A DNA stretch of 64,000 nt, from positions 1 through 64,000 of the forward strand of contig NZ_JAODNV010000004.1 of the NCBI RefSeq assembly GCF_025398195.1, given 5' to 3'. The first letter of the stretch is position 1, and each line of letters opens with the position of its first letter. The stretch comes from Chelativorans petroleitrophicus. Its GTDB lineage: Bacteria; Pseudomonadota; Alphaproteobacteria; Rhizobiales; Rhizobiaceae. Below the pieces are notes generated by a model, which did not search any database, was not told the origin of the DNA, and saw only the letters and a list, made by a program, of their open reading frames with translations. The position numbers and the translations under genes were made by a program. Shown piece after piece: positions 1 to 64,000 of the stretch.

Positions 1-217
1 CGTGTCTTCATGCTGGATCGTCCTTTCCATCGGGCGATCCACCTTATGCCCCTGTCTCAGAAACCGGCACCACCTCTGTACGCGTTCTGCGCGTCCGTGA
101 ACTGCTATGCCTTCATCGCTTCCGCATCTCTTCCAGCCAGGAATGGCGCGGAAAACACTAACTCAATTCGCGGGCATTTGTGGGAGGCAGACCAGATAAA
201 AAGAAGCTCCAATAAGC

Positions 218-1207
<990 letters not shown>

Positions 1208-1256
1208 TCACACAATGGCCGGTTCGAATGCAGAAAGCCATAGCCCAAGCGCCTTT

Positions 1257-2090
1257 CTAACCGAAATCTAGGTCTTTGGAGATGATACTGATCGATGTCT
1301 TGGCCACGCCCAACATCACCTCGGCCATCTCCCCCGCCTTCCATGGCTCATGTTTACAGTAGAGAGAGGCGATTTGGCACATGTGCAGGATGTCGCCTGC
1401 AGTTATCACGATGTTCTCGCAATAGTTCTGGTTGATTTCCCGGGCCAGGCTGCTCGCCGTGACCCGGTCAATGCGGTTCAGCAGACCCGAGTTGTGGACG
1501 ACCTTCACGATGCGCCCGTCCGGACGGACGACCTCGAATGACTCGGTCGCGAAGTTAGACCCCTGCAGGAAGACGACATATGGAAAGTGCCTCTCGTCGA
1601 GCATGAAGTTCCGGAGTTCCAGCACGTTCTTGTGCATCCGCTCGATGGCGTTCCCGGCCGCCATGAAGTCCTGGTCCTTGTTCTTACCCTGCATGATGCC
1701 AGCAACGATCTTTTCGATGTCGTTGCCCTGATGCTTCGATTCGCCGACGAGGACGATTCTCCACTTGCCGTGACGGTCCTTCACCTCGACTATACCGCCA
1801 TCCGGCTTGATGCTGGCATTTTCGACGAAAAGGGTCTTGCCCAGTCGTTCGTCGAAGCTATTCAGCTTCTCGTTGATCTCCCGCTTCGTAATGGAGTCGC
1901 GCTTCCGGAACTCAAGGTTGGGGAACTCCTCGGCGAGCTTGGCCACAACGCCTGCGGTGACCTCACGTATCGACAGGTCGTGCTTCTGTGCGGCCTCGCC
2001 AAAGATGCTAAGCGGGCCACCGCCGAGTTCCTGCTGCATACTCAATCGAAGGGCCTGCCCTTTGCCCTTTAGTTCGACTTCCCCAGCCAT
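1257..2090 (-). CDS. rsrIR: EcoRI/RsrI-family type II restriction endonuclease
   Basis: Cuts unmethylated DNA, expected at GAATTC. With the ATG at 2090 (preceded by GGGGGA) the protein is 277 residues, the length of EcoRI and RsrI; an upstream ATG at 2129 would add 13 residues. The catalytic centre reads PDGG with D97, then GESK with E117 and K119. These correspond to EcoRI D91, E111 and K113 at a constant offset of six. The DNA-recognition segment MAAGNAIER (143-151) matches EcoRI residues 137-145. All catalytic and recognition residues I can check are intact, so the enzyme should be active. It is transcribed ahead of the methyltransferase with no separate controller gene of the C-protein type. 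Confidence 0.93.
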   Translation of the reverse strand: MAGEVELKGKGQALRLSMQQELGGGPLSIFGEAAQKHDLSIREVTAGVVAKLAEEFPNLEFRKRDSITKREINEKLNSFDERLGKTLFVENASIKPDGGIVEVKDRHGKWRIVLVGESKHQGNDIEKIVAGIMQGKNKDQDFMAAGNAIERMHKNVLELRNFMLDERHFPYVVFLQGSNFATESFEVVRPDGRIVKVVHNSGLLNRIDRVTASSLAREINQNYCENIVITAGDILHMCQIASLYCKHEPWKAGEMAEVMLGVAKTSISIISKDLDFG

Positions 2091-2305
2091 TCCATTCCCC
2101 CACCGATTCGTCCGTCGGTAGGGTGGCAATTATTTGACGCCGGGAAAAGCCCTCGCGAGGTCTAGGCGGATCCGGTTTCCGAATTTTCCAATTAAGCCAT
2201 CCGAGACGTGGAGTGGATTCAATCGAGATGGGTGTAGGGTCTGCAAGCAAGGGAGATGGCGGTATGGCGGCTGCGCTTCGGCCAACCGTTATTCTGGAGC
2301 TATAG

Positions 2306-2521
2306 TCACGCGCCCGCTTGCGCAGCCTGGCCAGGGTCAGAGGTGCTGGAGCGGACAATCGACTGCTCGTATTCCTCGACATCGGATAGGCGATAGACCA
2401 CCCGGCCGCCGACCTTGAGGAACTTCGGCCCCTCACCGGTCAAACGCCACCGCTCAAGTGTGCGATGGCTGATCCTCCAGCGGACCGCCAGCTCAAGCTG
2501 GTTCAAATGCGTTTCCTTCAT
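2306..2521 (-). CDS. small AlpA/excisionase-like helix-turn-helix protein
   Basis: A 71-residue protein with the winged-helix pattern of the HTH_17/AlpA family: LELAVRWRISHRTLERWRL forms the helix-turn-helix, followed by GPKFLKVGGRVVYRLSDVEEY, the usual wing that ends in a 'YR..D+E' motif. The reading frame is open further upstream, but the ATG at 2521 follows AAGGAAACGG and gives the family's normal size. Such proteins are excisionases or regulators of prophages and integrative elements. It lies just upstream of the restriction-modification pair on the same strand and could belong to the same mobile segment. Direct control of the endonuclease is possible but not shown. Confidence 0.75.
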   Translation of the reverse strand: MKETHLNQLELAVRWRISHRTLERWRLTGEGPKFLKVGGRVVYRLSDVEEYEQSIVRSSTSDPGQAAQAGA

Positions 2522-2872
2522 TTCCGTTTCCTTTCGTTCGTGCACGGCTGACTGCGACACGACGAAGGCGTGACCGGGAAACACTATCAAGGTAATAAAT
2601 CCGGAGCACCAAAAACAGGGCGCGTTGCTTCCTGTGTTGGACAGAGAAGTTGTGCGGTCGCGAAGATTCACTTAAGAATACGGGGGCATTCTGGCCTTCT
2701 GTGAGGCATGCTTCGAGCGGGTTTGCCGAAGAGTCTACTCCCTCCGCCAAATTCCTACCGGTCCATTTTGATACCAATGCGCTGACTGCGAGGTCACCGC
2801 CTGCAGGGGCCATCAGCGCGGTGCAGCGTCGATGACGGTACAGCGATCCAGCAAGAATTAAGGCTCACAGCT
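2522..2872. other. intergenic stretch without recognisable gene
   Basis: About 350 bp between the small HTH gene and the NTF2-like gene. I see no gene, RNA or convincing terminator. It must hold the promoter of the HTH gene and may contain the junction between the restriction-modification segment and the catabolic region. No tRNA gene or direct repeat marking an attachment site was visible. Confidence 0.4.
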
Positions 2873-3349
2873 TCAGCGCTGCCCCATTCGCTTCCGCATT
2901 TCTTCCCTATCCAGGCGCGTGACGGGAGTGTCTCCGCGAAAGAGCGTATGCCATCTGCGTCGGCGGCAGAGCCAGTTCCCGTCGTCCACACGCACGAAAC
3001 TGTCCTCCACCCGGGAAATCGCGGCGGGGAGCGCCATGGGCTGCGGCGCCTCGCCATCGCGGGCGAAAAGCGTGCAGATCCATTCAGCCTCCGCGGTGTC
3101 TTGCGTCAGCGATTTCAGGTGGAAGTTTCCAACTAGATGAACGCACACGCGTGGGCCGCGCTGCTCCCTCCACGCATAGAATTCGCTGATCTGCTCGCGC
3201 CCTTCGTATCGCGCGTTCGCACTGACAAACACACCATCGGGCGTGTAATGCTCCGCCGCGTTGCGGCCCCAGTTGAAATCAACATCATGCCAGTAGGCGA
3301 TGACCTTTTCCTCAAGGTGACGCCACAGGCGGCTATATGTTTCCGGCAT
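2873..3349 (-). CDS. NTF2/SnoaL-like fold protein
   Basis: Protein of 158 residues from the ATG at 3349, which follows AAGGACC. Its pattern matches the NTF2-like superfamily: an amphipathic first helix (LWRHLEEKVIAYWHDVD), AAEHYTPDGVFVS, then YEGREQISEFYAWRE, and beta strands including VCVHLVGNFHL and EAEWICTLFA. In catabolic clusters such proteins are small hydratases, isomerases, dehydratases or non-catalytic ligand binders. The many Trp and Tyr residues suit a hydrophobic pocket. It stands alone downstream of the IclR gene on the same strand, about 160 bp away, so it may be co-regulated. The exact role is unknown. Confidence 0.7.
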   Translation of the reverse strand: MPETYSRLWRHLEEKVIAYWHDVDFNWGRNAAEHYTPDGVFVSANARYEGREQISEFYAWREQRGPRVCVHLVGNFHLKSLTQDTAEAEWICTLFARDGEAPQPMALPAAISRVEDSFVRVDDGNWLCRRRRWHTLFRGDTPVTRLDREEMRKRMGQR

Positions 3350-3508
3350 ATTTTGGTGGTCCTTTCTTAAGCGCCTTGGGCCCGCAGCCCGCAACCGTCA
3401 GTTGGCGAACCGATTCTTTTGTTCCCCCGGGGATTGTTTGAGTGCCTTTCGAAGAAAGTGTCGGGTACCCGCCCTGATCACCCAAACATTAGGAACTGTG
3501 CAGCCGGT

Positions 3509-4321
3509 TCACTGTACGCGAGTCGGCTGCGCATGCATGCTGGTGCGCAGGCGTTCCACATTCTCGCTTATGCCTTCCGCCGCGGCCTTAAGACTTGGAA
3601 CGAAGCGTTCCAGAATGTCGCTTCGCTTCACCGCGGTGGCGTAATAGGTCATCCCGATTGTTGCGAGGACGCGGTTGCTTCCATTCTCATAGATCGGCAC
3701 GGCAACGCTCGAAGACGCCTCGTCCTTGTAATGCTTGGTGCGCTCGGCAAACTGCTGGCGCCTCGTGATTTCGATCATGTGTTCTATGAGGTCGAGCGCG
3801 TACATCTGATCCGAATCAGGATGCTGGGTCGTTTGTAACAGCCTGAAAAGCAGGCGCCGTTCCTCTGGCGGGCAGAAGGCAAGATAGGCGCGCCCGAGCG
3901 CCTTGCTTACCAGTCCAAGGTGCTTGTAGGTCAGCGCGTGGTACGGCGCTATCGGACTTTCACCGCAAGTGGTGTAGCAAACCAGCATGGCGTTTCCATC
4001 CAGGACGGAGATTGCCACCGGCCAAGTATACATGCGGGTGAGCTCCTGCGCCCAAGCCCGTCCCGCCTCTACCACGAGGGGCGCTCCATGAAACCCGCAG
4101 GATAATGCGCTTACCTGAGAGGTAACCTGGTAGCCCTTTCCATCCGGAATGCGAGACACGAAACCCGCTGCTATGAGTGTTTCCAGCAGCCGCACAATTG
4201 TCGGCTTCGGCATACCCGTGGCCCGGTGAATATCATGTACCGTCGAGACGCATTGCTGGTTCAGTACGACCAGAACATCAAGCGATCGCATCACCGCGCT
4301 GACAGGTGCGTAAGACGCCAT
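3509..4321 (-). CDS. IclR-family transcriptional regulator
   Basis: DNA-binding regulator of about 270 residues. The N-terminal winged helix-turn-helix (VMRSLDVLVVLNQ, then GMPKPTIVRLLETLIAAGFV) is followed by the IclR effector domain, including SKALGRAYLAFCPPEERRLL and VAVPIYENGSNRVLATIGM. The domain resembles MhpR-type aromatic catabolism regulators. Two adjacent ATGs (4324 and 4321) follow GGGAGGG; the second has the better spacing. Its promoter carries the palindromic site at 4344-4362 that recurs in front of the TRAP operon. It is the nearest dedicated regulator to the first transporter cluster and a good candidate to bind one of the two operator families found here. Confidence 0.9.
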   Translation of the reverse strand: MASYAPVSAVMRSLDVLVVLNQQCVSTVHDIHRATGMPKPTIVRLLETLIAAGFVSRIPDGKGYQVTSQVSALSCGFHGAPLVVEAGRAWAQELTRMYTWPVAISVLDGNAMLVCYTTCGESPIAPYHALTYKHLGLVSKALGRAYLAFCPPEERRLLFRLLQTTQHPDSDQMYALDLIEHMIEITRRQQFAERTKHYKDEASSSVAVPIYENGSNRVLATIGMTYYATAVKRSDILERFVPSLKAAAEGISENVERLRTSMHAQPTRVQ

Positions 4322-4343
4322 CATTTCCCTCCCGACTGACTGT

Positions 4344-4362
4344 CTGTCTGACAATATGTCAT
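4344..4362. promoter_or_regulatory. candidate operator, TGTC-T-GACA type, upstream of IclR gene
   Basis: The 13-mer CTGTCTGACAATA lies 23 bp upstream of the IclR start codon and is followed by TGTCAT, so it can be read as TGTC-T-GACA or as CTGAC-AATAT-GTCAT. The same 13-mer occurs in reverse orientation at 21646-21658 in front of the TRAP transporter operon. TGTC-N-GACA resembles sites of GntR regulators of the FCD class, one of which is encoded at 28927-29601. Confidence 0.55.
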
Positions 4363-4547
4363 ACGGAACCGGTTTCGTCACCTCCATGGACGAGGTGCAT
4401 CATTTCCCCTTTGGCGGGCCCAGAAACAAACGATGGAAATGGCTTAACGCACCTAGATCAGACGCGAGAACCCGACGCATTCGGGAAGGCTCAACGGAAT
4501 CCCGAAACAGGGCATCTGCTCGCAACAAGCGACAGGAATGCAGCGCC

Positions 4548-4946
4548 TTAAGCGATCTTTTCCCAGGTCAGCTCGCGATAATTCACCACACCGTTGATCT
4601 CCGCAGGAGGGGCGGTCAGAGTAACGCGATTGCCATCATGGAAGCGAGCGGGCCGCACCTGTCTGGTACCGATGCGCGACGGATTTGTGGGTGTGGAGCA
4701 GTCCACGTCCACATAAAGGGTCTTGCCATCGAAATGGTATGCGCCGGCATACGAAGTATATTCCCGCTCCCCCTCCTCCGGCGGGATTTCCGGACGCCCG
4801 TCGCACAGCACGACCATGCACCGGCCTTCCTCCGTGAACATGTAGATGCCCATCTTCTTGGGGCCATAGGATGAGCGCAGAAGATTGCCGTTCGCGTCCC
4901 TGTTGACTATGTCGACAAGGCGCCAGACGCCGACCAGATCATTCAT
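4548..4946 (-). CDS. lipocalin-like domain protein (Lipocalin_5 type)
   Basis: A 132-residue protein starting at the ATG at 4946 after GGGAGAG. It has the pattern of the small lipocalin-like family: LVGVWRLVDIVNRDANGN at the start, GIYMFTEEGRCMVVL, YTSYAGAYHFDGKTLYVDVDCST, and a closing strand NRVTLTAPP. Family members are small beta-barrels found next to catabolic enzymes, with no established reaction; they may bind or process small hydrophobic compounds. No signal peptide is seen, so it should be cytoplasmic. It is divergent from the LigI-like amidohydrolase, and their shared upstream region contains two copies of the TTTCA-N5-TGAAA operator. Confidence 0.75.
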   Translation of the reverse strand: MNDLVGVWRLVDIVNRDANGNLLRSSYGPKKMGIYMFTEEGRCMVVLCDGRPEIPPEEGEREYTSYAGAYHFDGKTLYVDVDCSTPTNPSRIGTRQVRPARFHDGNRVTLTAPPAEINGVVNYRELTWEKIA

Positions 4947-5073
4947 ACTTCTCTCCCAAGAGGTCGCTGTTGAGCCCGTCCCCGCGACGTCACCCCCGCG
5001 GGGGTATCGCCCATCGGCACTCGCTGCTCGACCCATAGCCACACCGTGAAAAAATCGCTTAAGGCATTGTGGC

Positions 5074-5094
5074 GCATTTCATAATGTGAAACGC
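5074..5094. promoter_or_regulatory. candidate operator GCATTTCA-N5-TGAAACGC (copy 1)
   Basis: A near-perfect palindrome with 8-bp arms (one mismatched pair) around the 5-bp spacer TAATG. It lies in the 418-bp divergent region between the lipocalin-like gene and the first amidohydrolase. Four related sites occur at 5235, 7284, 10012 and 16555, all upstream of genes in the same catabolic region. Confidence 0.6.
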
Positions 5095-5234
5095 ACGAAG
5101 CGTGAGAAACTGCTCACCTGCGTCTGCCGACGCATATGCTGATTCTTGGTGCCGAAATGATAGAGGCGTTGGGCTCATTTTCGATCGGTTCTTGAGAACG
5201 GGCAGCTTCAGGCGATCCCAAGCAAAGCAGTATT

Positions 5235-5255
5235 GCATTTCAGATAATGAAAACC
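5235..5255. promoter_or_regulatory. candidate operator GCATTTCA-N5-TGAAA (copy 2)
   Basis: Second copy in the same divergent region, 161 bp from copy 1. The left arm GCATTTCA is identical to that of copy 1, the spacer is GATAA, and the right arm keeps TGAAA. Apart from the two operator copies the 4947-5364 spacer shows no gene that I would accept. Confidence 0.5.
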
Positions 5256-5364
5256 TGGAACGAAGTATTCGACGCAAGCAGATCACCTTCCCTAAGCGGG
5301 TCTGTCGACCGCAGTAAATGCTGCACAGGCTCGACATCGATGATCAACCGGAGAAGCAGCCCGT

Positions 5365-6174
5365 ATGAACCTGGCGAACGCCCCGCTCGTTGATTCCCAT
5401 TTCCATATCTATGAGCGGAGCATGCCGCTCACCGCTACTGCCTGGCACGAGCCGAAGGAAGATGCGTCCATCGAACGATGCCTGAAGACGCTGGACGAGC
5501 ACGGCGTCAGCTTCGGCGTCATCTCCGCGGCCAGCCTCTACGGCACCTATAACGATTATGTCCGGCGCGCACTCCGCGCACACAAAAGGCTTCGCGGAAC
5601 CGCGATGGTGGATCTCAACTGGGATCTGGACCAGCTCGAAAGACTTCGCGACGATGGCTTTGTCGGGATTCGGCTCCTGTGGCGCCCTCTCGACCAAACT
5701 CCCGATCTCGACGACGAAGCGTATCGGCGCCTGCTGCGCCGATGCGCTGACCTCGGCTGGCACATCCATCTGACCGACAGGGCGGAGCGGATCGAAAGGA
5801 CGATCACCAAGATCGAAGCGGCGGGCGCCGCAGTGGTGATCGATCATCTGGGACTGATCGACACTGCGCAGGGCGTGAACGATCCCGGCTTCCAGGCCAT
5901 TTTGAGGGCGATCGATCGCGGCCGCACTTGGGTGAAGCTTTCCGCAGGCTTTCGTTTCAAGACGCCCGGACTTGCCGATCTTTGCGCGCGCGCTCTTGTA
6001 TCGGCCGGCGGCTGGGAGCGCCTGGTGTGGGCGAGTGACTGGCCGTTCGCGGGCTTCGAGGACAAGGTCACCTACGCGGACACCATCGACGCGCTTTTCC
6101 GCTGGGTACCGGATCCCGCCATGCGCTTCTGCATAACCGCGCGCACACCGATGCGGCTTTACTTCTTCTCCTGA
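5365..6174 (+). CDS. LigI-like amidohydrolase (putative lactonase), copy 1
   Basis: Member of the amidohydrolase_2 family, which includes 2-pyrone-4,6-dicarboxylate lactonase and 4-sulfomuconolactone hydrolase. Length is 269 residues. Expected metal and substrate motifs are present: VDSHFHIYE (HxH) at the N-terminus, WHIHLTDR in mid-protein, VVIDHLG, and WASDWPF with the catalytic aspartate near the C-terminus. The likely reaction is hydrolysis of a lactone or C-C bond in ring cleavage. The ATG follows CCGGAG. A clear paralogue lies at 17750-18550. The gene is divergent from the lipocalin-like gene and preceded by two operator copies, so its expression is probably tied to the Tct transporters. 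Confidence 0.87.
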   Translation: MNLANAPLVDSHFHIYERSMPLTATAWHEPKEDASIERCLKTLDEHGVSFGVISAASLYGTYNDYVRRALRAHKRLRGTAMVDLNWDLDQLERLRDDGFVGIRLLWRPLDQTPDLDDEAYRRLLRRCADLGWHIHLTDRAERIERTITKIEAAGAAVVIDHLGLIDTAQGVNDPGFQAILRAIDRGRTWVKLSAGFRFKTPGLADLCARALVSAGGWERLVWASDWPFAGFEDKVTYADTIDALFRWVPDPAMRFCITARTPMRLYFFS

Positions 6175-6177
6175 ATG

Positions 6178-6216
6178 AAAAGGGCGGCGCAGCGCACCGC
6201 CCGCACCGCCCTTTTT
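6178..6216. terminator. bidirectional intrinsic terminator
   Basis: AAAAGGGCGG and CCGCCCTTTTT form a 10-bp stem around an 18-nt loop, with an A-run on one side and a T-run on the other. It sits between the convergent amidohydrolase and tctC genes and can end transcripts from both. Confidence 0.85.
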
Positions 6217-6235
6217 ACGAGACCTTCGCCGGGAA

Positions 6236-7210
6236 CTACTCCAGCTTGATGCCCGCCTTCTCGATGACGGGTCCCCAGGTCGCCAGTTCCTTCTCGATCG
6301 TCTCGGCGAGTCCCTCGGGCGTGGTCGGCTCTGGCGTAATGGAGAGCTTCGCCAGGGCCTCGGCAGTTTCCGGCAGGTTCAAATATTCGGTCACCGTCTG
6401 GTTGATGACCCTCACCGCCTCGGGGTCCATGCCCTTAGGGCCGAGAAGCGAGTACCAGATATAGGATTCGAAATCGATGCCGCTCTCCTTCAGCGTCGGC
6501 ACGTCCTCGGGCATCAGCGGGTTGCGCTCGGCGCCGAGCTGCGCGAGGTAGCGGGCCTTGCCCTCCTGAACATAGGAAAGGTAGGACGGCATGCTGTCGC
6601 TCGATGCCTGGACATGGCCGGCAAGCAGGTCCGGAATGAGCGTGCCCGAACCCGTATAGGGAATGATCTTCAAATCGAGATCGAGCTCGTCCACCAGCCA
6701 CTCCATGGCCACGTGCCCCAGCCCGCCGACGCCCGGATGCGCGACGGAAACTTCGCCAGGGTGCTCCTTGACGTAAGCGATGAACTCCTTGATGTCCTTG
6801 TAGGGCTGCTGCGCACCGGCGGCGATGACCATGGACGAGGTGCCGAGCTTCATGATCGGCGTCAACTCCTGAGGGTCGTAGGCCAGGTTGGGATAAAGCA
6901 GCTTGGCGTTCGCGGCATTGCCGTTCGTGGCAAACAGGATCGTGTAACCGTCAGGTTTCGCATTCGCCACGGCGGTGGCGCCGATCGTCCCCGATGCGCC
7001 CGGCCGGTTCTCCACGATGACCGGAACGCCGAGTTTCTTTTCCATATAATCGGCGATCATGCGCGTGAACACGTCGGCACCGCCGGGTGGAAAGCCGATC
7101 ACGATGGTGATCTGGCGTTCCGGAAAGGCGGCGGACGCGTTGGCTGCCATCGACATGGCGCCCAGGCAAGCGACTGCGACGGTGGCCAGGAACTTTCTGA
7201 CAGAGCTCAT
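6236..7210 (-). CDS. tctC: tripartite tricarboxylate transporter substrate-binding protein (TctC/Bug), copy 1
   Basis: Periplasmic solute-binding protein of the Bug/TctC family, 324 residues. A signal peptide (MSSVRKFLATVAVACLGAMS, cut after ANASA) precedes the mature start FPERQITIVIGFPPGGADVFTRM. The family motifs GVPVIVENRPGASGTIGA and AKPDGYTILF follow. It should deliver a carboxylate to the TctB/TctA pair encoded divergently at 10152-12123. The ATG at 7210 has GGGAGGA upstream. It is the last gene of a minus-strand run (aldolase, cupin, DUF6282, tctC), but a copy of the TTTCA operator at 7284 suggests its own promoter as well. Confidence 0.92.
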   Translation of the reverse strand: MSSVRKFLATVAVACLGAMSMAANASAAFPERQITIVIGFPPGGADVFTRMIADYMEKKLGVPVIVENRPGASGTIGATAVANAKPDGYTILFATNGNAANAKLLYPNLAYDPQELTPIMKLGTSSMVIAAGAQQPYKDIKEFIAYVKEHPGEVSVAHPGVGGLGHVAMEWLVDELDLDLKIIPYTGSGTLIPDLLAGHVQASSDSMPSYLSYVQEGKARYLAQLGAERNPLMPEDVPTLKESGIDFESYIWYSLLGPKGMDPEAVRVINQTVTEYLNLPETAEALAKLSITPEPTTPEGLAETIEKELATWGPVIEKAGIKLE

Positions 7211-7283
7211 TGATTCCTCCCTGAGTTTCACAACAAACCGATCATGCTGGGGTACGCTCGCGTCTTTCTAATTCTCTCTGTGT

Positions 7284-7304
7284 GCATTCCACTGCTTGAA
7301 ATCC
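7284..7304. promoter_or_regulatory. candidate operator (copy 3), upstream of tctC copy 1
   Basis: GCATTCCA, the spacer CTGCT, then TGAAA: one mismatch in the left arm relative to copies 1 and 2, with the same 5-bp spacer. It lies in the 100-bp gap between the DUF6282 gene and tctC, about 75 bp upstream of the tctC start codon. Confidence 0.45.
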
Positions 7305-7310
7305 TCGCCA

Positions 7311-8222
7311 TCAGGAAAGATTCAGCATCCTGGAGCCGTTGGTGGAGATCATCGTGCGGATATCGGCCGCCTCCACTCCCAGATCGAGGAGATGGCCGAC
7401 AAAGGTGCGATATCCCTCCACAGGCGGCAAGGCTCCCTGAAGTCCCAGATCTGAGCCAAATAAAGTGTTCTCCACACCGGCCACCTCGATGAGATGCAGT
7501 GCAAACTCCGGCTCGAACTTCTTGCCGCGTCCTTCGATGAACTGGGTGATGGAGTGCTCCATCTTCACCCCGATCGACACCATCTGCCGGATGTCTTCGT
7601 CCGTGCAGCCGACGACGTAAGTGGGATGGTTGACAAGCATCTTACGGACGCCGCGCCGCTTCGCCTCCTCGAAGAGCAGATGCAATTCGGCGGCGCCCAA
7701 ATGGCCACTGGCCAAGATGATGTCGGCCGCCGCGATGATATCGAGTACTTTAAGCGTATCGTCGGTAAGCCGCCCGTTGGCATCCAGGACCGAGAGCGGT
7801 ATCGCCTCCAGGGCTCCGGCAACTTTCGGAAACCCCTTCGCTTCCGTCGCCGTCTTGGCAATATGGTTTGCCGCGGAAAACGTCGGCATCCAGACGATCT
7901 TTGCGCCCAATTTGGCGGCATGATCGACCGCGTGAGGGTTGATGCCCCCGGAGGCATTGTTGAGCACAATGCCCGAATACATCCGCACCTTCAGGTCCGG
8001 GCACAGCTTATGCAGGATCATGCAGTGAGGTGTGCCCAGATAGTAATGATCCTTGGTCACAACTGCCTTAAATCCTGCCGCGTCGGCCGCAACCATCTGA
8101 TCGTGATGGTCCAGAATACGAGGCATGACCGCCGGACCGCTATGGCAGTGCAGATCGACGGCTCCGACCAGCAGCTCGGCAATCTGCTGGTCGCGCACGT
8201 TCGTCGCTGAGCTTGAGCTCAT
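7311..8222 (-). CDS. DUF6282-type metal-dependent hydrolase-like protein
   Basis: Protein of 303 residues resembling amidohydrolase/PHP-like TIM barrels grouped as DUF6282. Visible features are VDLHCHSGPAVMPR (HxH near the N-terminus), AVVTKDHYY, VWMPTFSAANH, LASGHLGAAELHLL, LVNHPTYVVGC and LFGSDLGLQG, a set of His and Asp residues compatible with a binuclear metal site. The start at 8222 follows GGGAG; an ATG at 8240 is also open. The substrate is unknown. It stands between the cupin gene (19-bp gap) and tctC and probably acts on the compound imported by that transporter. Confidence 0.72.
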   Translation of the reverse strand: MSSSSATNVRDQQIAELLVGAVDLHCHSGPAVMPRILDHHDQMVAADAAGFKAVVTKDHYYLGTPHCMILHKLCPDLKVRMYSGIVLNNASGGINPHAVDHAAKLGAKIVWMPTFSAANHIAKTATEAKGFPKVAGALEAIPLSVLDANGRLTDDTLKVLDIIAAADIILASGHLGAAELHLLFEEAKRRGVRKMLVNHPTYVVGCTDEDIRQMVSIGVKMEHSITQFIEGRGKKFEPEFALHLIEVAGVENTLFGSDLGLQGALPPVEGYRTFVGHLLDLGVEAADIRTMISTNGSRMLNLS

Positions 8223-8240
8223 AAGATATCTCCCATTCAA

Positions 8241-9140
8241 TCAGGCCTGGGGCTCGGGATATTCGTCAGCATTGAGCACCCAACCCGGCTGGCGCGAGAA
8301 ATCAGCTCTCGGAGGGCAGAATATGTCGATCAGCAGGTTGGTGCCGGTCCCCACGGCTTCAGACGTATGCAGCACTCCAGCCGGGATGATGGTGACCGAA
8401 GGCGCCCCGCAGGTCTCATGATCGTCCGAGCGCCATTCGTTAGCGTTCTTCGTCCAGGGCCAGCGCAGATGATGCACGTAGGTTCCTTCGAGACAAAGCG
8501 AGCATTGCTGAAAGTCGGCATGGGAATGCGGAGAAAGCTGGCTGCGATCGCGCGGCCCGTTGCGTGGGTAGATGTAATTGACCATGAAGTCGGACGAGCG
8601 GATCAACCGGCCGAACCTGCCTTCCTCCTGCGGCACGTCCATGGAATACCAGCGCACCTTGTGGCCTCCTACGGGATCGGGCCATGACACGAGAGGAGGA
8701 ACATTCGGGTCGGCAGTGCCAATCTTGCAGCGAGCAACGATGTCGGAGACGCGGCGCGTGAACAGCCGTACCATGCGACCGCCCCTGTAAACCGTGATCC
8801 GGCTCGGCCCTGGTGGAACGATGACGACACTGTGACCGGCGCCTTCAGTCGTCGTTCCGTTCCATTCGATGGAAAGCCGTGTATCCGGATCGGGAAGGAT
8901 GATGACGAATTCGTCCGGCTGCTCCGTTCGATCGAAAACGGCGCCGGCATCCATCTCGCTATACGCAACCACGAAGTTCGCCGCGCCGGCATACCAGGTA
9001 CGCACGCTGTCCGAACGCTCGTCCGGGTCAGTCTCGTAGAACCGGGCATATGTGGCTGGCGCCGGAGCGCTCAAGACTTTCTTTCCGTCGTTCTCCGAGG
9101 GTACTTTCAGCCTGGAGCGTGGATCGGAATCGGGATACAT
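8241..9140 (-). CDS. cupin-domain protein, probably bicupin
   Basis: About 300 residues with two cupin-like halves. The N-terminal half has DEFVIILPD and GAGHSVVIVPPGPSRI. The C-terminal half has the metal-binding pattern LSPHSHADFQQCSLCLEGTYVHHLRWPW and a closing PAGVLHTSEAVG. Three histidines and a nearby glutamate could bind Fe or Mn. Cupins of this type are dioxygenases, isomerases or decarboxylases; which applies is not clear. The ATG at 9140 has AGAAGG eight bases upstream; an ATG at 9146 is too close to it. It lies in one transcription unit with the aldolase (24-bp gap) and the DUF6282 gene. Confidence 0.7.
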   Translation of the reverse strand: MYPDSDPRSRLKVPSENDGKKVLSAPAPATYARFYETDPDERSDSVRTWYAGAANFVVAYSEMDAGAVFDRTEQPDEFVIILPDPDTRLSIEWNGTTTEGAGHSVVIVPPGPSRITVYRGGRMVRLFTRRVSDIVARCKIGTADPNVPPLVSWPDPVGGHKVRWYSMDVPQEEGRFGRLIRSSDFMVNYIYPRNGPRDRSQLSPHSHADFQQCSLCLEGTYVHHLRWPWTKNANEWRSDDHETCGAPSVTIIPAGVLHTSEAVGTGTNLLIDIFCPPRADFSRQPGWVLNADEYPEPQA

Positions 9141-9164
9141 TACCATGTCCTTCTGATATTCGGA

Positions 9165-9935
9165 TTATTTCGGTCCGTGCGCCGTCAGCGCCTCCTGAGC
9201 TGCCCTGCGCAGAAATGCGAGATCGGAGCCGATCAAAAAGCTGGCAGCGCCGAGTTCGGCCATGGCGGCCTGGTCCGCAGGACTTTCGGCCAACATTATT
9301 AGCGTCTTGCCCACGGCCCGAGTGGCCCGTGCAACCGTCTCGACGGCGGCGCGCACGGCTGGCGCGGCGGTCGAAATCTCCCCCATAGCAACCGATAAAT
9401 CGCCACGCCCGACGAAGACCGCATCGATACCTGGTACGGCAACAATGGCATCGATATTGTCGACACCGGCTGGCTCCTCGATCATTGCAATGCAGAGAAT
9501 TTCCTCGTCCTGCCGAGCCAGATGCTCAGCGACACCAACCGCCCCGTAACCGCCAGCGCGGCCCGTCCGTGAAAAACCGCGCCGCCCGCCTCGATACCGA
9601 CAGGCCATGGCTACCTCATGCGCCTTCTCAGGCGAGTCGACATGCGGGACCATGATGCCGGCCGCGCCGCAATCAAGCAGAGACAGGATATTGCCGTCCG
9701 ACGCATCGCCAATGCGCACGATAGGCGCCACCCCATTGGCGCGCGCAGCCAGGATAACGACATCGATCGCACTCAGATCGAACGGTGCGTGTTCCTGATC
9801 GATGACAATGAAGTCAAACCCAATGCTGGACAGAACTTCCGTCGTATGGACCGTCGGAACCTTCACAAAGGTGCCGATGTGCCGTTCGCCTGCCCTGAGC
9901 CGGCTGGAAAAGCTGTTTGATCGTTCGGGCCCCAT
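9165..9935 (-). CDS. HpcH/HpaI-family class II aldolase
   Basis: TIM-barrel aldolase of 256 residues. Family motifs are FIVIDQEHAPFD (metal/acid motif), GAAGIMVPHVDSPEKA, RGFSRTGRAGGYG, CIAMIEEPAGVDNIDAI, DAVFVGRGDLSVAMG and FLIGSDLAFL. Relatives (HpaI, GarL) cleave 4-hydroxy-2-oxoacids to pyruvate or glyoxylate and an aldehyde with a divalent metal. GGAGACG precedes the start. As first gene of the minus-strand unit it shares a divergent promoter region with tctB, where the best copy of the TTTCA operator lies. Its probable role is the last carbon-carbon cleavage of the pathway fed by the Tct transporter. Confidence 0.88.
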   Translation of the reverse strand: MGPERSNSFSSRLRAGERHIGTFVKVPTVHTTEVLSSIGFDFIVIDQEHAPFDLSAIDVVILAARANGVAPIVRIGDASDGNILSLLDCGAAGIMVPHVDSPEKAHEVAMACRYRGGRRGFSRTGRAGGYGAVGVAEHLARQDEEILCIAMIEEPAGVDNIDAIVAVPGIDAVFVGRGDLSVAMGEISTAAPAVRAAVETVARATRAVGKTLIMLAESPADQAAMAELGAASFLIGSDLAFLRRAAQEALTAHGPK

Positions 9936-10011
9936 CCGTGCCGTCTCCGTGTATTCCAGTGGCTCGGGAGGCTAATGGGACAGGCTGTCTTAAAGGGACT
10001 TCTCTTTTGCT

Positions 10012-10032
10012 GCGTTTCACATCCTGAAACGC
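10012..10032. promoter_or_regulatory. candidate operator GCGTTTCA-N5-TGAAACGC (copy 4, perfect)
   Basis: A perfect palindrome with 8-bp arms and the spacer CATCC. It is placed between the divergent aldolase and tctB genes, 77 bp from the aldolase start and 120 bp from the tctB start, so one bound regulator could control both directions. Confidence 0.7.
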
Positions 10033-10056
10033 CACCAGTACGGGTTCGACATCGCT

Positions 10057-10073
10057 GTACAGCTTTCCTGTAC
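10057..10073. promoter_or_regulatory. inverted repeat GTACAG-N5-CTGTAC in the aldolase/tctB divergent promoter
   Basis: Perfect 6-bp arms with the 5-bp spacer CTTTC, 24 bp beyond the larger palindrome. It could be a second regulator site or part of the tctB leader; no other copy was noticed. Confidence 0.35.
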
Positions 10074-10151
10074 TGCGCTGACCATAACTGTGAGAAGCTC
10101 ACCACCGCATGGGAAATCGGCAGTGGGATTCACCGTGAAGGAGGGTATAAC

Positions 10152-10613
10152 TTGACAGTTAGCCGCAAGGAAATCTCGGCAGGCGCGATGTTCATCGCAT
10201 TTGGCCTCGCCTACGGATATCAATCGGCGTTCGGCCTGCAGGTGGGCACGGTAAGGAATATGGGACCAGGCCTGTTCCCACTTGCCCTGTCGATCATTCT
10301 CTTTGGGATCGGACTGGCGGTCGCGTTCAACGGATTGCAGGGAGATCGGCTCGCATCCAAGAGCGCAGGCATCCCCTGGCGGCCAATCTGTTTCATATCG
10401 GCAGCAACGGTCTGTTTCGCGCTGTTCGCCACGACGCTGGGCATGCTGCCGGTGACGTTTCTCATCACATTCATAGCCTCCTTCGCCCGCAAGCAGACGC
10501 GCGTCCTGCCGGCCTTGTTCATGTCGGCATGCATCGCGGTATTCTGCAGTCTGCTCTTCACCTATGGGTTGGGCCTGCCACTGCCGGTATTCGGCTCCCT
10601 GTTCAGGAGCTAG
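10152..10613 (+). CDS. tctB: tripartite tricarboxylate transporter small permease TctB, copy 1
   Basis: Small membrane subunit of 153 residues with four hydrophobic segments: AGAMFIAFGLAYGYQSAFG, LFPLALSIILFGIGLAVAF, WRPICFISAATVCFALFATTL to VTFLITFIAS, and ALFMSACIAVFCSLLFTYG. The signature VGTVRNMGPGLFP is typical of TctB. The start is a TTG at 10152, chosen because AGGAGGG lies six bases upstream; longer in-frame starts would add about 59 non-conserved residues. It forms the inner-membrane channel with TctA, which begins 4 bp after its stop codon. Confidence 0.9.
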   Translation: MTVSRKEISAGAMFIAFGLAYGYQSAFGLQVGTVRNMGPGLFPLALSIILFGIGLAVAFNGLQGDRLASKSAGIPWRPICFISAATVCFALFATTLGMLPVTFLITFIASFARKQTRVLPALFMSACIAVFCSLLFTYGLGLPLPVFGSLFRS

Positions 10614-10617
10614 CACT

Positions 10618-12123
10618 ATGGAATTTCTTTCCAACCTCGCCATCGGCTTCAGCGTCGTTGCACAGCCGACAAACCTTCTCTACTGCTTCATCGGAGTGTT
10701 CCTCGGAACTGCCATTGGCGTTCTTCCGGGAGTTGGGCCGCTTGCCACGATAGCAATGCTCCTTCCCATGACATTCGGGCTCTCGCCCGAGGGAGCGATC
10801 ATCATGCTGGCCGGCATCTATTACGGTTCCCAATATGGCGGATCGACCACGGCCATTCTGATGAAGCTGCCCGGCGAGGCATCCTCGGTCGTCACCACGA
10901 TAGACGGCTATCAGATGGCGCAGAAAGGCCGCGCGGGACCCGCACTTGCTGCCGCCGCTATCGGTTCCTTCGTTGCAGGGACGGTCGCGACGGTGTTGGT
11001 AGCCGTGGTGGCTACGCCGCTCACTCTGCTGGCTTTCCAATTCAGCCCTGCGGAGTATTTCTCCCTGATGGTCCTCGGCCTCGTCTTCTCGATCGCACTG
11101 GCTTCAGGCTCATTGCTGAAGGCGCTCGGAATGATCTGCCTTGGCCTGCTTCTCGGCCTGACAGGAACGGATATCTACACCGGAGCAACCCGCTTCACCT
11201 ACGGCTTGCGAGAGCTCTTCGACGGCCTCGAATTCACGGCCGTTGCGGTCGGCATGTTCGGCATCAGCGAGATCATCCGGAACCTTGCCGGAAAAGACGA
11301 GCTCCGTGGGCCCGTGGCACGCATAGGCAGCCTTTGGCCGACGCGTGAGGACCGTCGCCGCATGATTGCACCAATCCTGCGCGGAACGGCGCTGGGTTCC
11401 TTGCTTGGCGTTCTCCCCGGGGGCGGCGCTTTGCTTGCCTCCTTCGTTTCCTACACGGTCGAGAAAAAGGTCTCCCCTCACGGGCATGAGATGGGCAATG
11501 GAGCCATCGAAGGCGTAGCCGCGCCGGAAGCAGCCAACAATGCCGGCGCGCAAACCTCCTTCATTCCCATGCTTTCGCTTGGAATTCCTTCGAATGTCGT
11601 CACCGCGCTCATCATCGGTGCGCTCATCATCCAGGGCATCGTGCCCGGGCCGGGAGTGATCTCGAAAAACCCGGAGCTGTTTTGGGGACTGATCGTGTCG
11701 ATGTGGGTTGGCAATATGATGCTTCTTGCCCTCAACCTGCCCCTGATCGGAATGTGGGTGAAGCTGTTGCAAATACCCTACACCATATTGTTCCCGTTGA
11801 TCATCGCCTTCTGCTGCATCGGCGTGTTCTCGATCGGCAACTCGTCCTTCCCGATCTACCAGCTGACGATCTTCGGCCTGCTCGGCTACGTGTTCGCGAG
11901 GCTTGATTGCGACCTGGCGCCGTTCATACTCGGTTTCATCCTCGGCCCGATGATCGAGGAGAATTTCAGGAGAGCTCTGCTGATATCCGGCGGCGATCTC
12001 AGCGTATTCGTCACACGACCGATCAGTGCAGGCCTCCTTGCCACTGCTGTCATAGCGCTCGTGGTGGTCTCCCTGCCTTTCATCAAGCGCAAGCGGGAAG
12101 ACATTTTCGTAGAGGAGAGCTGA
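10618..12123 (+). CDS. tctA: tripartite tricarboxylate transporter large permease TctA, copy 1
   Basis: Large permease of 501 residues with about twelve hydrophobic segments. The two repeated TctA signatures are visible: GTAIGVLPGVGPLATIAMLLP with YYGSQYGGSTTAILMKLPGE, and GSLLGVLPGGGALLASFVSY with APEAANNAGAQTSFIPMLSLGIP. It couples cation flux to uptake of a carboxylate delivered by TctC. The ATG at 10618 lies just after the tctB stop, so the two genes are co-translated. The matching binding protein is probably the divergent TctC at 6236-7210. Its 3' end faces the tctA of the second system. Confidence 0.93.
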   Translation: MEFLSNLAIGFSVVAQPTNLLYCFIGVFLGTAIGVLPGVGPLATIAMLLPMTFGLSPEGAIIMLAGIYYGSQYGGSTTAILMKLPGEASSVVTTIDGYQMAQKGRAGPALAAAAIGSFVAGTVATVLVAVVATPLTLLAFQFSPAEYFSLMVLGLVFSIALASGSLLKALGMICLGLLLGLTGTDIYTGATRFTYGLRELFDGLEFTAVAVGMFGISEIIRNLAGKDELRGPVARIGSLWPTREDRRRMIAPILRGTALGSLLGVLPGGGALLASFVSYTVEKKVSPHGHEMGNGAIEGVAAPEAANNAGAQTSFIPMLSLGIPSNVVTALIIGALIIQGIVPGPGVISKNPELFWGLIVSMWVGNMMLLALNLPLIGMWVKLLQIPYTILFPLIIAFCCIGVFSIGNSSFPIYQLTIFGLLGYVFARLDCDLAPFILGFILGPMIEENFRRALLISGGDLSVFVTRPISAGLLATAVIALVVVSLPFIKRKREDIFVEES

Positions 12124-12142
12124 CGCGACGTTCCCCAACCCG

Positions 12143-12173
12143 GCAGGACGGCGCGGAAACCGCACCGTCCTGC
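12143..12173. terminator. hairpin downstream of tctA copy 1
   Basis: GCAGGACGG and CCGTCCTGC pair as a 9-bp stem; after one mismatch it continues as GCGG-AAA-CCGC. No T-run follows, so it may act as a 3' stability hairpin or rho-assisted stop. The rest of 12124-12398, between the convergent tctA genes, shows nothing I recognise. Confidence 0.55.
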
Positions 12174-12398
12174 GCGAACTGCATCGAATCTTGTGGGGAC
12201 CTCGAATTACCGTCGAGCTCAGACTTGAAAGACGGTACTCACCCCACCACGCCGCTGCGATGCGGTGAATGTGCTGAATTTGATAGGCGATGCCAGCCTT
12301 CTGCCCGGTCCCGCATCATGCAAGACATCGCTCTTCTCCCGTGGCAGATGCCTTGGTTCGAAACTTCTTCCTGCGTCCTTAGGGCGGCGGCAGACCGG

Positions 12399-13910
12399 TC
12401 ACGAGGGCTGTTCGGACACAACGGCTCTGCGTGCCCTGTAGACGTTCCAGAGGCTCCACAGGAGCAGTGCAGCGGCCAGCAGCACAAACGCCGCGCTGAC
12501 GGGGCGTGTCACGAAAATATCGAGGCTGCCACGTGACAGCAGCATGGCACGGCGGAACTGCTGCTCCATCATCGGCCCCAGGACAAATCCAAGGAGCAGT
12601 GGCGCTGCGGGGAAGCCCATCAGGCGCGCCCCGTAGCCGACGAGGCCGAAAAGCAGCGTCAGGAAGACATCGAACGTGCTGCCGCTAACGCTATACACAC
12701 CGATGCAGATGAAGACCACGATGGCAGGATAAAGCACATGGTAGGGGATCGTCAGCAGCCTCACCCAGATCCCGATCATCGGAATGTTCAGGAGGACAAG
12801 GAGGATGTTGCCGATCCAGAAGCTCATTACCACGCCCCAGAAAAGGTCGGGCCTCTCCGCCATCATGGCCGGGCCGGGCGTGATGCCATGAATGATGAGC
12901 AGCCCCAGGATCAAGGCCATCGTGGCGCTGCCCGGAATGCCGAGCACCATGGTCGGGATGAAGGACGCCTGGTCAGAAGCATTGTTTGCGGTTTCGGGAG
13001 CGACCACGCCCTCGATCGCGCCTTTGCCGAAGCGCTCCGGCTCGCGCGAAACCTTCTTCTCGAGGGCATAGGAAAGAAAGGACGACACCGAAGGTCCCAC
13101 GCCCGGCATGATACCAAAGAACGATCCGATTCCCGAAGCGCGGATCATCGGCATCCATGATCGGCGGATGTCTTCCCGTGTCGGCATCATCGATCGCAGC
13201 GAGACCCGGCCTATGTCGGTCACGGCAGCTTGGCGGACGCTCCACATCACTTCCGCGATGCCGAAGAAGCCCATTGCCAGCGCGACAAGACTTATACCGT
13301 CGACAAGCTCAACAATGCCGAAGATAAAACGGGCCTGGCCTGTCTGCACATCAAGCCCGACAACGCCTAGCAGAATACCGACCATCACCATCGCGATGCC
13401 TTTGATGGCCGATCCGTCCGAGATCACACAGGCGGCGATCAGCCCGACGATCATGAAGGAGAAGTACTCGGCTGGACCGAAGCTGAGGGCAACCTTCACC
13501 AGCGGCTGCGAGAACAACATCATCAGGACGATGCCGACGCTGGCTCCAAAGAAGCTCCCCGCAGTGGTCATGAACAGCGCCACGCCAGCACGGCCCTGCC
13601 GCGCCATCGGATAGCCGTCCAGGCAAACAACCGCGCTCGAGGGCGTGCCAGGCAGGTTGAGCAGGATGGCCGCTGTGGATCCTCCGTAAGAGCTTCCGTA
13701 CCAGATGCCAGCAAGCATGATGATAGCCGTCGTGGGTTCGAGGTAAAACGTGATTGGGAAAAGCATCGACATGGTTGCCAGAGTCCCGAGTCCCGGCAGC
13801 ACTCCGACAACCATTCCCAGCGTCACGCCGATCGCGCAGTAAATGAGATTCTCAACCGTGAGGGCGGTCGAAAGGCCCAGCGCGAGGTTGAGCAAAAGAT
13901 CATTCAGCAT
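12399..13910 (-). CDS. tctA: tripartite tricarboxylate transporter large permease TctA, copy 2
   Basis: Second large permease, 503 residues, with the same repeated signatures as copy 1: GMVVGVLPGLGTLATMSMLFP with WYGSSYGGSTAAILLNLPGT, and GSFFGIMPGVGPSVSSFLSY with APETANNASDQASFIPTMVLGIP. It is a full-length paralogue, not a remnant. It follows tctB copy 2 with a 3-bp gap and is the last gene of a minus-strand operon that starts with the alpha/beta hydrolase. The two tctA sequences are clearly diverged, which suggests distinct substrates instead of recent duplication. Confidence 0.93.
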   Translation of the reverse strand: MLNDLLLNLALGLSTALTVENLIYCAIGVTLGMVVGVLPGLGTLATMSMLFPITFYLEPTTAIIMLAGIWYGSSYGGSTAAILLNLPGTPSSAVVCLDGYPMARQGRAGVALFMTTAGSFFGASVGIVLMMLFSQPLVKVALSFGPAEYFSFMIVGLIAACVISDGSAIKGIAMVMVGILLGVVGLDVQTGQARFIFGIVELVDGISLVALAMGFFGIAEVMWSVRQAAVTDIGRVSLRSMMPTREDIRRSWMPMIRASGIGSFFGIMPGVGPSVSSFLSYALEKKVSREPERFGKGAIEGVVAPETANNASDQASFIPTMVLGIPGSATMALILGLLIIHGITPGPAMMAERPDLFWGVVMSFWIGNILLVLLNIPMIGIWVRLLTIPYHVLYPAIVVFICIGVYSVSGSTFDVFLTLLFGLVGYGARLMGFPAAPLLLGFVLGPMMEQQFRRAMLLSRGSLDIFVTRPVSAAFVLLAAALLLWSLWNVYRARRAVVSEQPS

Positions 13911-13913
13911 GGT

Positions 13914-14372
13914 TCACCGCGGCCAATTGAAGGCGGACAGGGGTATGTTGAGTCCGACCTGGAAGATGAGGAATCCAATCATCGACAGGCTGCCGGCCAG
14001 CAGAACAATCCCCGCCAGCGATAACCTCGCGTCCGAACGGCTCGAGATGGCGACGACCGCGACTATTGCGGGCACGAAGCCGAAAGGCCTGATCAGGGCA
14101 GCAAACGCGATGACCGACAGGGAGATGAACAGCATCGAACGGTGATCGACCTCAATGCGCGGTCCGCTGCTGCGCAGGCCCCCGATCAGGATCACCGTTC
14201 CTAGAAGGGCTATGACGACGCCCACCGCTGCTGGAAACATGCCCGGCCCCATCTGCCAGACGGTACCGAGCCTGAGGGAGGTCACGGCATGGATCGCGGC
14301 AGAACTTCCAAGGACCAGAAGGAACCCCCCGCCGATGATGTCCCGGTATTCACGCATACCGATACCCGCCAT
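13914..14372 (-). CDS. tctB: tripartite tricarboxylate transporter small permease TctB, copy 2
   Basis: Small permease of 152 residues with four hydrophobic segments (IIGGGFLLVLGSSAAIHAV, FPAAVGVVIALLGTVILI, MLFISLSVIAFAALI to VPAIVAVVAI, and LAGIVLLAGSLSMIGFLIF) and the TctB signature LGTVWQMGPGMFP. An ATG five codons inside (14357) is an alternative start; neither has a strong ribosome-binding site. It sits between the SMP-30 gene and tctA of the second Tct system. Confidence 0.88.
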   Translation of the reverse strand: MAGIGMREYRDIIGGGFLLVLGSSAAIHAVTSLRLGTVWQMGPGMFPAAVGVVIALLGTVILIGGLRSSGPRIEVDHRSMLFISLSVIAFAALIRPFGFVPAIVAVVAISSRSDARLSLAGIVLLAGSLSMIGFLIFQVGLNIPLSAFNWPR

Positions 14373-14499
14373 CCCGGTCGTCAGAAGCGCACGTCACGAC
14401 CAAGCCCACCCGGCTGCGGAAGTTACGGGCAAAATTCATGTTGGTCATTGGTGTCTCCCTCTGAATCGGGCCTGTCGCGTTTTCGTGCGGGCCAACGGT

Positions 14500-15405
14500 T
14501 CATCCTGCAAACGGTGGCTGAATAAAGCCGCTCACCGGTGAGTGGACGGCGAACAACGCTCCCGCCAGCGGTTGTTCGGCAAGCTGATGTTCCGTCAATT
14601 TTCCGGATGCCGTTGTGATGAACAGGGTACGCATGTCCGATCCCCCAAAAGCGACGCTAGTCACCTTTTCGACGGGCAGTTCGACGGACAGGTCGACCCG
14701 GCCTGTCGGATCGATCCGCACGACTCTCCAACCGCCAAAGCACGCGATCCATAGGCATCCTTCCACATCGATCGCCGCTCCGTCCGGCATGCCGGGGATG
14801 CCGTAAAAGTCGTGGAACCGACGCTGCGCCCCGAGGCCGCCCTCTATCGGATCCAGTTCTTGCGCCCATATGGTTCTGCGGCGGGAATCCGCAAAGTATA
14901 CGGTGGTGTAGGAAGGGTCGAAGCAGATGCCGTTCGGGATCAGGAGTCCCCCCCGGACATTCCTGATGGTGCCGGCGGGATCAAGCAGATGTATCCCACC
15001 GGTCGGACTCTCACCGGAGCGTTCCATTGTCCCAATCCAGAGGCGACCCAGGCAATCGACCGCCGCTTCGTTTACGCGATGCGTCGCCTGACTTTCCGGC
15101 GGCGGAATTTCGGCGATCAGAGCGCCGACCCGCTCGAACCCGTATCGATGGAGGCCGCTGTCCAGAGCAACGACCGCTCCCCCTCCTTTCCGGGGGGCCC
15201 ATCCGCCAACCGTCTTGCCGGGAAGCTGCCGAACCTCGTGCCGGCCAGTGGACATCTCAAGCGACTGCAGGCTGGCCCGCGAGACATCCAGCCACCAGAT
15301 GCGGTCGCCCTCGGGGTCCCATACCGGCACCTCCCCCAGGATGTCTTTGCAGTTCAGGATGCACTCTGCCTTCACGCTTCGCGCCACATGCGGCAGGATC
15401 GCCAC
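14500..15405 (-). CDS. SMP-30/gluconolactonase-family lactonase
   Basis: Six-bladed beta-propeller hydrolase of 301 residues. Metal-binding and family motifs are ILGEVPVWDPEGDRIWWLD (metal Glu), RVNEAAVDCLGRLWIGTM (metal Asn), GLLIPNGICFDP (Asn), TVYFADSRRRTIW and GMPDGAAIDVEGCLWIACFGG (Asp). Relatives hydrolyse sugar or other lactones using Ca or Zn. The start is GTG at 15405, with GGAGGAG seven bases upstream. The gene lies between tctC and tctB of the second transporter, so the lactone may be made from, or be, the imported compound. It is one of several candidate lactone hydrolases in the region. Confidence 0.88.
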   Translation of the reverse strand: MAILPHVARSVKAECILNCKDILGEVPVWDPEGDRIWWLDVSRASLQSLEMSTGRHEVRQLPGKTVGGWAPRKGGGAVVALDSGLHRYGFERVGALIAEIPPPESQATHRVNEAAVDCLGRLWIGTMERSGESPTGGIHLLDPAGTIRNVRGGLLIPNGICFDPSYTTVYFADSRRRTIWAQELDPIEGGLGAQRRFHDFYGIPGMPDGAAIDVEGCLWIACFGGWRVVRIDPTGRVDLSVELPVEKVTSVAFGGSDMRTLFITTASGKLTEHQLAEQPLAGALFAVHSPVSGFIQPPFAG

Positions 15406-15460
15406 GTCGATGCTCCTCCGGCTTGGCGAGCGTAAAGTCCGCCCGCCACGCTCCGGGAAA

Positions 15461-16444
15461 TCAATTGCTCTTGCTCTGATTGCCGCCCTCGAAGATGGCC
15501 CTGATCTGCTTGTCCCGCTGTTCGATCAGTTCGAGAACGCCCTCGGGGCCGCGGTTCAGAGCCCGGTTGTTGAACTGGACCATTAGCTCGGCGTAGCTTT
15601 CGGAGTTCACCGCTTCATCAATGACCTCCTCCAGACAGGTCCTGACCTCCGGATCAAGTTCCCGAGGTGCGATGAGCACCGTGACACTTTGGATCGGCAG
15701 GGCCGTCGCGCCCTGCTCCTCAAGTGTCGGGATGTCAGGGGCATAGGGGAGACGGTGCTCGGTCACCGACGCGATCAGCTTCATGTTGCCGGAGCGTAGC
15801 TCTCCAAGATGGGCAACACCCTGGATTGTCGCGTCCACATGCCCGCCAAGCGTCAGCATCATCGACTCTGATGATCCTTCGACAGGCACCGGCACGAGAT
15901 TGATGTCGTACTGCTCCGCCAGCTGCTGGACGACTAGGGTTTGGTTGAAACCGGCAACGGCGACCGTCGCCATGCCCTTCTCACGCGTATATTCGACGAG
16001 GCCGGCGATATCGTCGAACGGCATCGATGAAAGAGCGGCAAAACTGTTCCAGCTGTCCATGGCGGAACCGAGGAAGTGGAACTCGCTATAGTGGAAACCC
16101 AGGTCGTCGGCTGTAGGGTTGTAGACCATCGTGTCACTGCTGCCGAGGCCGATGCTGTAGCCGTCAGGTTCGGCATTCAGCAGCGAGCGCGCCATAACAG
16201 CACTGGCGGCCCCCGGCCTGTTTTCGACGACGACGGTCCAGCCGTGCTGCTCCTCGATGGCCTTCGCCAGCATCCTCGCGATGGCATCCGTACCGCCGCC
16301 CGCGGCATAGCCGACGTAGAAGTTGACGGGCTTGCTTGGAAATCCGTCCGGACACGTCGCGGCCCGCGCATCCTGCATGTCCAGTGTCAGAACCGTTGCG
16401 GCCGACCAGAGAAGCACCCCCCTGAACGTTCCTCCCCTCGACAT
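15461..16444 (-). CDS. tctC: tripartite tricarboxylate transporter substrate-binding protein (TctC/Bug), copy 2
   Basis: Periplasmic binding protein of about 327 residues. It has a short signal peptide (RGVLLWSAATVLTLDMQDARA), then CPDGFPSKPVNFYVGYAAGGGTDAIARM, GWTVVVENRPGAASAVMA and AEPDGYSIGLG. The sequence is distant from copy 1. I place the start at the ATG at 16444 behind GGGAGGA; a GTG two codons earlier is possible. It belongs to the minus-strand operon with the alpha/beta hydrolase, SMP-30, tctB and tctA, and has its own TTTCA-type operator at 16555. Confidence 0.9.
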   Translation of the reverse strand: MSRGGTFRGVLLWSAATVLTLDMQDARAATCPDGFPSKPVNFYVGYAAGGGTDAIARMLAKAIEEQHGWTVVVENRPGAASAVMARSLLNAEPDGYSIGLGSSDTMVYNPTADDLGFHYSEFHFLGSAMDSWNSFAALSSMPFDDIAGLVEYTREKGMATVAVAGFNQTLVVQQLAEQYDINLVPVPVEGSSESMMLTLGGHVDATIQGVAHLGELRSGNMKLIASVTEHRLPYAPDIPTLEEQGATALPIQSVTVLIAPRELDPEVRTCLEEVIDEAVNSESYAELMVQFNNRALNRGPEGVLELIEQRDKQIRAIFEGGNQSKSN

Positions 16445-16554
16445 CTCCACATTCCTCCCTGGTGAGATTTCCGGACTGCCGAGCGGCGGTAATATCGCTG
16501 CAAGGCTGGCGCACTTTGTTGTGCGACCACCCCTGGCTCCAGACATTTCCCGCT

Positions 16555-16575
16555 GGTTTTCAATAGATGAAATGT
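16555..16575. promoter_or_regulatory. candidate operator (copy 5), upstream of tctC copy 2
   Basis: TTTCA, the spacer ATAGA, then TGAAA: the core is a perfect palindrome with the same 5-bp spacing as copies 1-4, while the outer bases differ. It lies in the 147-bp gap between the alpha/beta hydrolase gene and tctC. Confidence 0.45.
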
Positions 16576-16591
16576 CGAGGGCTGTGTGGGT

Positions 16592-17584
16592 TCACCGCAG
16601 AAATTCGTCGACGCGCGCCAAAAACTCGTTTCTGCCGCGTTCGGGACGGTCGAGCAGCAAATAGTGGGTGCAGTTGGCCGCCCGCCAGTGGATCACGCTT
16701 GGTGCATGATAGAGATCCTCACAGAAGACCTCCATGTCGGTATCGCGGCACAACGCATCGTATTCCGGATTGACGATGAAGACCGGGCAGTAGATCTGGC
16801 TGGCGTGGAACAGCTTCTGGCCCGTTGCGCCCATGATGTAGAGATCCTCCAGCATCCCGTTCGGACTGCGGTAGGTGGGCGGTGTGCGCGTCCGTGAGGT
16901 CGGATCGCCGTCAAGCAGGGCGTTCCTGAGGGCCGTCACCATTGCGGGATCCCGCCAGGCCGTCTTGTCCGCGATGGGGATCTGCTCGTCCCAGTGCTTT
17001 TCTAGGAGCTCGATCCCATTGAAAGTGTAGTTGCCAAACTTCTTCTGATTGAAACGTCCCGGGCGTTGCGGATCGTCCCACTGAGAGCCAATCCTGATGG
17101 TGGGGTGGTCGCCGGTGCCGCCATACACCATGCAATAGAGAACGAGGTGACTGACCTTCTCAGGATGAAGCGCGGCGTACATTGCCACACATGTAGCACC
17201 CACGCCCCAGCCCAGAAGGGCGACACGTCCACGGCCGGTCGCCCTGCGGAGGTGATCGACGGCGGCATCGACATCGCGCGTAATCTCGATCGTTCTGCAC
17301 AGGGGACGCGTCGGCCGAGGAGGCAGATCCATTTCTGCAGGCCGGTCGGAGCGGCCATATCCCCGCGCATCGACGATGTAGCAGACATGACCCGCAGCGG
17401 CGAGGTCGGCGGCCAGCGAACCGTTCTCGACCGGCAGATCGAATTCGCTGAGGCCGGGGATGCGCGTCCCATGCATCAGAACCATGGGGACGCGCGCGGC
17501 ATCGCCCCGCGGACGCACCTCTCTGATGGCGATCCTGACGCCGTCAGCCGTCCGAACGTGGAAATCGCGCCGCAAGATGTTCAT
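16592..17584 (-). CDS. alpha/beta-hydrolase-fold protein lacking the nucleophilic serine
   Basis: Protein of 330 residues with a typical alpha/beta-hydrolase layout: MVLMHGTR (oxyanion-hole strand, residues 34-41), VDARGYGRSDRP, a nucleophile elbow, NPEYDALC as the acid region, and ANCTHYLLLDRP supplying the histidine. The elbow reads GWGVG at 125-129 in place of GxSxG: residue 127 is glycine (codon GGC, one base from the serine codon AGC). It may be a non-hydrolytic member, use another mechanism, or be inactive. It heads the second Tct operon and is divergent from the second LigI-like amidohydrolase. The frame is otherwise intact. Confidence 0.82.
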   Translation of the reverse strand: MNILRRDFHVRTADGVRIAIREVRPRGDAARVPMVLMHGTRIPGLSEFDLPVENGSLAADLAAAGHVCYIVDARGYGRSDRPAEMDLPPRPTRPLCRTIEITRDVDAAVDHLRRATGRGRVALLGWGVGATCVAMYAALHPEKVSHLVLYCMVYGGTGDHPTIRIGSQWDDPQRPGRFNQKKFGNYTFNGIELLEKHWDEQIPIADKTAWRDPAMVTALRNALLDGDPTSRTRTPPTYRSPNGMLEDLYIMGATGQKLFHASQIYCPVFIVNPEYDALCRDTDMEVFCEDLYHAPSVIHWRAANCTHYLLLDRPERGRNEFLARVDEFLR

Positions 17585-17749
17585 GAGATGCCCTCCGCGG
17601 GGTGAAACCGTCGGAGGCCCCTACCGGATTGCTCCGGTTTTGTGAAAGGTAAACCCACCGGATTTCACTTTACGGAATGGAGCAAACGAGGCATTGCCCC
17701 ACCGCGCGACAGCCTCACCCTTGTCCGGAAAGCACTCCGGAAAGAGATC

Positions 17750-18550
17750 ATGGCGCCGCCGCTTGTAGATACGCATTTTCACATCTTCGACCGTTCCACC
17801 CCGCTCCTGAGCCACAGGTGGAATCCGAATGGCGAGGAGGCGAGGATCGAAGACATCCTAGTCTGCTTTGCCACCTATGGAGTGACCCACGGCGTCATCA
17901 GCACCGCCAGCATCTACGGGTTCTACAATGACGGCTTCCGCGATGCTCTGGCAAGATTTCCGAACCTGCGCGCGACGGCCAACATGCCTCTCGATGCCCC
18001 GCAACGACTGTTCGAACGAATGAGCAGCGAAGGCTTTGTCGGCATCCGCCTTCTGTGGCGACCGCTCGACGAGGTACCCGACCTCCATTCGGAGGAGTGG
18101 CAGAGATTGCTGCACCGGTGTGCGGACCATGGATGGCACGTTCACCTGACCGACAGGCCCGAGCGTATCGGCACGACAATCCAGACGCTGGAGGAAGCCG
18201 GCGTGCGGATCGTGGTCGATCACATGGGCATGACCGACACTGCGGCAGGCATCGACGACGAGGGCTTCCGCGAGATCCTGGCTGCAATCGATCGCGGGCG
18301 TACCTGGGTGAAGCTCTCGGGCGCGTTCCGCTACCGTTCGCCGGGTAACGCCGTTGCCGCCGCCCGTTCTCTCATCGATGCTGCCGGGTGGGAGAGGCTG
18401 ATGTGGGGCAGCGACTGGCCGTTCGTGGGACACATGGAAACGATGACCTATCGCGAAGCCCTTGCCAGTTTGGACTGGATTACGGATTCCCAGATGCGTC
18501 GCCGCGTCGCCGCGGACACGGCGCTGGATTTCTATTTTCGCGATTCCTGA
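17750..18550 (+). CDS. LigI-like amidohydrolase (putative lactonase), copy 2
   Basis: Paralogue of the protein at 5365-6174. It keeps VDTHFHIFDRSTPLL, VTHGVISTASIYGFYND, GFVGIRLLWRPLDEVPDL, WHVHLTDRPERI, IVVDHMGMTDTA and MWGSDWPFVG. Length is 266 residues from the ATG at 17750, which follows GGAAAGAG. The two copies agree over their whole length, and the stretch GFVGIRLLWRPLD is identical, so they likely use related substrates. The upstream region holds GTGAAA and TTTCAC half-sites in a different arrangement from the main operator. Its end is 19 bp from the convergent TRAP permease gene. Confidence 0.87.
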   Translation: MAPPLVDTHFHIFDRSTPLLSHRWNPNGEEARIEDILVCFATYGVTHGVISTASIYGFYNDGFRDALARFPNLRATANMPLDAPQRLFERMSSEGFVGIRLLWRPLDEVPDLHSEEWQRLLHRCADHGWHVHLTDRPERIGTTIQTLEEAGVRIVVDHMGMTDTAAGIDDEGFREILAAIDRGRTWVKLSGAFRYRSPGNAVAAARSLIDAAGWERLMWGSDWPFVGHMETMTYREALASLDWITDSQMRRRVAADTALDFYFRDS

Positions 18551-18569
18551 TCCTGCATCCGCTCGTTTA

Positions 18570-19883
18570 TCACGGCGCCCGCAACAAAGCCGGAAGATAG
18601 GTGATGAGCGCGGGGAAGAAGACGGCCAGTGCGACGACCACTAGGTCCGCCGCAATGAACCAGGTCGCGCCTTTGAAGATGGTGCCGAGGCGCACCTGAT
18701 CGCCGACGACCCCCTTGATCACAAAGACGTTGAGGCCGATCGGCGGCGTGATCATCCCGATCTCGAGCACCTTGGCAAGGATGATGCCGAACCAGAGCAG
18801 CTCGTAACCCGCACCCTCCATCATGGGCAGGACAATCGGCAGCGTGATCAGCATGCCGCCAATGGGTTCGAGAAACATGCCCAGGGCAAGATAGAACAGG
18901 ATGACACAGAGCAGCACGGCTGCAGGTGCAAGCTGGGTTTCCGTGACGAGATCGCCCAGGAATTGCCCCAGGCCGCTGATGGCAATAAAGCGCGCCAGCA
19001 TGCTCGCGCCAATGGCGATGATGAAAATGCTTGTCGAGGTCACAACCGTTTCCAGCAAGGTGGCGCGGATGACCTTCCAAGTCAGCCTGCGCTTTGTGGC
19101 AGCAATGACGCAAGCGAGGAACGCACCGAGTGCGCCAGCTTCGGTCGGCGTCATCACGCCGGCGAACAACCCTCCCAGCACGCCGATCATCAAGGTGAGG
19201 ATAGGCCATGTTTCGCTGAGGGACCTGAGCTTCTCGGCCATGCCTGCATGTTGGCCGCTTCTCGGCGCCAGCTCGGGATTGAGCCAGATGCGGACCATAA
19301 TGAGGGCCATATAGAATGCGAGACTGAGAAGACCGATCGCAAGGCCCCCCATGAAAAGCGCGCCGATCTGCACATTGGCCATGATGCCATAGATGATGAG
19401 CAGGATCGACGGCGGGATGAGCGCGCCCAGCGTGCCGGCGGCGGCAAGCGCGCCTGTCGCGATGCCAGGATCGTAGCGCTGCTTCAGCATTTCGGGGATC
19501 GCCATGCGCCCCATCGCCGCCGCGCAGGCCACCGACGAGCCGGTGACGGCGGCAAATCCTGCCGCGCCGCAGACTGCGGAAATCGCCGTGCCTCCCGGTA
19601 GTCGCGACAGCCATGCCTTGGCGGCATCGAAGAGACCCTGGGTGAGCCCGGCGTGATAGCTGACATAGCCCATCAGCAGAAACATCGGGACCGAACTCAG
19701 CGTCCAGTTCGCTGCGAAGTTATATGGCACGGCGCGGAGTATGCCCCAGGCCGGCCGCTCTCCCAGAAGAAGCCAGATGCCGGCGAACGATACGCCGATG
19801 AGGCTGAGCCCGATGGGCATGCGGAGGGCGAGCAGCAGCACCAGGACGCCGATGCCCAGGAAACCGATTTCGATCGATGTCAC
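18570..19883 (-). CDS. dctM: TRAP transporter large permease DctM
   Basis: Large membrane subunit of a TRAP transporter, about 437 residues with some twelve hydrophobic segments. Family features include LALRMPIGLSLIGVSF, PMFLLMGYVSYHAGLTQGLFDAA, CGAAGFAAVTGSSVACAAAMG, TLGALIPPSILLIIYGI, GVMTPTEAGALGAF and ITPPIGLNVFVIKG. The start is GTG at 19883, overlapping the stop of dctQ by 4 bp (GTGA), so the two are translationally coupled. With DctQ and DctP it imports an organic acid using an ion gradient. Confidence 0.93.
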   Translation of the reverse strand: MTSIEIGFLGIGVLVLLLALRMPIGLSLIGVSFAGIWLLLGERPAWGILRAVPYNFAANWTLSSVPMFLLMGYVSYHAGLTQGLFDAAKAWLSRLPGGTAISAVCGAAGFAAVTGSSVACAAAMGRMAIPEMLKQRYDPGIATGALAAAGTLGALIPPSILLIIYGIMANVQIGALFMGGLAIGLLSLAFYMALIMVRIWLNPELAPRSGQHAGMAEKLRSLSETWPILTLMIGVLGGLFAGVMTPTEAGALGAFLACVIAATKRRLTWKVIRATLLETVVTSTSIFIIAIGASMLARFIAISGLGQFLGDLVTETQLAPAAVLLCVILFYLALGMFLEPIGGMLITLPIVLPMMEGAGYELLWFGIILAKVLEIGMITPPIGLNVFVIKGVVGDQVRLGTIFKGATWFIAADLVVVALAVFFPALITYLPALLRAP

Positions 19884-20419
19884 GACTGTGTTTCCGGATT
19901 CTGACCTGCGGCACCATCGAGGCCGTTCGGCAGACGGAACAGATAGGCCGCGAACTTGTAGAAGAGAACGACGGCAATGAGGCCGCAACCGACAGGGAGA
20001 ATGAAATAGCCGGGCCAGATGGGGACCGGAAGGTTGTTCTCAATCACCTTGGCGGACGTGTCGAATTTCGACATGGCTTCCAGCCAGGAGGCACGCGCCA
20101 TCACGGCATAGATGATGCCGCCAACGAGATAGAACCACGACCGCAGATGGCGCTGGACGGCGGGTGCCAGACGCTCCGTAACGATCTCCACCGCGATGTG
20201 GCCGTCGGTACGCTCGGGCAGCGCCAAGGGCAGGAACACCACGAACAGCATGTAATAGTGGGACACAAAGGCGATGGTGGCGGGCAACGGTGAATTGAAG
20301 ACATAACGCCCGACCACATCCACCGTGACCTGCAGCATCATGATGCAGACCGTGATGCCGGCGAGCAGCGCTGTCGCGTCGGTGAGGCGGTGGAGTAAGC
20401 GTCCGATAGCACGAAACAT
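19880..20419 (-). CDS. dctQ: TRAP transporter small permease DctQ
   Basis: Small permease of 179 residues with four hydrophobic segments (ATALLAGITVCIMMLQVTVDVVGRYVF, IAFVSHYYMLFVVFLPLAL, FYLVGGIIYAVMA and GYFILPVGCGLIAVVLFYKF). The segment VGRYVFNSPLPATIAFVSHYYM is the DctQ signature around the first loop. It lies between dctP (54-bp gap) and dctM (4-bp overlap) in one operon. Confidence 0.88.
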   Translation of the reverse strand: MFRAIGRLLHRLTDATALLAGITVCIMMLQVTVDVVGRYVFNSPLPATIAFVSHYYMLFVVFLPLALPERTDGHIAVEIVTERLAPAVQRHLRSWFYLVGGIIYAVMARASWLEAMSKFDTSAKVIENNLPVPIWPGYFILPVGCGLIAVVLFYKFAAYLFRLPNGLDGAAGQNPETQS

Positions 20420-20473
20420 GTGTCAACTTTCGACGCCGGATGGGGGCGGCGAGCCGCCCCCACTCGCATTGGA

Positions 20474-21613
20474 TCAATCAAGACCGTAGGTCGCAACATC
20501 AACCTTCGAAAAGACCTCGTTCCAGTAAATCTCCGCTAGCCCGGCCTCGGTTCCGTCCCAATCGGCGATGATGCCCTTCCATTTCTCGACGAGTTCGGTG
20601 ACCTTGGCAATCTTCTCACTGACGTTCTTGAGGCCGAACTCTTCCGTAAACTGCTTCTCAATCACGGGCAGGTCGGCTTCGAGGAACGCTGCGGTTGCGG
20701 CGCGGATCTCGTCGCTGGCGGGAATGATCTCCACGCCCTTGCTGGGCGCGCTTTCGATATTGCGAAGGGCGTCGGCATAGTATTCGGCCGTTGCCCCGGC
20801 GGAGCCGGCCGCGGCAGCGCGCAGCAGGATGCGGCGCTGATCCTCGGTCAGCGAGGTCCAGGTCTCGCGGTTGAAATTCTGAGGATCGACGCCGGAATAG
20901 ACGCCTCCCGGAATGTCGAGCATCGCGTAGTTGACGACCTCGGCCATCTTGTAGCCCGTCAGGTCTGACACCGAATTGGCGACGCAATCGGCCACGCCCT
21001 GCGCCACCGCCTCATACATCTCATTGGCCGGGATGGCGACCTGCACGCCGCCGTAATACTCCACGAAACGGCCGAAATTGGCGGCGCCGACGCGCACCTT
21101 GCGGCCCTTGAGATCGTCGGGCGAACGCACAGCCTCGCGGCAGAGCAGATCGAAGGTACCCGACGAAAGCGAGCCGAGATAAACCTGATTGTGGCTCTTG
21201 TATCCCTCCAGACACTCCTCGCAGTTGAAGAAGATGTATTCCGCCATCACGCCGGCCATCGCCGCACCCGGCGCCTTGGTCGGCGTGCCGTTGGTCATAA
21301 GCATCGTGAGATTAGCGGCAAGATTCGATTCCGGGAATTCCGAAGGGTAGTAGGGCGGCAGGATCACCCCGATATCGACAACACCGTCGCGCAGGCCGGC
21401 CGGAATCTCGGTGAATGCCAGCAGCGAGCCACTGTGATGCACCTGCACCGTCATATCTGAATTTTCGGTGAGGTACTTCACGAAAGCCTCGGTTGCCTTA
21501 TAGGCAGGCGACGTTACCGGATAGCCGCTCGCCATGCGGAATTCCTGCGCGTCGGCAGGAACCGCCATTGCGGCCGCAATCGAGACCGCCAAAAGAAACT
21601 TCATCGACCGCAT
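20474..21613 (-). CDS. dctP: TRAP transporter substrate-binding protein DctP
   Basis: Periplasmic binding protein, 379 residues, with signal peptide MRSMKFLLAVSIAAAMAVPA before DAQEFRMASGYP. The DctP fold is supported by GVVDIGVILPPYYPSEFPESNL, DLKGRKVRVG (the segment containing the usual substrate-binding Arg) and PANEMYEAVAQGVADC. The ATG at 21613 follows GGAGGAA; the frame is open another 20 codons but lacks a site there. It is the first gene of dctPQM. The promoter region shared with the divergent SDR gene carries the CTGAC-N5-GTCAG / TGTC-N-GACA site at 21640-21658. Confidence 0.92.
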   Translation of the reverse strand: MRSMKFLLAVSIAAAMAVPADAQEFRMASGYPVTSPAYKATEAFVKYLTENSDMTVQVHHSGSLLAFTEIPAGLRDGVVDIGVILPPYYPSEFPESNLAANLTMLMTNGTPTKAPGAAMAGVMAEYIFFNCEECLEGYKSHNQVYLGSLSSGTFDLLCREAVRSPDDLKGRKVRVGAANFGRFVEYYGGVQVAIPANEMYEAVAQGVADCVANSVSDLTGYKMAEVVNYAMLDIPGGVYSGVDPQNFNRETWTSLTEDQRRILLRAAAAGSAGATAEYYADALRNIESAPSKGVEIIPASDEIRAATAAFLEADLPVIEKQFTEEFGLKNVSEKIAKVTELVEKWKGIIADWDGTEAGLAEIYWNEVFSKVDVATYGLD

Positions 21614-21639
21614 TCCTATTTCCTCCACTAGTGGCCATA

Positions 21640-21658
21640 CTGACCTATTGTCAGACAG
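21640..21658. promoter_or_regulatory. candidate operator CTGAC-N5-GTCAG / TGTC-A-GACA
   Basis: CTGAC-CTATT-GTCAG is a perfect inverted repeat, overlapping TGTC-A-GACA on its right side. The 13 bases 21646-21658, read on the minus strand, are identical to 4344-4356 upstream of the IclR gene. The site is 27 bp upstream of dctP and about 50 bp upstream of the divergent SDR start. Confidence 0.6.
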
Positions 21659-21709
21659 GCATATAACAATCACTGGGCTAGACGGAACCCTCTTGTCAAG
21701 GAGGCTGTA

Positions 21710-22447
21710 GTGGAAGACGGCAAGCGGCGCACCGCGATACTGACCGGGGCGGCCGGAGGAATCGGCCAGGTCTGCCTGGCGGAGCTATTGAAGGACGGCT
21801 GGCATGTGGTTGCGGCAGACCGCCAACCGCTTCCGTGGATACCGCAGGAAGCCGCCAGCCGGGTGCTGGAACTGCGTGTTGATATTTCGCTGCCAAACGC
21901 GGCGGCCCACATTGCAGAAGAGGCGGTGCGCTGGACTGGGCGGATCGATCTTCTGTGCAACAATGCGGGTATCGGCAATGCGGGGCCTGTTCACGAAACC
22001 AGCGATGCCGATCTCCTTCGCTTCATGAACGTCAATTTCGCAGCGGCCTTCCGCCTTTCACGCGTAGCTTTGCCTCACATGGAAAGCGGCGCATCGATCA
22101 TCCATATCACCTCGGTGCTGGGCCTTCTCGGCACGCCCTCTACGGCGGCCTATGCCGCCAGCAAGGCGGCCCTGATCGGACTAACGCGGCAGATGGCGCG
22201 CGAATACGGTCCGCGCGGGATCCGCACCAATGCGGTGGCGCCGGGGCTGATCGACACGCAGCTGGTACGCGATCGCCTCAACAACGATGCTGCGTTTCGC
22301 CGGATCTGGAAGGATGGAACACCCTTCCCCCGTCTCGGCAAACCCGAGGACATTGCGAAGGCGGTGCGTTTCCTCGCTTCGGGCGATGCCGCCTTCGTCA
22401 ATGGGCACGTGCTGGTGGTGGACGGCGGGTGGAGCGCTGCCGGATAG
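21710..22447 (+). CDS. short-chain dehydrogenase/reductase (SDR) 1
   Basis: Classical SDR of 245 residues. The cofactor motif TGAAGGIG is at the N-terminus, NNAGIGNAG in mid-protein, and the catalytic YAASK is preceded by the strand with Ser (IIHITSV). The start is GTG at 21710, six bases after AAGGAGG. The expected reaction is NAD(P)-dependent oxidation of a secondary alcohol or reduction of a ketone. It is divergent from the TRAP operon and probably shares its operator, so the imported compound may be its substrate. Confidence 0.88.
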   Translation: MEDGKRRTAILTGAAGGIGQVCLAELLKDGWHVVAADRQPLPWIPQEAASRVLELRVDISLPNAAAHIAEEAVRWTGRIDLLCNNAGIGNAGPVHETSDADLLRFMNVNFAAAFRLSRVALPHMESGASIIHITSVLGLLGTPSTAAYAASKAALIGLTRQMAREYGPRGIRTNAVAPGLIDTQLVRDRLNNDAAFRRIWKDGTPFPRLGKPEDIAKAVRFLASGDAAFVNGHVLVVDGGWSAAG

Positions 22448-22530
22448 GCAGGCCGATCTGTTGATGGGCTTGGGACCTGACAGCTTCGAGCCCAGCGCGA
22501 CGATAGCCGATTCGGGTGGATAGCTACCGC

Positions 22531-23877
22531 TCAGCGGCAGGAAAGCGCCGCAAGGATGCCGGCGTCCTCGACCGTGTCGATTTCCCACACGGCTTCGATC
22601 AGCCGCTGCCGGCGTTCACTCGGGATGCGTGATTTTGCCAGGGCATGGAATTTCGCCTCGATATCCGCTTCGACCATCGGAGCTTCGAGGCTGCCGCGGG
22701 CGGCCCGCACCTCCTCGCTCCAGGTCCGGCCGTCGCGCGCCGTCACCACGACGCGGGCGGCGCCCGTCGGCAGATCGGGGACGACGGCGACGCTGACGCG
22801 CCTGCGCAGCTCGGCAACTGCCGGATCCCGCACCGCCGCGTCGCTGAAATCCTCAAGCCCCGGCGCACCGCGAATGAGCGTTACCGCGGCGGCGTGCTGC
22901 GCGCTCACCTGCGAAAGGCGGCCGGTGGCTACCTCTGGCCGGTCAGTCCGGTCTGCCAGCAGCCGGTCGCCCTCGACCCGCACGGAAATGATCTCGGCGA
23001 GGTCCATATCGAACCTGCCGCGCAAGGCCAGGCAGGCGTCGATCACAGCATTCAGCACCACGCCGCAGGGATAGGGCTTGAACGTGTTGTTCGGCAGTTC
23101 CCAGCGCTCTCCCAGGGCTTTAATAACCCCCGGAGAAACGAGACCTTCGCCATAAAGGCGCAGGAAGCCGCGCTCGCCCTCCAGCGGCGCGGGCGGGCCG
23201 GATACCCCTGCCTGAGCCATCAGCGCAGCCAGCAGCCCATTCCGCGCGGCATTGCCCACCGCAACGCTCTTGGCATGGGTGCCGAGAAGCTCCACCATGC
23301 CAGCGCTCTGGCCCGCCGCGATCGCCAGCGCCCAAACCAACTGCTGTTGCGATAGACCGAGCAGCCGGCCGGCGGCCAGCGCCGCGCCGAAGATGCCGCA
23401 GGTGGCCGTGATGTGCCAGCCACGCCGGTAATGATGCGGATGGAGTGCGTTGCCCAGCCGGCATTCGACCTCGATCCCAATGCCAAGGGCGGCCAGAAAG
23501 TCGCGTCCCGAAACCTTCCGGGTTTCCGCCAGTGCCAGCAGCGCCGGCGCCACGGGCGCGGTGGGATGGATGATCGTCGGAATATGTGTGTCGTCGAAAT
23601 CGAACACATTGGCGCTGGCGGCATTGAGAAATGCCGCCGTCGGCGCATCGAACCGCTGGCCGCTGCCGATCACCGTCGCGTCCGGCGCCCCCGAAAAACG
23701 CGTCAGCACAGTTCGGCAGGCTACAATGGCGGGATCTTCGCACCCCACGATCGCCGTGGCAAACATGTTGAGAAGCGAGCGCCGCGCCATCGCAGCGACA
23801 TGCGGCGGGAGCTCGGCGGACGGAAACGTGGCGGCAAAGCCGGCGAGCGCCTGCGAGATCGCGCCATCGCTGCTCAT
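22531..23877 (-). CDS. MmgE/PrpD-family protein, copy 1
   Basis: Protein of 448 residues of the 2-methylcitrate dehydratase family, which also covers cis-aconitate decarboxylase and iminodisuccinate epimerase. Typical features are SLLNMFATAIVGCEDPAIV, AAFLNAASANVFDFDDTH, HPTAPVAPALLALAE, GWHITATCGIFGAALAAGRLLGLS and KPYPCGVVLNAVIDACLAL. The start ATG at 23877 overlaps the stop of the preceding SDR (ATGA). It lies at the end of a minus-strand operon (lactonase, SDR, MmgE/PrpD), all coupled by 4-bp overlaps. A dehydratase or isomerase step is likely; the substrate is open. Confidence 0.87.
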   Translation of the reverse strand: MSSDGAISQALAGFAATFPSAELPPHVAAMARRSLLNMFATAIVGCEDPAIVACRTVLTRFSGAPDATVIGSGQRFDAPTAAFLNAASANVFDFDDTHIPTIIHPTAPVAPALLALAETRKVSGRDFLAALGIGIEVECRLGNALHPHHYRRGWHITATCGIFGAALAAGRLLGLSQQQLVWALAIAAGQSAGMVELLGTHAKSVAVGNAARNGLLAALMAQAGVSGPPAPLEGERGFLRLYGEGLVSPGVIKALGERWELPNNTFKPYPCGVVLNAVIDACLALRGRFDMDLAEIISVRVEGDRLLADRTDRPEVATGRLSQVSAQHAAAVTLIRGAPGLEDFSDAAVRDPAVAELRRRVSVAVVPDLPTGAARVVVTARDGRTWSEEVRAARGSLEAPMVEADIEAKFHALAKSRIPSERRQRLIEAVWEIDTVEDAGILAALSCR

Positions 23878-24656
23878 GCGGCGGCCCATCCAGCGTCAAC
23901 CGGGATGGCGGCGCCGTTGATGTCAGCCATTCCGGGCCGGCACAGGAAGACGACGAGGTCGGTCACGGCCGCGAGCGAAATGAAGCGCCCGCTCGGCTGG
24001 CGGGCCGACAGATATTCGCGCGTCGCCGTCTCGACATCCTTGCCTTCCTCCGCCGCGATGCGCGCGATTCGCGCCTCGATGTCGGGGGTCGGAAGCGTGC
24101 CGGGACAGATGGCGTTGCAGGAAATGTCGGTGCCGGCGACCTCCAGCGCCACGGTCCGCGTCAGGCCCAAGATGGCTGTCTTGGCTGTCACGTAGTCGAC
24201 CCTGCGCGCCGCAGCACGGAAGCTGTAAATCGAGGCGTAGTTGACGATGCGGCCGAAGCCGCGTTGGCGCATACCGGGAAGTACGAGCCGGATGGCATGA
24301 AACGGCGCGGAAAGGTTGACCGACAGGGCACGCTCCCAATCCTCGGCGGCCAACTCCTCTACATGCGCGAAATTGCGCGTCACGGCATTGTTCACCAGTA
24401 TGTCGATGGCGCCGGCCCGCGCGACCGCCGCCTCGATCATGCTTGCTACGCCCTCGGGCGAGGCAAGGTCCGCCTGCACGTAATGCGCGGAGACACCGAA
24501 GCGGGAGGCAAGGTCCTGCGCGATCCTCTCGCCCTCTTCCTGTCCCATCAGACCATGGAGGACAACATCGTGGCTCGCGCGTGCGAGCGCCTCGGCGGTG
24601 GCAAGCCCAAGCCCCGCGGTCGAGCCGGTAACGATCGCTGTTTTCCGTGAACTCAT
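23874..24656 (-). CDS. short-chain dehydrogenase/reductase (SDR) 2
   Basis: SDR of 260 residues with TGSTAGLG at the cofactor site, NNAVTRNF, and the active-site YVTAK preceded by IVNYASIYSF. The region ALEVAGTDISCNAICPGTLPTPD is characteristic of the 3-hydroxybutyrate dehydrogenase branch. The start overlaps the stop of the lactonase gene and its own stop overlaps the start of the MmgE/PrpD gene, so the three are translated together. Probably oxidises the hydroxy-acid released by the lactonase (inference from order). Confidence 0.88.
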   Translation of the reverse strand: MSSRKTAIVTGSTAGLGLATAEALARASHDVVLHGLMGQEEGERIAQDLASRFGVSAHYVQADLASPEGVASMIEAAVARAGAIDILVNNAVTRNFAHVEELAAEDWERALSVNLSAPFHAIRLVLPGMRQRGFGRIVNYASIYSFRAAARRVDYVTAKTAILGLTRTVALEVAGTDISCNAICPGTLPTPDIEARIARIAAEEGKDVETATREYLSARQPSGRFISLAAVTDLVVFLCRPGMADINGAAIPVDAGWAAA

Positions 24657-25471
24657 TTCACCGGCGCCTCGTCAAGCCGCACGACCACGCCTTCAAGATC
24701 GGGGGCCGGAGCGCGATAGCGGGACATGACCAGCGGATCATGCCCCGGAATGATGTGATCGGGCGAATCCGCCAGCTCGTGAAGGGTTCGGAAGCCCTCC
24801 ATCATCTCGATCACGCTGCTCAGCACCGGGAACGGCCGCTGCTCTTCGAAATTCGCGTAAAGATGCGAGGCATCCGAAGCAACAACGACCCAGCCGCGCT
24901 TCGTCCAAACTCGCACCACCTGCAGGCCGGCGCTGTGGCCACCGATATGGTGCACCGACAAACCGTCTGCCAGTTCGGCCGATCCGTCATGGAAGTGCAC
25001 GCGCCCGCAATACAGGCAGCGCACGAAATGGACGATGTTCTCGACATCGTAAGGGTGGTTCAGTGCATGATGGCACATGCAGCGGCCAGTGGCATAGGAC
25101 ACCTCGACATCCTGCACATGGAGCCTTGCCCGCGGGAAATCCTCTAGCGTGCCCGCATGGTCGTAATGCAGGTGCGTAAGGATGATGTCGTCAATGTGAG
25201 CCGCGTCGAGACCGAACCGGGCAAGGAGGGGCGCGGGTCGGGAGATCAGCGTACGCTTGCGCCTCGCCGCGGCTTCCTCGCCGAAGCCCGTATCGATGAC
25301 GAAGCTGCGGTCTCCGCGCCGCGCGACCCAGACGAAATAATCGAGATCGGACGCCGTCTCGTGCGCGTCGCCGAGAATGAAGTTATCGCTCGCCTTCCGG
25401 CCGCTGTGGTTCGCATAGCGGATGGCAAAGAGCTCGAAAGGCTCGATAGGCTGCGTTCCCGTCCGCGGCAT
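24653..25471 (-). CDS. metallo-beta-lactamase-fold lactonase (AHL-lactonase-like)
   Basis: 272 residues. The di-zinc motif THLHYDHAG, then VRCLYCGRV, HIGGHSAGLQVV, VASDASHLY and IIPGHDP give the ligands of AiiA/BlcC-type lactonases. Such enzymes open acyl-homoserine lactones or gamma-butyrolactone. The ATG at 25471 follows AAGGAGGTGG, one of the strongest ribosome-binding sites in the window. It heads a three-gene overlapping operon and is divergent from a Baeyer-Villiger monooxygenase, an arrangement that suits hydrolysis of the lactone made by that enzyme. Quorum quenching cannot be excluded. Confidence 0.85.
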   Translation of the reverse strand: MPRTGTQPIEPFELFAIRYANHSGRKASDNFILGDAHETASDLDYFVWVARRGDRSFVIDTGFGEEAAARRKRTLISRPAPLLARFGLDAAHIDDIILTHLHYDHAGTLEDFPRARLHVQDVEVSYATGRCMCHHALNHPYDVENIVHFVRCLYCGRVHFHDGSAELADGLSVHHIGGHSAGLQVVRVWTKRGWVVVASDASHLYANFEEQRPFPVLSSVIEMMEGFRTLHELADSPDHIIPGHDPLVMSRYRAPAPDLEGVVVRLDEAPVK

Positions 25472-25553
25472 TTCCACCTCCTTCGAAAAGTGCCGGCAGG
25501 GGAAGCGATTTTAGCGCCGCCTGTCAAGCCGGTCATTCTGACTTGTGGTAAGA

Positions 25554-25564
25554 TTGACTGACAG
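25554..25564. promoter_or_regulatory. degenerate TGTC-N-GACA-like site in the lactonase/monooxygenase divergent region
   Basis: TTGACTGACAG differs from the left arm shared by the sites at 4344 and 21646 by one core base. Nearby GTCA-TTC-TGAC (25532-25542) is a further small inverted repeat. The site is weak alone but placed like the other two. Confidence 0.3.
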
Positions 25565-25653
25565 CCCGACAGAAAGGTTGCCCATTCGCAGGGACCGTGC
25601 TAATCGCCCTCAAAGACGCTCCGCGCTGCGCAGCGCCGATAACGGGTGGTTCG

Positions 25654-27546
25654 ATGAAACGCGACGAGATCAACCTTGAAGCGCTCACCACGGCGGATCC
25701 CTATCTGCTGACGACGACGCTGGCTCACCTCACGGGCGATCTGACGCTTGTGGACCAGGCATGGGACGCTTCGCAGAAGGTGGATCGCTCGGTCGAGGAT
25801 TTTCCTCAGGGCACAAGGGCAGAAGCGATATCGCGGATGAGCGCATTCCTGCGCTCCGCAAATAAGCCCGTGGCGGTCACTCAGGATGTTCTCGCAAAAC
25901 TCGTGCAGTTCTGTGCCGGCGAAGCGGTTCCAACCGAATATCTGCCGATGCTGCTCGAGGAATCAGGCATCGTCACTCGCGAACTCGACAAGGCGGGGCC
26001 TGTTGCCGTGGAACATGGGGATGCGAGCCTGCCCGAGGTGGCGATCATCGGCGCGGGCCTGTCGGGGATCGCAACGGCCATCTATCTCAAGAAAGCCGGC
26101 ATACCGTTCACTCTCTATGAGAAAAACGCCAGCGTTGGCGGCACCTGGTACGATAACCGCTATCCCGGTGCGCAGGTCGATACGGCAAGCCATTTCTATG
26201 CCTATTCCTTCGCCATCAATCCCGCTTGGCCGCGCTATTTCGCGAAGCAGGGCGAGGTGCTCGCCTATATCCACCGCTGCGTGGAACAGTTCGGCCTCAA
26301 GGAGCACATCCGGTTCGGCTGCACCATCGATCGGGCCGCGTGGGACGACAATGCTTTGCGCTGGCGCTGTCGGGTCACGCCGGCCGAAGGCACGCCGTTC
26401 GAGATCACGCCCAGCGTACTGGTGAGCGCCGTCGGGCAGCTCAACGTTCCCGCAATCCCCTCGATCCCGGGTCTTGACCGGTTTGAAGGCAAGGTCGTGC
26501 ACACGGCACGCTGGACGCCCGACGCCGACTACCGTGGAAAGCGGGTGGCTCTTATCGGAACGGGAGCCAGCGGCGTGCAGGTCGGGCCCACCATGGCGTG
26601 CGAGGCAAAGCGGCTTTTCGTCTTCCAGCGCTCGGCGCAGTGGCTGTCGCACCGGCCGAACTACCATCTGCCGGTGCCTGAGGATCAGCTTTGGCTGTTC
26701 GGGAACGTGCCCTTCTTCGCCAATTGGCACCGGCTCCAGATCATCTGGCAGTTCGGCGACCGGCTCTATCCGGCTCTCCTGAAGGACGAGAACGGGGAGG
26801 TGTCGGCGGCAAACGTCAAGCTCAGGCAGCAATGGACCGAATACATCGAGCGTAAGCTCGCCTCCCGGCCCGACCTGCTGGCGAAGGCAATGCCTGATTA
26901 TCCGCCGCTCGCCAAGCGCGTGCCGGTCGATTTCGGCTGGTTCGACATGCTGCTGCGCGACAATGTCGAACTTGTCCGGACGGCCATCGACCGGGTCGAG
27001 AGCGGCGCCATCGTCACCCGCGACGGGGAACGGCGCGAGGTGGACCTGATCGTGCTGGCGACGGGCTTCCAGGCCACGCGCATGCTGCACACGATAGACA
27101 TTTGCGGGCGCGGCGGGCGCAACCTGCGCGATCTGTGGGGCGAGGACGATCCCCGCGCCTACCTCGGCATTACGGTGCCCGGCTTCCCCAATTTCTTCAT
27201 CATGTACGGCCCGAACACCAATCTCGGGCACGGCGGCAGCCTCATCTTCCAGGGCGAATGCCAGGCACGCTACATCGCCCAGGCGGTGCGCCACCTCGCC
27301 CAGTCCCAGGCGGCTGCGATCGAGGTCGATCAGCGGGTCTTCGAGGCCTACAACAGGGAAGTGGACGAGCAGCTGTCCCGAATGGTGTGGGGCGCGCCCG
27401 GCGTCTCCAACTGGTTCAAGAACAGCAAAGGCCGGATCGTCACCAATTCGCCCTGGCGGGTTGTCGATTACTGGCAGCGCACCCGCACATTCTCCCCCGC
27501 CGACTATCGCGAACTGTCTGACTGCGCGATGCGGCAGGCAGGCTGA
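25654..27546 (+). CDS. flavin Baeyer-Villiger monooxygenase, HAPMO type, copy 1
   Basis: FAD- and NADPH-dependent monooxygenase of about 630 residues. FAD-binding GAGLSG is at 133-138, the Baeyer-Villiger fingerprint FEGKVVHTARWT at 277-288, and the NADPH motif GTGASG at 302-307. The N-terminal extension of about 125 residues, including DPYLLTTTLAHLTGDLTL and EYLPMLLEESG, resembles that of 4-hydroxyacetophenone monooxygenase and is absent from cyclohexanone monooxygenases. It should insert oxygen next to a ketone, giving an ester or lactone. I chose the ATG at 25654; a GTG at 25597 adds 19 residues. SDR3 and a CMD-family gene follow on the same strand. Confidence 0.92.
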   Translation: MKRDEINLEALTTADPYLLTTTLAHLTGDLTLVDQAWDASQKVDRSVEDFPQGTRAEAISRMSAFLRSANKPVAVTQDVLAKLVQFCAGEAVPTEYLPMLLEESGIVTRELDKAGPVAVEHGDASLPEVAIIGAGLSGIATAIYLKKAGIPFTLYEKNASVGGTWYDNRYPGAQVDTASHFYAYSFAINPAWPRYFAKQGEVLAYIHRCVEQFGLKEHIRFGCTIDRAAWDDNALRWRCRVTPAEGTPFEITPSVLVSAVGQLNVPAIPSIPGLDRFEGKVVHTARWTPDADYRGKRVALIGTGASGVQVGPTMACEAKRLFVFQRSAQWLSHRPNYHLPVPEDQLWLFGNVPFFANWHRLQIIWQFGDRLYPALLKDENGEVSAANVKLRQQWTEYIERKLASRPDLLAKAMPDYPPLAKRVPVDFGWFDMLLRDNVELVRTAIDRVESGAIVTRDGERREVDLIVLATGFQATRMLHTIDICGRGGRNLRDLWGEDDPRAYLGITVPGFPNFFIMYGPNTNLGHGGSLIFQGECQARYIAQAVRHLAQSQAAAIEVDQRVFEAYNREVDEQLSRMVWGAPGVSNWFKNSKGRIVTNSPWRVVDYWQRTRTFSPADYRELSDCAMRQAG

Positions 27547-27626
27547 GGCGGCGATTTACGACCGGGGCGCCAGCGGAGGCGCCCTCGAGATCCCGAACCC
27601 TGTTCATGGGAAATGAGGAGGAACGA

Positions 27627-28376
27627 ATGAGCAAACTCGCCGGAAAGTCCTGCGTCGTAACCGGTGCGGGCGGCGGCATCGGTTATGCGATCGCTGCGCG
27701 CTTCGCCGAAGAGGGCGCACATGTCGCCATGCTCGACATAAAGGAAGACATGGTGAAGGAGGCAGCGGCGAAGCTGCCCGGGGGCCGGGGCCACGCCTAT
27801 GTGACGGACGTCTCCGACCGGAAAGCGGTCAAGCAGGCGATCGACGATTTTGCCGAGAAGCAGGGCGGCCTCGACGTGCTCGTCAACAACGCGGTGATGT
27901 TCTACTACGCGCCGCTGACGGATATGCCCGAAGATATCGTCGACAGGATGCTCGATGTGGGCATCAAGGGCACGTTCTGGGCCCTTCAGGCGGCGACCCC
28001 GCATTTGATCCGGCGCGGCGGCGGCTCCGTGATCAATCTTTCCTCGGTTGCCGTCTCCTTCGCGGTCAAGCATGCCGCCGTCTACAGCTCCATCAAGGGA
28101 GCGCTCGACGCTCTGACGCGCCAGCAGGCCGTCGAGCTTGGCGCTCACGGCATCCGCGTAAACGCGCTCGCGCCCGGGCCCGTCTCAACGCCCGGCGCCA
28201 ACTCGGTCATCGATCCGGAAGGCTGGAAGAACCGGCAGGCGCGGACGCCGCTGCGGCGCCTGGCGACGGCCGAAGAGATCGGCGCGGCCGCGCTCTTCCT
28301 CGTCTCGGACGAAGCTGCCTCAATTGCCGGCGTCACCCTCAAGATCGATGCCGGAATCACCGTCGCGGGGCCGTGA
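27627..28376 (+). CDS. short-chain dehydrogenase/reductase (SDR) 3
   Basis: SDR of 249 residues: TGAGGGIG cofactor motif, NNAVMFYY, catalytic YSSIK following VINLSSVAVSFAVKHA, and VNALAPGPVSTPG. The ATG at 27627 has GAGGAGG five bases upstream. It lies 80 bp downstream of the monooxygenase and 52 bp upstream of the CMD-family gene, so the three form a probable operon. A ketone-forming dehydrogenase would supply the monooxygenase with substrate. Confidence 0.88.
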   Translation: MSKLAGKSCVVTGAGGGIGYAIAARFAEEGAHVAMLDIKEDMVKEAAAKLPGGRGHAYVTDVSDRKAVKQAIDDFAEKQGGLDVLVNNAVMFYYAPLTDMPEDIVDRMLDVGIKGTFWALQAATPHLIRRGGGSVINLSSVAVSFAVKHAAVYSSIKGALDALTRQQAVELGAHGIRVNALAPGPVSTPGANSVIDPEGWKNRQARTPLRRLATAEEIGAAALFLVSDEAASIAGVTLKIDAGITVAGP

Positions 28377-28428
28377 TTTTTCGGTCTGTCTCGACATCCC
28401 ATCTCCCACCACAGCAAGGTAACCGACT

Positions 28429-28809
28429 ATGGCAAAAGAAGTATTCGATCGCGGCCTTTCCATTCGCAAGAAGGTGCTGGGGGCAGAATTCGTCGAAGCC
28501 TCTTTCAAGAGCGCCGACGAATTCAACATGCCGATGCAGGAACTCGTAACCGAGTATTGCTGGGGCGCCGTGTGGGGACGCGAGGAACTCAGCCACAAGA
28601 CGCGCTCGATGCTCAACATCGCCATGCTGGCGACCCTCAACCGCCCGCATGAGCTGAAGATGCACATTCGCGGGGCGTTGCGGAACGGTGTTACGAAGGC
28701 GGAGATCCGCGAAGTTCTGCTGCAGGTCGCGATCTATGCGGGCGTCCCGGCCGGCGTGGACGCATTCCGCATCGCCCGTGAAGCCATCGAGGCACACGAG
28801 GCGGCGTAA
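28429..28809 (+). CDS. carboxymuconolactone decarboxylase (CMD)-family protein
   Basis: All-helical protein of 126 residues with the CMD/AhpD-like core: ELVTEYCWGAVWGREELSHKTRSMLNIAMLATLNR, then HELKMHIRGALRNGVTKAEIREVLLQVAIYAGVPAG. It resembles 4-carboxymuconolactone decarboxylase (PcaC) in length and in the His of the HELKMH motif, and lacks the CxxC redox pair of AhpD. Exact activity is uncertain because the family is functionally mixed. It ends the monooxygenase-SDR operon and is followed by a strong hairpin. Confidence 0.85.
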   Translation: MAKEVFDRGLSIRKKVLGAEFVEASFKSADEFNMPMQELVTEYCWGAVWGREELSHKTRSMLNIAMLATLNRPHELKMHIRGALRNGVTKAEIREVLLQVAIYAGVPAGVDAFRIAREAIEAHEAA

Positions 28810-28819
28810 CACTTATTGC

Positions 28820-28852
28820 AACTGCCGGCGGTAAGGGCTCCCGCCGGCAGTT
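28820..28852 (+). terminator. hairpin downstream of the CMD-family gene
   Basis: AACTGCCGGCGG and CCGCCGGCAGTT form a perfect 12-bp stem with a 9-nt loop, just after the stop codon. There is no T-run, so termination may need rho, or the hairpin protects the transcript end. Confidence 0.6.
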
Positions 28853-28926
28853 GGCTGCTCCCGCAGAAGGCACGGCGGCTGTTGCAAACTTGCGAGACGA
28901 GGCGGCCGGCCTGCCTGCTTTTTCCT

Positions 28927-29601
28927 TCAGAGTGAGCTCAGCGCAGTCTTTCCGGCGTTCTCGACATGCCGGCGGCTTGCCGCCGCCGCAGCGCGTGGAT
29001 CACGGCGCTTCAGCGCATCGACGAGTTCCTCGATCTCCTTGATGCTGACCTTGCGCCTGGCCTCGGATGAAAGGCACACGACGCGGAGCCGGGTAACACG
29101 GGCGTTGAGCGTGCGCAGCACCTCGGCGATGATGTGGTTGCCCGATCCGCGAAACAGAACATCATAAAAATCGCGCTTGGCAACGATGATATCGGCGACC
29201 TCGCCGGTTTCATAAACTTGGCGAAGCTTTGCCGCTGCCGCATCGAGTTCGGCCATGTGAGCCTCGCTCGCATTCTGGGTGAAAAGCTTGGCGGCGAGTG
29301 CCTCAAGCGCCCCGCGCACCTGATAGATGCTGGCGGCATCCTCCGCCGTGAGTTCCGTGACCACCGGCCCTCGATTAGGTATCGAGGAGATGAGGCCCTC
29401 CGTTTCGAGTTCGCGCAGCGCCTCGCGCAGCGATGGACGGCTGACCCCGAGGGTCTGGCACAGGTCGCGCTCCACGAGGCGCTGGCCGGGCGCCAGTCGA
29501 CCGCTCATGATGGCGCTGCGCAAGGTCTCCACGACCTGCATCCGGACAGGCGCGGCGATAGTGACGACCCGCAAATCTTCCAAGGCAGAAGGATCTCGCA
29601 T
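28927..29601 (-). CDS. GntR-family regulator with FCD domain
   Basis: Regulator of 224 residues. The N-terminal winged helix is complete ([48 protein letters not shown]), followed by an all-helical FCD effector domain ([38 protein letters not shown]). FCD regulators usually respond to small carboxylates and recognise short sites such as TTGTC-N-GACAA. The TGTC-N-GACA operators at 4344 and 21646 fit that pattern, so this protein is a candidate to bind them. It is convergent with the CMD gene and lies beside the liv operon. Confidence 0.9.
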
Positions 29602-29681
29602 CGTTTGTTTTCACAGGTTGAGACAATCGACGCGCGAAGCCTAGTGAATGTCAGCTAACAAGACAAGACGACAGGCAGGCT

Positions 29682-29713
29682 GAAAACATAGGCCGCAGAC
29701 TTTGCCCGCGGCC
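29682..29713 (-). terminator. probable terminator of the liv operon
   Basis: On the minus strand GGCCGC and GCGGCC form a 6-bp stem followed by TATGTTTT. It lies 26 bp beyond the livF stop codon. Confidence 0.45.
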
Positions 29714-29738
29714 GATGCAATTGCCGACCATGTGCGCT

Positions 29739-30446
29739 TTACATTCCGAGATAGGCAAGCCGGACGCGATCGTCCGCCTGAAGGGTTTCGCTGGTTCCCT
29801 CCAGCACAACCCTCCCCGCCTCGAGAACATAGGCGTGATCGGCCGTCTGAAGCGCTTCGGCCACGCGCTGCTCGACGAGCAGGATCGTCAGATTCGTCTG
29901 GCTGCGAATCTCGGCCAGCTTGTCGAAGATGAAGTCGGCTATGGCGGGAGCAAGGCCCATCGAAGGCTCGTCCAGCATCAGCAACTTCGGCGAGGAGGCA
30001 AGCCCGCGGCCGATCGCCACCATCTGTTGTTCGCCGCCGGACAGGGTGCCGGCGAGCTGGTTGCGTCGTTCCGCCAGGACCGGCATCCAGGTCAGGATCT
30101 TCTCCAGATTCTCCTTCCAGTCGCCTCGGCCTGCCTCGGTATAGGCGCCCATTTCCAGGTTCTCCATCACCGAAAGCGAGGGGAAGACCTGCCGCCCTTC
30201 CGGAACGTGCGCGATGCCCATATGCGCCCGCTGCGGCGGCGGTACCGCGAGCACGTCCCTGCCTTCGAAGCGGATTTTTCCGCTCAGCGGTGTAACGATG
30301 CCCGATATCGTCTTGAACAGCGTCGACTTGCCCGCCCCGTTCGGGCCGACGATGGACACGAACTGCCCCGCCCCGACTCGGATGGTGACGTTCTCCAGCA
30401 CCGGCACGTGCGTATAGGCGGCGGTCAGACCTTCGATCTCAAGCAT
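29739..30446 (-). CDS. livF: branched-chain-amino-acid-type ABC transporter ATPase LivF
   Basis: Cytoplasmic ATPase of 235 residues. Walker A GPNGAGKS, signature LSGGEQQ and Walker B LLMLDEPSMGL are intact, and the switch histidine lies in ILLVEQRV where LivF proteins carry Gln or Arg variants. The ATG at 30446 overlaps the end of the LivM-LivG fusion gene by 8 bp. In such systems the cargo is often not an amino acid but an aromatic or other carboxylate, which suits this locus. Confidence 0.92.
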   Translation of the reverse strand: MLEIEGLTAAYTHVPVLENVTIRVGAGQFVSIVGPNGAGKSTLFKTISGIVTPLSGKIRFEGRDVLAVPPPQRAHMGIAHVPEGRQVFPSLSVMENLEMGAYTEAGRGDWKENLEKILTWMPVLAERRNQLAGTLSGGEQQMVAIGRGLASSPKLLMLDEPSMGLAPAIADFIFDKLAEIRSQTNLTILLVEQRVAEALQTADHAYVLEAGRVVLEGTSETLQADDRVRLAYLGM

Positions 30447-32214
30447 GGGCGGCGCTCCATTTCGCACCGAGATAGGCTTCAACGACCCGCGGATCGCGGG
30501 TGACGGACTCCGGCTCGCCCTCGACGAGCATTTCGCCGTGATCGAGCACGAGGAAATGATCCACAAGCTGCACCATCGCCTTCATAGTATGCTCGATGAT
30601 GACGATGGTCGCACCCTCCTCGGCCAGGCTGCGGATGACGGCCATGACCTCGCCGACTTCAGCAGGACCCAGCCCGGCCAAGGTCTCGTCGAGCAGAAGG
30701 ATGCGCGGTCGGCCCGCGAGGGCACGCGCCAGCTCCATGAGTCGCAGTTCCTTGGTGGTGAGGTTGCCGGCGATCTTGTCCTGGATGGCGGCGAGGCCGA
30801 CGCGCTCGATCGCCTGACCGGCACGGGCTCGCGCCTCCGCGTCGGTGGCGGCATGGACGTAGGCGCCAACCACCACATTGTCCGCGACGCTCATGCGCGC
30901 GAAAGGCCGCATCACCTGGAAGGTCCGGCCGAGGCCGGCGGCGCACATGACGTGCGGCGGCTTGCCGGCCATGTTGACGCCGTCCAGCAGCACCTCGCCC
31001 GAATCGGGCCGAACGAACCCGCAAAGCAGGTTGAAAAGCGTGGTCTTGCCGGCGCCATTCGGCCCGATGATGCCGAGAATTTGCCCCTCCTTCACGGAAA
31101 AGGTCACATTCTGGACCGCCTTTAGCCCGCCGAAAGCCTTCGATAGGCCGCGCACCTCCAGGATCGGCTTTCCCTCGGGAGCGCGCCTCGCCGGCGCGGC
31201 GGTTGCCGGAAGGGGAGCCGCGGCCGCCGGTGCTCTCCTGGACACGGCTCTGGCGGTTTCGGCCCGCTCGCGATGCTTCAGCACGAAATCGCGCGCTTTC
31301 CAGAAAATGCCTTCCGGCGCGACGAGGATCACCACCACGATCGCGAGGCCGTAGATGACGCCCTGTATGCCGGGAAGCCAGGACCCTATCTCCGCATGCA
31401 GCGTCTCGCTGAGTGGAATCAGGATCAGCGAGCCGATGACCGGCCCCCACACCGTGCCCACACCCCCAAACATGGCGACGGTGAGCGCCTGGGCCGAGAC
31501 CAGCACGCCAAACACGGCCTGCGGCGTGACCACCAGCAACACGACCGTGTAGAACGCGCCGACAGCGCCGGCGATCCCCGCCGAGAGCATCATCGCACGC
31601 AGTTTCCAGCGGGTGGTGTCGATGCCGGCTGCCTCCGCCGCTGCCTCGTTCTGCTTGATGGCGAGCAGCGCCATGCCGAAGCGGGAGCGCTCGACCATGC
31701 GGGTGATCACGATGACTGCGAATGCAAGGGCGAGCGCCAGCCAGGTATAGATCCGCTGATCCTCGAACTGCATATAAAGCAGCTGATGGTCGCGCTCCAT
31801 CGGAACGGACACTTCCTGATAGCCCAGCCACTCGAAGACGTAGAGAAGCGCCAACGGATAGGCGAGCATGGACAAGGCGAAGTAGTGGCCGCGCAGCCGG
31901 AAGGTCGGAATACCGACAACCAGACCCGCCACGGCCCCGAGAGCACCAGCAAGCGGGATAGCAAGCCAGGGCGAGAGGCCGAAATGAACATGACCGAGCA
32001 CGCTGAAATAGGCACCTAGCCCGAAGAAGGCCGCATGGCCGAAGGACATGAGCCCGGTGTAGCCGCTCAGCATGTTCCAGGAGAGGCCCATGACGGTCCA
32101 CACCAGCACCAAGGTCATCATCAGCTGGTAGTAGGAGTTGGTGACCAGTAGCGAAATGACGAAGTAGACGGCGACGAACAGGATCGCCGGTGCCAGAGAG
32201 CGAAGAAAGGCCAT
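30439..32214 (-). CDS. livMG: LivM-LivG fusion: permease and ATPase in one chain
   Basis: A 591-residue protein made of a LivM-type permease (about residues 1-310, nine or so hydrophobic segments, GLSWNMLSGYTGLMSFGHAAFFGLGAY) and a LivG-type ATPase (about 350-591, Walker A GPNGAGKTT, LRLMELARAL, Walker B ILLLDETLAGL, then IVIIEHTM). They are joined by an Ala/Pro/Arg-rich linker. The start is 1 bp from the livH stop codon. LivM-LivG fusions are known in alphaproteobacteria, so this is a natural arrangement rather than an assembly error. The signature motif position reads LTTKELRLME. Confidence 0.93.
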   Translation of the reverse strand: MAFLRSLAPAILFVAVYFVISLLVTNSYYQLMMTLVLVWTVMGLSWNMLSGYTGLMSFGHAAFFGLGAYFSVLGHVHFGLSPWLAIPLAGALGAVAGLVVGIPTFRLRGHYFALSMLAYPLALLYVFEWLGYQEVSVPMERDHQLLYMQFEDQRIYTWLALALAFAVIVITRMVERSRFGMALLAIKQNEAAAEAAGIDTTRWKLRAMMLSAGIAGAVGAFYTVVLLVVTPQAVFGVLVSAQALTVAMFGGVGTVWGPVIGSLILIPLSETLHAEIGSWLPGIQGVIYGLAIVVVILVAPEGIFWKARDFVLKHRERAETARAVSRRAPAAAAPLPATAAPARRAPEGKPILEVRGLSKAFGGLKAVQNVTFSVKEGQILGIIGPNGAGKTTLFNLLCGFVRPDSGEVLLDGVNMAGKPPHVMCAAGLGRTFQVMRPFARMSVADNVVVGAYVHAATDAEARARAGQAIERVGLAAIQDKIAGNLTTKELRLMELARALAGRPRILLLDETLAGLGPAEVGEVMAVIRSLAEEGATIVIIEHTMKAMVQLVDHFLVLDHGEMLVEGEPESVTRDPRVVEAYLGAKWSAAHA

Positions 32215-32215
32215 G

Positions 32216-33175
32216 TCAGGTCCTCTCTGCCGAACGGCCGAGGAACCCCTGCGGCCTGAAGAACACGATCACCAGGAAGATGACGAAGATCGCTGTGTTC
32301 TGCAGCTGCGTGGGCAGGACCAGCGTCGACATCTGCTGAATGAGGCCGATGGTCATGCCGCCCCAGAAGGCGCCCATGATGGACCCCATACCGCCGAGCA
32401 CCACCCCGGCATACATCACGATCACATATTCGAGCCCGACATAGGGATGGAACGAATAGTTGGTGGCAAGCAGGCCGCCTGCGATCGCCGTGATGGCGAT
32501 ACCGAGGCCGAAGGCAATGCGATGGCTGCGGTCGACGTCGATGCCCATGTAGATGGCCGCGGTCGGATTGTCGGCCGAAGCGCGCAGCGCCTTGCCGAGT
32601 CGCGACCTTGCAACCAGCCAGCCGAGCGCCGCTATGGTTGCGACCGAGATCAGGGCCGAGACCGTGCGCGACTTGTTGACGAATACGGACACCCTGTCAC
32701 CCCACAGCGGCCCGATCTCCCAGGCGCTGATGGCAAGCGGCGAACGGACCGAGAAAGGCTGCGAACCGAACAGGATCATGGCGCCATTCGTGAGAATCAG
32801 CGCAAGGCCGAGCGTGAGAATGAGCTGCGCGTAATGGCCCTCGCCTTCGAGAGTGGCGGTATTTGTGCCGCTCACGCGCGAGACGAGGAAGAGATGGACG
32901 AGATAACCCGCCACGAACAGGACGGGACCTGCCAGGATGGCGGCCACATAGGGCCCCACGACATTTCCAAAGAGGGCGGAAATGCCGAATGGGCCGAAGA
33001 TAAAGAAGGCGCAGTACATGCCCGCCATCATGAAATCGCCCTGGGCGAAATTGATGACGCGCATGATGCCGAAAATCAGCGCAAGCCCCACGCACATGAG
33101 GCCGTAGATGGCGCCGATCAGAAGTCCTGCGACGAGTGCCTGCAGGATGTTTTCGATCAGGATCGCGGCCGTCAT
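32216..33175 (-). CDS. livH: branched-chain-amino-acid-type ABC transporter permease LivH
   Basis: Inner-membrane permease, 319 residues with eight or so hydrophobic segments. The family start LLIGAIYGLMCVGLALIFGIMRVINFAQGDFMMAG is evident, and MYAGVVLGGMGSIMGAFWGGMTIG near the C-terminus is the LivH signature. It precedes the livMG fusion and livF, and follows a MmgE/PrpD gene on the same strand, so transporter and enzymes probably share a transcript starting at the hydroxyisobutyrate-dehydrogenase-type gene. No binding protein gene lies in this operon. Confidence 0.93.
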   Translation of the reverse strand: MTAAILIENILQALVAGLLIGAIYGLMCVGLALIFGIMRVINFAQGDFMMAGMYCAFFIFGPFGISALFGNVVGPYVAAILAGPVLFVAGYLVHLFLVSRVSGTNTATLEGEGHYAQLILTLGLALILTNGAMILFGSQPFSVRSPLAISAWEIGPLWGDRVSVFVNKSRTVSALISVATIAALGWLVARSRLGKALRASADNPTAAIYMGIDVDRSHRIAFGLGIAITAIAGGLLATNYSFHPYVGLEYVIVMYAGVVLGGMGSIMGAFWGGMTIGLIQQMSTLVLPTQLQNTAIFVIFLVIVFFRPQGFLGRSAERT

Positions 33176-33287
33176 GGGCGCGCGCCCCTGTGCGCGGTCT
33201 CTCCCGCTGCGCCGTCGCGCAAGTGGCGGTCGATCATCATCAAGAGCATCCTCCCCTCCTGCCGTCGATACGGCTTGCGTCGCGGCG

Positions 33288-34667
33288 TCACGTCAGGCCC
33301 GTTGGCCCCGCGCTGTTTCTTGTCGGCGCACAAAGGCCCGCCAGCCTTCCCGCGTTCGGCTGTTTTTCGATATTGTCGATGAAGTCCTCGATCACCTTCG
33401 CGCGCCTCGCGCCGAGCACGGCGCCCGATGCTTCGCGGAAGCGGAAGCGAATCTCGGCTTCCGTCGCGGGCGTAACGTCGGCAAGGCTGATCCGCGGGCG
33501 CCGCCCGTTGGCCAGTTCCAGCTCCAGCTCCGCGCCCTGCGCGGCAGGAAAAGCCGCGCTCAATTCGTCCGAGCTTTCCAGCCGCGAGACCTCAATGAGG
33601 CGCAACACCTCGGGATCGTCCAGTCTGGCATAGTTCGACTCTGCGATCCTGCGGTTGGCAAGCACGGCCGCAACGCCGAACTGAATGCTCATCTTCGCCT
33701 GAAGGGGCCGCTCGAAGGGTCCGGTGAAATCGCAGCCCGGATAGTAGGCGGCGGCACGTGGCACTCTTATGTGCACAGCATTGATCATGGTGCCTTCGGG
33801 AAGGTCCACCGCCAGGCGCAGCGCCGCCTGGCAGGCCGTCTGCGCGAAATTGCACGCTGGAGCCGGCTTGTTGTAGACATTGAGGATGTCGGCCTGCCCG
33901 TCGGGAAACAGCGCGATGGCGCCCGGTGCAGGGCGCCGGGCGAAGGCCGCAAAAAGCCCCGCCTCGCCCTCGAAGATGTCGCGGGAGCCATAGGCGCCCT
34001 GCTGTGCAAGCAACACGGCCGTGACAGCGGAGCGGGCGGCATGACCGGGATGGAAATACATGTCCGAGCCGCCGCTGTGAGGCCATTGGTTGAGCCCGCC
34101 CGAGGCATTGGCAGCAAGCGCAAGCGCCGAGGCGATCTGCCTTTGATCGAGCGCGAGCAGATATGCGCCGCCCGCGGCCGCACCGATGGGTCCTACGAGC
34201 CCTGTGGGGCGGAAAAGCCGGGCAAGCTCCGCATCGAAAAGCGCCCGACCGATACGGCACCCCACTTCGTAGCCGATGATGGCGGCCTCAATGAGTCGCG
34301 ATCCAGTGACGCGCTGCCTTTCGGCCAGTGCAAGGAGCGTCGGCCAGACCACGACGCCGTGATGCGAGATCGAGGCTGCGTGCATGTCCTCACGCACCAG
34401 GCCGTGGCCGGCGACCGCATTGACGAAGGCCGCGTCCGCCGCCGACGCGGTCTTGGCCGCGCCGATAACATGCGCCTCGCCACCCATTCCGATCACCGCG
34501 CGCGCCTGCCGGCTCCACTCGAGGTCGATCGCCTCGAAGGCGCAGGAGAGGAAATCCAGCAGGCAGACCTTCCCCTTGTCTGCAGGCGTGCGGCCAAGCG
34601 CGCTGAGGTCGATGCCCGCGATCACCTGACCTATCGCCTGGGCATGAGTCGGAACGATGCTGCCCAC
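33288..34667 (-). CDS. MmgE/PrpD-family protein, copy 2
   Basis: A 459-residue protein of the 2-methylcitrate dehydratase family: KVCLLDFLSCAFEAIDL, ADAAFVNAVAGHGLVREDMHAASISHHGVVVWPTLLALAE, GPIGAAAGGAYLLALDQRQIASALALAANASGG and NFAQTACQAALRLA. It is only distantly similar to copy 1. The start is GTG at 34667 with GGAGGAGG upstream. It lies between the hydroxyisobutyrate-dehydrogenase-type gene (37-bp gap) and livH, suggesting it processes the compound taken up by the ABC transporter. Confidence 0.85.
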   Translation of the reverse strand: MGSIVPTHAQAIGQVIAGIDLSALGRTPADKGKVCLLDFLSCAFEAIDLEWSRQARAVIGMGGEAHVIGAAKTASAADAAFVNAVAGHGLVREDMHAASISHHGVVVWPTLLALAERQRVTGSRLIEAAIIGYEVGCRIGRALFDAELARLFRPTGLVGPIGAAAGGAYLLALDQRQIASALALAANASGGLNQWPHSGGSDMYFHPGHAARSAVTAVLLAQQGAYGSRDIFEGEAGLFAAFARRPAPGAIALFPDGQADILNVYNKPAPACNFAQTACQAALRLAVDLPEGTMINAVHIRVPRAAAYYPGCDFTGPFERPLQAKMSIQFGVAAVLANRRIAESNYARLDDPEVLRLIEVSRLESSDELSAAFPAAQGAELELELANGRRPRISLADVTPATEAEIRFRFREASGAVLGARRAKVIEDFIDNIEKQPNAGRLAGLCAPTRNSAGPTGLT

Positions 34668-34704
34668 CGTGTGCCTCCTCCCTGTACCTTACCGGCCTGC
34701 AGAC

Positions 34705-35604
34705 TTACTTCCTGCTTCTGATCTCCACCCCGGCCCATTCCTCAATGATCCGCACCATGTTGGTGAAATCGGAGTCCGGACCGTATTTGGCATTGGTAAC
34801 GGCCAGCATCTGGCGCACCAGCGATCCGCCCACCATGGGAACGCCCAGCGCTTCACCCTCGTCGACGCACAGGCCGACATCTTTGTAGGAAAGGGCGGTC
34901 GCAAAGCCGAAATCGAACGTGCCCGGAAGCACTGCGCGGGGAAACTTGTCCTGCGTCGCGCTATTGCGCCCGCTCGAAGCATTGATGATTTCGCACATCA
35001 CTGCCGGATCGATTCCGGCTTTCACACCCATAGCGAGCGCCTCGGCCGAAAGCAGGATCACGCCCGCAGCAATCATATTGTTGCCGAGCTTCACCACCTG
35101 CGCGGCACCCGCCTGCTCACCGCAGTTGAACACCTTGCCGAAATTCTTGATGAGGGGCTCGATCTCCGCGATAGCCGCGGCGGGGCCGGACACCATGACC
35201 GCGAGAGTGCCCGTGGATGCACCCTTGATGCCGCCGGAGACCGGAGCGTCTACCCAGGCGATGTTGCGCGGCGCGAGGGCCGCGGCCACGGTGTTCGCCA
35301 TGCTGGGGCCGGTCGTCGACAGATCGACGAGGATGCGCACCTTGCTCCCCTCAGCCACGCCACCTGCTTCGAGCGCAACCTGATGAACGATCTTCGGGTT
35401 CGGCAGGCTGCAGAAGACAATCTCTGCCGCATCGGCCACCGCCGCGGGAGAATCGGCCGGCTGTGCCCCCGCAGCCACCACATGTTCCACCGCCTCCGCC
35501 CGCGCGTCGAATACGACAAGCGAATGGCCCGCCTCTATCAGTCTGCGGGCCATCGGGGCACCCATGCGTCCCAATCCGATGAAGCCCACCACGGTCGTGG
35601 TCAT
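34705..35604 (-). CDS. 3-hydroxyisobutyrate dehydrogenase-family oxidoreductase
   Basis: Beta-hydroxyacid dehydrogenase of 299 residues. Features are the cofactor motif GFIGLGRMGAPMARRL, the substrate motif DAPVSGGIKGASTGTLAVMVSG, and the catalytic lysine in VVKLGNNMIAAG. It oxidises a 2- or 3-hydroxyacid to a semialdehyde or reduces the reverse, with NAD(P). The ATG at 35604 follows AGAGGTA. First gene of the minus-strand unit with MmgE/PrpD copy 2 and livHMGF; the LysR gene lies divergent to it and may control it. Confidence 0.9.
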   Translation of the reverse strand: MTTTVVGFIGLGRMGAPMARRLIEAGHSLVVFDARAEAVEHVVAAGAQPADSPAAVADAAEIVFCSLPNPKIVHQVALEAGGVAEGSKVRILVDLSTTGPSMANTVAAALAPRNIAWVDAPVSGGIKGASTGTLAVMVSGPAAAIAEIEPLIKNFGKVFNCGEQAGAAQVVKLGNNMIAAGVILLSAEALAMGVKAGIDPAVMCEIINASSGRNSATQDKFPRAVLPGTFDFGFATALSYKDVGLCVDEGEALGVPMVGGSLVRQMLAVTNAKYGPDSDFTNMVRIIEEWAGVEIRSRK

Positions 35605-35898
35605 GAAGGTACCTCTCAAGATACAAACATCCTACGTGGCAGCTTTCAGCCACCGCGCTTTCCACTGCATTCTAGGGACCTCGTCCCGCTGCTGTAAGTG
35701 ACGCATTGCGCATATCAGGTTTACACACCTCACCCGGGCGGCGGTGCGCGGACGCAGACTGCTTTTCGAGGTTTGGACACAGCTTGACAACCCGCTACTT
35801 TGATCATTCAAGGATGTCCGCAGGCTGTCTGTTCGTCTGGCAGGATGACAGGCCTATGTTACAATGGCTGCGACGACCATGTTTCGTTCGCCTCGGGT

Positions 35899-36828
35899 AT
35901 GATGTTCGACTTCAAGCAGCTCAAGCTCTTCGCCACGGTCGCTGAATTCGGCAGCCTCTCTCGCGCCGCCGTGTCGCTCTCCATGACGCAGCCTGCACTC
36001 AGCCGCCAGATCAAGGCTTTGGAAACGGAACTCGGCGTGGAGCTCTTCTACCGCAACGGCCGCGGCGTGGTGCTTACGGAAGCCGGCAAGCTCCTCGACG
36101 GCTATGCGAAGGGCATATTGGAGCAGGCAGCCCGCGCGGCGAGCGAGATCGAGGCTTTGCGGTCTGATCCGCGCGGCACCATCGTCATCGGCATGCCCCC
36201 CTCCGTCGGCGTGGTGCTGACGGCGCCGCTCGTCCAGGTGTTTCGGCAATCCTTCCCGCGCATTTCCATGCGGGTGGTCGAGGGCTTCAGCGGCCATATC
36301 CTCGAGTGGCTGGTTACCGGGAAAATCGACGTCGCAGTGCTCTACAATGCCCCGCGCATGAGCAATCTGCTTTCCGAACCCCTCCTGCGCGACGAACTTT
36401 TCCTTCTCGGTGCAGTGAAAGACCCCAACCGCCTGCCTTCCGGAACGGTGCAGGGGTGCCAGCTCACCAAGCTGCCGATGATCCTGCCCAGCCGCCCGCA
36501 CGGCCTAAGGCTTGTGGTCGATCATGCGATGGCGGCCGCCGGGATCACGCCGCGCATCGAAATGGAAGTGGAAGCCATGCCGTCGACGCTGAAGCTCGTC
36601 GAAAACGGTGTCGGCTACACGATCCTTTCCTACTCTAGCGTCCATCACCTCGTCGCCGCCGGACGCATACGCTACTGGCGCATCGAGAAGCCTTCGCTCC
36701 ACCGCGAGCTTCTGCTGGCCACCTCGACCCAGCGGCCGACCACCACGGCCATCCGCGCCTTGACGGAGTGTGTCCGCAAAGAGGTGAACAACCTTCGCAA
36801 ACAAGGCGTCTGGGCGCCGCCTGCCTGA
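35899..36828 (+). CDS. LysR-family transcriptional regulator 1
   Basis: Regulator of 309 residues with an N-terminal helix-turn-helix (FKQLKLFATVAEFGSLSRAAVSLSMTQPALSRQIKALETELGVELFYRNGRGVVLTEAG) and a LysR substrate-binding domain (VIGMPPSVGVVLTAPLVQVFR). The domain resembles nitrogen-assimilation/Cbl-like and aromatic regulators of the NAC type. Two consecutive ATGs at 35899 and 35902 have weak ribosome-binding sites. It is divergent from the hydroxyisobutyrate-dehydrogenase/MmgE/liv operon and upstream of the second monooxygenase, so either could be a target. Confidence 0.88.
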   Translation: MMFDFKQLKLFATVAEFGSLSRAAVSLSMTQPALSRQIKALETELGVELFYRNGRGVVLTEAGKLLDGYAKGILEQAARAASEIEALRSDPRGTIVIGMPPSVGVVLTAPLVQVFRQSFPRISMRVVEGFSGHILEWLVTGKIDVAVLYNAPRMSNLLSEPLLRDELFLLGAVKDPNRLPSGTVQGCQLTKLPMILPSRPHGLRLVVDHAMAAAGITPRIEMEVEAMPSTLKLVENGVGYTILSYSSVHHLVAAGRIRYWRIEKPSLHRELLLATSTQRPTTTAIRALTECVRKEVNNLRKQGVWAPPA

Positions 36829-36854
36829 CAGTCAGCGATTCCGATCCCGGCGCC

Positions 36855-36876
36855 GCAAATCACGTATGTGATTTGC
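36855..36876. promoter_or_regulatory. perfect palindrome GCAAATCAC-GTAT-GTGATTTGC
   Basis: Nine-bp arms with a 4-nt centre, 27 bp after the LysR stop codon and about 100 bp upstream of the second monooxygenase. No T-run follows, so an operator is more likely than a terminator. A shorter palindrome, CTGAC-A-GTCAG, overlaps the LysR stop at 36825-36835. Confidence 0.5.
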
Positions 36877-36977
36877 CCGCTGCGAACAGCACGATTATTA
36901 TAAAAATATCTAAGCATCCTGTGTTTATCACAGATGCAGAAGACTATCTCAATCTCATATAAGAAAAAGCTTTGCTC

Positions 36978-38918
36978 ATGCTGCGAACTCTGCCCAATGA
37001 ACAGCATAAACGACTGCATGATGCAACCGTGATCGCGGAAATGCTCAGCGAAGCTGATATCGTCCCGCTGCTCATGTCGCTCGTTCAGCTTACATGTGAT
37101 CGCGAATTGCTTGAGGAAGCAGCGCCATATATTCATGGTGCATGGAATTTCCAGGAGGCAATTCCGGCGCCGCTGCGGCGGACGATCATTGATCGGCTGG
37201 CGGCCATTCTCGCACGCGGTGAAGACCTTCAGGCAGCACCGCTGTCCCGTGAACTGCTCCGCCGGATGATCGACGTCGCGGCCGGCGAAAAGGTGGCGGA
37301 GGAGTTCGTTCCCCTCCTGCTGGAAGAATCAGGTCTGGAGCCGGCCGAAGACCGTGGTCTCGTCTGGCGCAAGCAGCCCGACAAGGAGACGCTCGCGGCC
37401 TTCCACGTCATCATCGTCGGGGCTGGCCTTTCCGGCATCTGCATGGGAATCCGCCTGAAACAGGCCGGGGTGCCGTTTACCATCATCGAGAAAAACCGGC
37501 ATCTCGGCGGCACCTGGTACGAGAATACCTACCCGGACTGCCGCGTCGACACGCCGAGCCATTTCTACTGCTTCTCCTTCGCTCCCAACGACTGGTCGCG
37601 CCACTTCTCCGATCAACGCGAGGTTCTGGCCTATCTAGAGCGCTGCGCGCGCGATTTCCGCATCCTGGAGCACATACGGTTCCAAACGGAGGCGACTGAG
37701 GCTGTCTACGAGGCGGGTGAGGCGCGCTGGCGGGTAACCTTGCGCGATGCGCAAGGGCAGACCGAGGAGGTGCGCTGCAACATTCTTGTCCCTGCTGTTG
37801 GCCAGCTGACGCATGCAGCCTTTCCGGACGTTCCGGGCCTTCAGACTTTTGCCGGCGCCCTCATGCATTCAAGCCGCTGGAACGCGGACGTACAGCTTGA
37901 GGGTAAGCGCGTAGTCATGGTCGGTACTGGCGCGAGCGGAATCCAGATCGGACCGGCGGTCGCTGAAAAGGCGGCGCACTTCACCGTCATCCAGCGAACG
38001 CCCCACTGGGTGATGCACAACCCGAATTACCATCTGCCCATCACGTCGGGCAGCCGCTGGGCATACCACAACGTGCCCTATTATCGGCAGTGGATCCGTT
38101 TCCAGCTCTTCTGGGCGACGGGAGACCGCATCCACGACACGCTGCGCAAGGATCCGAACTGGCCCCATGCTGACGTTTCGCTCAATGCCAGAAACCATGA
38201 AATGCGCGAGGCGCTCATTGCCTATGCCCGCAGCAAAGTGGGGCACCGCCCGGACCTCTTGGAGAAGGTGATCCCCTCCTACCCGCCTTATGGCAAGCGC
38301 ATGCTGCGGGACAACCATTGGTTCGACATGCTGCTCAAGCCGCATGTCAGCCTTTACAATGACGAGATTGCCGAGGTGCTTCCCGACCGGGTGCGCCTGA
38401 ACGGAGGCGAGGAGATCGAAGCCGACGTCCTCATCTTCGCCACCGGCTTCCAAGCGGCACGGATGATCGTATCGCCTGCGATCATCAATGCTTCCGGCAC
38501 GAGCCTGCGCTACATCTGGGGCGATGAAGAGCCGCGCGCCTTCCTCGGAGTTGCGGTCCCCGAATTCCCGAACATGTTCATCCTCTACGGTCCCAACACC
38601 AATGTCGGGCACGGGGGCAGCGTGATTTACCAGGTCGAGTGCCAGGTCCGATACATCCTGCGATGCATCCGCGAAATGATCGAAGGCGGCTATTCCTCGA
38701 TCGAATGTACGCGGGAAGCCTTCGAAGACTACAACCGACGCGTCGACGAAGAGCACGCCCAGCTCGTGTGGACCCATCCCGGCAAGAAGAATTGGTACCA
38801 GAACAGCAAGGGGAGAGTGGTGACGAATACACCTTGGAGGCTAGTCGACTACTGGCAATTCACGCGTGAGCTGAAGACATCAGATTTCACGTTTGGCCCC
38901 GGGCGCGCGGAACACTGA
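36978..38918 (+). CDS. flavin Baeyer-Villiger monooxygenase, HAPMO type, copy 2
   Basis: Second monooxygenase, 646 residues. GAGLSG is at 148-153, the fingerprint FAGALMHSSRWN at 291-302, and the NADPH motif GTGASG just after (317-322). It has the same long N-terminal extension as copy 1, with ADIVPLLMSLVQLTCDRELL and EEFVPLLLEESG aligning to that of 4-hydroxyacetophenone monooxygenase. The two copies align throughout but are well diverged, so different ketones are likely. I use the ATG at 36978; a TTG two codons earlier is possible. The solute-binding gene follows after 40 bp. Confidence 0.92.
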   Translation: MLRTLPNEQHKRLHDATVIAEMLSEADIVPLLMSLVQLTCDRELLEEAAPYIHGAWNFQEAIPAPLRRTIIDRLAAILARGEDLQAAPLSRELLRRMIDVAAGEKVAEEFVPLLLEESGLEPAEDRGLVWRKQPDKETLAAFHVIIVGAGLSGICMGIRLKQAGVPFTIIEKNRHLGGTWYENTYPDCRVDTPSHFYCFSFAPNDWSRHFSDQREVLAYLERCARDFRILEHIRFQTEATEAVYEAGEARWRVTLRDAQGQTEEVRCNILVPAVGQLTHAAFPDVPGLQTFAGALMHSSRWNADVQLEGKRVVMVGTGASGIQIGPAVAEKAAHFTVIQRTPHWVMHNPNYHLPITSGSRWAYHNVPYYRQWIRFQLFWATGDRIHDTLRKDPNWPHADVSLNARNHEMREALIAYARSKVGHRPDLLEKVIPSYPPYGKRMLRDNHWFDMLLKPHVSLYNDEIAEVLPDRVRLNGGEEIEADVLIFATGFQAARMIVSPAIINASGTSLRYIWGDEEPRAFLGVAVPEFPNMFILYGPNTNVGHGGSVIYQVECQVRYILRCIREMIEGGYSSIECTREAFEDYNRRVDEEHAQLVWTHPGKKNWYQNSKGRVVTNTPWRLVDYWQFTRELKTSDFTFGPGRAEH

Positions 38919-38958
38919 GGCTCAGGGCCCGGATTGATCAGTCAAAAGGGAGGAAAAT

Positions 38959-40191
38959 ATGTTCTCAATCTCAAGACGGCGCATCGTGGCGGGAGTAACC
39001 GCCCTTTCGTTGGCGCTCTCCGCACCCTTGAGCGCGGTGGCCCAGGATCATCCCGACACCGTCAAGATCGGTATGCTGCTGACGCTTTCCGGCATCTGGG
39101 CCCGCCCCGGCCAGAGCGAGCTCTACGGTGCGGAACTTGCCGTCAAGCATATCAACGAGGCGGGCGGTATCAAGGCGCTCGGCGGCGCAAAGCTCGAGCT
39201 GGTGGTGATGGACGTCGGCGACAATGTCGAGCGCGCCAAGAATGCGGCTCAGCGCCTCATTGCGGAGGAGCCGGACCTCGTCGCGGCGAGCGGCGCAGTA
39301 ATCAGCTCGTTGACGCTTGCCGCCAGCGAGGTGACCGAGCGCGCAAAGCTGCCGCTGTTGACGCTGTCCTATTCGGACCAGATCACCGATCGCGGGTTCC
39401 AATACATCTTCCAGACTTCAGCCACCGGCGAGACGCAGGCGAGGCTTGCCATGCCCGAGCTGATGAAGCTTGCCGAATCCGCTGGCAAGACGCCGAAGAC
39501 GGTCGGCATCATCATGGACAATACGGCGGCGAACTATGCCTTCGTCGAGCCCATGAAGAATGGCATTTTCGCCGAGCACGGGCTGGAACTCGTGCTTGAC
39601 GAGGTCTACACACCACCGCTCTCCGACGCGACGCCCATTGTCCAGAAACTGCGGTCCGCGCGGCCCGACGTGCTCCTCTTGCTCGCCATTGCAGTCTCCG
39701 ACGTGAAGCTGCTTTTGGAGAAGATGAGCGAGTTCGGGTTGGGCCAGGGCAAGATCCCCATCATCTCCAACGGCAACGGCATCGCCGAGCCCAACGTGCT
39801 CGATAACATGGACGCGGCCCTCACCGAAGGTGTGATGAGCGTTATCGGCAATTTCGGCGGCAAGGGCCAGGAAAAGCTCGCCGAGGAGCTGAAGGTAGTC
39901 TATAACGAGCCATGGGTGGTGCAAGGTCCGGTGTCCGGCTACGGCACTGTGATGATCATCAAGGAAGCGCTCGAAATGGCAGGCAAAGCCGATCGCGAGG
40001 CCGTGGCCGAGGCGCTGAGGACGATGGATCTGACGGACGGGCCGGCCTTCTATTTCCCCGGCGGACGCGTCAAGTTCGACGAGAAGGGGCGACGAGTCGA
40101 CGCAGGTCTCGTTATCGTGCAGTGGCAGAACGGGGTTCCGGTTACAGTCTATCCGCCGGAACTTGCGGTGGCGAAGGCATTCTGGCCGTAA
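38959..40191 (+). CDS. livJ: ABC transporter substrate-binding protein, LivJ type
   Basis: Periplasmic binding protein of 410 residues with a signal peptide (MFSISRRRIVAGVTALSLAL, cut near SAVAQ). The periplasmic-binding-protein family 6 pattern is present: VKIGMLLTLSGIWARPGQSELYGAELAVKHINEAGG, then ERAKNAAQRLIAEEPDLVAASGAVISS. It is the probable partner of LivH, LivMG and LivF, although encoded 6 kb away on the other strand and next to a monooxygenase. That placement suggests the cargo is the monooxygenase pathway's substrate rather than an amino acid. Confidence 0.9.
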   Translation: MFSISRRRIVAGVTALSLALSAPLSAVAQDHPDTVKIGMLLTLSGIWARPGQSELYGAELAVKHINEAGGIKALGGAKLELVVMDVGDNVERAKNAAQRLIAEEPDLVAASGAVISSLTLAASEVTERAKLPLLTLSYSDQITDRGFQYIFQTSATGETQARLAMPELMKLAESAGKTPKTVGIIMDNTAANYAFVEPMKNGIFAEHGLELVLDEVYTPPLSDATPIVQKLRSARPDVLLLLAIAVSDVKLLLEKMSEFGLGQGKIPIISNGNGIAEPNVLDNMDAALTEGVMSVIGNFGGKGQEKLAEELKVVYNEPWVVQGPVSGYGTVMIIKEALEMAGKADREAVAEALRTMDLTDGPAFYFPGGRVKFDEKGRRVDAGLVIVQWQNGVPVTVYPPELAVAKAFWP

Positions 40192-40213
40192 GCCATAATC
40201 AATGAAACGAAAG

Positions 40214-40247
40214 AGCCCGGAGCGGTCCGCTTCGGGCTTCTTGTTTT
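40214..40247 (+). terminator. intrinsic terminator after livJ
   Basis: AGCCCGGAGCG and CGCTTCGGGCT form an 11-bp stem (with wobble pair) around GTC, followed by TCTTGTTTT. Confidence 0.75.
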
Positions 40248-40284
40248 CACGAAGCCGGCGGTCTGGATTCCGGCCGCGACTCAT

Positions 40285-41046
40285 TCAGTCGAGATGAAGG
40301 CCTCCGTTGAGGTCGAGTATCTCGCCCGTGATGAAGCCCGACAGTGGGGCGATCAGGAAGGCCACGCAGTGGGCGAACTCTTCCGGTTGGCAGAAGCGGC
40401 CGACCGGTATCTGGCGACACACCGCCTCGAGCTGCTCCGGCGAGAGGCCTTCGGTGATCATGGGGCCTTCCACATAGGCGGGGGCAATGGCATTGACGGT
40501 GATGCCGAACGGAGCGCATTCGCGCGCAAGCGAAAAGGTGAAGGCGCCGAGCGCGCCCTTGGAGACGGCATAGGCCGTGCCGGCGGTAAGCCCGCCATTC
40601 TTCATCGCCATCGAACCGACATTGACGATTCGGCCGAAGCGCCGGCTCTTCATGCCCGGCACAACCAGGCGGGACAGGTAGAAGGAGGAATCGAGATTGA
40701 CCGAGAGAACGCGACGCCACTCGGCATCCGTAGTCTGCTCCAGTTTCGCAGGCGTGAAAATGCCCGCATTGTTGATCAGTATCTCGACAGGCCCACAGCC
40801 TGCTTCGCACTTGGCGACCGCCTGTGCGGCACCGTCGGGCGTGGAGAGATCGGCGGCTATGGCGATGTGGTCTCCACCGAGCTCCGCTGCCAGCCGTTCC
40901 ACGGCCTCGGCATTGCGGTCGACCAAAGCAAGCCTGTAACCTTCCGCCGCCAGCTTCCGTGCCGTCGCCTCGCCCATCCGTCCGCCCGCGCCGGTTAGCA
41001 TGGCCACCCGACCTTTCGCGGGTGGGCCTTCCTTGTCATCCTTCAT
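40285..41046 (-). CDS. short-chain dehydrogenase/reductase (SDR) 4
   Basis: SDR of 253 residues with TGAGGRMG, NNAGIF, the catalytic YAVSK after IVNVGSMAMKNGG, and VNAIAPAYVEGPM; it resembles FabG/3-hydroxyacyl or sugar-type dehydrogenases. The ATG at 41046 follows GAGGTGG; the frame is open ten codons further. It is convergent with livJ and divergent from the second IclR gene, the usual arrangement for a regulator and its target. Confidence 0.88.
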   Translation of the reverse strand: MKDDKEGPPAKGRVAMLTGAGGRMGEATARKLAAEGYRLALVDRNAEAVERLAAELGGDHIAIAADLSTPDGAAQAVAKCEAGCGPVEILINNAGIFTPAKLEQTTDAEWRRVLSVNLDSSFYLSRLVVPGMKSRRFGRIVNVGSMAMKNGGLTAGTAYAVSKGALGAFTFSLARECAPFGITVNAIAPAYVEGPMITEGLSPEQLEAVCRQIPVGRFCQPEEFAHCVAFLIAPLSGFITGEILDLNGGLHLD

Positions 41047-41103
41047 CGCGACCACCTCAAAGCACTGGGATATCACCTACTGACATACTCTTGCAGTGGG
41101 CGC

Positions 41104-41123
41104 GCGGGCATACCACTGCCCGC
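41104..41123. promoter_or_regulatory. inverted repeat GCGGGCA-N6-TGCCCGC
   Basis: Perfect 7-bp arms with the 6-bp spacer TACCAC, 57 bp upstream of the SDR4 start and about 100 bp upstream of the IclR start. It is a candidate site for the adjacent IclR regulator. Confidence 0.4.
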
Positions 41124-41221
41124 ATATCAGCAATACGGGTGGAAGCAGGGACTGGCAGGTGGAGCGCCCACACTGTTAAAATCAACGAGAGTTGTCCAAG
41201 CCCAAGCTGGAAGACCGCGCG

Positions 41222-42097
41222 ATGAGGACGAAGGGCAGGGAGCGCACGCTGGTCAAGTCGGCGGTGCGGGTCGTGGAAATCCTCGAACTGTTTTCGAGGG
41301 AACGGCGCCCTTTGACGCTGAGCGAGATCATCGAGGCGCTGGGCTACCCCCAGTCGAGCACCACGGTGATGCTAAAGAGCCTGCTGGCTATCGGCTATCT
41401 GAACTACAACATCCATACGCGCACGTATCTGCCAAACATTGCCGTCGCCAAGCTGGGGGACTGGATCGAAGAGGCCGACATCGTGAACGGTCCCATCCAG
41501 GACCTTATGCGCGACCTCAACGCACGCACGACGGAATCGGTCTCGGTCGGCGTGCAGAACGATATCAACATCCACTTTCTCACGGTGCTCAACTCGGAGC
41601 ACAAAATCAAGTTCTTCATTCCCCCGAGTGGCCAGCGCACGCTCCTCCAGTCCAATCTCGGCTGGATGCTGCTCAGCACCCATACCGACAAGGAGATTGC
41701 GGTTATCTACGAGCGCATCAGGCAAAGCGCCGCCCACCGAATGGTCGAGTTCGACACGCTGATGACGACGATGCGGGAGGTAAGGCAGAAAGGATATTGC
41801 TTCGTGCCCGACCTGCCCGTGGCCGGCGCTGCGTCGGTAGCAATGCTGCTACCGACGCGTTTCCACGGCCAGCCGATGGCGATCGGGATCGGCGGATATG
41901 TCCCGCGGCTCGCAGCCAATCTGGACAGGATCGTCAAGGAGATGCGCACTGCAATGGCCGATTACGAACGGGAGACGGCAACGCGCTGTCGGAATGAGCC
42001 TGCATCGAAAGCCGTCAACGGAGGGGTTGCCCAGGGCGCTCGCGAAGAGCCGCATGGCGGTCAAGAACAAGGCACAGCCGGACGATCGCCATCCTGA
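41222..42097 (+). CDS. IclR-family transcriptional regulator 2
   Basis: Protein of 291 residues: winged helix (LVKSAVRVVEILELFSRERRPLTLSEIIEALGYPQSSTTVMLKSLLAIGYL) and IclR effector domain (SVSVGVQNDINIHFLTVL, LLSTHTDKEIAVIYER, MAIGIGGYVPRL). The ATG at 41222 follows GGAAGA; a TTG ten codons earlier is a weaker start. The C-terminal 25 residues are Gly-, Gln- and Ala-rich and not part of the domain. It is divergent from SDR4 and only about 20 bp from the convergent azoreductase gene. Confidence 0.88.
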   Translation: MRTKGRERTLVKSAVRVVEILELFSRERRPLTLSEIIEALGYPQSSTTVMLKSLLAIGYLNYNIHTRTYLPNIAVAKLGDWIEEADIVNGPIQDLMRDLNARTTESVSVGVQNDINIHFLTVLNSEHKIKFFIPPSGQRTLLQSNLGWMLLSTHTDKEIAVIYERIRQSAAHRMVEFDTLMTTMREVRQKGYCFVPDLPVAGAASVAMLLPTRFHGQPMAIGIGGYVPRLAANLDRIVKEMRTAMADYERETATRCRNEPASKAVNGGVAQGAREEPHGGQEQGTAGRSPS

Positions 42098-42118
42098 AGT
42101 GCGGCGACGCCGAGCGCA

Positions 42119-42766
42119 TCAGGCTGCGACGGGCTCGATGCCGGAACGGCGGGCAGCGAAAGCCAGCTCCCTCACCCGGGCCTGAGCCGAGGCCACGGCC
42201 TTCTGAGTCGCCTCGGGACCGAAGGCCAGGCCTTCGACATAAATGACCTCCACATCGGTCATCCCCATGAAGCCGAGAATAGTCTTCAGATAGGGGACGG
42301 CATGGTTCATGCTTATGGCGGCACCTTCCGAATAAACGCCGCCGCATGCCACGACGAGGTAGACCTTCTTGCCCGTGGCAAGACCCACCGGGCCGTCTTC
42401 CGTGTAGCGGAAGGTGAGGCCGGCCCGGGCGACGCTATCAATCCAGCTCTTCAATGTGGACGTGATGCTGAAATTGATGAGCCCAGTGGCGATCACGACC
42501 GTATCGGCGGCCAGGAGTTCGCCGACGAGCCGGTCGGAATATTCGACAGCGGCCGCCTCTTCCGCACTGCGGGCCTCAGCCGGCTTGCGAATCGCTGCCA
42601 TGGTCACCGGATCGAGATGCGGGATCGGATAGGTCCCGACATCGCGGTGAATAAGCGAGGCCCCGTCCGTTTCGGACTTTAGCCTGTTCGCCAGATCGAT
42701 CGCTATTTTGTTGGAGACCGATTCCTCGCCGCGCGGGCTGGATGTGACGAGCAGAATGGTGGACAT
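42119..42766 (-). CDS. azoR: FMN-dependent NADH-azoreductase (AzoR type)
   Basis: Flavodoxin-fold quinone/azo reductase of 215 residues. FMN-contact motifs are TSSPRGEESVSNKIA at the N-terminus, INFSITSTLKSWIDSVARAGLTFRY in mid-protein, and VVACGGVY. It reduces quinones, azo or nitroaromatic compounds with NADH, and often protects against electrophilic quinones. It is divergent from a LysR gene, and the intergenic region has a short palindrome, which suggests LysR-controlled induction. Confidence 0.88.
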   Translation of the reverse strand: MSTILLVTSSPRGEESVSNKIAIDLANRLKSETDGASLIHRDVGTYPIPHLDPVTMAAIRKPAEARSAEEAAAVEYSDRLVGELLAADTVVIATGLINFSITSTLKSWIDSVARAGLTFRYTEDGPVGLATGKKVYLVVACGGVYSEGAAISMNHAVPYLKTILGFMGMTDVEVIYVEGLAFGPEATQKAVASAQARVRELAFAARRSGIEPVAA

Positions 42767-42869
42767 GCTCTTCTCCTTGTCGTCAGGTCGGATAAGGGGC
42801 AGATGCCCCGTGGCGCGGCGCGTAAGTAGGGATGGACGAAAATCCAGAAAACCGATAAAAAATCGAAGG

Positions 42870-42881
42870 ATTCAATCGAAT
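42870..42881. promoter_or_regulatory. small palindrome in azoR/lysR divergent promoter
   Basis: ATTC-AATC-GAAT, with a direct repeat AATCGAA beginning 14 bp earlier. It lies 17 bp before the LysR start and about 100 bp from azoR, a plausible LysR recognition region. Confidence 0.35.
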
Positions 42882-42897
42882 TTTTGGATAACCTGGC

Positions 42898-43857
42898 TTG
42901 GACGCGAACCCGACCCTTGACCAGCTGCAGGTCTTTCTCGCGGTGGCCGAGACCGGCAGTTTTTCGGCGGCTGCACGGGCGCTGAACCGCGCCCAATCCG
43001 TGGTGAGCTACACCATCGCCAATCTCGAGGCGCAGCTTGAAGTGCAGCTTTTCGAGCGCGGAGGTTCACGACAGTCGAAGCTGACGGAGGCGGGCAAGGC
43101 CATGCTAACGGACGCCCGCCGGATCATCGCCGACCTGGAGGCGATGCGCGCCCGGGCCAAGAGCATCAAACAGGGCGTCGAGGCGGAGATTTCACTCGCC
43201 ACCAGTGTCATGGTGCCATCGGAGGCCGTCGTCGCCTCGCTGCGCGCTTTCCGGGAAAAGTTTCCGGCCGTATCGCTCAAGCTCACCGTCGGCGAGCTCG
43301 GCATGGTCGTCGACCTGGTGCTGAGCGGGAAAGCGGATGTGGGCCTGAGCGGCTCGCTCTTGAAACAGGACGACCGCATCACCGCGGAAAAGATCGGACG
43401 CTCCTTCATGGTGCCAGTGGCCGCCGTCGATCATCCCTTGGGGCGGATCAAGCGGCCCCTGACAATCGCTGACGTGCGTGAAGAGGTGCAGATCGTGGTG
43501 ACGGACACCTCGGGCATCACGAGGGGACGCAACTTCAACGTCCTTTCCTACAAAACCTGGCACGTTGGAGACCTCGCCACCAAGTACCAGCTCGTTCGGG
43601 GCGGTCTTGGATGGGGCGGGCTGCCGGCTGCCCTGGTCAAAAAGGACATCGCGAAAGGCAAGCTCGTTCCCTTGAAGCTCGACGCCTATGAGGGGGGTGA
43701 ATATCCGCTTTACGTGCTTCGCAGATCGGCCAACCCGCCCGGTCCGGCAGCAGGCTGGCTGATCGAGGCTTTCCGGCAAAAGCTGTCTGCCTGCCCTGAC
43801 GAGGCACCTGCCTACGTCGCCGGCAAGCGAATGCCCGTTTCGGTGGGCTGCTCCTGA
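42898..43857 (+). CDS. LysR-family transcriptional regulator 2
   Basis: Regulator of 319 residues starting at a TTG (42898). Helix-turn-helix LDQLQVFLAVAETGSFSAAARALNRAQSVVSYTIANLEAQLEVQLFERGG, then a LysR effector domain (SLATSVMVPSEAVVASLRAFREKFPAVSLKLTVGELGMVVDLVLSG). No better in-frame ATG exists before the DNA-binding domain. The divergent azoreductase gene is its most likely target. Confidence 0.88.
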   Translation: MDANPTLDQLQVFLAVAETGSFSAAARALNRAQSVVSYTIANLEAQLEVQLFERGGSRQSKLTEAGKAMLTDARRIIADLEAMRARAKSIKQGVEAEISLATSVMVPSEAVVASLRAFREKFPAVSLKLTVGELGMVVDLVLSGKADVGLSGSLLKQDDRITAEKIGRSFMVPVAAVDHPLGRIKRPLTIADVREEVQIVVTDTSGITRGRNFNVLSYKTWHVGDLATKYQLVRGGLGWGGLPAALVKKDIAKGKLVPLKLDAYEGGEYPLYVLRRSANPPGPAAGWLIEAFRQKLSACPDEAPAYVAGKRMPVSVGCS

Positions 43858-43889
43858 AGAAGGGGCCGTGGGCTCGCGTTTCCCGGCTT

Positions 43890-44381
43890 TCAGGCGGGCG
43901 GTTGAGGAAAATCGTCGCCCCCGCGCTCAACGCTGCTCGAAAGCCACTGGTAGGCCCCAAGCGCAACGAGCGCCAGCATCGCCGAGGCGAACAGGGCTGC
44001 CGGGTAGATGACGGCGGGGATCGCCTCGCGGCCGGTCTTGAAGACCATCACCAACGCCTCCAGACTGGCCGCAATGACGATGATGGTGATGAACTTGGTG
44101 ATCGAGCGCCGCGATTCGCGCGTGGAGCGCAGCTCCCTCTTGCGGATGAGTTCCTCCTCGGCAATGAACGTGCCCGCCTCCACCACGGCAAAGCCGATGA
44201 TCATCAGGCCGACGCCGTCCAGCGCGCTGCGCACTCGGTTCACCGAGTTGAGATCCGTTGCCAGGATCCCGCCGGCGATTTCCCACAGCGCATAGCCCAT
44301 CAGCACGAAGGCGGAAATGAGCAGGCTTACCGTGGCGATCAGGAAGTAGGCGAAAGCGGCCGTTTCGTAGAGCTTCTTCAT
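43890..44381 (-). CDS. hypothetical four-helix membrane protein
   Basis: Protein of 163 residues from the ATG at 44381, with four hydrophobic segments (FAYFLIATVSLLISAFVLMGYALW, VGLMIIGFAVVEAGTFI, FITIIVIAASLEALVMVF, VIYPAALFASAMLALVALGAYQWL) and a charged loop rich in Arg and Glu (EEELIRKRELRSTRESRRS) between the second and third. I do not recognise a named family. The frame stays open far upstream, but only this start removes an Arg-rich non-membrane extension. It is divergent from the thiamine pyrophosphokinase gene. Confidence 0.75.
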   Translation of the reverse strand: MKKLYETAAFAYFLIATVSLLISAFVLMGYALWEIAGGILATDLNSVNRVRSALDGVGLMIIGFAVVEAGTFIAEEELIRKRELRSTRESRRSITKFITIIVIAASLEALVMVFKTGREAIPAVIYPAALFASAMLALVALGAYQWLSSSVERGGDDFPQPPA

Positions 44382-44508
44382 GGTGCGCGTCCGTGCAAAT
44401 CGATATTTCCGGCAGGCGATGCAGCGGATGGTGCGCCAGCCCATGGCCGCGGATGCAAGAACCGACTCTCCTACCCATTGTTCCCCGGGCATGCTAATGC
44501 CGCGCCTC

Positions 44509-45156
44509 ATGAGCCGATTCACCATCCTGCTTGGCGGTGACATCCACCGCACACCCGACCTTTTGGCCCAGGTGGCCGGAACGCGGGTCATAGCCGCGGA
44601 TTCGGGCATGCGCCACGCGGCCCTGCTTGGCCTTACGCCGGAATTGTGGGTCGGGGATTTCGATTCGGTTTCTGACGAGCTCCGGAAAGCCAATTCGCAT
44701 GTCAGACAAGAGGTCTTTCCGCGGGACAAGGACAGGACGGACGGCGAGCTGGCCGTCGAGGCGGCCCTCCGACTTGGAGCGACCGCGATAGTGGCTGTCG
44801 GGGCTTTCGGCGGCGAACGGCCTGACCATGCGCATCTCCACCTCACCCAGGCGGTCCGGCTTTCCGAAAAGGGCATAGAGGTTCTTTTGACAAGCGGCCG
44901 CCATGAGGGCACGCCGCTGATAGCTGGCCGGCGACACGCCTTCGACTATCCCGACGGCACACTCTTCAGCATTCTTGCCTTCGACGCGCTGTCGGGCCTC
45001 ACCGTCACCGGCGCTAAATGGCCGCTCGATGCGGTGGAAGTTCCCTTCGGCGCGTCTTTGACGATTTCCAACGAGGTGCTCGGACGGCTTGCGATCACGC
45101 TTGCCCGGGGCCGCGCGCTTGTTTTGGCTGATCGTTTCGGCGACAGAGGACACTGA
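44509..45156 (+). CDS. thiN: thiamine pyrophosphokinase
   Basis: Transfers pyrophosphate from ATP to thiamine, giving thiamine diphosphate. About 215 residues with the family motifs RVIAADSGMRHAALLGLTPELWVGDFDSV, PRDKDRTDGELAVEAAL (the D-x-TD substrate motif) and GAFGGERPDHA. Three ATGs (44491, 44497, 44509) precede the conserved region. I chose the last since MSRFTILLGGDI looks like the usual start, but none has a clear ribosome-binding site. The ABC-F gene begins 1 bp after the stop codon. Confidence 0.9.
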   Translation: MSRFTILLGGDIHRTPDLLAQVAGTRVIAADSGMRHAALLGLTPELWVGDFDSVSDELRKANSHVRQEVFPRDKDRTDGELAVEAALRLGATAIVAVGAFGGERPDHAHLHLTQAVRLSEKGIEVLLTSGRHEGTPLIAGRRHAFDYPDGTLFSILAFDALSGLTVTGAKWPLDAVEVPFGASLTISNEVLGRLAITLARGRALVLADRFGDRGH

Positions 45157-45157
45157 C

Positions 45158-46987
45158 GTGGCACCGCCGCTTCTTAATCTCGAAGGCATCCGGCTCACCT
45201 TCGGCGGCACGCCGCTGTTCGAGGGCGCGTCGCTCACGGTCGGGCCGGGCGAGCGCATCGCACTCGTGGGGCGCAACGGCTCCGGCAAATCGACCCTGCT
45301 CAAGATTGCAGCGGGACTTGTCGAGCCGCAGGAAGGCGAAGTCTTCCGCCAGCCTGCCGCCACCTTGCGCTATCTGCCGCAGTCGCCCGACTGGCAGGGC
45401 TACGCAACCGTGCGCGCCTATGTGGAAGCAGGGCTTGGTCCGGCGGACGACATCGGCCGCATTTCACTGGTTCTCGACCAGCTTGGCCTTACGGGAGATG
45501 AAGCTCCCGCCACGCTTTCGGGCGGGCAGGCCCGCCGCGCCGCACTCGCCCGGGTGCTGGCGCCCGAGCCGGACATCCTGCTTCTCGACGAGCCTACGAA
45601 CCATCTCGATCTCACCACCATCGAATGGCTGGAAGATGAGCTCATCCGCTCGAAATCGGCCATTGTGGTCATCTCGCACGACCGGCGCTTTCTGGAGCGC
45701 GTCAGCCGCACGACCGTGTGGCTCGACCGAGGCATCACCCGCAAGCTCGACAGGGGCTTCGCCCATTTCGAGGAATGGCGGGACAAGCTGTTCGAGGAGG
45801 AAGAGCGCGAACAGGAGAGGCTGAAGAGCCGGATTGCCCGCGAGGAGCATTGGCTGCGCTACGGCGTCACTGCGCGGCGCAGGCGCAATGTGCGGCGGCT
45901 TGCCGAACTGCAGGCGCTGAGAGAGCGCCGGCGCAATTACCAGGCGGCGGAGGGGCTCGCGACTATGGCCGCGAGCGACGCCCGCCTTTCCGGCAAGCTG
46001 GTGATCGAGGGGAGGAACCTGGAAAAGCGTTACGGCGAGCTCACCGTCGTCCGCGATTTTTCCACGCGCATCCTGCGCGGCGACCGGCTGGGCATCGTGG
46101 GGCCCAACGGGGCGGGCAAGACGACGCTTCTTAAGATGCTGACCGGCCAGCTTGAGCCCGACGCCGGCTCCGTGCGGCTTGGCGCCAATCTCGAGATCGC
46201 CACGCTGGACCAGAACCGGGCGGCTCTCGACCGGGAGGAGACCCTTGCCCATTTCCTCACCGATGGTCGGGGCGAGTCGCTGGTCGTCAACGGGCAGGAG
46301 CGGCATGTCGTCTCCTACATGAAGGATTTCCTCTTCAAGCCCGAACAGGCACGCACGCCGGTGCGTAATCTTTCAGGCGGGGAGAGGGCGCGGCTCGTGC
46401 TTGCCCGGCTGCTTTCACGCCCGGCCAATCTGCTGGTGCTAGACGAGCCCACCAACGATCTTGACATGGAGACGCTAGATCTTCTCCAGGAGCTGATCGA
46501 GGGCTTTCCGGGCACGGTCATTCTCGTGAGCCATGACCGCGACTTTCTGGACCGCACCGTGACCAGCACCATCGCGCCGGAGGGAGACGGGCGCTGGATC
46601 GAGTATGCGGGCGGGTTCTCCGACATGATGGCGCAGCGTAAGGGCGAGGCCCTGCGGCGACGCGAGAAATCCGCCGGCTCCGCTCCGCGCGGGGAAGGCG
46701 CAGGCCGCGAGGCGGCGCAGACGGATGCGCGGCAGGGCGCCCGAAAGCTCTCGTACAAGCAGAAATACGCGCTTGAAACCCTTCCCCGTCGGATCGAGGA
46801 GCTCAACGGCAAGATCGCGCTTCTGGAAAAAAAGCTTGCCGACACGACGCTCTATGCACGGGATCCGGACGCTTTCTCCCGCTTCACGAAGGAGCTGGAT
46901 GAGAAGCGCGCCGAGCGCGACCGGCTGGAAGAGGAATGGCTGGAACTCGAAATCCTGCGCGAGGAGATTGAGGCGGGGCAGGCATAG
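45158..46987 (+). CDS. ABC-F family ATPase (Uup-like)
   Basis: Soluble protein of 609 residues with two ABC ATPase domains and no membrane segment. Domain 1: GRNGSGKST, LSGGQARRAALARVL, ILLLDEPTNHLDL. Domain 2: GPNGAGKTT, LSGGERARLVLARLL, LLVLDEPTNDLDM. A charged coiled-coil tail (about 540-609, with KYALETLPRRIEELNGKIALLEKKLAD) is the Uup C-terminal domain. Such proteins act on ribosomes or DNA rather than in transport. The start is GTG at 45158, right after the thiN stop. Confidence 0.92.
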   Translation: MAPPLLNLEGIRLTFGGTPLFEGASLTVGPGERIALVGRNGSGKSTLLKIAAGLVEPQEGEVFRQPAATLRYLPQSPDWQGYATVRAYVEAGLGPADDIGRISLVLDQLGLTGDEAPATLSGGQARRAALARVLAPEPDILLLDEPTNHLDLTTIEWLEDELIRSKSAIVVISHDRRFLERVSRTTVWLDRGITRKLDRGFAHFEEWRDKLFEEEEREQERLKSRIAREEHWLRYGVTARRRRNVRRLAELQALRERRRNYQAAEGLATMAASDARLSGKLVIEGRNLEKRYGELTVVRDFSTRILRGDRLGIVGPNGAGKTTLLKMLTGQLEPDAGSVRLGANLEIATLDQNRAALDREETLAHFLTDGRGESLVVNGQERHVVSYMKDFLFKPEQARTPVRNLSGGERARLVLARLLSRPANLLVLDEPTNDLDMETLDLLQELIEGFPGTVILVSHDRDFLDRTVTSTIAPEGDGRWIEYAGGFSDMMAQRKGEALRRREKSAGSAPRGEGAGREAAQTDARQGARKLSYKQKYALETLPRRIEELNGKIALLEKKLADTTLYARDPDAFSRFTKELDEKRAERDRLEEEWLELEILREEIEAGQA

Positions 46988-47073
46988 CGCCGGCCGAGGC
47001 CAAGGCCCCGCCCACCTGACGACGCCCCGCGTGCAGCAGGTACATCTTCACCCGATGCTAACCACGAGGGGCG

Positions 47074-48048
47074 ATGCTTGCGGGCAAGCACAGCAGGATG
47101 CTTCCCGTGGCCGAAGAGTTCCTCATTTCCGCAACACCCGAACTCCAGAAGGCGCGTGCCGAATGGCTCGCTGCGCTCAGCCGGGAGCGGCGGCTTGCCC
47201 GGATGACGGTGGAGGCCTATGAGCGCGACACGCGCCAGTTCCTGCAGTTCCTCACCGGCCATTGCGGCGGAGCGCCCAGCATCGGCGACATCGCCGAGCT
47301 CAGGCCTGCCGATCTGCGCGCCTTCCTCGCCGCGCGCCGGGCCGAGGGCGTGGGCCAGCGAACCCTGGGCCGGTCGCTTGCGGGCATCCGGTCCTTCCTG
47401 CGCTTTCTGGAAAGACGCGGCCTTGCGAACGCCGCGGGCGCCGGCGCGCTGCGTGCGCCGCGCGCGCCGAAAGCGCTGCCGAAGCCTCTTTCGCCAGACG
47501 ACGCCCGACGCGTCGCCTCAGGCGAAGGGCAGCTTGCCGAGGAACCGTGGATCGCTGCCCGCAATGCGGCCCTTTTCGCACTGCTTTACGGCTCCGGCCT
47601 GCGCATCGGCGAGGCGCTTGGGCTGAACGGGGCAGATATTGCTGCCATTCGCGCGGGCACGCTCCGGGTAACAGGCAAGGGCGGCAAAACGCGGGTGGTG
47701 CCGGTTCTGCCCGTAGTGGCGGAAGCCGTGTTGGAATACCAGCGGCTCTGCCCCTATCATCTTTCCGCGGAAGGTCCGCTGTTCCGCGGCGCAAAAGGCG
47801 GAGCGCTGCAGCCAGCCATCATCCAGCGCGAGATGAAGAAGATGCGCTCGGCCCTCAACCTGCCCGAGACGGCGACGCCGCACGCGCTGCGCCATTCCTT
47901 CGCCACCCACCTGCTTGGCCGCGGCGGCGATCTCAGGGCGATCCAAGAGCTTTTGGGTCACGCAAGCCTTTCCACCACGCAGATCTATACGGCGGTGGAT
48001 ACGGCCCGCCTGCTGAACATCTACGACAAGGCGCATCCGCGCGCCTGA
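47074..48048 (+). CDS. xerC: tyrosine recombinase XerC
   Basis: Site-specific recombinase of 324 residues that resolves chromosome dimers at dif together with XerD. The full catalytic set is present: R177 (GSGLRIGEAL), lysine in TGKGGKTR (202/205), H270 and R273 (HALRHSFATHLL), H296 (LLGHASLSTTQ) and nucleophile Y305. The N-terminal SAM-like DNA-binding domain covers residues 24-120. The gene lies in a core-genome context, so this is the housekeeping enzyme rather than an island integrase. Confidence 0.92.
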   Translation: MLAGKHSRMLPVAEEFLISATPELQKARAEWLAALSRERRLARMTVEAYERDTRQFLQFLTGHCGGAPSIGDIAELRPADLRAFLAARRAEGVGQRTLGRSLAGIRSFLRFLERRGLANAAGAGALRAPRAPKALPKPLSPDDARRVASGEGQLAEEPWIAARNAALFALLYGSGLRIGEALGLNGADIAAIRAGTLRVTGKGGKTRVVPVLPVVAEAVLEYQRLCPYHLSAEGPLFRGAKGGALQPAIIQREMKKMRSALNLPETATPHALRHSFATHLLGRGGDLRAIQELLGHASLSTTQIYTAVDTARLLNIYDKAHPRA

Positions 48049-48153
48049 CGGCCCGACTGTAGGTTTGATTGCAGGCTTACTGGCGCATCTTGTCCTCTGA
48101 CGGATACTCGTTCTCTGAGATGAGGAGGGCGTTGTGGGTCACAGTGCCCCTTT

Positions 48154-48251
48154 GTCATCCCGGAAAGCCGCGTAGCGGCTATCCAGGACCCGGTAGCGCT
48201 ACCTCCACTGTCTCTTCGGGTCCGGGTCTCGTTCACTGGCCCGTGATGACG
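48154..48251. repeat. palindromic intergenic element, rhizobial type
   Basis: Begins GTCATCCCGG and ends TGATGAC; between these lie AGCCGC-GTA-GCGGCT (48166-48180) and complementary GGACCCGG / CCGGGTC blocks, so the whole can fold into a cruciform. This pattern fits the short palindromic elements scattered between genes in Hyphomicrobiales. It lies between xerC and ccmG, which are convergent. Confidence 0.5.
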
Positions 48252-48294
48252 TCGGAAAAGCGCCCAGCGCCGCGTCATCCTAAAGCCGCCGCCC

Positions 48295-48870
48295 CTAAAA
48301 ATCGGCCAGCGCCTTCTCGATTTCCGGCAGGAGTTCGCGGCTCAGGCTGATCTGCGAGAACGGGCCAACATGCTTGTAGCGGATGGTACCGTCCGGCCCG
48401 ACGACGAAGGTTTCCGGCACGCCGTACACACCCCATTCGATCGCCGCGCGGCCGCTTGCGTCAACGCCGATCGCATCAAAGGGATTGCCGAGCTCGCCCA
48501 GGAAGCGGCGAGCGTTTTCCGGCTTATCCTTGTAATTAAGCCCGACCACGCGGACGCGCCCGTCTTCGGCAAGCTGCATTAAAAGCGGGTGCTCCTCGCG
48601 GCAGGGCAGGCACCAGGAGCCCCACACATTCACCACGCTCACCCGGCCCATGAAAGCCGCGGGATCGAGTCCGGGCAAGTCCAGCCCTTCCAGCGGCGGA
48701 AGCTTGGTTTGCGGCGCAGGCTCGCCGATCAGCGCCGACGGCACGTAGGAGGAATCCCGACCCGAGATGAGTTGCAGGAGGAAAATCCCCGACAGGGAAA
48801 GAAAGGCCAGAAGCGGCAGGATAAGTAAAAGCCGGCGGCGGCCAGGCGAGCCTTTCTCGGCCATGCTCAT
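48295..48870 (-). CDS. ccmG: cytochrome c maturation thiol:disulfide protein CcmG/DsbE
   Basis: Membrane-anchored periplasmic thioredoxin of 191 residues. An N-terminal anchor (RRRLLLILPLLAFLSLSGIFLLQ) precedes the thioredoxin domain with WCLPC as active site and the characteristic insert and GVYGVPETFVVGPDG (cis-Pro loop). It keeps apocytochrome c CxxCH cysteines reduced. The start overlaps the ccmD stop (ATGA). Confidence 0.92.
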   Translation of the reverse strand: MSMAEKGSPGRRRLLLILPLLAFLSLSGIFLLQLISGRDSSYVPSALIGEPAPQTKLPPLEGLDLPGLDPAAFMGRVSVVNVWGSWCLPCREEHPLLMQLAEDGRVRVVGLNYKDKPENARRFLGELGNPFDAIGVDASGRAAIEWGVYGVPETFVVGPDGTIRYKHVGPFSQISLSRELLPEIEKALADF

Positions 48871-49043
48871 CGCGGGCTTTCCCCAGCCCGCCGGCTTTCG
48901 GAGCGGCGGCGGATGCCGCGGGCTTCCAGCTCCTCGAGCGCACGTTTCTGGGTCCGTTGGTCAAGCAAAATCCATGCGGCGAGGCCCGCGATCCCCAATG
49001 CCGCAACCAGATAGGCGGCAATCACATAGGCCGTATGGGTCAT
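48867..49043 (-). CDS. ccmD: heme exporter accessory protein CcmD
   Basis: A 58-residue protein with one membrane segment (AYVIAAYLVAALGIAGLAAWILL) followed by a basic tail (DQRTQKRALEELEARGIRRR), the standard CcmD pattern. It links CcmE to the CcmABC heme-handling complex. Both ends overlap neighbours by 4 bp (ATGA), coupling it to ccmC and ccmG. It is easily missed because the reading frame is open well beyond its start. Confidence 0.9.
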   Translation of the reverse strand: MTHTAYVIAAYLVAALGIAGLAAWILLDQRTQKRALEELEARGIRRRSESRRAGESPR

Positions 49044-49819
49044 GAGACGTGGCCCTTGGCTGGCCGCACTTCGGCGACGCGCGCCGACATGCGTCGCATG
49101 GCGGCAACGCGCCGGCGCCAGATTTCCGCCCGCATAGCCATGATATGCAGCGAAAGGAACAGCAGCGTGAAGCCCAGCGCGCAGACAAGAAGCGGCCAGA
49201 GCAGGCTCGGATGGATCGTTGGCCCGTCCAGCCGGAAGACGGAGGCCGGTTGATGCAGCGTGTTCCACCAATCGACCGAGAATTTGATGATCGGGATGTT
49301 GACGAAGCCCACCAGCGTCAGGATTGCCGCCGACCGCGCGGAGCGGCCCGGATCGTCCAGAGCGCGCGTGAGCGCGATGATGCCGAGATACATGAGAAAC
49401 AGCACAAAGACGGAGGTGAGCCGCGCGTCCCACACCCACCAGGTGCCCCACATGGGTTTGCCCCAGATGGAGCCGGTGGCAAGCGCGAGTGCCGTGAAGG
49501 CAGCGCCTATCGGGGCTGCGGCCTTGAGGGACACGTCCGCCAGCGGATGGCGCCACACCAGCGTGCCGAGCGCTGAAGCCGCCATCATCGTGTAGCAGAA
49601 CATGGAGAGCCACGCGAGGGGCACGTGGATATACATGATCCTGACCGTGATGCCCTGCTGGTAGTCCTCCGGCGCGGCAAAAGCGAGGATGAGACCCGCC
49701 GAAAGAAGAAGTACCGCCGCCCCTGTCAGCCAGGGCAGCATGCTGCCGGCAAGCGCCAGGAAGCGCGTCGGATTTGCAAGCGCCGTCAGGCGTTCGGTGA
49801 GCTTTGCGATCTCGGTCAT
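49040..49819 (-). CDS. ccmC: heme exporter permease CcmC
   Basis: Six-helix membrane protein of 259 residues. The tryptophan-rich heme motif WGKPMWGTWWVWDARLTS lies in mid-protein, and the two conserved periplasmic histidines are in YIHVPLAWLS and NTLHQPAS. It passes heme to CcmE. The ATG at 49819 follows AAGGCAG; an earlier in-frame ATG at 49861 lacks a ribosome-binding site. Confidence 0.94.
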   Translation of the reverse strand: MTEIAKLTERLTALANPTRFLALAGSMLPWLTGAAVLLLSAGLILAFAAPEDYQQGITVRIMYIHVPLAWLSMFCYTMMAASALGTLVWRHPLADVSLKAAAPIGAAFTALALATGSIWGKPMWGTWWVWDARLTSVFVLFLMYLGIIALTRALDDPGRSARSAAILTLVGFVNIPIIKFSVDWWNTLHQPASVFRLDGPTIHPSLLWPLLVCALGFTLLFLSLHIMAMRAEIWRRRVAAMRRMSARVAEVRPAKGHVS

Positions 49820-49932
49820 CGCTGCCTTACATAAACCCCGCACCCCTCCGCGGCAATTCATGCAGATTGCCGCATGAGTGCCAGCCGCTCACATTCCCGT
49901 GCACCGGCAACGTCCCGGCCCTGGCCGACCGC

Positions 49933-50595
49933 CTAGTCGACATGCCGCAGCGCCAGCGCCGCTGCGGCCGGGCCTATGACAGAGAAAAAGAGCGTCAAGG
50001 CGCAGAGGATTAGAAAAGGCTGCAGGAACGGGTCGGGCTCGGCCACCGCGCCGCGGCTTGCCGCAACGCCGAAGATGAGCACCGGTATCGTCAGGGGCAG
50101 GACGAGCACGGAAACGAGCAGGCCCCCCCGCGGCAGGGCCACCACGAGGGCTGCCCCCACGGCGCCGATGAAGGTGATGGCGGGTGTGCCGGCCAGAAGT
50201 GTCAGCGTCGCAGCGGCAAGCCCGGCCGGCTCCACATTCATGAAAAGGCCGAGCAGAGGCGCGACCGCCACCAGCGGCAACACGCCCGCCGTCCAGTGTG
50301 CAAGGCATTTCACGAAGACGGTGAAGGCTAGCATGTGGCGCGCATCCGCCATTACGAGAAGATCGAGCGTGCCGTCCTCGCGGTCGGCTTGAAACAGGCG
50401 CTCGAGTCCGAGCAGGCTGGCGAGCAGCGCGCTGATCCATAGTACGGCGGGCCCGATACGCGACAGGAGGTTGAGATCGGGTCCCACGCCGAACGGCATG
50501 ACCGCGACCACAGCCAGGAAAAAGAGCACGCCCGTCAGCGCACCGGTGCCAGCCCGCAGGCCGAGCTTCACCTCCCGCAGGTAGAGCGCGAGCAT
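49933..50595 (-). CDS. ccmB: heme exporter permease CcmB
   Basis: Integral membrane subunit of 220 residues with six hydrophobic segments; the family core (FFLAVVAVMPFGVGPDLNLLSRIGPAVLWISALLASLLGLERLFQADREDGTLDLL) is complete. With CcmA it forms the ABC module that releases holo-CcmE. It sits 82 bp from ccmA and 113 bp from ccmC in the same direction. Confidence 0.93.
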   Translation of the reverse strand: MLALYLREVKLGLRAGTGALTGVLFFLAVVAVMPFGVGPDLNLLSRIGPAVLWISALLASLLGLERLFQADREDGTLDLLVMADARHMLAFTVFVKCLAHWTAGVLPLVAVAPLLGLFMNVEPAGLAAATLTLLAGTPAITFIGAVGAALVVALPRGGLLVSVLVLPLTIPVLIFGVAASRGAVAEPDPFLQPFLILCALTLFFSVIGPAAAALALRHVD

Positions 50596-50677
50596 CAGGC
50601 GGCACTCCGTATCGTGCCGCGGCCGCCATTTCCGCTCATTGCTGCAGCACGCGCTGGTAGCGAAGAATGGGTATTTC

Positions 50678-51286
50678 TCATTGCCGCTTCCCCATTCTCA
50701 GCTCCTCCACCGTCTCGAAGCCGAGCGGCAGGTGAGTCGCGGCAACGATGATGCCGCCTGCGGCCAGATGCTCACGCATCAATGCCGAAAACCGGGACGC
50801 GGAGGCCTGGTCGAGGCCCGCCGTCGGCTCGTCGAGCAACCAGACGGGGCGGTGCGAAACCAGAAGCCGGGCAATGGCCGTGCGCCTGCGCTGGCCGGCG
50901 GAAAGATAGGCAAAGGGCAGATGACCGATTCCACCAAGGCCGACCGCCTCCAGCGCCTCCTGTGGGAAAAGGCCGGTGGCGCCCAGAAAAGCGCGCCAGA
51001 AAGCGAGATTTTCCTCCACCGTGAGCGCCGCTTTCATGGCGTTAAGATGACCGAGATAATGGCAGGCCCCCGCGACGCCCGGCCAGCGCTCCTCGTCGCC
51101 CGACAGCGTCACCCTCCCCTCCGCGGCTGGCAACAGGCCGGCGATGATCCTCAGCAGCGTCGTCTTGCCCGCGCCGTTCGGCCCGGTCACGGCCAGAGCC
51201 CTTCCGCTCTCCAGCTCGAAGGAGATTCCCGAAAAGATGCGCTCTCCGCCACGCTCGCCGCTCAAGCCCTCGGCAGCAAGCCGCAT
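50678..51286 (-). CDS. ccmA: heme exporter ATPase CcmA
   Basis: ABC ATPase of 202 residues: Walker A GPNGAGKTT, signature LSAGQRRRTAIARLL, Walker B VWLLDEPTAGLD, switch His in VAATHLPLG. The ATG at 51286 follows GGAAAG; the open frame upstream has no homology. First gene of ccmABCDG; divergent from acnA, with 269 bp between the two start codons. Confidence 0.93.
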   Translation of the reverse strand: MRLAAEGLSGERGGERIFSGISFELESGRALAVTGPNGAGKTTLLRIIAGLLPAAEGRVTLSGDEERWPGVAGACHYLGHLNAMKAALTVEENLAFWRAFLGATGLFPQEALEAVGLGGIGHLPFAYLSAGQRRRTAIARLLVSHRPVWLLDEPTAGLDQASASRFSALMREHLAAGGIIVAATHLPLGFETVEELRMGKRQ

Positions 51287-51555
51287 GATCTTTCCGCTTT
51301 CCGGCAACGGGTTCCCCGATCCCTCTCGAAACGCACCAAATGCTTCGCGCACTCTGGACCCCTTCTACGAAATTCTCTATATGCCGGACAACCACGCCAG
51401 CGGTCGGCGTGGACACCCTTGTGCCGAACCAGCGCACGCGCCGCCTTGACCGGCCGGACGCAGGGGGCGGACGCGGAAATGATCGCACCCGCATTCAGAT
51501 CCTGTCGCAGGACGTCCGCTCCCGTTCGGGTAGAACAGAGCCAGGATGGGACGCC

Positions 51556-54246
<2,691 letters not shown>

Positions 54247-54266
54247 AGGCTGCGCCGGACAGACAG

Positions 54267-54300
54267 GAAAGCCGCCGTCCGCCGACGGCGGCTTTCTTTT
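54267..54300 (+). terminator. intrinsic terminator after acnA
   Basis: GAAAGCCGCCGTC and GACGGCGGCTTTC form a perfect 13-bp stem around a 4-nt loop, followed by TTTT. Confidence 0.9.
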
Positions 54301-54443
54301 GGGAGGCGCGTGAAGCCCACGGCAAAGTTTCACCGCAACGTGACTTCCGATTGACGCGGGGCCGCCTCTACGATTTCCTCCCGATATGTGGCAGATGGCA
54401 AACTCATCCGCCCATAACTGAAACCACGGACGAACGGAGCAAA

Positions 54444-55181
54444 ATGTCCATTCTGGCCACGCGCAGATGCCTGCTGAAGCTCGGACTCCTGCTCGTGCCG
54501 ATGCCGCTTCGCGCGCGCGCCCAGGAAAAGCCTGCCGCGGTGGTAGAGCTTTTCACGAGCCAGGGCTGTAGCTCCTGTCCGCCGGCGGACGCTCTCTTTG
54601 TCGAGCTCGCCGAGCGCGACGATCTCGTCGTGCTCACCTATCACGTGGACTACTGGGACTATCTCGGCTGGAAGGACTATCTTGCCACGCCTGAGAACAC
54701 CGCCCGGCAGCGCGCATATGGCGAGGTTTTCGAAAACACCGTCTACACCCCGCAGGCGGTGGTGAACGGACACCTGAACGTGGTGGGCTCGGACCGCGAC
54801 ACGCTTTATGAGGCGCTTGCGCGGAATTCAGGCAAGCTCGCCGTCGATGTGGCGCTGTCCTATCCAGGCCGCAGCATCGTCATCGAGATAGGCAGTGCTG
54901 CGGCTTCCGCCGACGCTCATGTCATTCTCGCCTTCTACGAACCACGCAAGGTCGTCGACATCCGCGGCGGAGAAAACAGCGGTCGCACGATCGATTATCG
55001 AAACATCGTCACAAGCTTCCAGATCATGGGCATGTGGCATGGCGATGCCATGCGCATGGAACTGCCGATGAGCGAGATTGCCCGAAAAGGCGGGCATTGC
55101 GCCGTTCTGCTGCAGGCCGTGGATGCGGCAGGCCGCCCCGGCCGGATCTTAGGCGCGGCGCGCGCTTCGGCGTCCTGGTAG
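54444..55181 (+). CDS. DUF1223 thioredoxin-like secreted protein
   Basis: Protein of 245 residues with a signal peptide (MSILATRRCLLKLGLLLVPMPLRARAQ) and the DUF1223 core: VVELFTSQGCSSCPPADALFVELA (CSSC thioredoxin-like motif), TYHVDYWDYLGWKD and YTPQAVVNG. The CxxC pair points to a periplasmic redox role, perhaps linked to cytochrome c biogenesis nearby, but function is not established. The ATG at 54444 follows CGGAG. Confidence 0.85.
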   Translation: MSILATRRCLLKLGLLLVPMPLRARAQEKPAAVVELFTSQGCSSCPPADALFVELAERDDLVVLTYHVDYWDYLGWKDYLATPENTARQRAYGEVFENTVYTPQAVVNGHLNVVGSDRDTLYEALARNSGKLAVDVALSYPGRSIVIEIGSAAASADAHVILAFYEPRKVVDIRGGENSGRTIDYRNIVTSFQIMGMWHGDAMRMELPMSEIARKGGHCAVLLQAVDAAGRPGRILGAARASASW

Positions 55182-55189
55182 CCAGGCAA

Positions 55190-55380
55190 AACAAAAAACC
55201 GATACGGGCGAAGAGCCCATATCGGCGCTGGCAGAAGAAAGCATTGAAAACTAAGTACCGAAGACGCCCTACGCGTCCAGAGTTGGTTCGATCCGGCAAC
55301 GACCCCGTGGGCGGGGGGGCTTGGGGTACGGAGCCGCTCCGGATCGAACCGTCTCAGGCAACGGTCGAATGGTCGCCGTA
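55190..55380 (-). ncRNA. candidate structured small RNA (family not recognised)
   Basis: The minus strand of the 375-bp gap between the DUF1223 and DUF2794 genes ends in a strong intrinsic terminator (55192-55225) although no protein gene lies upstream of it on that strand. Upstream are a perfect 12-bp inverted repeat, GGTTCGATCCGG / CCGGATCGAACC (55339-55350 and 55285-55296), enclosing a 42-nt GC-rich loop with ACCCC/GGGGT pairing, and a second hairpin, GACGC-GTAGG-GCGTC (55263-55277). The layout is that of a small RNA of about 190 nt. It lacks the conserved cores of tmRNA, RNase P RNA and SRP RNA. 6S RNA is not fully excluded. The 5' end is a guess. Confidence 0.55.
55192..55225 (-). terminator. 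minus-strand intrinsic terminator of the candidate small RNA
   Basis: On the minus strand CCGATATGGGC-TCTTC-GCCCGTATCGG (11-bp stem, one mismatch) runs straight into TTTTTTGTTTTG. The plus strand has no T-run after the stem, so the terminator is directional. Confidence 0.85.
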
Positions 55381-55556
55381 AAATCGGGCGCAAGCTTGGA
55401 AATAAGACGGCAAGAATAGGGCAGACGATCACCATATCCGACACGCGGTCTTTATGCGTGAGTAAGCGGCTGATTAGTCCAGATCGCCTCCGGGGTTGCT
55501 TTTCCCGTCCCGGCACGCCACCTTTGATTAATGCCGGTGTCGAGGGTGATAGCGGA

Positions 55557-55943
55557 ATGACAGATTTTGCAGGTTCAGGGGAGGATGGGGACGGGTACGC
55601 AAATCTCGTCTCGCTGGGCGAGGCACGAAAGGCAAGGCTGGGCCTGCCCGTGACCTTCAACCGGCGGGAGCTGGACCAGATCCTCCGGCTTTACGGCCGA
55701 ATGGTGGCAGCGGGCGAGTGGCGCGACTACGCCATAGACCATACTCCGGACGGGGCCATTTTCTCCGTTTTCCGCCGCACGAGCGAAGTACCTCTCTACC
55801 AGATCGTGAAGAATCCGAAGCTGGCACGACGGCAGGGCGCCTACAGCGTGGTCACGGCAACCGGCCTCATCCTCAAGCGCGGCCATGAGCTCGATCGCGT
55901 GCTGTCCGTCTTCGACAAGAAGTTCAGGCTGGTGGGAACATAA
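55557..55943 (+). CDS. DUF2794 protein
   Basis: Protein of 128 residues matching the alphaproteobacterial DUF2794 family: VTFNRRELDQILRLYGRMVAAGEWRDYAIDHTPDGAIFSVFRRTSEVPLYQIVKNPKLARRQGAYSV. Small, soluble, of unknown function and widely conserved next to acnA-region genes. ATG at 55557 preceded by AGCGGA. Confidence 0.85.
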   Translation: MTDFAGSGEDGDGYANLVSLGEARKARLGLPVTFNRRELDQILRLYGRMVAAGEWRDYAIDHTPDGAIFSVFRRTSEVPLYQIVKNPKLARRQGAYSVVTATGLILKRGHELDRVLSVFDKKFRLVGT

Positions 55944-55966
55944 GCGCCGCCGCATTCGCAGCGATT

Positions 55967-56536
55967 TCACAATCCCTCGCGAAAGAGCCGTTCGGGCAGC
56001 GACTCAGGATCGGGCGGCCTTGCGCTGCCGCCATTGAGCGAAAGCTGCATGAATACGGTGTCGAGCCAGCGGCCGTGCTTGTAGCCGCTTGCATGGAGCG
56101 CGCCTGCGTGGCGGAAGCCGAGCGCCGCATGAAGCCGCACCGAGGGGCTTTCTGCCGAGCCGTCGCCGATCACAGCCGCGATCTGCCGGAAGCCGAGCCG
56201 TTCGCATTCCCCGATCAGCGCCTGTAGCAGTTGCCGGCCGACCCCCTGCCCCTGCGCCTCCGGCGCCACATAGATCGAATCCTCTACCATGAAACGGTAG
56301 GCGCGCCGCGGGCGGAACGGGCCGGCATAGGCATAACCCAGCACCTCCCCGCCCCTCTCTGCGACCAGATAAGGAAATCCCTTGGCGACCAAGGCCTCCC
56401 GCCGCGCTGTCATCTCCTCCAGACTTGGCGGCTCGAGTTCGTAACTTGCCGTGCCGGTGGCGACGGCGTACCCATAAATCCTGGTGATCGCAGGCAAGTC
56501 GGCGGGCGCCGACGGGCGGATCACAACAAGTTCCAT
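55967..56536 (-). CDS. GNAT N-acetyltransferase, phosphinothricin-acetyltransferase type
   Basis: Acetyl-CoA-dependent acetyltransferase of 189 residues. VIRPSAPADLPAITRIYGYAV, YLVAERGGEVLGYAYAGPFRPRRAYRFMVEDSIYVAPEAQGQGVGRQLLQALI (acetyl-CoA loop QGQGVG) and RLHAALGFRHAGALHASGYKHGRWLDTVFMQL match the Pat/Bar subfamily, which acetylates phosphinothricin, methionine sulfone or similar amines. Convergent with DUF2794. Confidence 0.9.
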   Translation of the reverse strand: MELVVIRPSAPADLPAITRIYGYAVATGTASYELEPPSLEEMTARREALVAKGFPYLVAERGGEVLGYAYAGPFRPRRAYRFMVEDSIYVAPEAQGQGVGRQLLQALIGECERLGFRQIAAVIGDGSAESPSVRLHAALGFRHAGALHASGYKHGRWLDTVFMQLSLNGGSARPPDPESLPERLFREGL

Positions 56537-56579
56537 AGATGGTTTTCCCCTCTCACATGGTCCGCAGTCCCGGCCAACG

Positions 56580-56607
56580 AAAAAGGGCGGTCAGAACCGC
56601 CCTTTTT
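56580..56607. terminator. intrinsic terminator between BI-1 and GNAT genes
   Basis: AAAAAGGGCGGT and ACCGCCCTTTTT pair around CAGA; T-runs on both strands. It follows the BI-1 gene on the minus strand. Confidence 0.85.
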
Positions 56608-56627
56608 GAATTCCTGCTCCCGCGCCC

Positions 56628-57368
56628 CTACTCGCGATTGCCGAGGAACTGCAGCAGGAACATGAACAGGTTGATAAAGTCGAGATAAAGCCGCAGCGCG
56701 CCCATGATGGCCTTGCGGCCGGCGACCAGCGTGCTGTCGCCCTCGTAGTACATCTCCTTGATCTGCTGCGTGTCGTAGGCGGTGAGCCCCGCGAACACCA
56801 GCACGCCGATGACCGAAATGGCGAACTGCAGGGCGGAGGAGCCGAGGAAAATGTTCACGATCGAGGCGAGGATCAGGCCGATAAGGCCCATGAACAGAAA
56901 CGAGCCCATTCCGGTCAGATCACGCCGCGTCGTGTAGCCCCAGAGCGAAAGCGCACCAAAGGAGGCCGCCGTGATGAAGAAGGTCCGCACGATGCTCTCG
57001 CCCGTGTAGACGAGGAAGATCGTGGACAGCGACAGGCCTACGAGGCCTGCATAAACCCAGAACGTCGTCTGCGCCGCCGATACGCTGAGCGTATGGATGC
57101 GGAAGCTCATAAAGAACACCAGCGCCAGCGGAGCGAGAATGACGACCCAGCGGAACGCACTGGCGTAGATGAGCTGACCGAACGCGGTCAACTGGCCATC
57201 CGCCACCGCAAAGTTGAAGGCACCCCACCCCACAAGGCCCGTGATCGCAAGACCCAGGGCCATGAGGTTGTAAACCCGGATCATGTACGCGCGCAGGCCC
57301 TCGTCGATGACCGCGTCGGCGCGGGCGCCAGTCGCCACGCGGGTCTGATAGTTGCGAAGGTCAGCCAT
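56628..57368 (-). CDS. Bax inhibitor-1/YccA (YbhL)-family membrane protein
   Basis: Seven-helix membrane protein of 246 residues. The signature AYDTQQIKEMYYEGD near the C-terminus, with ILASIVNIFLGSSALQFAISVIGVLVFAGLTAYDTQ, identifies the BI-1 family; relatives leak Ca or protons in a pH-dependent way or interact with FtsH. The ATG at 57368 follows AGAGGAT. Its leader carries a probable ybhL RNA motif. Confidence 0.92.
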   Translation of the reverse strand: MADLRNYQTRVATGARADAVIDEGLRAYMIRVYNLMALGLAITGLVGWGAFNFAVADGQLTAFGQLIYASAFRWVVILAPLALVFFMSFRIHTLSVSAAQTTFWVYAGLVGLSLSTIFLVYTGESIVRTFFITAASFGALSLWGYTTRRDLTGMGSFLFMGLIGLILASIVNIFLGSSALQFAISVIGVLVFAGLTAYDTQQIKEMYYEGDSTLVAGRKAIMGALRLYLDFINLFMFLLQFLGNRE

Positions 57369-57380
57369 ATTATCCTCTTT

Positions 57381-57440
57381 CTCGCACTCTCCCGTCGGGG
57401 TCTCGGCATGCCGCCGCTCGCCGCTGGCGGGAGTCCAGCA
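57381..57440 (-). promoter_or_regulatory. probable ybhL-type RNA motif in the BI-1 gene leader
   Basis: In the leader, GGACTCCCG (57428-57436 on the plus strand, complement) pairs with CGGGAGAGT (57386-57394), enclosing GCCGAGACCCCGA. The ybhL motif described in Rhizobiales lies in front of genes of this family and, as I recall it, has the same GACUCCCG / CGGGAGAGU stem. It ends about 13 bp before the start codon, covering the region where it could affect translation. Confidence 0.6.
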
Positions 57441-57582
57441 TGCGTCGTTCAAATATGATATCTGATCGTGACGGTGGCAAGTCCTACAGGCAGGAAATGC
57501 AGGCGCCACAATGCGAAAAAGCCTGCCGGATCATTTTGGATTTTCGATTTCCGGCGGCCCCGGCCGGAAAAAATTCTTACCC

Positions 57583-60204
57583 CTAAAGGTTCCGTAGCAC
57601 CGGCGCTGCCTTATGGCCGAGCACGCGCCAGGTGCCGATGAGCCCAAATCCCACCGTCAATACCAAAGCGATAACGATCGTCGAGAAGGCGACTTCCGGC
57701 AGGAATGTCCATGGCAGGGCCATGATCCGCGAGACGACATACCAGCCCGCCACGGCGCCCGCGCCGAGCGCGAAAACCGCGGTGGCAAGGCCGATCAGAA
57801 GATATTCCAGCGAAAAGGCCGTGATCAGCGTACGCCGCGTGGCGCCAAGCGTCTTCAACACCACCGCATCATGCACCCGCGCCCGGTTGCCTGCGGCGAG
57901 CGCACCGGAAAGCACGAGCACGGAGGCCTGAAGGGCCACGGCAGCCGCCGCGCGGATTGCGGTGGCGAGCTGGCTGAGAAGTTCGTTGACCACCTCGAGC
58001 GCATCCTTCACGCGCAAGGTGGTCACGGTCGGAAAATTGCGGGTGACCGCGTTGAGGATGCGGGCTTCATCCGCAGTCGAAGCGCCGGGCGCTGTGAGCG
58101 TGGCAAGCCATGCATGCGGCGCTCCGGCGAAGGTGTTGGGTGAGAAGACCATGACGAAGTTCATCGCCAGGCTTTCCCACTCCACCTGGCGGAAGCTTGC
58201 GATGCGCGCAGTGACCGGGCGGCCCAACACATTGACGGTGATCGTGTCGCCGAGGGCGAGGCCCAGCTCTCTCCCTTCCTGGGCGGTGAAGGAGACGAGC
58301 GGCTCGCCCGCGTAACCCTGGGGCCACCATTCGCCTTCCACCAATGTGGAGTTTTCCGGCTGCTCGTCAGAGTAGGTGATGCCGCGGTCGCCGCGCAGCA
58401 CCCAGGCGCCCTCCGGCGGCACCTCGATCTCGCGCGTGTCGATGCCGTTCAGATGGGTGATCCTTCCGCGCAGCATCGGCACGCGCAGGAGCTCGCCATG
58501 CGGCGCTTCCACCTCCAGTAGTGCGGCGAAATCCTCCACCTCATGCGGCTGAATATCGACAAAGAAGAAGTTCGGTGCGCGTTCAGGCAGGCTTCCAGAG
58601 ACCTGCCGGCGCAGATTGCCATCGATCAATGCTAGCGTGGAAAGCAGCGTAAGCCCGAGGCCAAGCGAGAGCACGACGGAGGGCGTGAGTGCGCCCGGGC
58701 GGTGGATGTTGCCGATAGCGAGTCGCAGCACCGTTGAACGGACGGGGGGAGCACGCCGGGCCAGCGCCTGCACGGCCCAGCCCACACCGCGCAGCACGAT
58801 GAAGGCCGCCACCGCCGCACCGACGAAGATCACGGCGATCCGGCGCTCCTCGGTATAGAGGATGGCGAGACCGGCGAGGATTATGGCGATGAAGATAGCC
58901 GTCAGGATGTAAGCGGGGCGTGGCCAGCCTTTGCCGTCGATCCCCATTTCGCGGAAGAGGGACGTCGCCGGAACATCCCGCGCCCGCCCGAGCGGCAGGA
59001 TGGCAAAGGCAAGCGTGGTCAGCATTCCGAAGAGCGCACCGAGGCCGAGCGCGGCCGGATAAATGCCCGCCTCGCTGTTCACCGGGATGAAGGAGGACAG
59101 CGCCGCATTGGCCGCAAAGGGCATGAGGGCCGCGAACACCAGCCCCGCCGCGATCCCGATCAGCGCGATGATGCCGATCTGGAGAAGGTAGACGAGCACG
59201 ACGAAACCGCCGGAGGCGCCAAGACTCTTGAAGGTGGCGATGACGGCGCGTTTTCCATCCAGATAGGCACGGACGGCGTTCGCCACGCCGACGCCTCCCA
59301 CCACGAGAGCCGTCAGCCCGACAAGGGTGAGAAACTGAGAGAAACGCTCAATATTGGAGGAAAGAGCGGGCGCGGCGTTGAGCCGGGTGCGAATGCTCCA
59401 TCCCGCTTGCGGAAAGCGCTCTCCCGCCTCCTCGCTCAAAGCACTCAACGCATCGTCGCTCGCCCCCTCATCAATGCGGATCTTGTAGACGTATTCGACA
59501 AGACTGCCGGGCTGCACGAGGCCGGAAGCGGCCATTCCCTCAAGCGAGACCATGAGTCTCGGCGCGAAGGCGAAGCCCTCGGAAATCATGTCGGGCTCGC
59601 TGACAAGTTTAGCGCGCAGCTCGAAAGCCTGCGTACCGAGCATGATAGGGTCGCCAAGGGAAAGACCGAGCCTGTCAAACAGTAGGGCAGGCGCAACCGC
59701 CCCGTATGCGCCGTCCCGCAGGCCGAAAAGCATGTCATGCGGAAGGGACGGTTCAGTAACGAGCGTGCCGTAGAGCGGATATCGCCCGTCGACCGCCTTC
59801 GCCTCCACCAGCGCCTGGTCGGTGCCATCGGCGCGCCGCGCCATGGAGCGCATGGTGACGCTTTCGGCAAGCGTGCCGAGACTTTCAAGCCACGCACGCT
59901 CGGCTTCCGTTGCCTCACGCTGGTCGAGCTCGAACCGGATGTCGGCGCCGAGCAGCTCCTGACCCTGGATCGCCACCGCCTCGTCGATGGCGCGGGCGAC
60001 GGAATTCACGCCGCCGATGGCTGCGACGCCGAGCGCAATGCAGGCGAGGAAAACGGCAAACCCGGAAAGTCCGCCGCGCATTTCGCGCAGCGCGAACCGC
60101 AACGCCAGCACAAGCCCTGCAAGGGCCGTTGCGCCTGCGCGACGGCGGGCCGGCGAAAGATCGCCGGTCTTCACATCGATCGCGGCGGCATCAATACGCG
60201 ACAT
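57583..60204 (-). CDS. FtsX/MacB-like ABC exporter permease (YbbP type)
   Basis: Large inner-membrane protein of about 873 residues with two FtsX-type permease domains. TM segments are near FALREMRGGLSGFAVFLACIALGVAAIG, LVGLTALVVGGVGVANAVRAY, LQIGIIALIGIAAGLVFAALM, and a C-terminal set ending in FLPEVAFSTIVIALVLTVGFGLIG; big periplasmic domains lie between. It pairs with the ATPase at 60191-60910, whose stop overlaps its start by 14 bp. Homologous E. coli ybbA-ybbP lies next to tesA, as here. Confidence 0.9.
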   Translation of the reverse strand: MSRIDAAAIDVKTGDLSPARRRAGATALAGLVLALRFALREMRGGLSGFAVFLACIALGVAAIGGVNSVARAIDEAVAIQGQELLGADIRFELDQREATEAERAWLESLGTLAESVTMRSMARRADGTDQALVEAKAVDGRYPLYGTLVTEPSLPHDMLFGLRDGAYGAVAPALLFDRLGLSLGDPIMLGTQAFELRAKLVSEPDMISEGFAFAPRLMVSLEGMAASGLVQPGSLVEYVYKIRIDEGASDDALSALSEEAGERFPQAGWSIRTRLNAAPALSSNIERFSQFLTLVGLTALVVGGVGVANAVRAYLDGKRAVIATFKSLGASGGFVVLVYLLQIGIIALIGIAAGLVFAALMPFAANAALSSFIPVNSEAGIYPAALGLGALFGMLTTLAFAILPLGRARDVPATSLFREMGIDGKGWPRPAYILTAIFIAIILAGLAILYTEERRIAVIFVGAAVAAFIVLRGVGWAVQALARRAPPVRSTVLRLAIGNIHRPGALTPSVVLSLGLGLTLLSTLALIDGNLRRQVSGSLPERAPNFFFVDIQPHEVEDFAALLEVEAPHGELLRVPMLRGRITHLNGIDTREIEVPPEGAWVLRGDRGITYSDEQPENSTLVEGEWWPQGYAGEPLVSFTAQEGRELGLALGDTITVNVLGRPVTARIASFRQVEWESLAMNFVMVFSPNTFAGAPHAWLATLTAPGASTADEARILNAVTRNFPTVTTLRVKDALEVVNELLSQLATAIRAAAAVALQASVLVLSGALAAGNRARVHDAVVLKTLGATRRTLITAFSLEYLLIGLATAVFALGAGAVAGWYVVSRIMALPWTFLPEVAFSTIVIALVLTVGFGLIGTWRVLGHKAAPVLRNL

Positions 60205-60910
60205 CACGGGCCTCACCGGCCATGACGGGTGCAAGCGCGGCCTCTTCAATGCGGCCCGAGCGCATGGAGACCTGTCGGGCGCAGCGCGCGGCCAGCGCCG
60301 GATCATGGGTGACGAGCACCAGCGTGGTGTCGCGCTCGCACGCCCTTGCAAAAAGCAGATCGGCAATCTGCCTGCCCGTCGCCTGGTCGAGATTGCCGGT
60401 GGGTTCGTCGGCGATCATGATGGCGGGCTGCGGGGCAAGCGCCCGCGCAATCGCCACGCGCTGCTGCTCACCGCCCGAAAGCTCGCCCGGATAGTGGGTG
60501 AGGCGATCCTTCAGCCCGACGGCCGCAAGCTCCTCCCGCGCGATACCGAAAGGATCGGGATGACCGGCCAGCTCCAGCGGGACCGCGACATTCTCCAGCG
60601 CTGTCATGTTGGGAATGAGGTGGAAGGACTGGAAAACGATCCCGATCATGCGACCGCGAAAGGCAGCAACCTCGTCCTCCTTCAACTGGTCGATGCGTTC
60701 GCCCGCCACCCACACGGAACCGCTGTCAACCCGCTCGAGCCCCGCAATCACCATCAGCAGCGTCGACTTACCGGAGCCCGAGGGGCCGACGATTGCCGTT
60801 GAATGGCCATGTTCCACCGCAAGGCTGACACGGTCGAGCACCTGAACGGTCGATGCCCCCTCTCCGAGGCGCAGGGAGACATCCTTGAGGTCGATCACGG
60901 GTTTGGTCAC
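60191..60910 (-). CDS. ABC exporter ATPase (LolD/YbbA type)
   Basis: ATPase of 239 residues: Walker A GPSGSGKST, signature LSGGEQQRVAIARAL, Walker B IMIADEPTGNLD, and VTHDPALA. It belongs to the MacB/LolD/FtsE group. The start is GTG at 60910. It forms a transporter with the overlapping permease gene; the divergent SGNH esterase gene reproduces the E. coli ybbA-tesA arrangement. Confidence 0.92.
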   Translation of the reverse strand: MTKPVIDLKDVSLRLGEGASTVQVLDRVSLAVEHGHSTAIVGPSGSGKSTLLMVIAGLERVDSGSVWVAGERIDQLKEDEVAAFRGRMIGIVFQSFHLIPNMTALENVAVPLELAGHPDPFGIAREELAAVGLKDRLTHYPGELSGGEQQRVAIARALAPQPAIMIADEPTGNLDQATGRQIADLLFARACERDTTLVLVTHDPALAARCARQVSMRSGRIEEAALAPVMAGEARDVAY

Positions 60911-60972
60911 GAAAGAGACGTCCTATATGTGAGAAGCTGCGGCCAGGCTTGGGCAGATATGGGTGGCGGTCT

Positions 60973-61647
60973 ATGATATTCAAATCCTTCGGAAAGATTT
61001 TCGGAATAGTTTTCCCGATCACGAGATTGTCATCCGCCGCAGTTTTCCTGATGGTGTTCGCGGCAGCGCCGGCAATGGCCGAGCCCTTTCGCATCATCGG
61101 GTTCGGCGACAGCCTGATGGCTGGCTATCAGCTTGCACCCGGAGAAAGCTTTCCCGAACAGCTTGAAAAGGCGCTCGCAGCACGCGGCCATGAGGTGACC
61201 GTGACCAATGCCGGTGTGTCAGGCGACACCACCAGCGGGGGCCTTTCGCGGCTCGACTGGTCGGTGCCGGACGGCACGGACCTCGTGATCCTTGAACTGG
61301 GCGCCAACGACATGCTGCGTGGACTTTCCCCTTCGGCCACCGAAAAGAATCTGGAAGCGATGATCACCCGGCTGAAGGAGCGGGGCGTTAACATACTGCT
61401 CGTGGGCATGTACGCCGCGCCCAATCTCGGACCGGACTACCAGGAGGCGTTCAACGCCATCTACCCCCGGTTGGCGGAAAAGCATGATCTGCCGCTGGTG
61501 CCGTTCTTCCTGGAAGGTGTGGCCGGCAACGCCGCCATGCAGCTCGACGACCGGATGCACCCCAACGCGCAGGGCGTGGCTCTTATGGTGGAGAATGTGC
61601 TTCCCGCCGTCGAGCCCCTAGTCGCGAAGGAGAGGACGGACATGTGA
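60973..61647 (+). CDS. SGNH arylesterase / lysophospholipase (TesA-like)
   Basis: Secreted hydrolase of 224 residues with signal peptide (ITRLSSAAVFLMVFAAAPAMA). GDSL blocks are complete: GFGDSLMAGY (nucleophile Ser), NAGVSGDTTSGG (Gly), LGANDMLRG (Asn), and DDRMHPNAQG (Asp-x-x-His). It cleaves thioesters or lysophospholipids in the periplasm. ATG at 60973 after GGGTGGCGG. Confidence 0.92.
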   Translation: MIFKSFGKIFGIVFPITRLSSAAVFLMVFAAAPAMAEPFRIIGFGDSLMAGYQLAPGESFPEQLEKALAARGHEVTVTNAGVSGDTTSGGLSRLDWSVPDGTDLVILELGANDMLRGLSPSATEKNLEAMITRLKERGVNILLVGMYAAPNLGPDYQEAFNAIYPRLAEKHDLPLVPFFLEGVAGNAAMQLDDRMHPNAQGVALMVENVLPAVEPLVAKERTDM

Positions 61648-61723
61648 AGGTCTGAGAAAACCGCTTGCCCCCACCCGAAATGAATGATTCGCTGAGCTGA
61701 CGACGCGAATCGAGGAGGTTGCC

Positions 61724-62323
61724 ATGCCGCGACTGTTCACCGCCCTCGAAATCCCACGCGATGCGGCCCTTTCGCTCTCGCTGCTGCGCGGCGGCCTGCC
61801 GGGAGCGCGCTGGGTGGACGTCGAAGACTATCATCTCACGCTGCGCTTTATCGGCGACGTGGAAGGCCACGTGGCCGACGAGATAGCAAGCGCGCTCGAC
61901 AGGGTAAGGCGGCCTTCTTTCCAGCTTACCCTGTCCGGCGTCGGCGCGTTCGGCCAGAAAAAGCCGCATGCGGTGTGGGCGGGCGTCGCCTCCTCCCCGG
62001 ACCTGTTTGCGCTGCAGGCGGAGATCGAGCGCATCTGCCAGCGCATCGGGCTTGCGCCCGATCCGCGCAAGTTCACGCCGCACGTCACGCTCGCGAGGCT
62101 GAAGAACGCCTCGCCTCATGCGGTGGCGAACTATCTTTCGGCACGCGGCAATTTCTCCGCACTGCCGTTCCGCGTGAACCGCTTCGTGCTCATGTCCTCG
62201 CGCGAGTCGGTGGGTGGCGGCCCCTATATCGTGGAGGAAGCATGGCCGCTGCTGGCGGCCGAGCCATCCCAGGCGGCGAACCGATCCGCCAGCGCCTCGC
62301 AGGCTTCGCGGATCCTGCCATAA
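61724..62323 (+). CDS. thpR: RNA 2',3'-cyclic phosphodiesterase ThpR
   Basis: 2H-phosphoesterase of 199 residues with the two HxTx motifs: YHLTLRFIG and PHVTLARLK. It opens 2',3'-cyclic phosphate ends of RNA (formerly the LigT family). GAGGAGG precedes the ATG. The C-terminal tail of about 30 residues, beyond the usual end near YIVEEAWPL, overlaps the convergent phosphatase gene by 100 bp. Confidence 0.9.
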   Translation: MPRLFTALEIPRDAALSLSLLRGGLPGARWVDVEDYHLTLRFIGDVEGHVADEIASALDRVRRPSFQLTLSGVGAFGQKKPHAVWAGVASSPDLFALQAEIERICQRIGLAPDPRKFTPHVTLARLKNASPHAVANYLSARGNFSALPFRVNRFVLMSSRESVGGGPYIVEEAWPLLAAEPSQAANRSASASQASRILP

Positions 62324-62745
62324 ACGGCTAGGAAATCCGCCTCGCCCCCATAATAGGGATCGGGCACTTCTTCCTCGCGGCCGAGCGCGAAGTGAAGCAG
62401 CATGTGAATACGACCCTGTGCCTTCTCGGGCGCAAGCTGCCGCAGGCGGCGTACATTGGCCCGGTCCATACCGAAGATGAGGTCAAACCGTGCGAAGTCC
62501 TCCGCCGTGATAAGTCGCGCCCGCTGGCCGGAGATATCGACGCCGAAGCGGTGCGCCACGGCGACCGAGCGCGAATCTGGCGGCTCCCCCGCATGCCAGC
62601 TGCCGAGCGCGGCCGAATCGATCTCGAAGGCATTGCCGAGACCGCGCTCCGAAACCACGGCACGGAGGACGCCTTCGGCAAGGGGCGAGCGGCAGATATT
62701 CCCGAGGCAGACAAACAGAATCGCGGTGCGGGGCTGTGCTGACAT
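62224..62745 (-). CDS. low-molecular-weight protein-tyrosine phosphatase
   Basis: Phosphatase of 173 residues. The catalytic loop CLGNICRS (CX5R) lies at the N-terminus and the general acid in VPDPYYGG. Cytoplasmic; relatives act on tyrosine kinases of exopolysaccharide synthesis or on arsenate. The ATG at 62745 precedes SAQPRTAILFVCLGN; upstream in-frame codons reach 62802. Its last 33 codons are antisense to the end of thpR. Confidence 0.9.
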   Translation of the reverse strand: MSAQPRTAILFVCLGNICRSPLAEGVLRAVVSERGLGNAFEIDSAALGSWHAGEPPDSRSVAVAHRFGVDISGQRARLITAEDFARFDLIFGMDRANVRRLRQLAPEKAQGRIHMLLHFALGREEEVPDPYYGGEADFLAVYGRIREACEALADRFAAWDGSAASSGHASSTI

Positions 62746-62795
62746 GACAGGCGCGTTATCCTTCCTTTCCTTGCGGATAGGCATGGAGAACAGCC

Positions 62796-63092
62796 ATGGC
62801 AAGACAGAAGCTGGACCGGGCGGAGGCGGAAAAGGCGCTGGCCGGACTCGACGGCTGGCAGTTCGCGCGTGCGGGAAACGCCATCGAACGCCGCTTCACG
62901 TTCCGCGATTTCAACGAGGCCTTCGGCTTCATGGCGCGGGTGGCGCTGACGGCGGAAAAGCTCGACCATCATCCGGAGTGGACGAACGTTTACAACAAAG
63001 TGGACGTTGTCCTGTCCACCCATGACGCCGGCGGCCTGACGCAGCTCGATTTCAAGCTGGCCAGGCGAATGAATGCCCTGGCGGGCAAGTAG
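62796..63092 (+). CDS. phhB: pterin-4a-carbinolamine dehydratase
   Basis: 98 residues with the family motif [36 protein letters not shown], including the catalytic HHP and the THDAGG segment. It recycles the tetrahydrobiopterin carbinolamine formed by aromatic amino acid hydroxylases; in organisms without these it may have a molybdopterin-related role. ATG after GGAGAAC. Confidence 0.93.
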
Positions 63093-63167
63093 CGCTCGAC
63101 CTGAAAGTCGCGCCGCCATTGCACTTGCAGTGGTAGCTACCCACATTACCCATCAGGAGTGACGTGA

Positions 63168-63542
63168 ATGGATGACGTGAAGATCGGCGAGATTCTGTCT
63201 CCCGCCGGCCCCCACGAGGAGAGCCGCCGCTCGGAAAGCGTGCGCCGGAAGTTCTGGAGTACGGCGAAGAAAGCCGCGCGTCAGATTCCCTTCATGGAAG
63301 AGCTGGCAGCCGCCTATTTCTGCGCGCTGGACCGAGAGACGCCTGCCCGCGTGCGCGGCATCCTGATCGCGGCACTTTTCTATTTCGTACTGCCCTTCGA
63401 CACGATTCCTGATTTCCTCGCCGCCCTCGGCTTTACCGACGATGTGGCCGTTCTGGCGGCCGCACTTACCGCCGTGCGTTCGCACATTACGCCCGCCCAT
63501 CGCGAGGCTGCGCGGCGCGCGCTGAAAGACCCGCCCGAATAG
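63168..63542 (+). CDS. YkvA-like DUF1232 membrane-associated protein
   Basis: 124 residues. The DUF1232 core is RVRGILIAALFYFVLPFDTIPDFLAALGFTDDVAVLAAAL, with the P-x-D-x-I-P-D-x-x-x-x-x-G-x-x-D-D signature. One or two membrane segments are likely. Function unknown. Confidence 0.88.
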   Translation: MDDVKIGEILSPAGPHEESRRSESVRRKFWSTAKKAARQIPFMEELAAAYFCALDRETPARVRGILIAALFYFVLPFDTIPDFLAALGFTDDVAVLAAALTAVRSHITPAHREAARRALKDPPE

Positions 63543-63790
63543 CCTTCCCGCCGGAGAGGCCCCGAAGCGGGTCAAACTCTTGCCTTTTTCGTTCGATTCA
63601 ACGGTTTCGGGTGTTGCCCGTTACCGGGCAGGCCGCTTCATCTTTCTTGATGTCTCAAAGAAAGGTCTCGGGGTGGGGAAATCCTGGTCGGCATCATCCT
63701 TTGGTAACCAAAATTAAATAGAAATGAAGCAATCGGGTCGAGCCTGATGGCTTTCGTAGTCTCATTTCAGGCAGAGGAAACGGTCAGACA

Positions 63791-64000
63791 ATGCACGCTT
63801 TCATCTCGTCGCTTCTACTGCTGATTACGGTCATTGCCGCCGGGCCGGCCTTTGCGCAGGCCACCGCTGTGGGACAGCATCGCGACTGGGGCACTTACAG
63901 CTACCGGTCCGACAACGGCAAGGTCTGCTACGTGATGAGCGTGCCGAAGCAGAAGGAACCGGCGAATCTGGATCATGGCGACATCTTCTTCTTCGTCAGC
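63791..64000 (+). CDS. IalB-like (invasion-associated locus B) protein, cut by window end
   Basis: The first 70 codons of a secreted protein. A signal peptide (HAFISSLLLLITVIAAGPAFA, cleaved after AFAQ) is followed by HRDWGTYSY, KVCYVMSVPKQKEP and GDIFFFVS, which match the start of IalB-family periplasmic proteins of Hyphomicrobiales. GAGGAAACGG precedes the ATG. The rest lies beyond the window. The 248-bp gap before it shows no other gene. Confidence 0.8.
   Translation, partial: MHAFISSLLLLITVIAAGPAFAQATAVGQHRDWGTYSYRSDNGKVCYVMSVPKQKEPANLDHGDIFFFVS

Follow-up and report, generated by a model that had tools for sequence, protein, structure and literature searches.

Gene content of the cluster

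The window analysed here (64,000 nucleotides of contig NZ_JAODNV010000004.1 of Chelativorans petroleitrophicus) encodes an IclR-family regulator (3509..4321, minus strand) with an N-terminal winged HTH (HTH_IclR, PF09339, 1.2e-9) and a C-terminal effector domain (IclR_C, PF01614, 9.4e-12), both above the cut-off; another IclR paralogue of this genome lies at C1:15648. The gene for a lipocalin-like protein (Lipocalin_5; 4548..4946, minus strand) is separated from iclR by 226 bp, the two likely sharing one transcript, and a homologue of it lies directly before the IclR gene in three related genomes (G276, G1279 and G1047). Beyond these, Pfam identifies an amidohydrolase (Amidohydro_2; 5365..6174, plus strand), the solute-binding protein TctC1 (TctC; 6236..7210, minus strand) and a minus-strand gene run in which an HpcH/HpaI-type aldolase (9165..9935) is the first gene, followed by a bicupin-like protein that is without a Pfam match (8241..9143) and a DUF6282 protein (7311..8222), a family of which no mention was found in the literature searched. 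Two further transporter units are present: tctB1, with an inferred TTG start, together with tctA1 (TctB and TctA; 10152..12123, plus strand), and tctC2, an SMP-30/gluconolactonase-like gene, tctB2 and tctA2 (TctC, SGL, TctB and TctA; 12399..16450, minus strand), which are likely a single operon. Next to them are an alpha/beta hydrolase (16592..17584, minus strand) and a second amidohydrolase (Amidohydro_2; 17750..18550, plus strand) whose match to 4-sulfomuconolactone hydrolase falls far under the cut-off. We take COG3181, COG3333 and COG3618 to be TctC, TctA and amidohydrolase, respectively. A GntR-FCD regulator (28927-29601) and a LysR regulator (35845-36828) lie further along the window.

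Palindromic sites

The five palindromes of the original prediction were confirmed and a sixth was added to the count. Their centres lie 138 bp ahead of the start of the lipocalin gene (5074..5094, GCATTTCATAATGTGAAACGC), 120 bp upstream of the first amidohydrolase (5235..5255), 84 bp upstream of tctC1 (7284..7304), between the aldolase and tctB1 genes at distances of 87 and 130 bp, respectively (10012..10032), and 115 bp upstream of tctC2 with its start taken as 16450 (16555..16575), whilst the sixth (17660..17680, TTTCACTTTACGGAA) is 80 and 86 bp from the divergent alpha/beta hydrolase and second amidohydrolase genes. The target genes named for the first five hold up (lipocalin/amidohydrolase, both tctC genes and aldolase/tctBA), and a gene map based on codon usage agrees that all five are intergenic. 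An ATG ORF (9975-10613) crosses the site at 10012, the TctB start being probably at 10152, and the tctC2 ORF can be extended to 16546, still short of the site at 16555. No site lies directly before iclR itself, the operator instead heading the lipocalin-IclR pair, from where any autoregulation, a trait of IclR group 1 systems, would have to act.

TTTCA-N5-TGAAA half-sites had been proposed throughout; they are exact at four of those five sites (cores at 5077, 5238, 10015 and 16558), with one mismatch at 7287 (TTCCA-N5-TGAAA). The proposed long form GCRTTTCA-N5-TGAAAYGC is complete at 5074 and at 10012 (perfect 8-bp arms), which are the sole sites genome-wide with no mismatch to it, and incomplete at the other three, and we correct the conserved element to RTTTCA-N5-TGAAAY, retaining the inner arms, with the outer GC as a weaker feature. 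The sixth site exactly matches the core KTYCR-N5-YGRAM of the published IclR group 1 operator GKTYCRYW3RYGRAMC (Suvorova and Gelfand, 2021; PMC8222616) and corresponds in place to an exact site of G276 (L098:14956). A search by eye for a third half-site, as in a three-box operator, gave nothing consistent.

Genome and window counts

In the genome of 3,959,353 bp the exact core occurs eight times and the reversed pattern never. Four of the eight fall within a single 11.5-kb part of the window and two in a cluster on contig C68 around an IclR paralogue, one of them approximately 72 bp upstream of the paralogue match. Two of the eight are in called genes, one on C65 and the other at C68:135516, where the called start of a FAH-like gene overlapping the IclR paralogue is probably set too early. 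The looser TTYCA-N5-TGRAA has 19 genome sites, six in the window (one inside a gene), against three for its control. For the long form with up to three mismatches the genome has 51 sites and the reversed control 24. Simply counting matches at up to two mismatches gives a weak result (17 where 11.1 are expected, with 7/100 shuffles as high). Since the motif had been picked from the data, all 5-mer half-sites with spacers of 0-12 were made to compete over window positions 5000-16999, and TTTCA with spacer 5 came top with four occurrences, the runners-up having two.

A first matrix from 20 training sites of other genomes, with which a shuffled window would be expected to yield 1.25 scores of at least 12, was partly circular in that the core of the window had served to choose these sites, and the matrix was therefore retrained on sites picked by the published core, namely the 16 intergenic matches to it in G276, G1279 and G1047, with the window excluded. 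This main matrix ranks the six sites 1-6 in the 64 kb, with scores of 29.8 to 17.6 and the next at 11.7; the site at 17660 is fifth, and sixth by the first matrix. The published core itself has seven intergenic matches in the 64 kb, six of which are these sites, and four genic ones. Far from being equally common inside genes, the exact core is intergenic in 15/16 cases across the window and the three orthologous clusters, where intergenic DNA makes up 8,357 of 80,130 bp. A chance cluster of similar words, such as a search by eye can yield and such as one shuffle in 200 matched by reaching the maximum of four, was rejected as having a negligible probability given the open competition, the intergenic placement (11/12 exact cores in the three other genomes alone) and the top ranks given by a matrix that used no window sequence, in line with the original view that chance is unlikely.

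It is also very improbable that the palindromes act as RNA hairpins or terminators: although the predicted fold at 10012 beats nearly all shuffles (z -3.30) and those at 5074 and 16555 do so somewhat (z -1.89 and -1.75), we rejected this reading as 5235 and 7284 have no folding excess (z -0.73 and -0.08), and in addition no T-runs follow the sites, the conserved TTTCA letters are not GC-rich, and the sites lie in divergent promoters and at the heads of gene runs.

Conservation in related genomes

IclR orthologues of 62-70% identity sit in similar clusters in G276 (four exact cores and one with one mismatch), G1279 (three and three) and G1047 (five and one), and in all three an operator heads a BVMO-lipocalin-IclR run. 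The BVMO, SDR and HIBADH-like genes of the window are without an operator, whereas their counterparts elsewhere carry one. The orthologous loci of G1052 (53% identity, same genus) and G497 (48%) have no exact core in the 37-38 kb covered; G497 carries TTTCACAATGCGGAA just before its own IclR gene. Sixteen other IclR loci (39-48% identity) have variant group 1 palindromes instead of exact cores, the one exact core among them being at a distance of 8.5 kb. Among 15 alphaproteobacterial DUF6282 loci, an exact intergenic core is found in 6/7 of those with a related IclR (E < 1e-30) and 0/8 of those without (Fisher p 0.0014). Near-copies make up four of the six, and three of the eight lie on contigs under 11 kb.

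At four orthologous promoters the core bases match at 8-10 of 10 positions and the ungapped flanks at approximately 25-50%, one 3-base flank apart; gapped flanks align at a chance-like level, which makes that comparison of little use. On an IclR tree of 35 rows, nine of them labelled (L082 and L021 left unlabelled, L022 excluded as too distant), the TTTCA type needs four changes and therefore does not mark a single clade of IclR proteins. In L082 an exact core lies 64 bp ahead of the IclR gene, and L021 has one-mismatch cores.

Which regulator reads the sites

When nine site-bearing loci were searched with the five regulators of the window as the only references, IclR was present in all nine, GntR in two and LysR in none, supporting the IclR candidate of the original prediction and leaving GntR, which it had listed for a binding check, as a poor one. 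Co-occurrence and motif class are what point from these conserved sites to the IclR protein at 3509-4321, and we assign a probability of about 0.82 to the palindromes being its binding sites.

A different reader, whether GntR-FCD, LysR or a factor encoded elsewhere, appears improbable. A weak site (TTTCACAGGTTGAGA; 12.1 by the first matrix, 7.1 by the main matrix) lies immediately before the GntR gene, and the dyad holds a T-N11-A box, a feature of LysR sites, yet the motif agrees in full with the group 1 core published for IclR, and GntR and LysR were rejected with 2/9 and 0/9 site-bearing loci. A GntR candidate site also lies before iclR.

Proposed mode of action

An IclR dimer would read RTTTCA-N5-TGAAAY, with two dimers where two sites are close together, and the six sites would control a local regulon of lipocalin-IclR, the amidohydrolase, tctC1, aldolase-bicupin-DUF6282, tctBA1, tctC2-SMP30-tctBA2 and the alpha/beta hydrolase/amidohydrolase pair. 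Judged by site position, the protein probably switches the uptake and breakdown genes on together.

New in this analysis are a spacing of 72-91 bp between site centre and start codon and, 45-49 bp away from that centre, a recurrent CTA(G) element. The spacing holds in 18/31 site-gene pairs within 260 bp in the window and its orthologues (median 87 bp), and is weak in the window, where four of eight distances fall in this range and all span 80-138 bp. CTA at +45 to +49 of the centre was chosen after the flanks, themselves hand-picked, had been viewed, and occurs in 13/24 orthologue flanks, 8/26 flanks of other clusters (three of the eight being one promoter in near-copies) and 2/8 window flanks, counts that were reached by 0, 0 and 25 of 5000 circular shifts, respectively; CTAG, noticed first, is in 0/8 window flanks. 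A scan for consensus sigma-70 promoters found three against 3.3 expected from shuffles. Together, the spacing and the -10-like CTA(G), which tends to follow the centre at approximately 46-47 bp, suggest an activator bound near -58 of a transcription start which, like the existence of an effector, we infer. Most likely an effector-dependent activator, the bound IclR would leave the core promoter free, and a single site could serve two divergent promoters.

We consider activation the likelier mode, and regard the same operator read by a repressor that is released by its effector, a reading that shares the regulator assignment, as unlikely though well ahead of the alternatives above. The family includes repressors, activators and dual regulators (PMC8222616), and the window's own spacing evidence is weak (2/8 flanks), but the orthologue sites keep a set distance from a -10-like element without overlapping it, and site centres mostly lie at the 72-91 bp noted above. 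Building on activation, we tentatively propose, as one combined reading that falls somewhat short of even odds, an undescribed activator-type IclR regulon of regular architecture that controls a widely spread and uncharacterised catabolic module (bicupin, DUF6282, HpcH-type aldolase and Tct transporter). In it a palindrome midway between divergent genes, approximately 82 bp from each start codon, would drive two promoters with their -10s at a set distance, and the BVMO/SDR/HIBADH part would have left IclR control in the window lineage, possibly for that of GntR.

Significance and comparison with known systems

For a catabolic module whose enzymes include uncharacterised ones (DUF6282 and bicupin-like), the analysis proposes a regulator, its operator and the genes under joint control, and the substrate therefore becomes searchable via the small molecule sensed by one IclR protein. 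The spacing from operator to -10-like element offers a testable rule, based on sequence only, for separating IclR activators from repressors.

The window IclR narrowly passes the NCBIfam model NF007342 (PRK09834.1-4; 254.3 bits, cut-off 251), two sister models falling far below theirs, and PRK09834 is presumably MhpR. MhpR activates transcription from a position upstream of its promoter. Its operator, GGTGCACCTGGTGCACA (PMC8222616, Table 1), has the arm GGTGCACC as opposed to the RTTTCA arms of the window. The mhp enzymes were not recognised in the window. As with the terephthalate and isophthalate regulators TphR and IphR, which are linked to TctC-type uptake, the window IclR adjoins a TctC-type transporter. 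Their operators, TTTTTGCGCATAGCGCAAAAA and GTCTCATCAGAC as given in Table 1 of PMC8222616, are different, as are their enzymes.

Compared with the IclR group 1 operator as described in PMC8222616, the window sites share the 17-bp palindrome RTT-11-AAY, all six fitting the core exactly, and a proposed local regulon of genes for transport and catabolism. The Results of that paper already link COG3181, COG3333 and COG3618 to IclR regulons. They differ in an outer base that is A or G (A at 5074 and 5235) and in spacers that are not AT-restricted (e.g. CATCC against the central W3), the AT-rich W3 and fixed outer G/C being consensus features of group 1 as opposed to invariants. Their centres, 80-138 bp before the start codon, tend to lie further upstream than the 20-80 bp most common for IclR sites (PMC8222616), and they include no tandem pairs spaced at 18-22 nt, the distance between 5074 and 5235 being 161 bp. 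The claim that the regulon had not been named stands in that it was not found in the Results of PMC8222616 and no published account of it was found in a literature search by title or abstract opening; it falls in that the motif is of the known group 1 class. Since the motif belongs to a published class the kind of switch is known. Related bacteria share the arrangement, and the window therefore provides a new case of that kind.

Conserved palindromes and their genomic distribution

The palindromes of the window are a real, conserved set of putative operators. All five sites of the original prediction (5074, 5235, 7284, 10012 and 16555) were found, sharing the core TTTCA-N5-TGAAA, which is exact at 5077, 5238, 10015 and 16558 and carries one mismatch at 7287; the GC-extended form GCRTTTCA-N5-TGAAAYGC is complete at 5074 and 10012 only. 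In the genome as a whole, 69 contigs totalling 3,959,353 bp, the exact core occurs eight times and its reversed control not at all. Four copies lie inside the window (which covers contig C34 from its start to 64 kb), two on contig C68, an intergenic one on C54 whose facing ORF is putative, and one within a called gene on C65. The looser TTYCA-N5-TGRAA yields 19 genome sites versus three for the control (six in the window, including a genic one, three on C68, and 10 elsewhere, two exact cores among them). One C68 core lies ~72 bp upstream of an IclR paralogue match (36% identity, C68:134695-135444), placed by the gene map within a probably overlong FAH-like gene call whose Pfam domain lies well downstream, and the other separates divergent aldehyde dehydrogenase and enolase-superfamily genes. 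The surrounding locus (C68:124000-143999) holds a second site cluster around the paralogue, with two exact and two one-mismatch cores in which the base just outside is mostly A, not C; nearby genes encode, among others, an aldehyde dehydrogenase, two enolase-superfamily members and FAH-like and SnoaL-like proteins.

Since the motif had been picked from the data, all 5-mer half-sites and spacers of 0-12 were set in competition over window positions 5000-16999. TTTCA with spacer 5 ranked first with four occurrences (runners-up two), a maximum attained in 1 of 200 shuffles, and a plain two-mismatch count was weak (17 versus 11.1 expected; 7 of 100 shuffles equal or above). A first matrix, built from 20 sites that came from other genomes but had been selected by the window's core, ranked the five sites 1-5 (scores 24.3 to 20.9). 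Next came 17660 (14.5), a site within the bicupin gene (12.5) and one ahead of the GntR gene (12.1), giving eight window sites scoring at least 12 versus 1.25 expected (20 shuffles). Because of that selection a second matrix was trained with no window input, using the 16 matches that fit the published group 1 core KTYCRN5YGRAM exactly and lie between genes in the loci of three relatives (G276, G1279 and G1047), 15 of them of TTTCA or TTCCA type. Six sites, the five and 17660, took ranks 1-6 in the window (29.8, 27.1, 20.2, 19.5, 18.3 at 17660, and 17.6), and the next best score, 11.7, was genic. In the relatives' loci the 16 intergenic matches fall in 7,195 bp, against six genic matches in the remaining 61,332 bp. 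Equal frequency inside genes, the outcome that would have counted against the prediction, is not what was seen: in the window and orthologous clusters together, where 8,357 of 80,130 bp are intergenic, 15 of the 16 exact cores lie between genes, as do 11 of 12 when the window is left out.

Orthologous clusters and extent of the proposed regulon

IclR orthologues were drawn at the level of order (E up to 1e-30, 23 of 297 genomes), class (1e-65, 2 of 385), family (1e-85, 3 of 394) and phylum (1e-80, 2 of 398), the own genome being counted each time. The top three (G1279, 70% identity; G276, 66%; G1047, 62%) have surrounding clusters that share the window's gene families, and the core is present in all three, two of which (G1279 and G1047) were fetched only once the core definition was fixed. 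The G276 cluster has four exact cores and one with one mismatch. G1279 has exact cores at L135:13314, L135:15398 and L136:3759, the first of them falling in the final part of a called DUF6282 gene and 98 bp ahead of tctC, and one-mismatch cores at L135:10583, L135:19741 and L136:7138; G1047 has exact cores at L137:4831, 5809, 10824, 15515 and 19014 and a one-mismatch core at L137:19126. In the same fetch the exact core was absent from the loci of G1052 (53% IclR identity, same genus) and G497 (48%), the latter carrying a group 1 variant palindrome immediately before its IclR.

An exact G276 site (L098:14956) separates an amidohydrolase gene from a divergently oriented alpha/beta hydrolase gene, and the sixth window site, TTTCACTTTACGGAA (17663), has the same divergent pair, layout and place, with 80 bp to one start and 86 bp to the other. 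Operators also precede SDR and BVMO-like homologues in all three relatives, and PrpD-, PcaC-, MBL- and HIBADH-like genes share operator-headed runs in G276 and G1279. The window counterparts of the former (SDR, 27606; BVMO-like, 36978, 42-45% identity) lie outside the five-site interval; 25597-28809 and 33288-38918 together hold two BVMO-like, SDR, PcaC-, PrpD- and HIBADH-like genes. No operator was found at these genes (24-39 kb), the maximum outside the cluster being 12.1 with the first matrix. As the relatives' genes are operator-headed and their window counterparts are not, part of an ancestral regulon may have escaped this control in the window lineage.

Which regulator reads the sites

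Named genomes supplied 46 DUF6282 loci, 15 of them alphaproteobacterial (L019-L033). Among these 15, the exact intergenic core is present in six of seven with a related IclR (E < 1e-30) and in none of eight without (Fisher p 0.0014, which overstates the true weight, since L019, L020, L023 and L029 are near-copies and, of the eight IclR-less loci, three are contigs shorter than 11 kb). The seventh IclR-bearing locus, L021, carries a pair of one-mismatch cores instead, both fitting group 1. The remaining 31 loci include three with an exact intergenic core, all of 36-39% GC. Nine loci were taken as site-bearing (eight with exact cores, plus L021). The original prediction had named the IclR protein as a possible regulator: proteins similar to the window IclRs occur in nine of nine site-bearing loci, which favours it, and proteins similar to the window GntR in two of nine, which speaks against GntR. 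Proteins similar to the window's two LysRs occur in none of the nine, and LysR was rejected. The operator set therefore very likely belongs to the adjacent IclR regulator (3509-4321, minus strand).

In 16 loci of distant IclRs (L099-L114, 39-48% identity) the exact core occurs once, 8.5 kb away, and each has at least one intergenic KTYCRN5YGRAM match (27 intergenic and 19 genic in total); in eight loci such a match begins 22-72 bp ahead of the IclR gene. Judged from these matches, the arms of a single operator plan seem to vary among related IclR proteins.

Promoter layout and a putative mechanism

Among the 31 site-gene pairs no more than 260 bp apart, 18 place the site centre 72-91 bp before the start codon (range 2-222, median 87), as do four of eight in the window alone. 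Six of 11 two-sided regions have the site midway, at 80/86 (window), 82/83, 84/78, 87/79, 87/91 and 81/77 bp. CTA, selected after inspection of hand-picked flanks, starts at +45 to +49 of the centre in 13 of 24 orthologue, eight of 26 other-cluster (three of the eight being one promoter in near-copies) and two of eight window flanks, counts equalled by 0, 0 and 25 of 5000 circular shifts; for CTAG, noticed first, the counts were 10, two and 0, the first two equalled by 0 and 29 of 5000. The element's distance to the site is unchanged where the start codon is more distant (L135:13314, L136:3759), so it seems tied to the site. Weak preferences for T, G and C at +24, +26 and +28 (63-67% of 27 flanks) may represent a -35 element. 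Were CTA(G) the -10 element, transcription would start ~58 bp from the site centre. Activators usually bind at about this distance upstream of the transcription start, and the regular layout in relatives suggests activation.

Other features of the window

A second shared promoter element, CTGTCTGACAATAKGTCA, is exact at 4344-4361 (+), immediately before the iclR start, and at 21641-21658 (-), between TRAP-type dctP and SDR genes; elsewhere in the genome, at up to three mismatches, it matches only C7:62744 (three mismatches). It resembles FadR/GntR-type sites, a likeness that makes the GntR protein (28927-29601) a candidate reader. Immediately upstream of the GntR gene lies a weak IclR-type palindrome, TTTCACAGGTTGAGA (29606-29626; 12.1 with the first matrix, 7.1 with the second, alone not significant). 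A TATCA-N5-TGACA palindrome (41068-41088) stands before the gene of the window's other IclR protein (41192-42097; Pfam) and may serve as the site of that regulator itself.

The protein encoded at 8241-9143, in the aldolase run, has no Pfam match. Its predicted model (mean pLDDT 89.9, 21 aligned sequences) matches bicupin folds, e.g. oxalate decarboxylase and quercetin dioxygenase (E ~1e-10, TM ~0.5, 11-14% identity); His206, His208 and His259 are invariant and compatible with a metal site. Searching 63 loci gave 24 ORF matches to it, including five Bacilli DUF6282 loci. The interval 218-2520 holds a DNA methyltransferase gene (Pfam N6_N4_Mtase) and, at the contig start, an excisionase-like ORF recognised by eye only, possibly a mobile element remnant.

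Comparison with known IclR operators

We take COG3181, COG3333 and COG3618 to be TctC, TctA and amidohydrolase, respectively. All three are tied to IclR regulons in the main text of Suvorova and Gelfand (2021; PMC8222616). In line with the group 1 operator given there, the window sites read RTT-11-AAY with outer bases varying at some sites, and all six match the published core exactly; the window regulon may already figure among the 181 groups of that study, the comparison being with its main text. The operator class is thus already known, and the window set adds a further example whose counterparts in relatives show a regular promoter layout.
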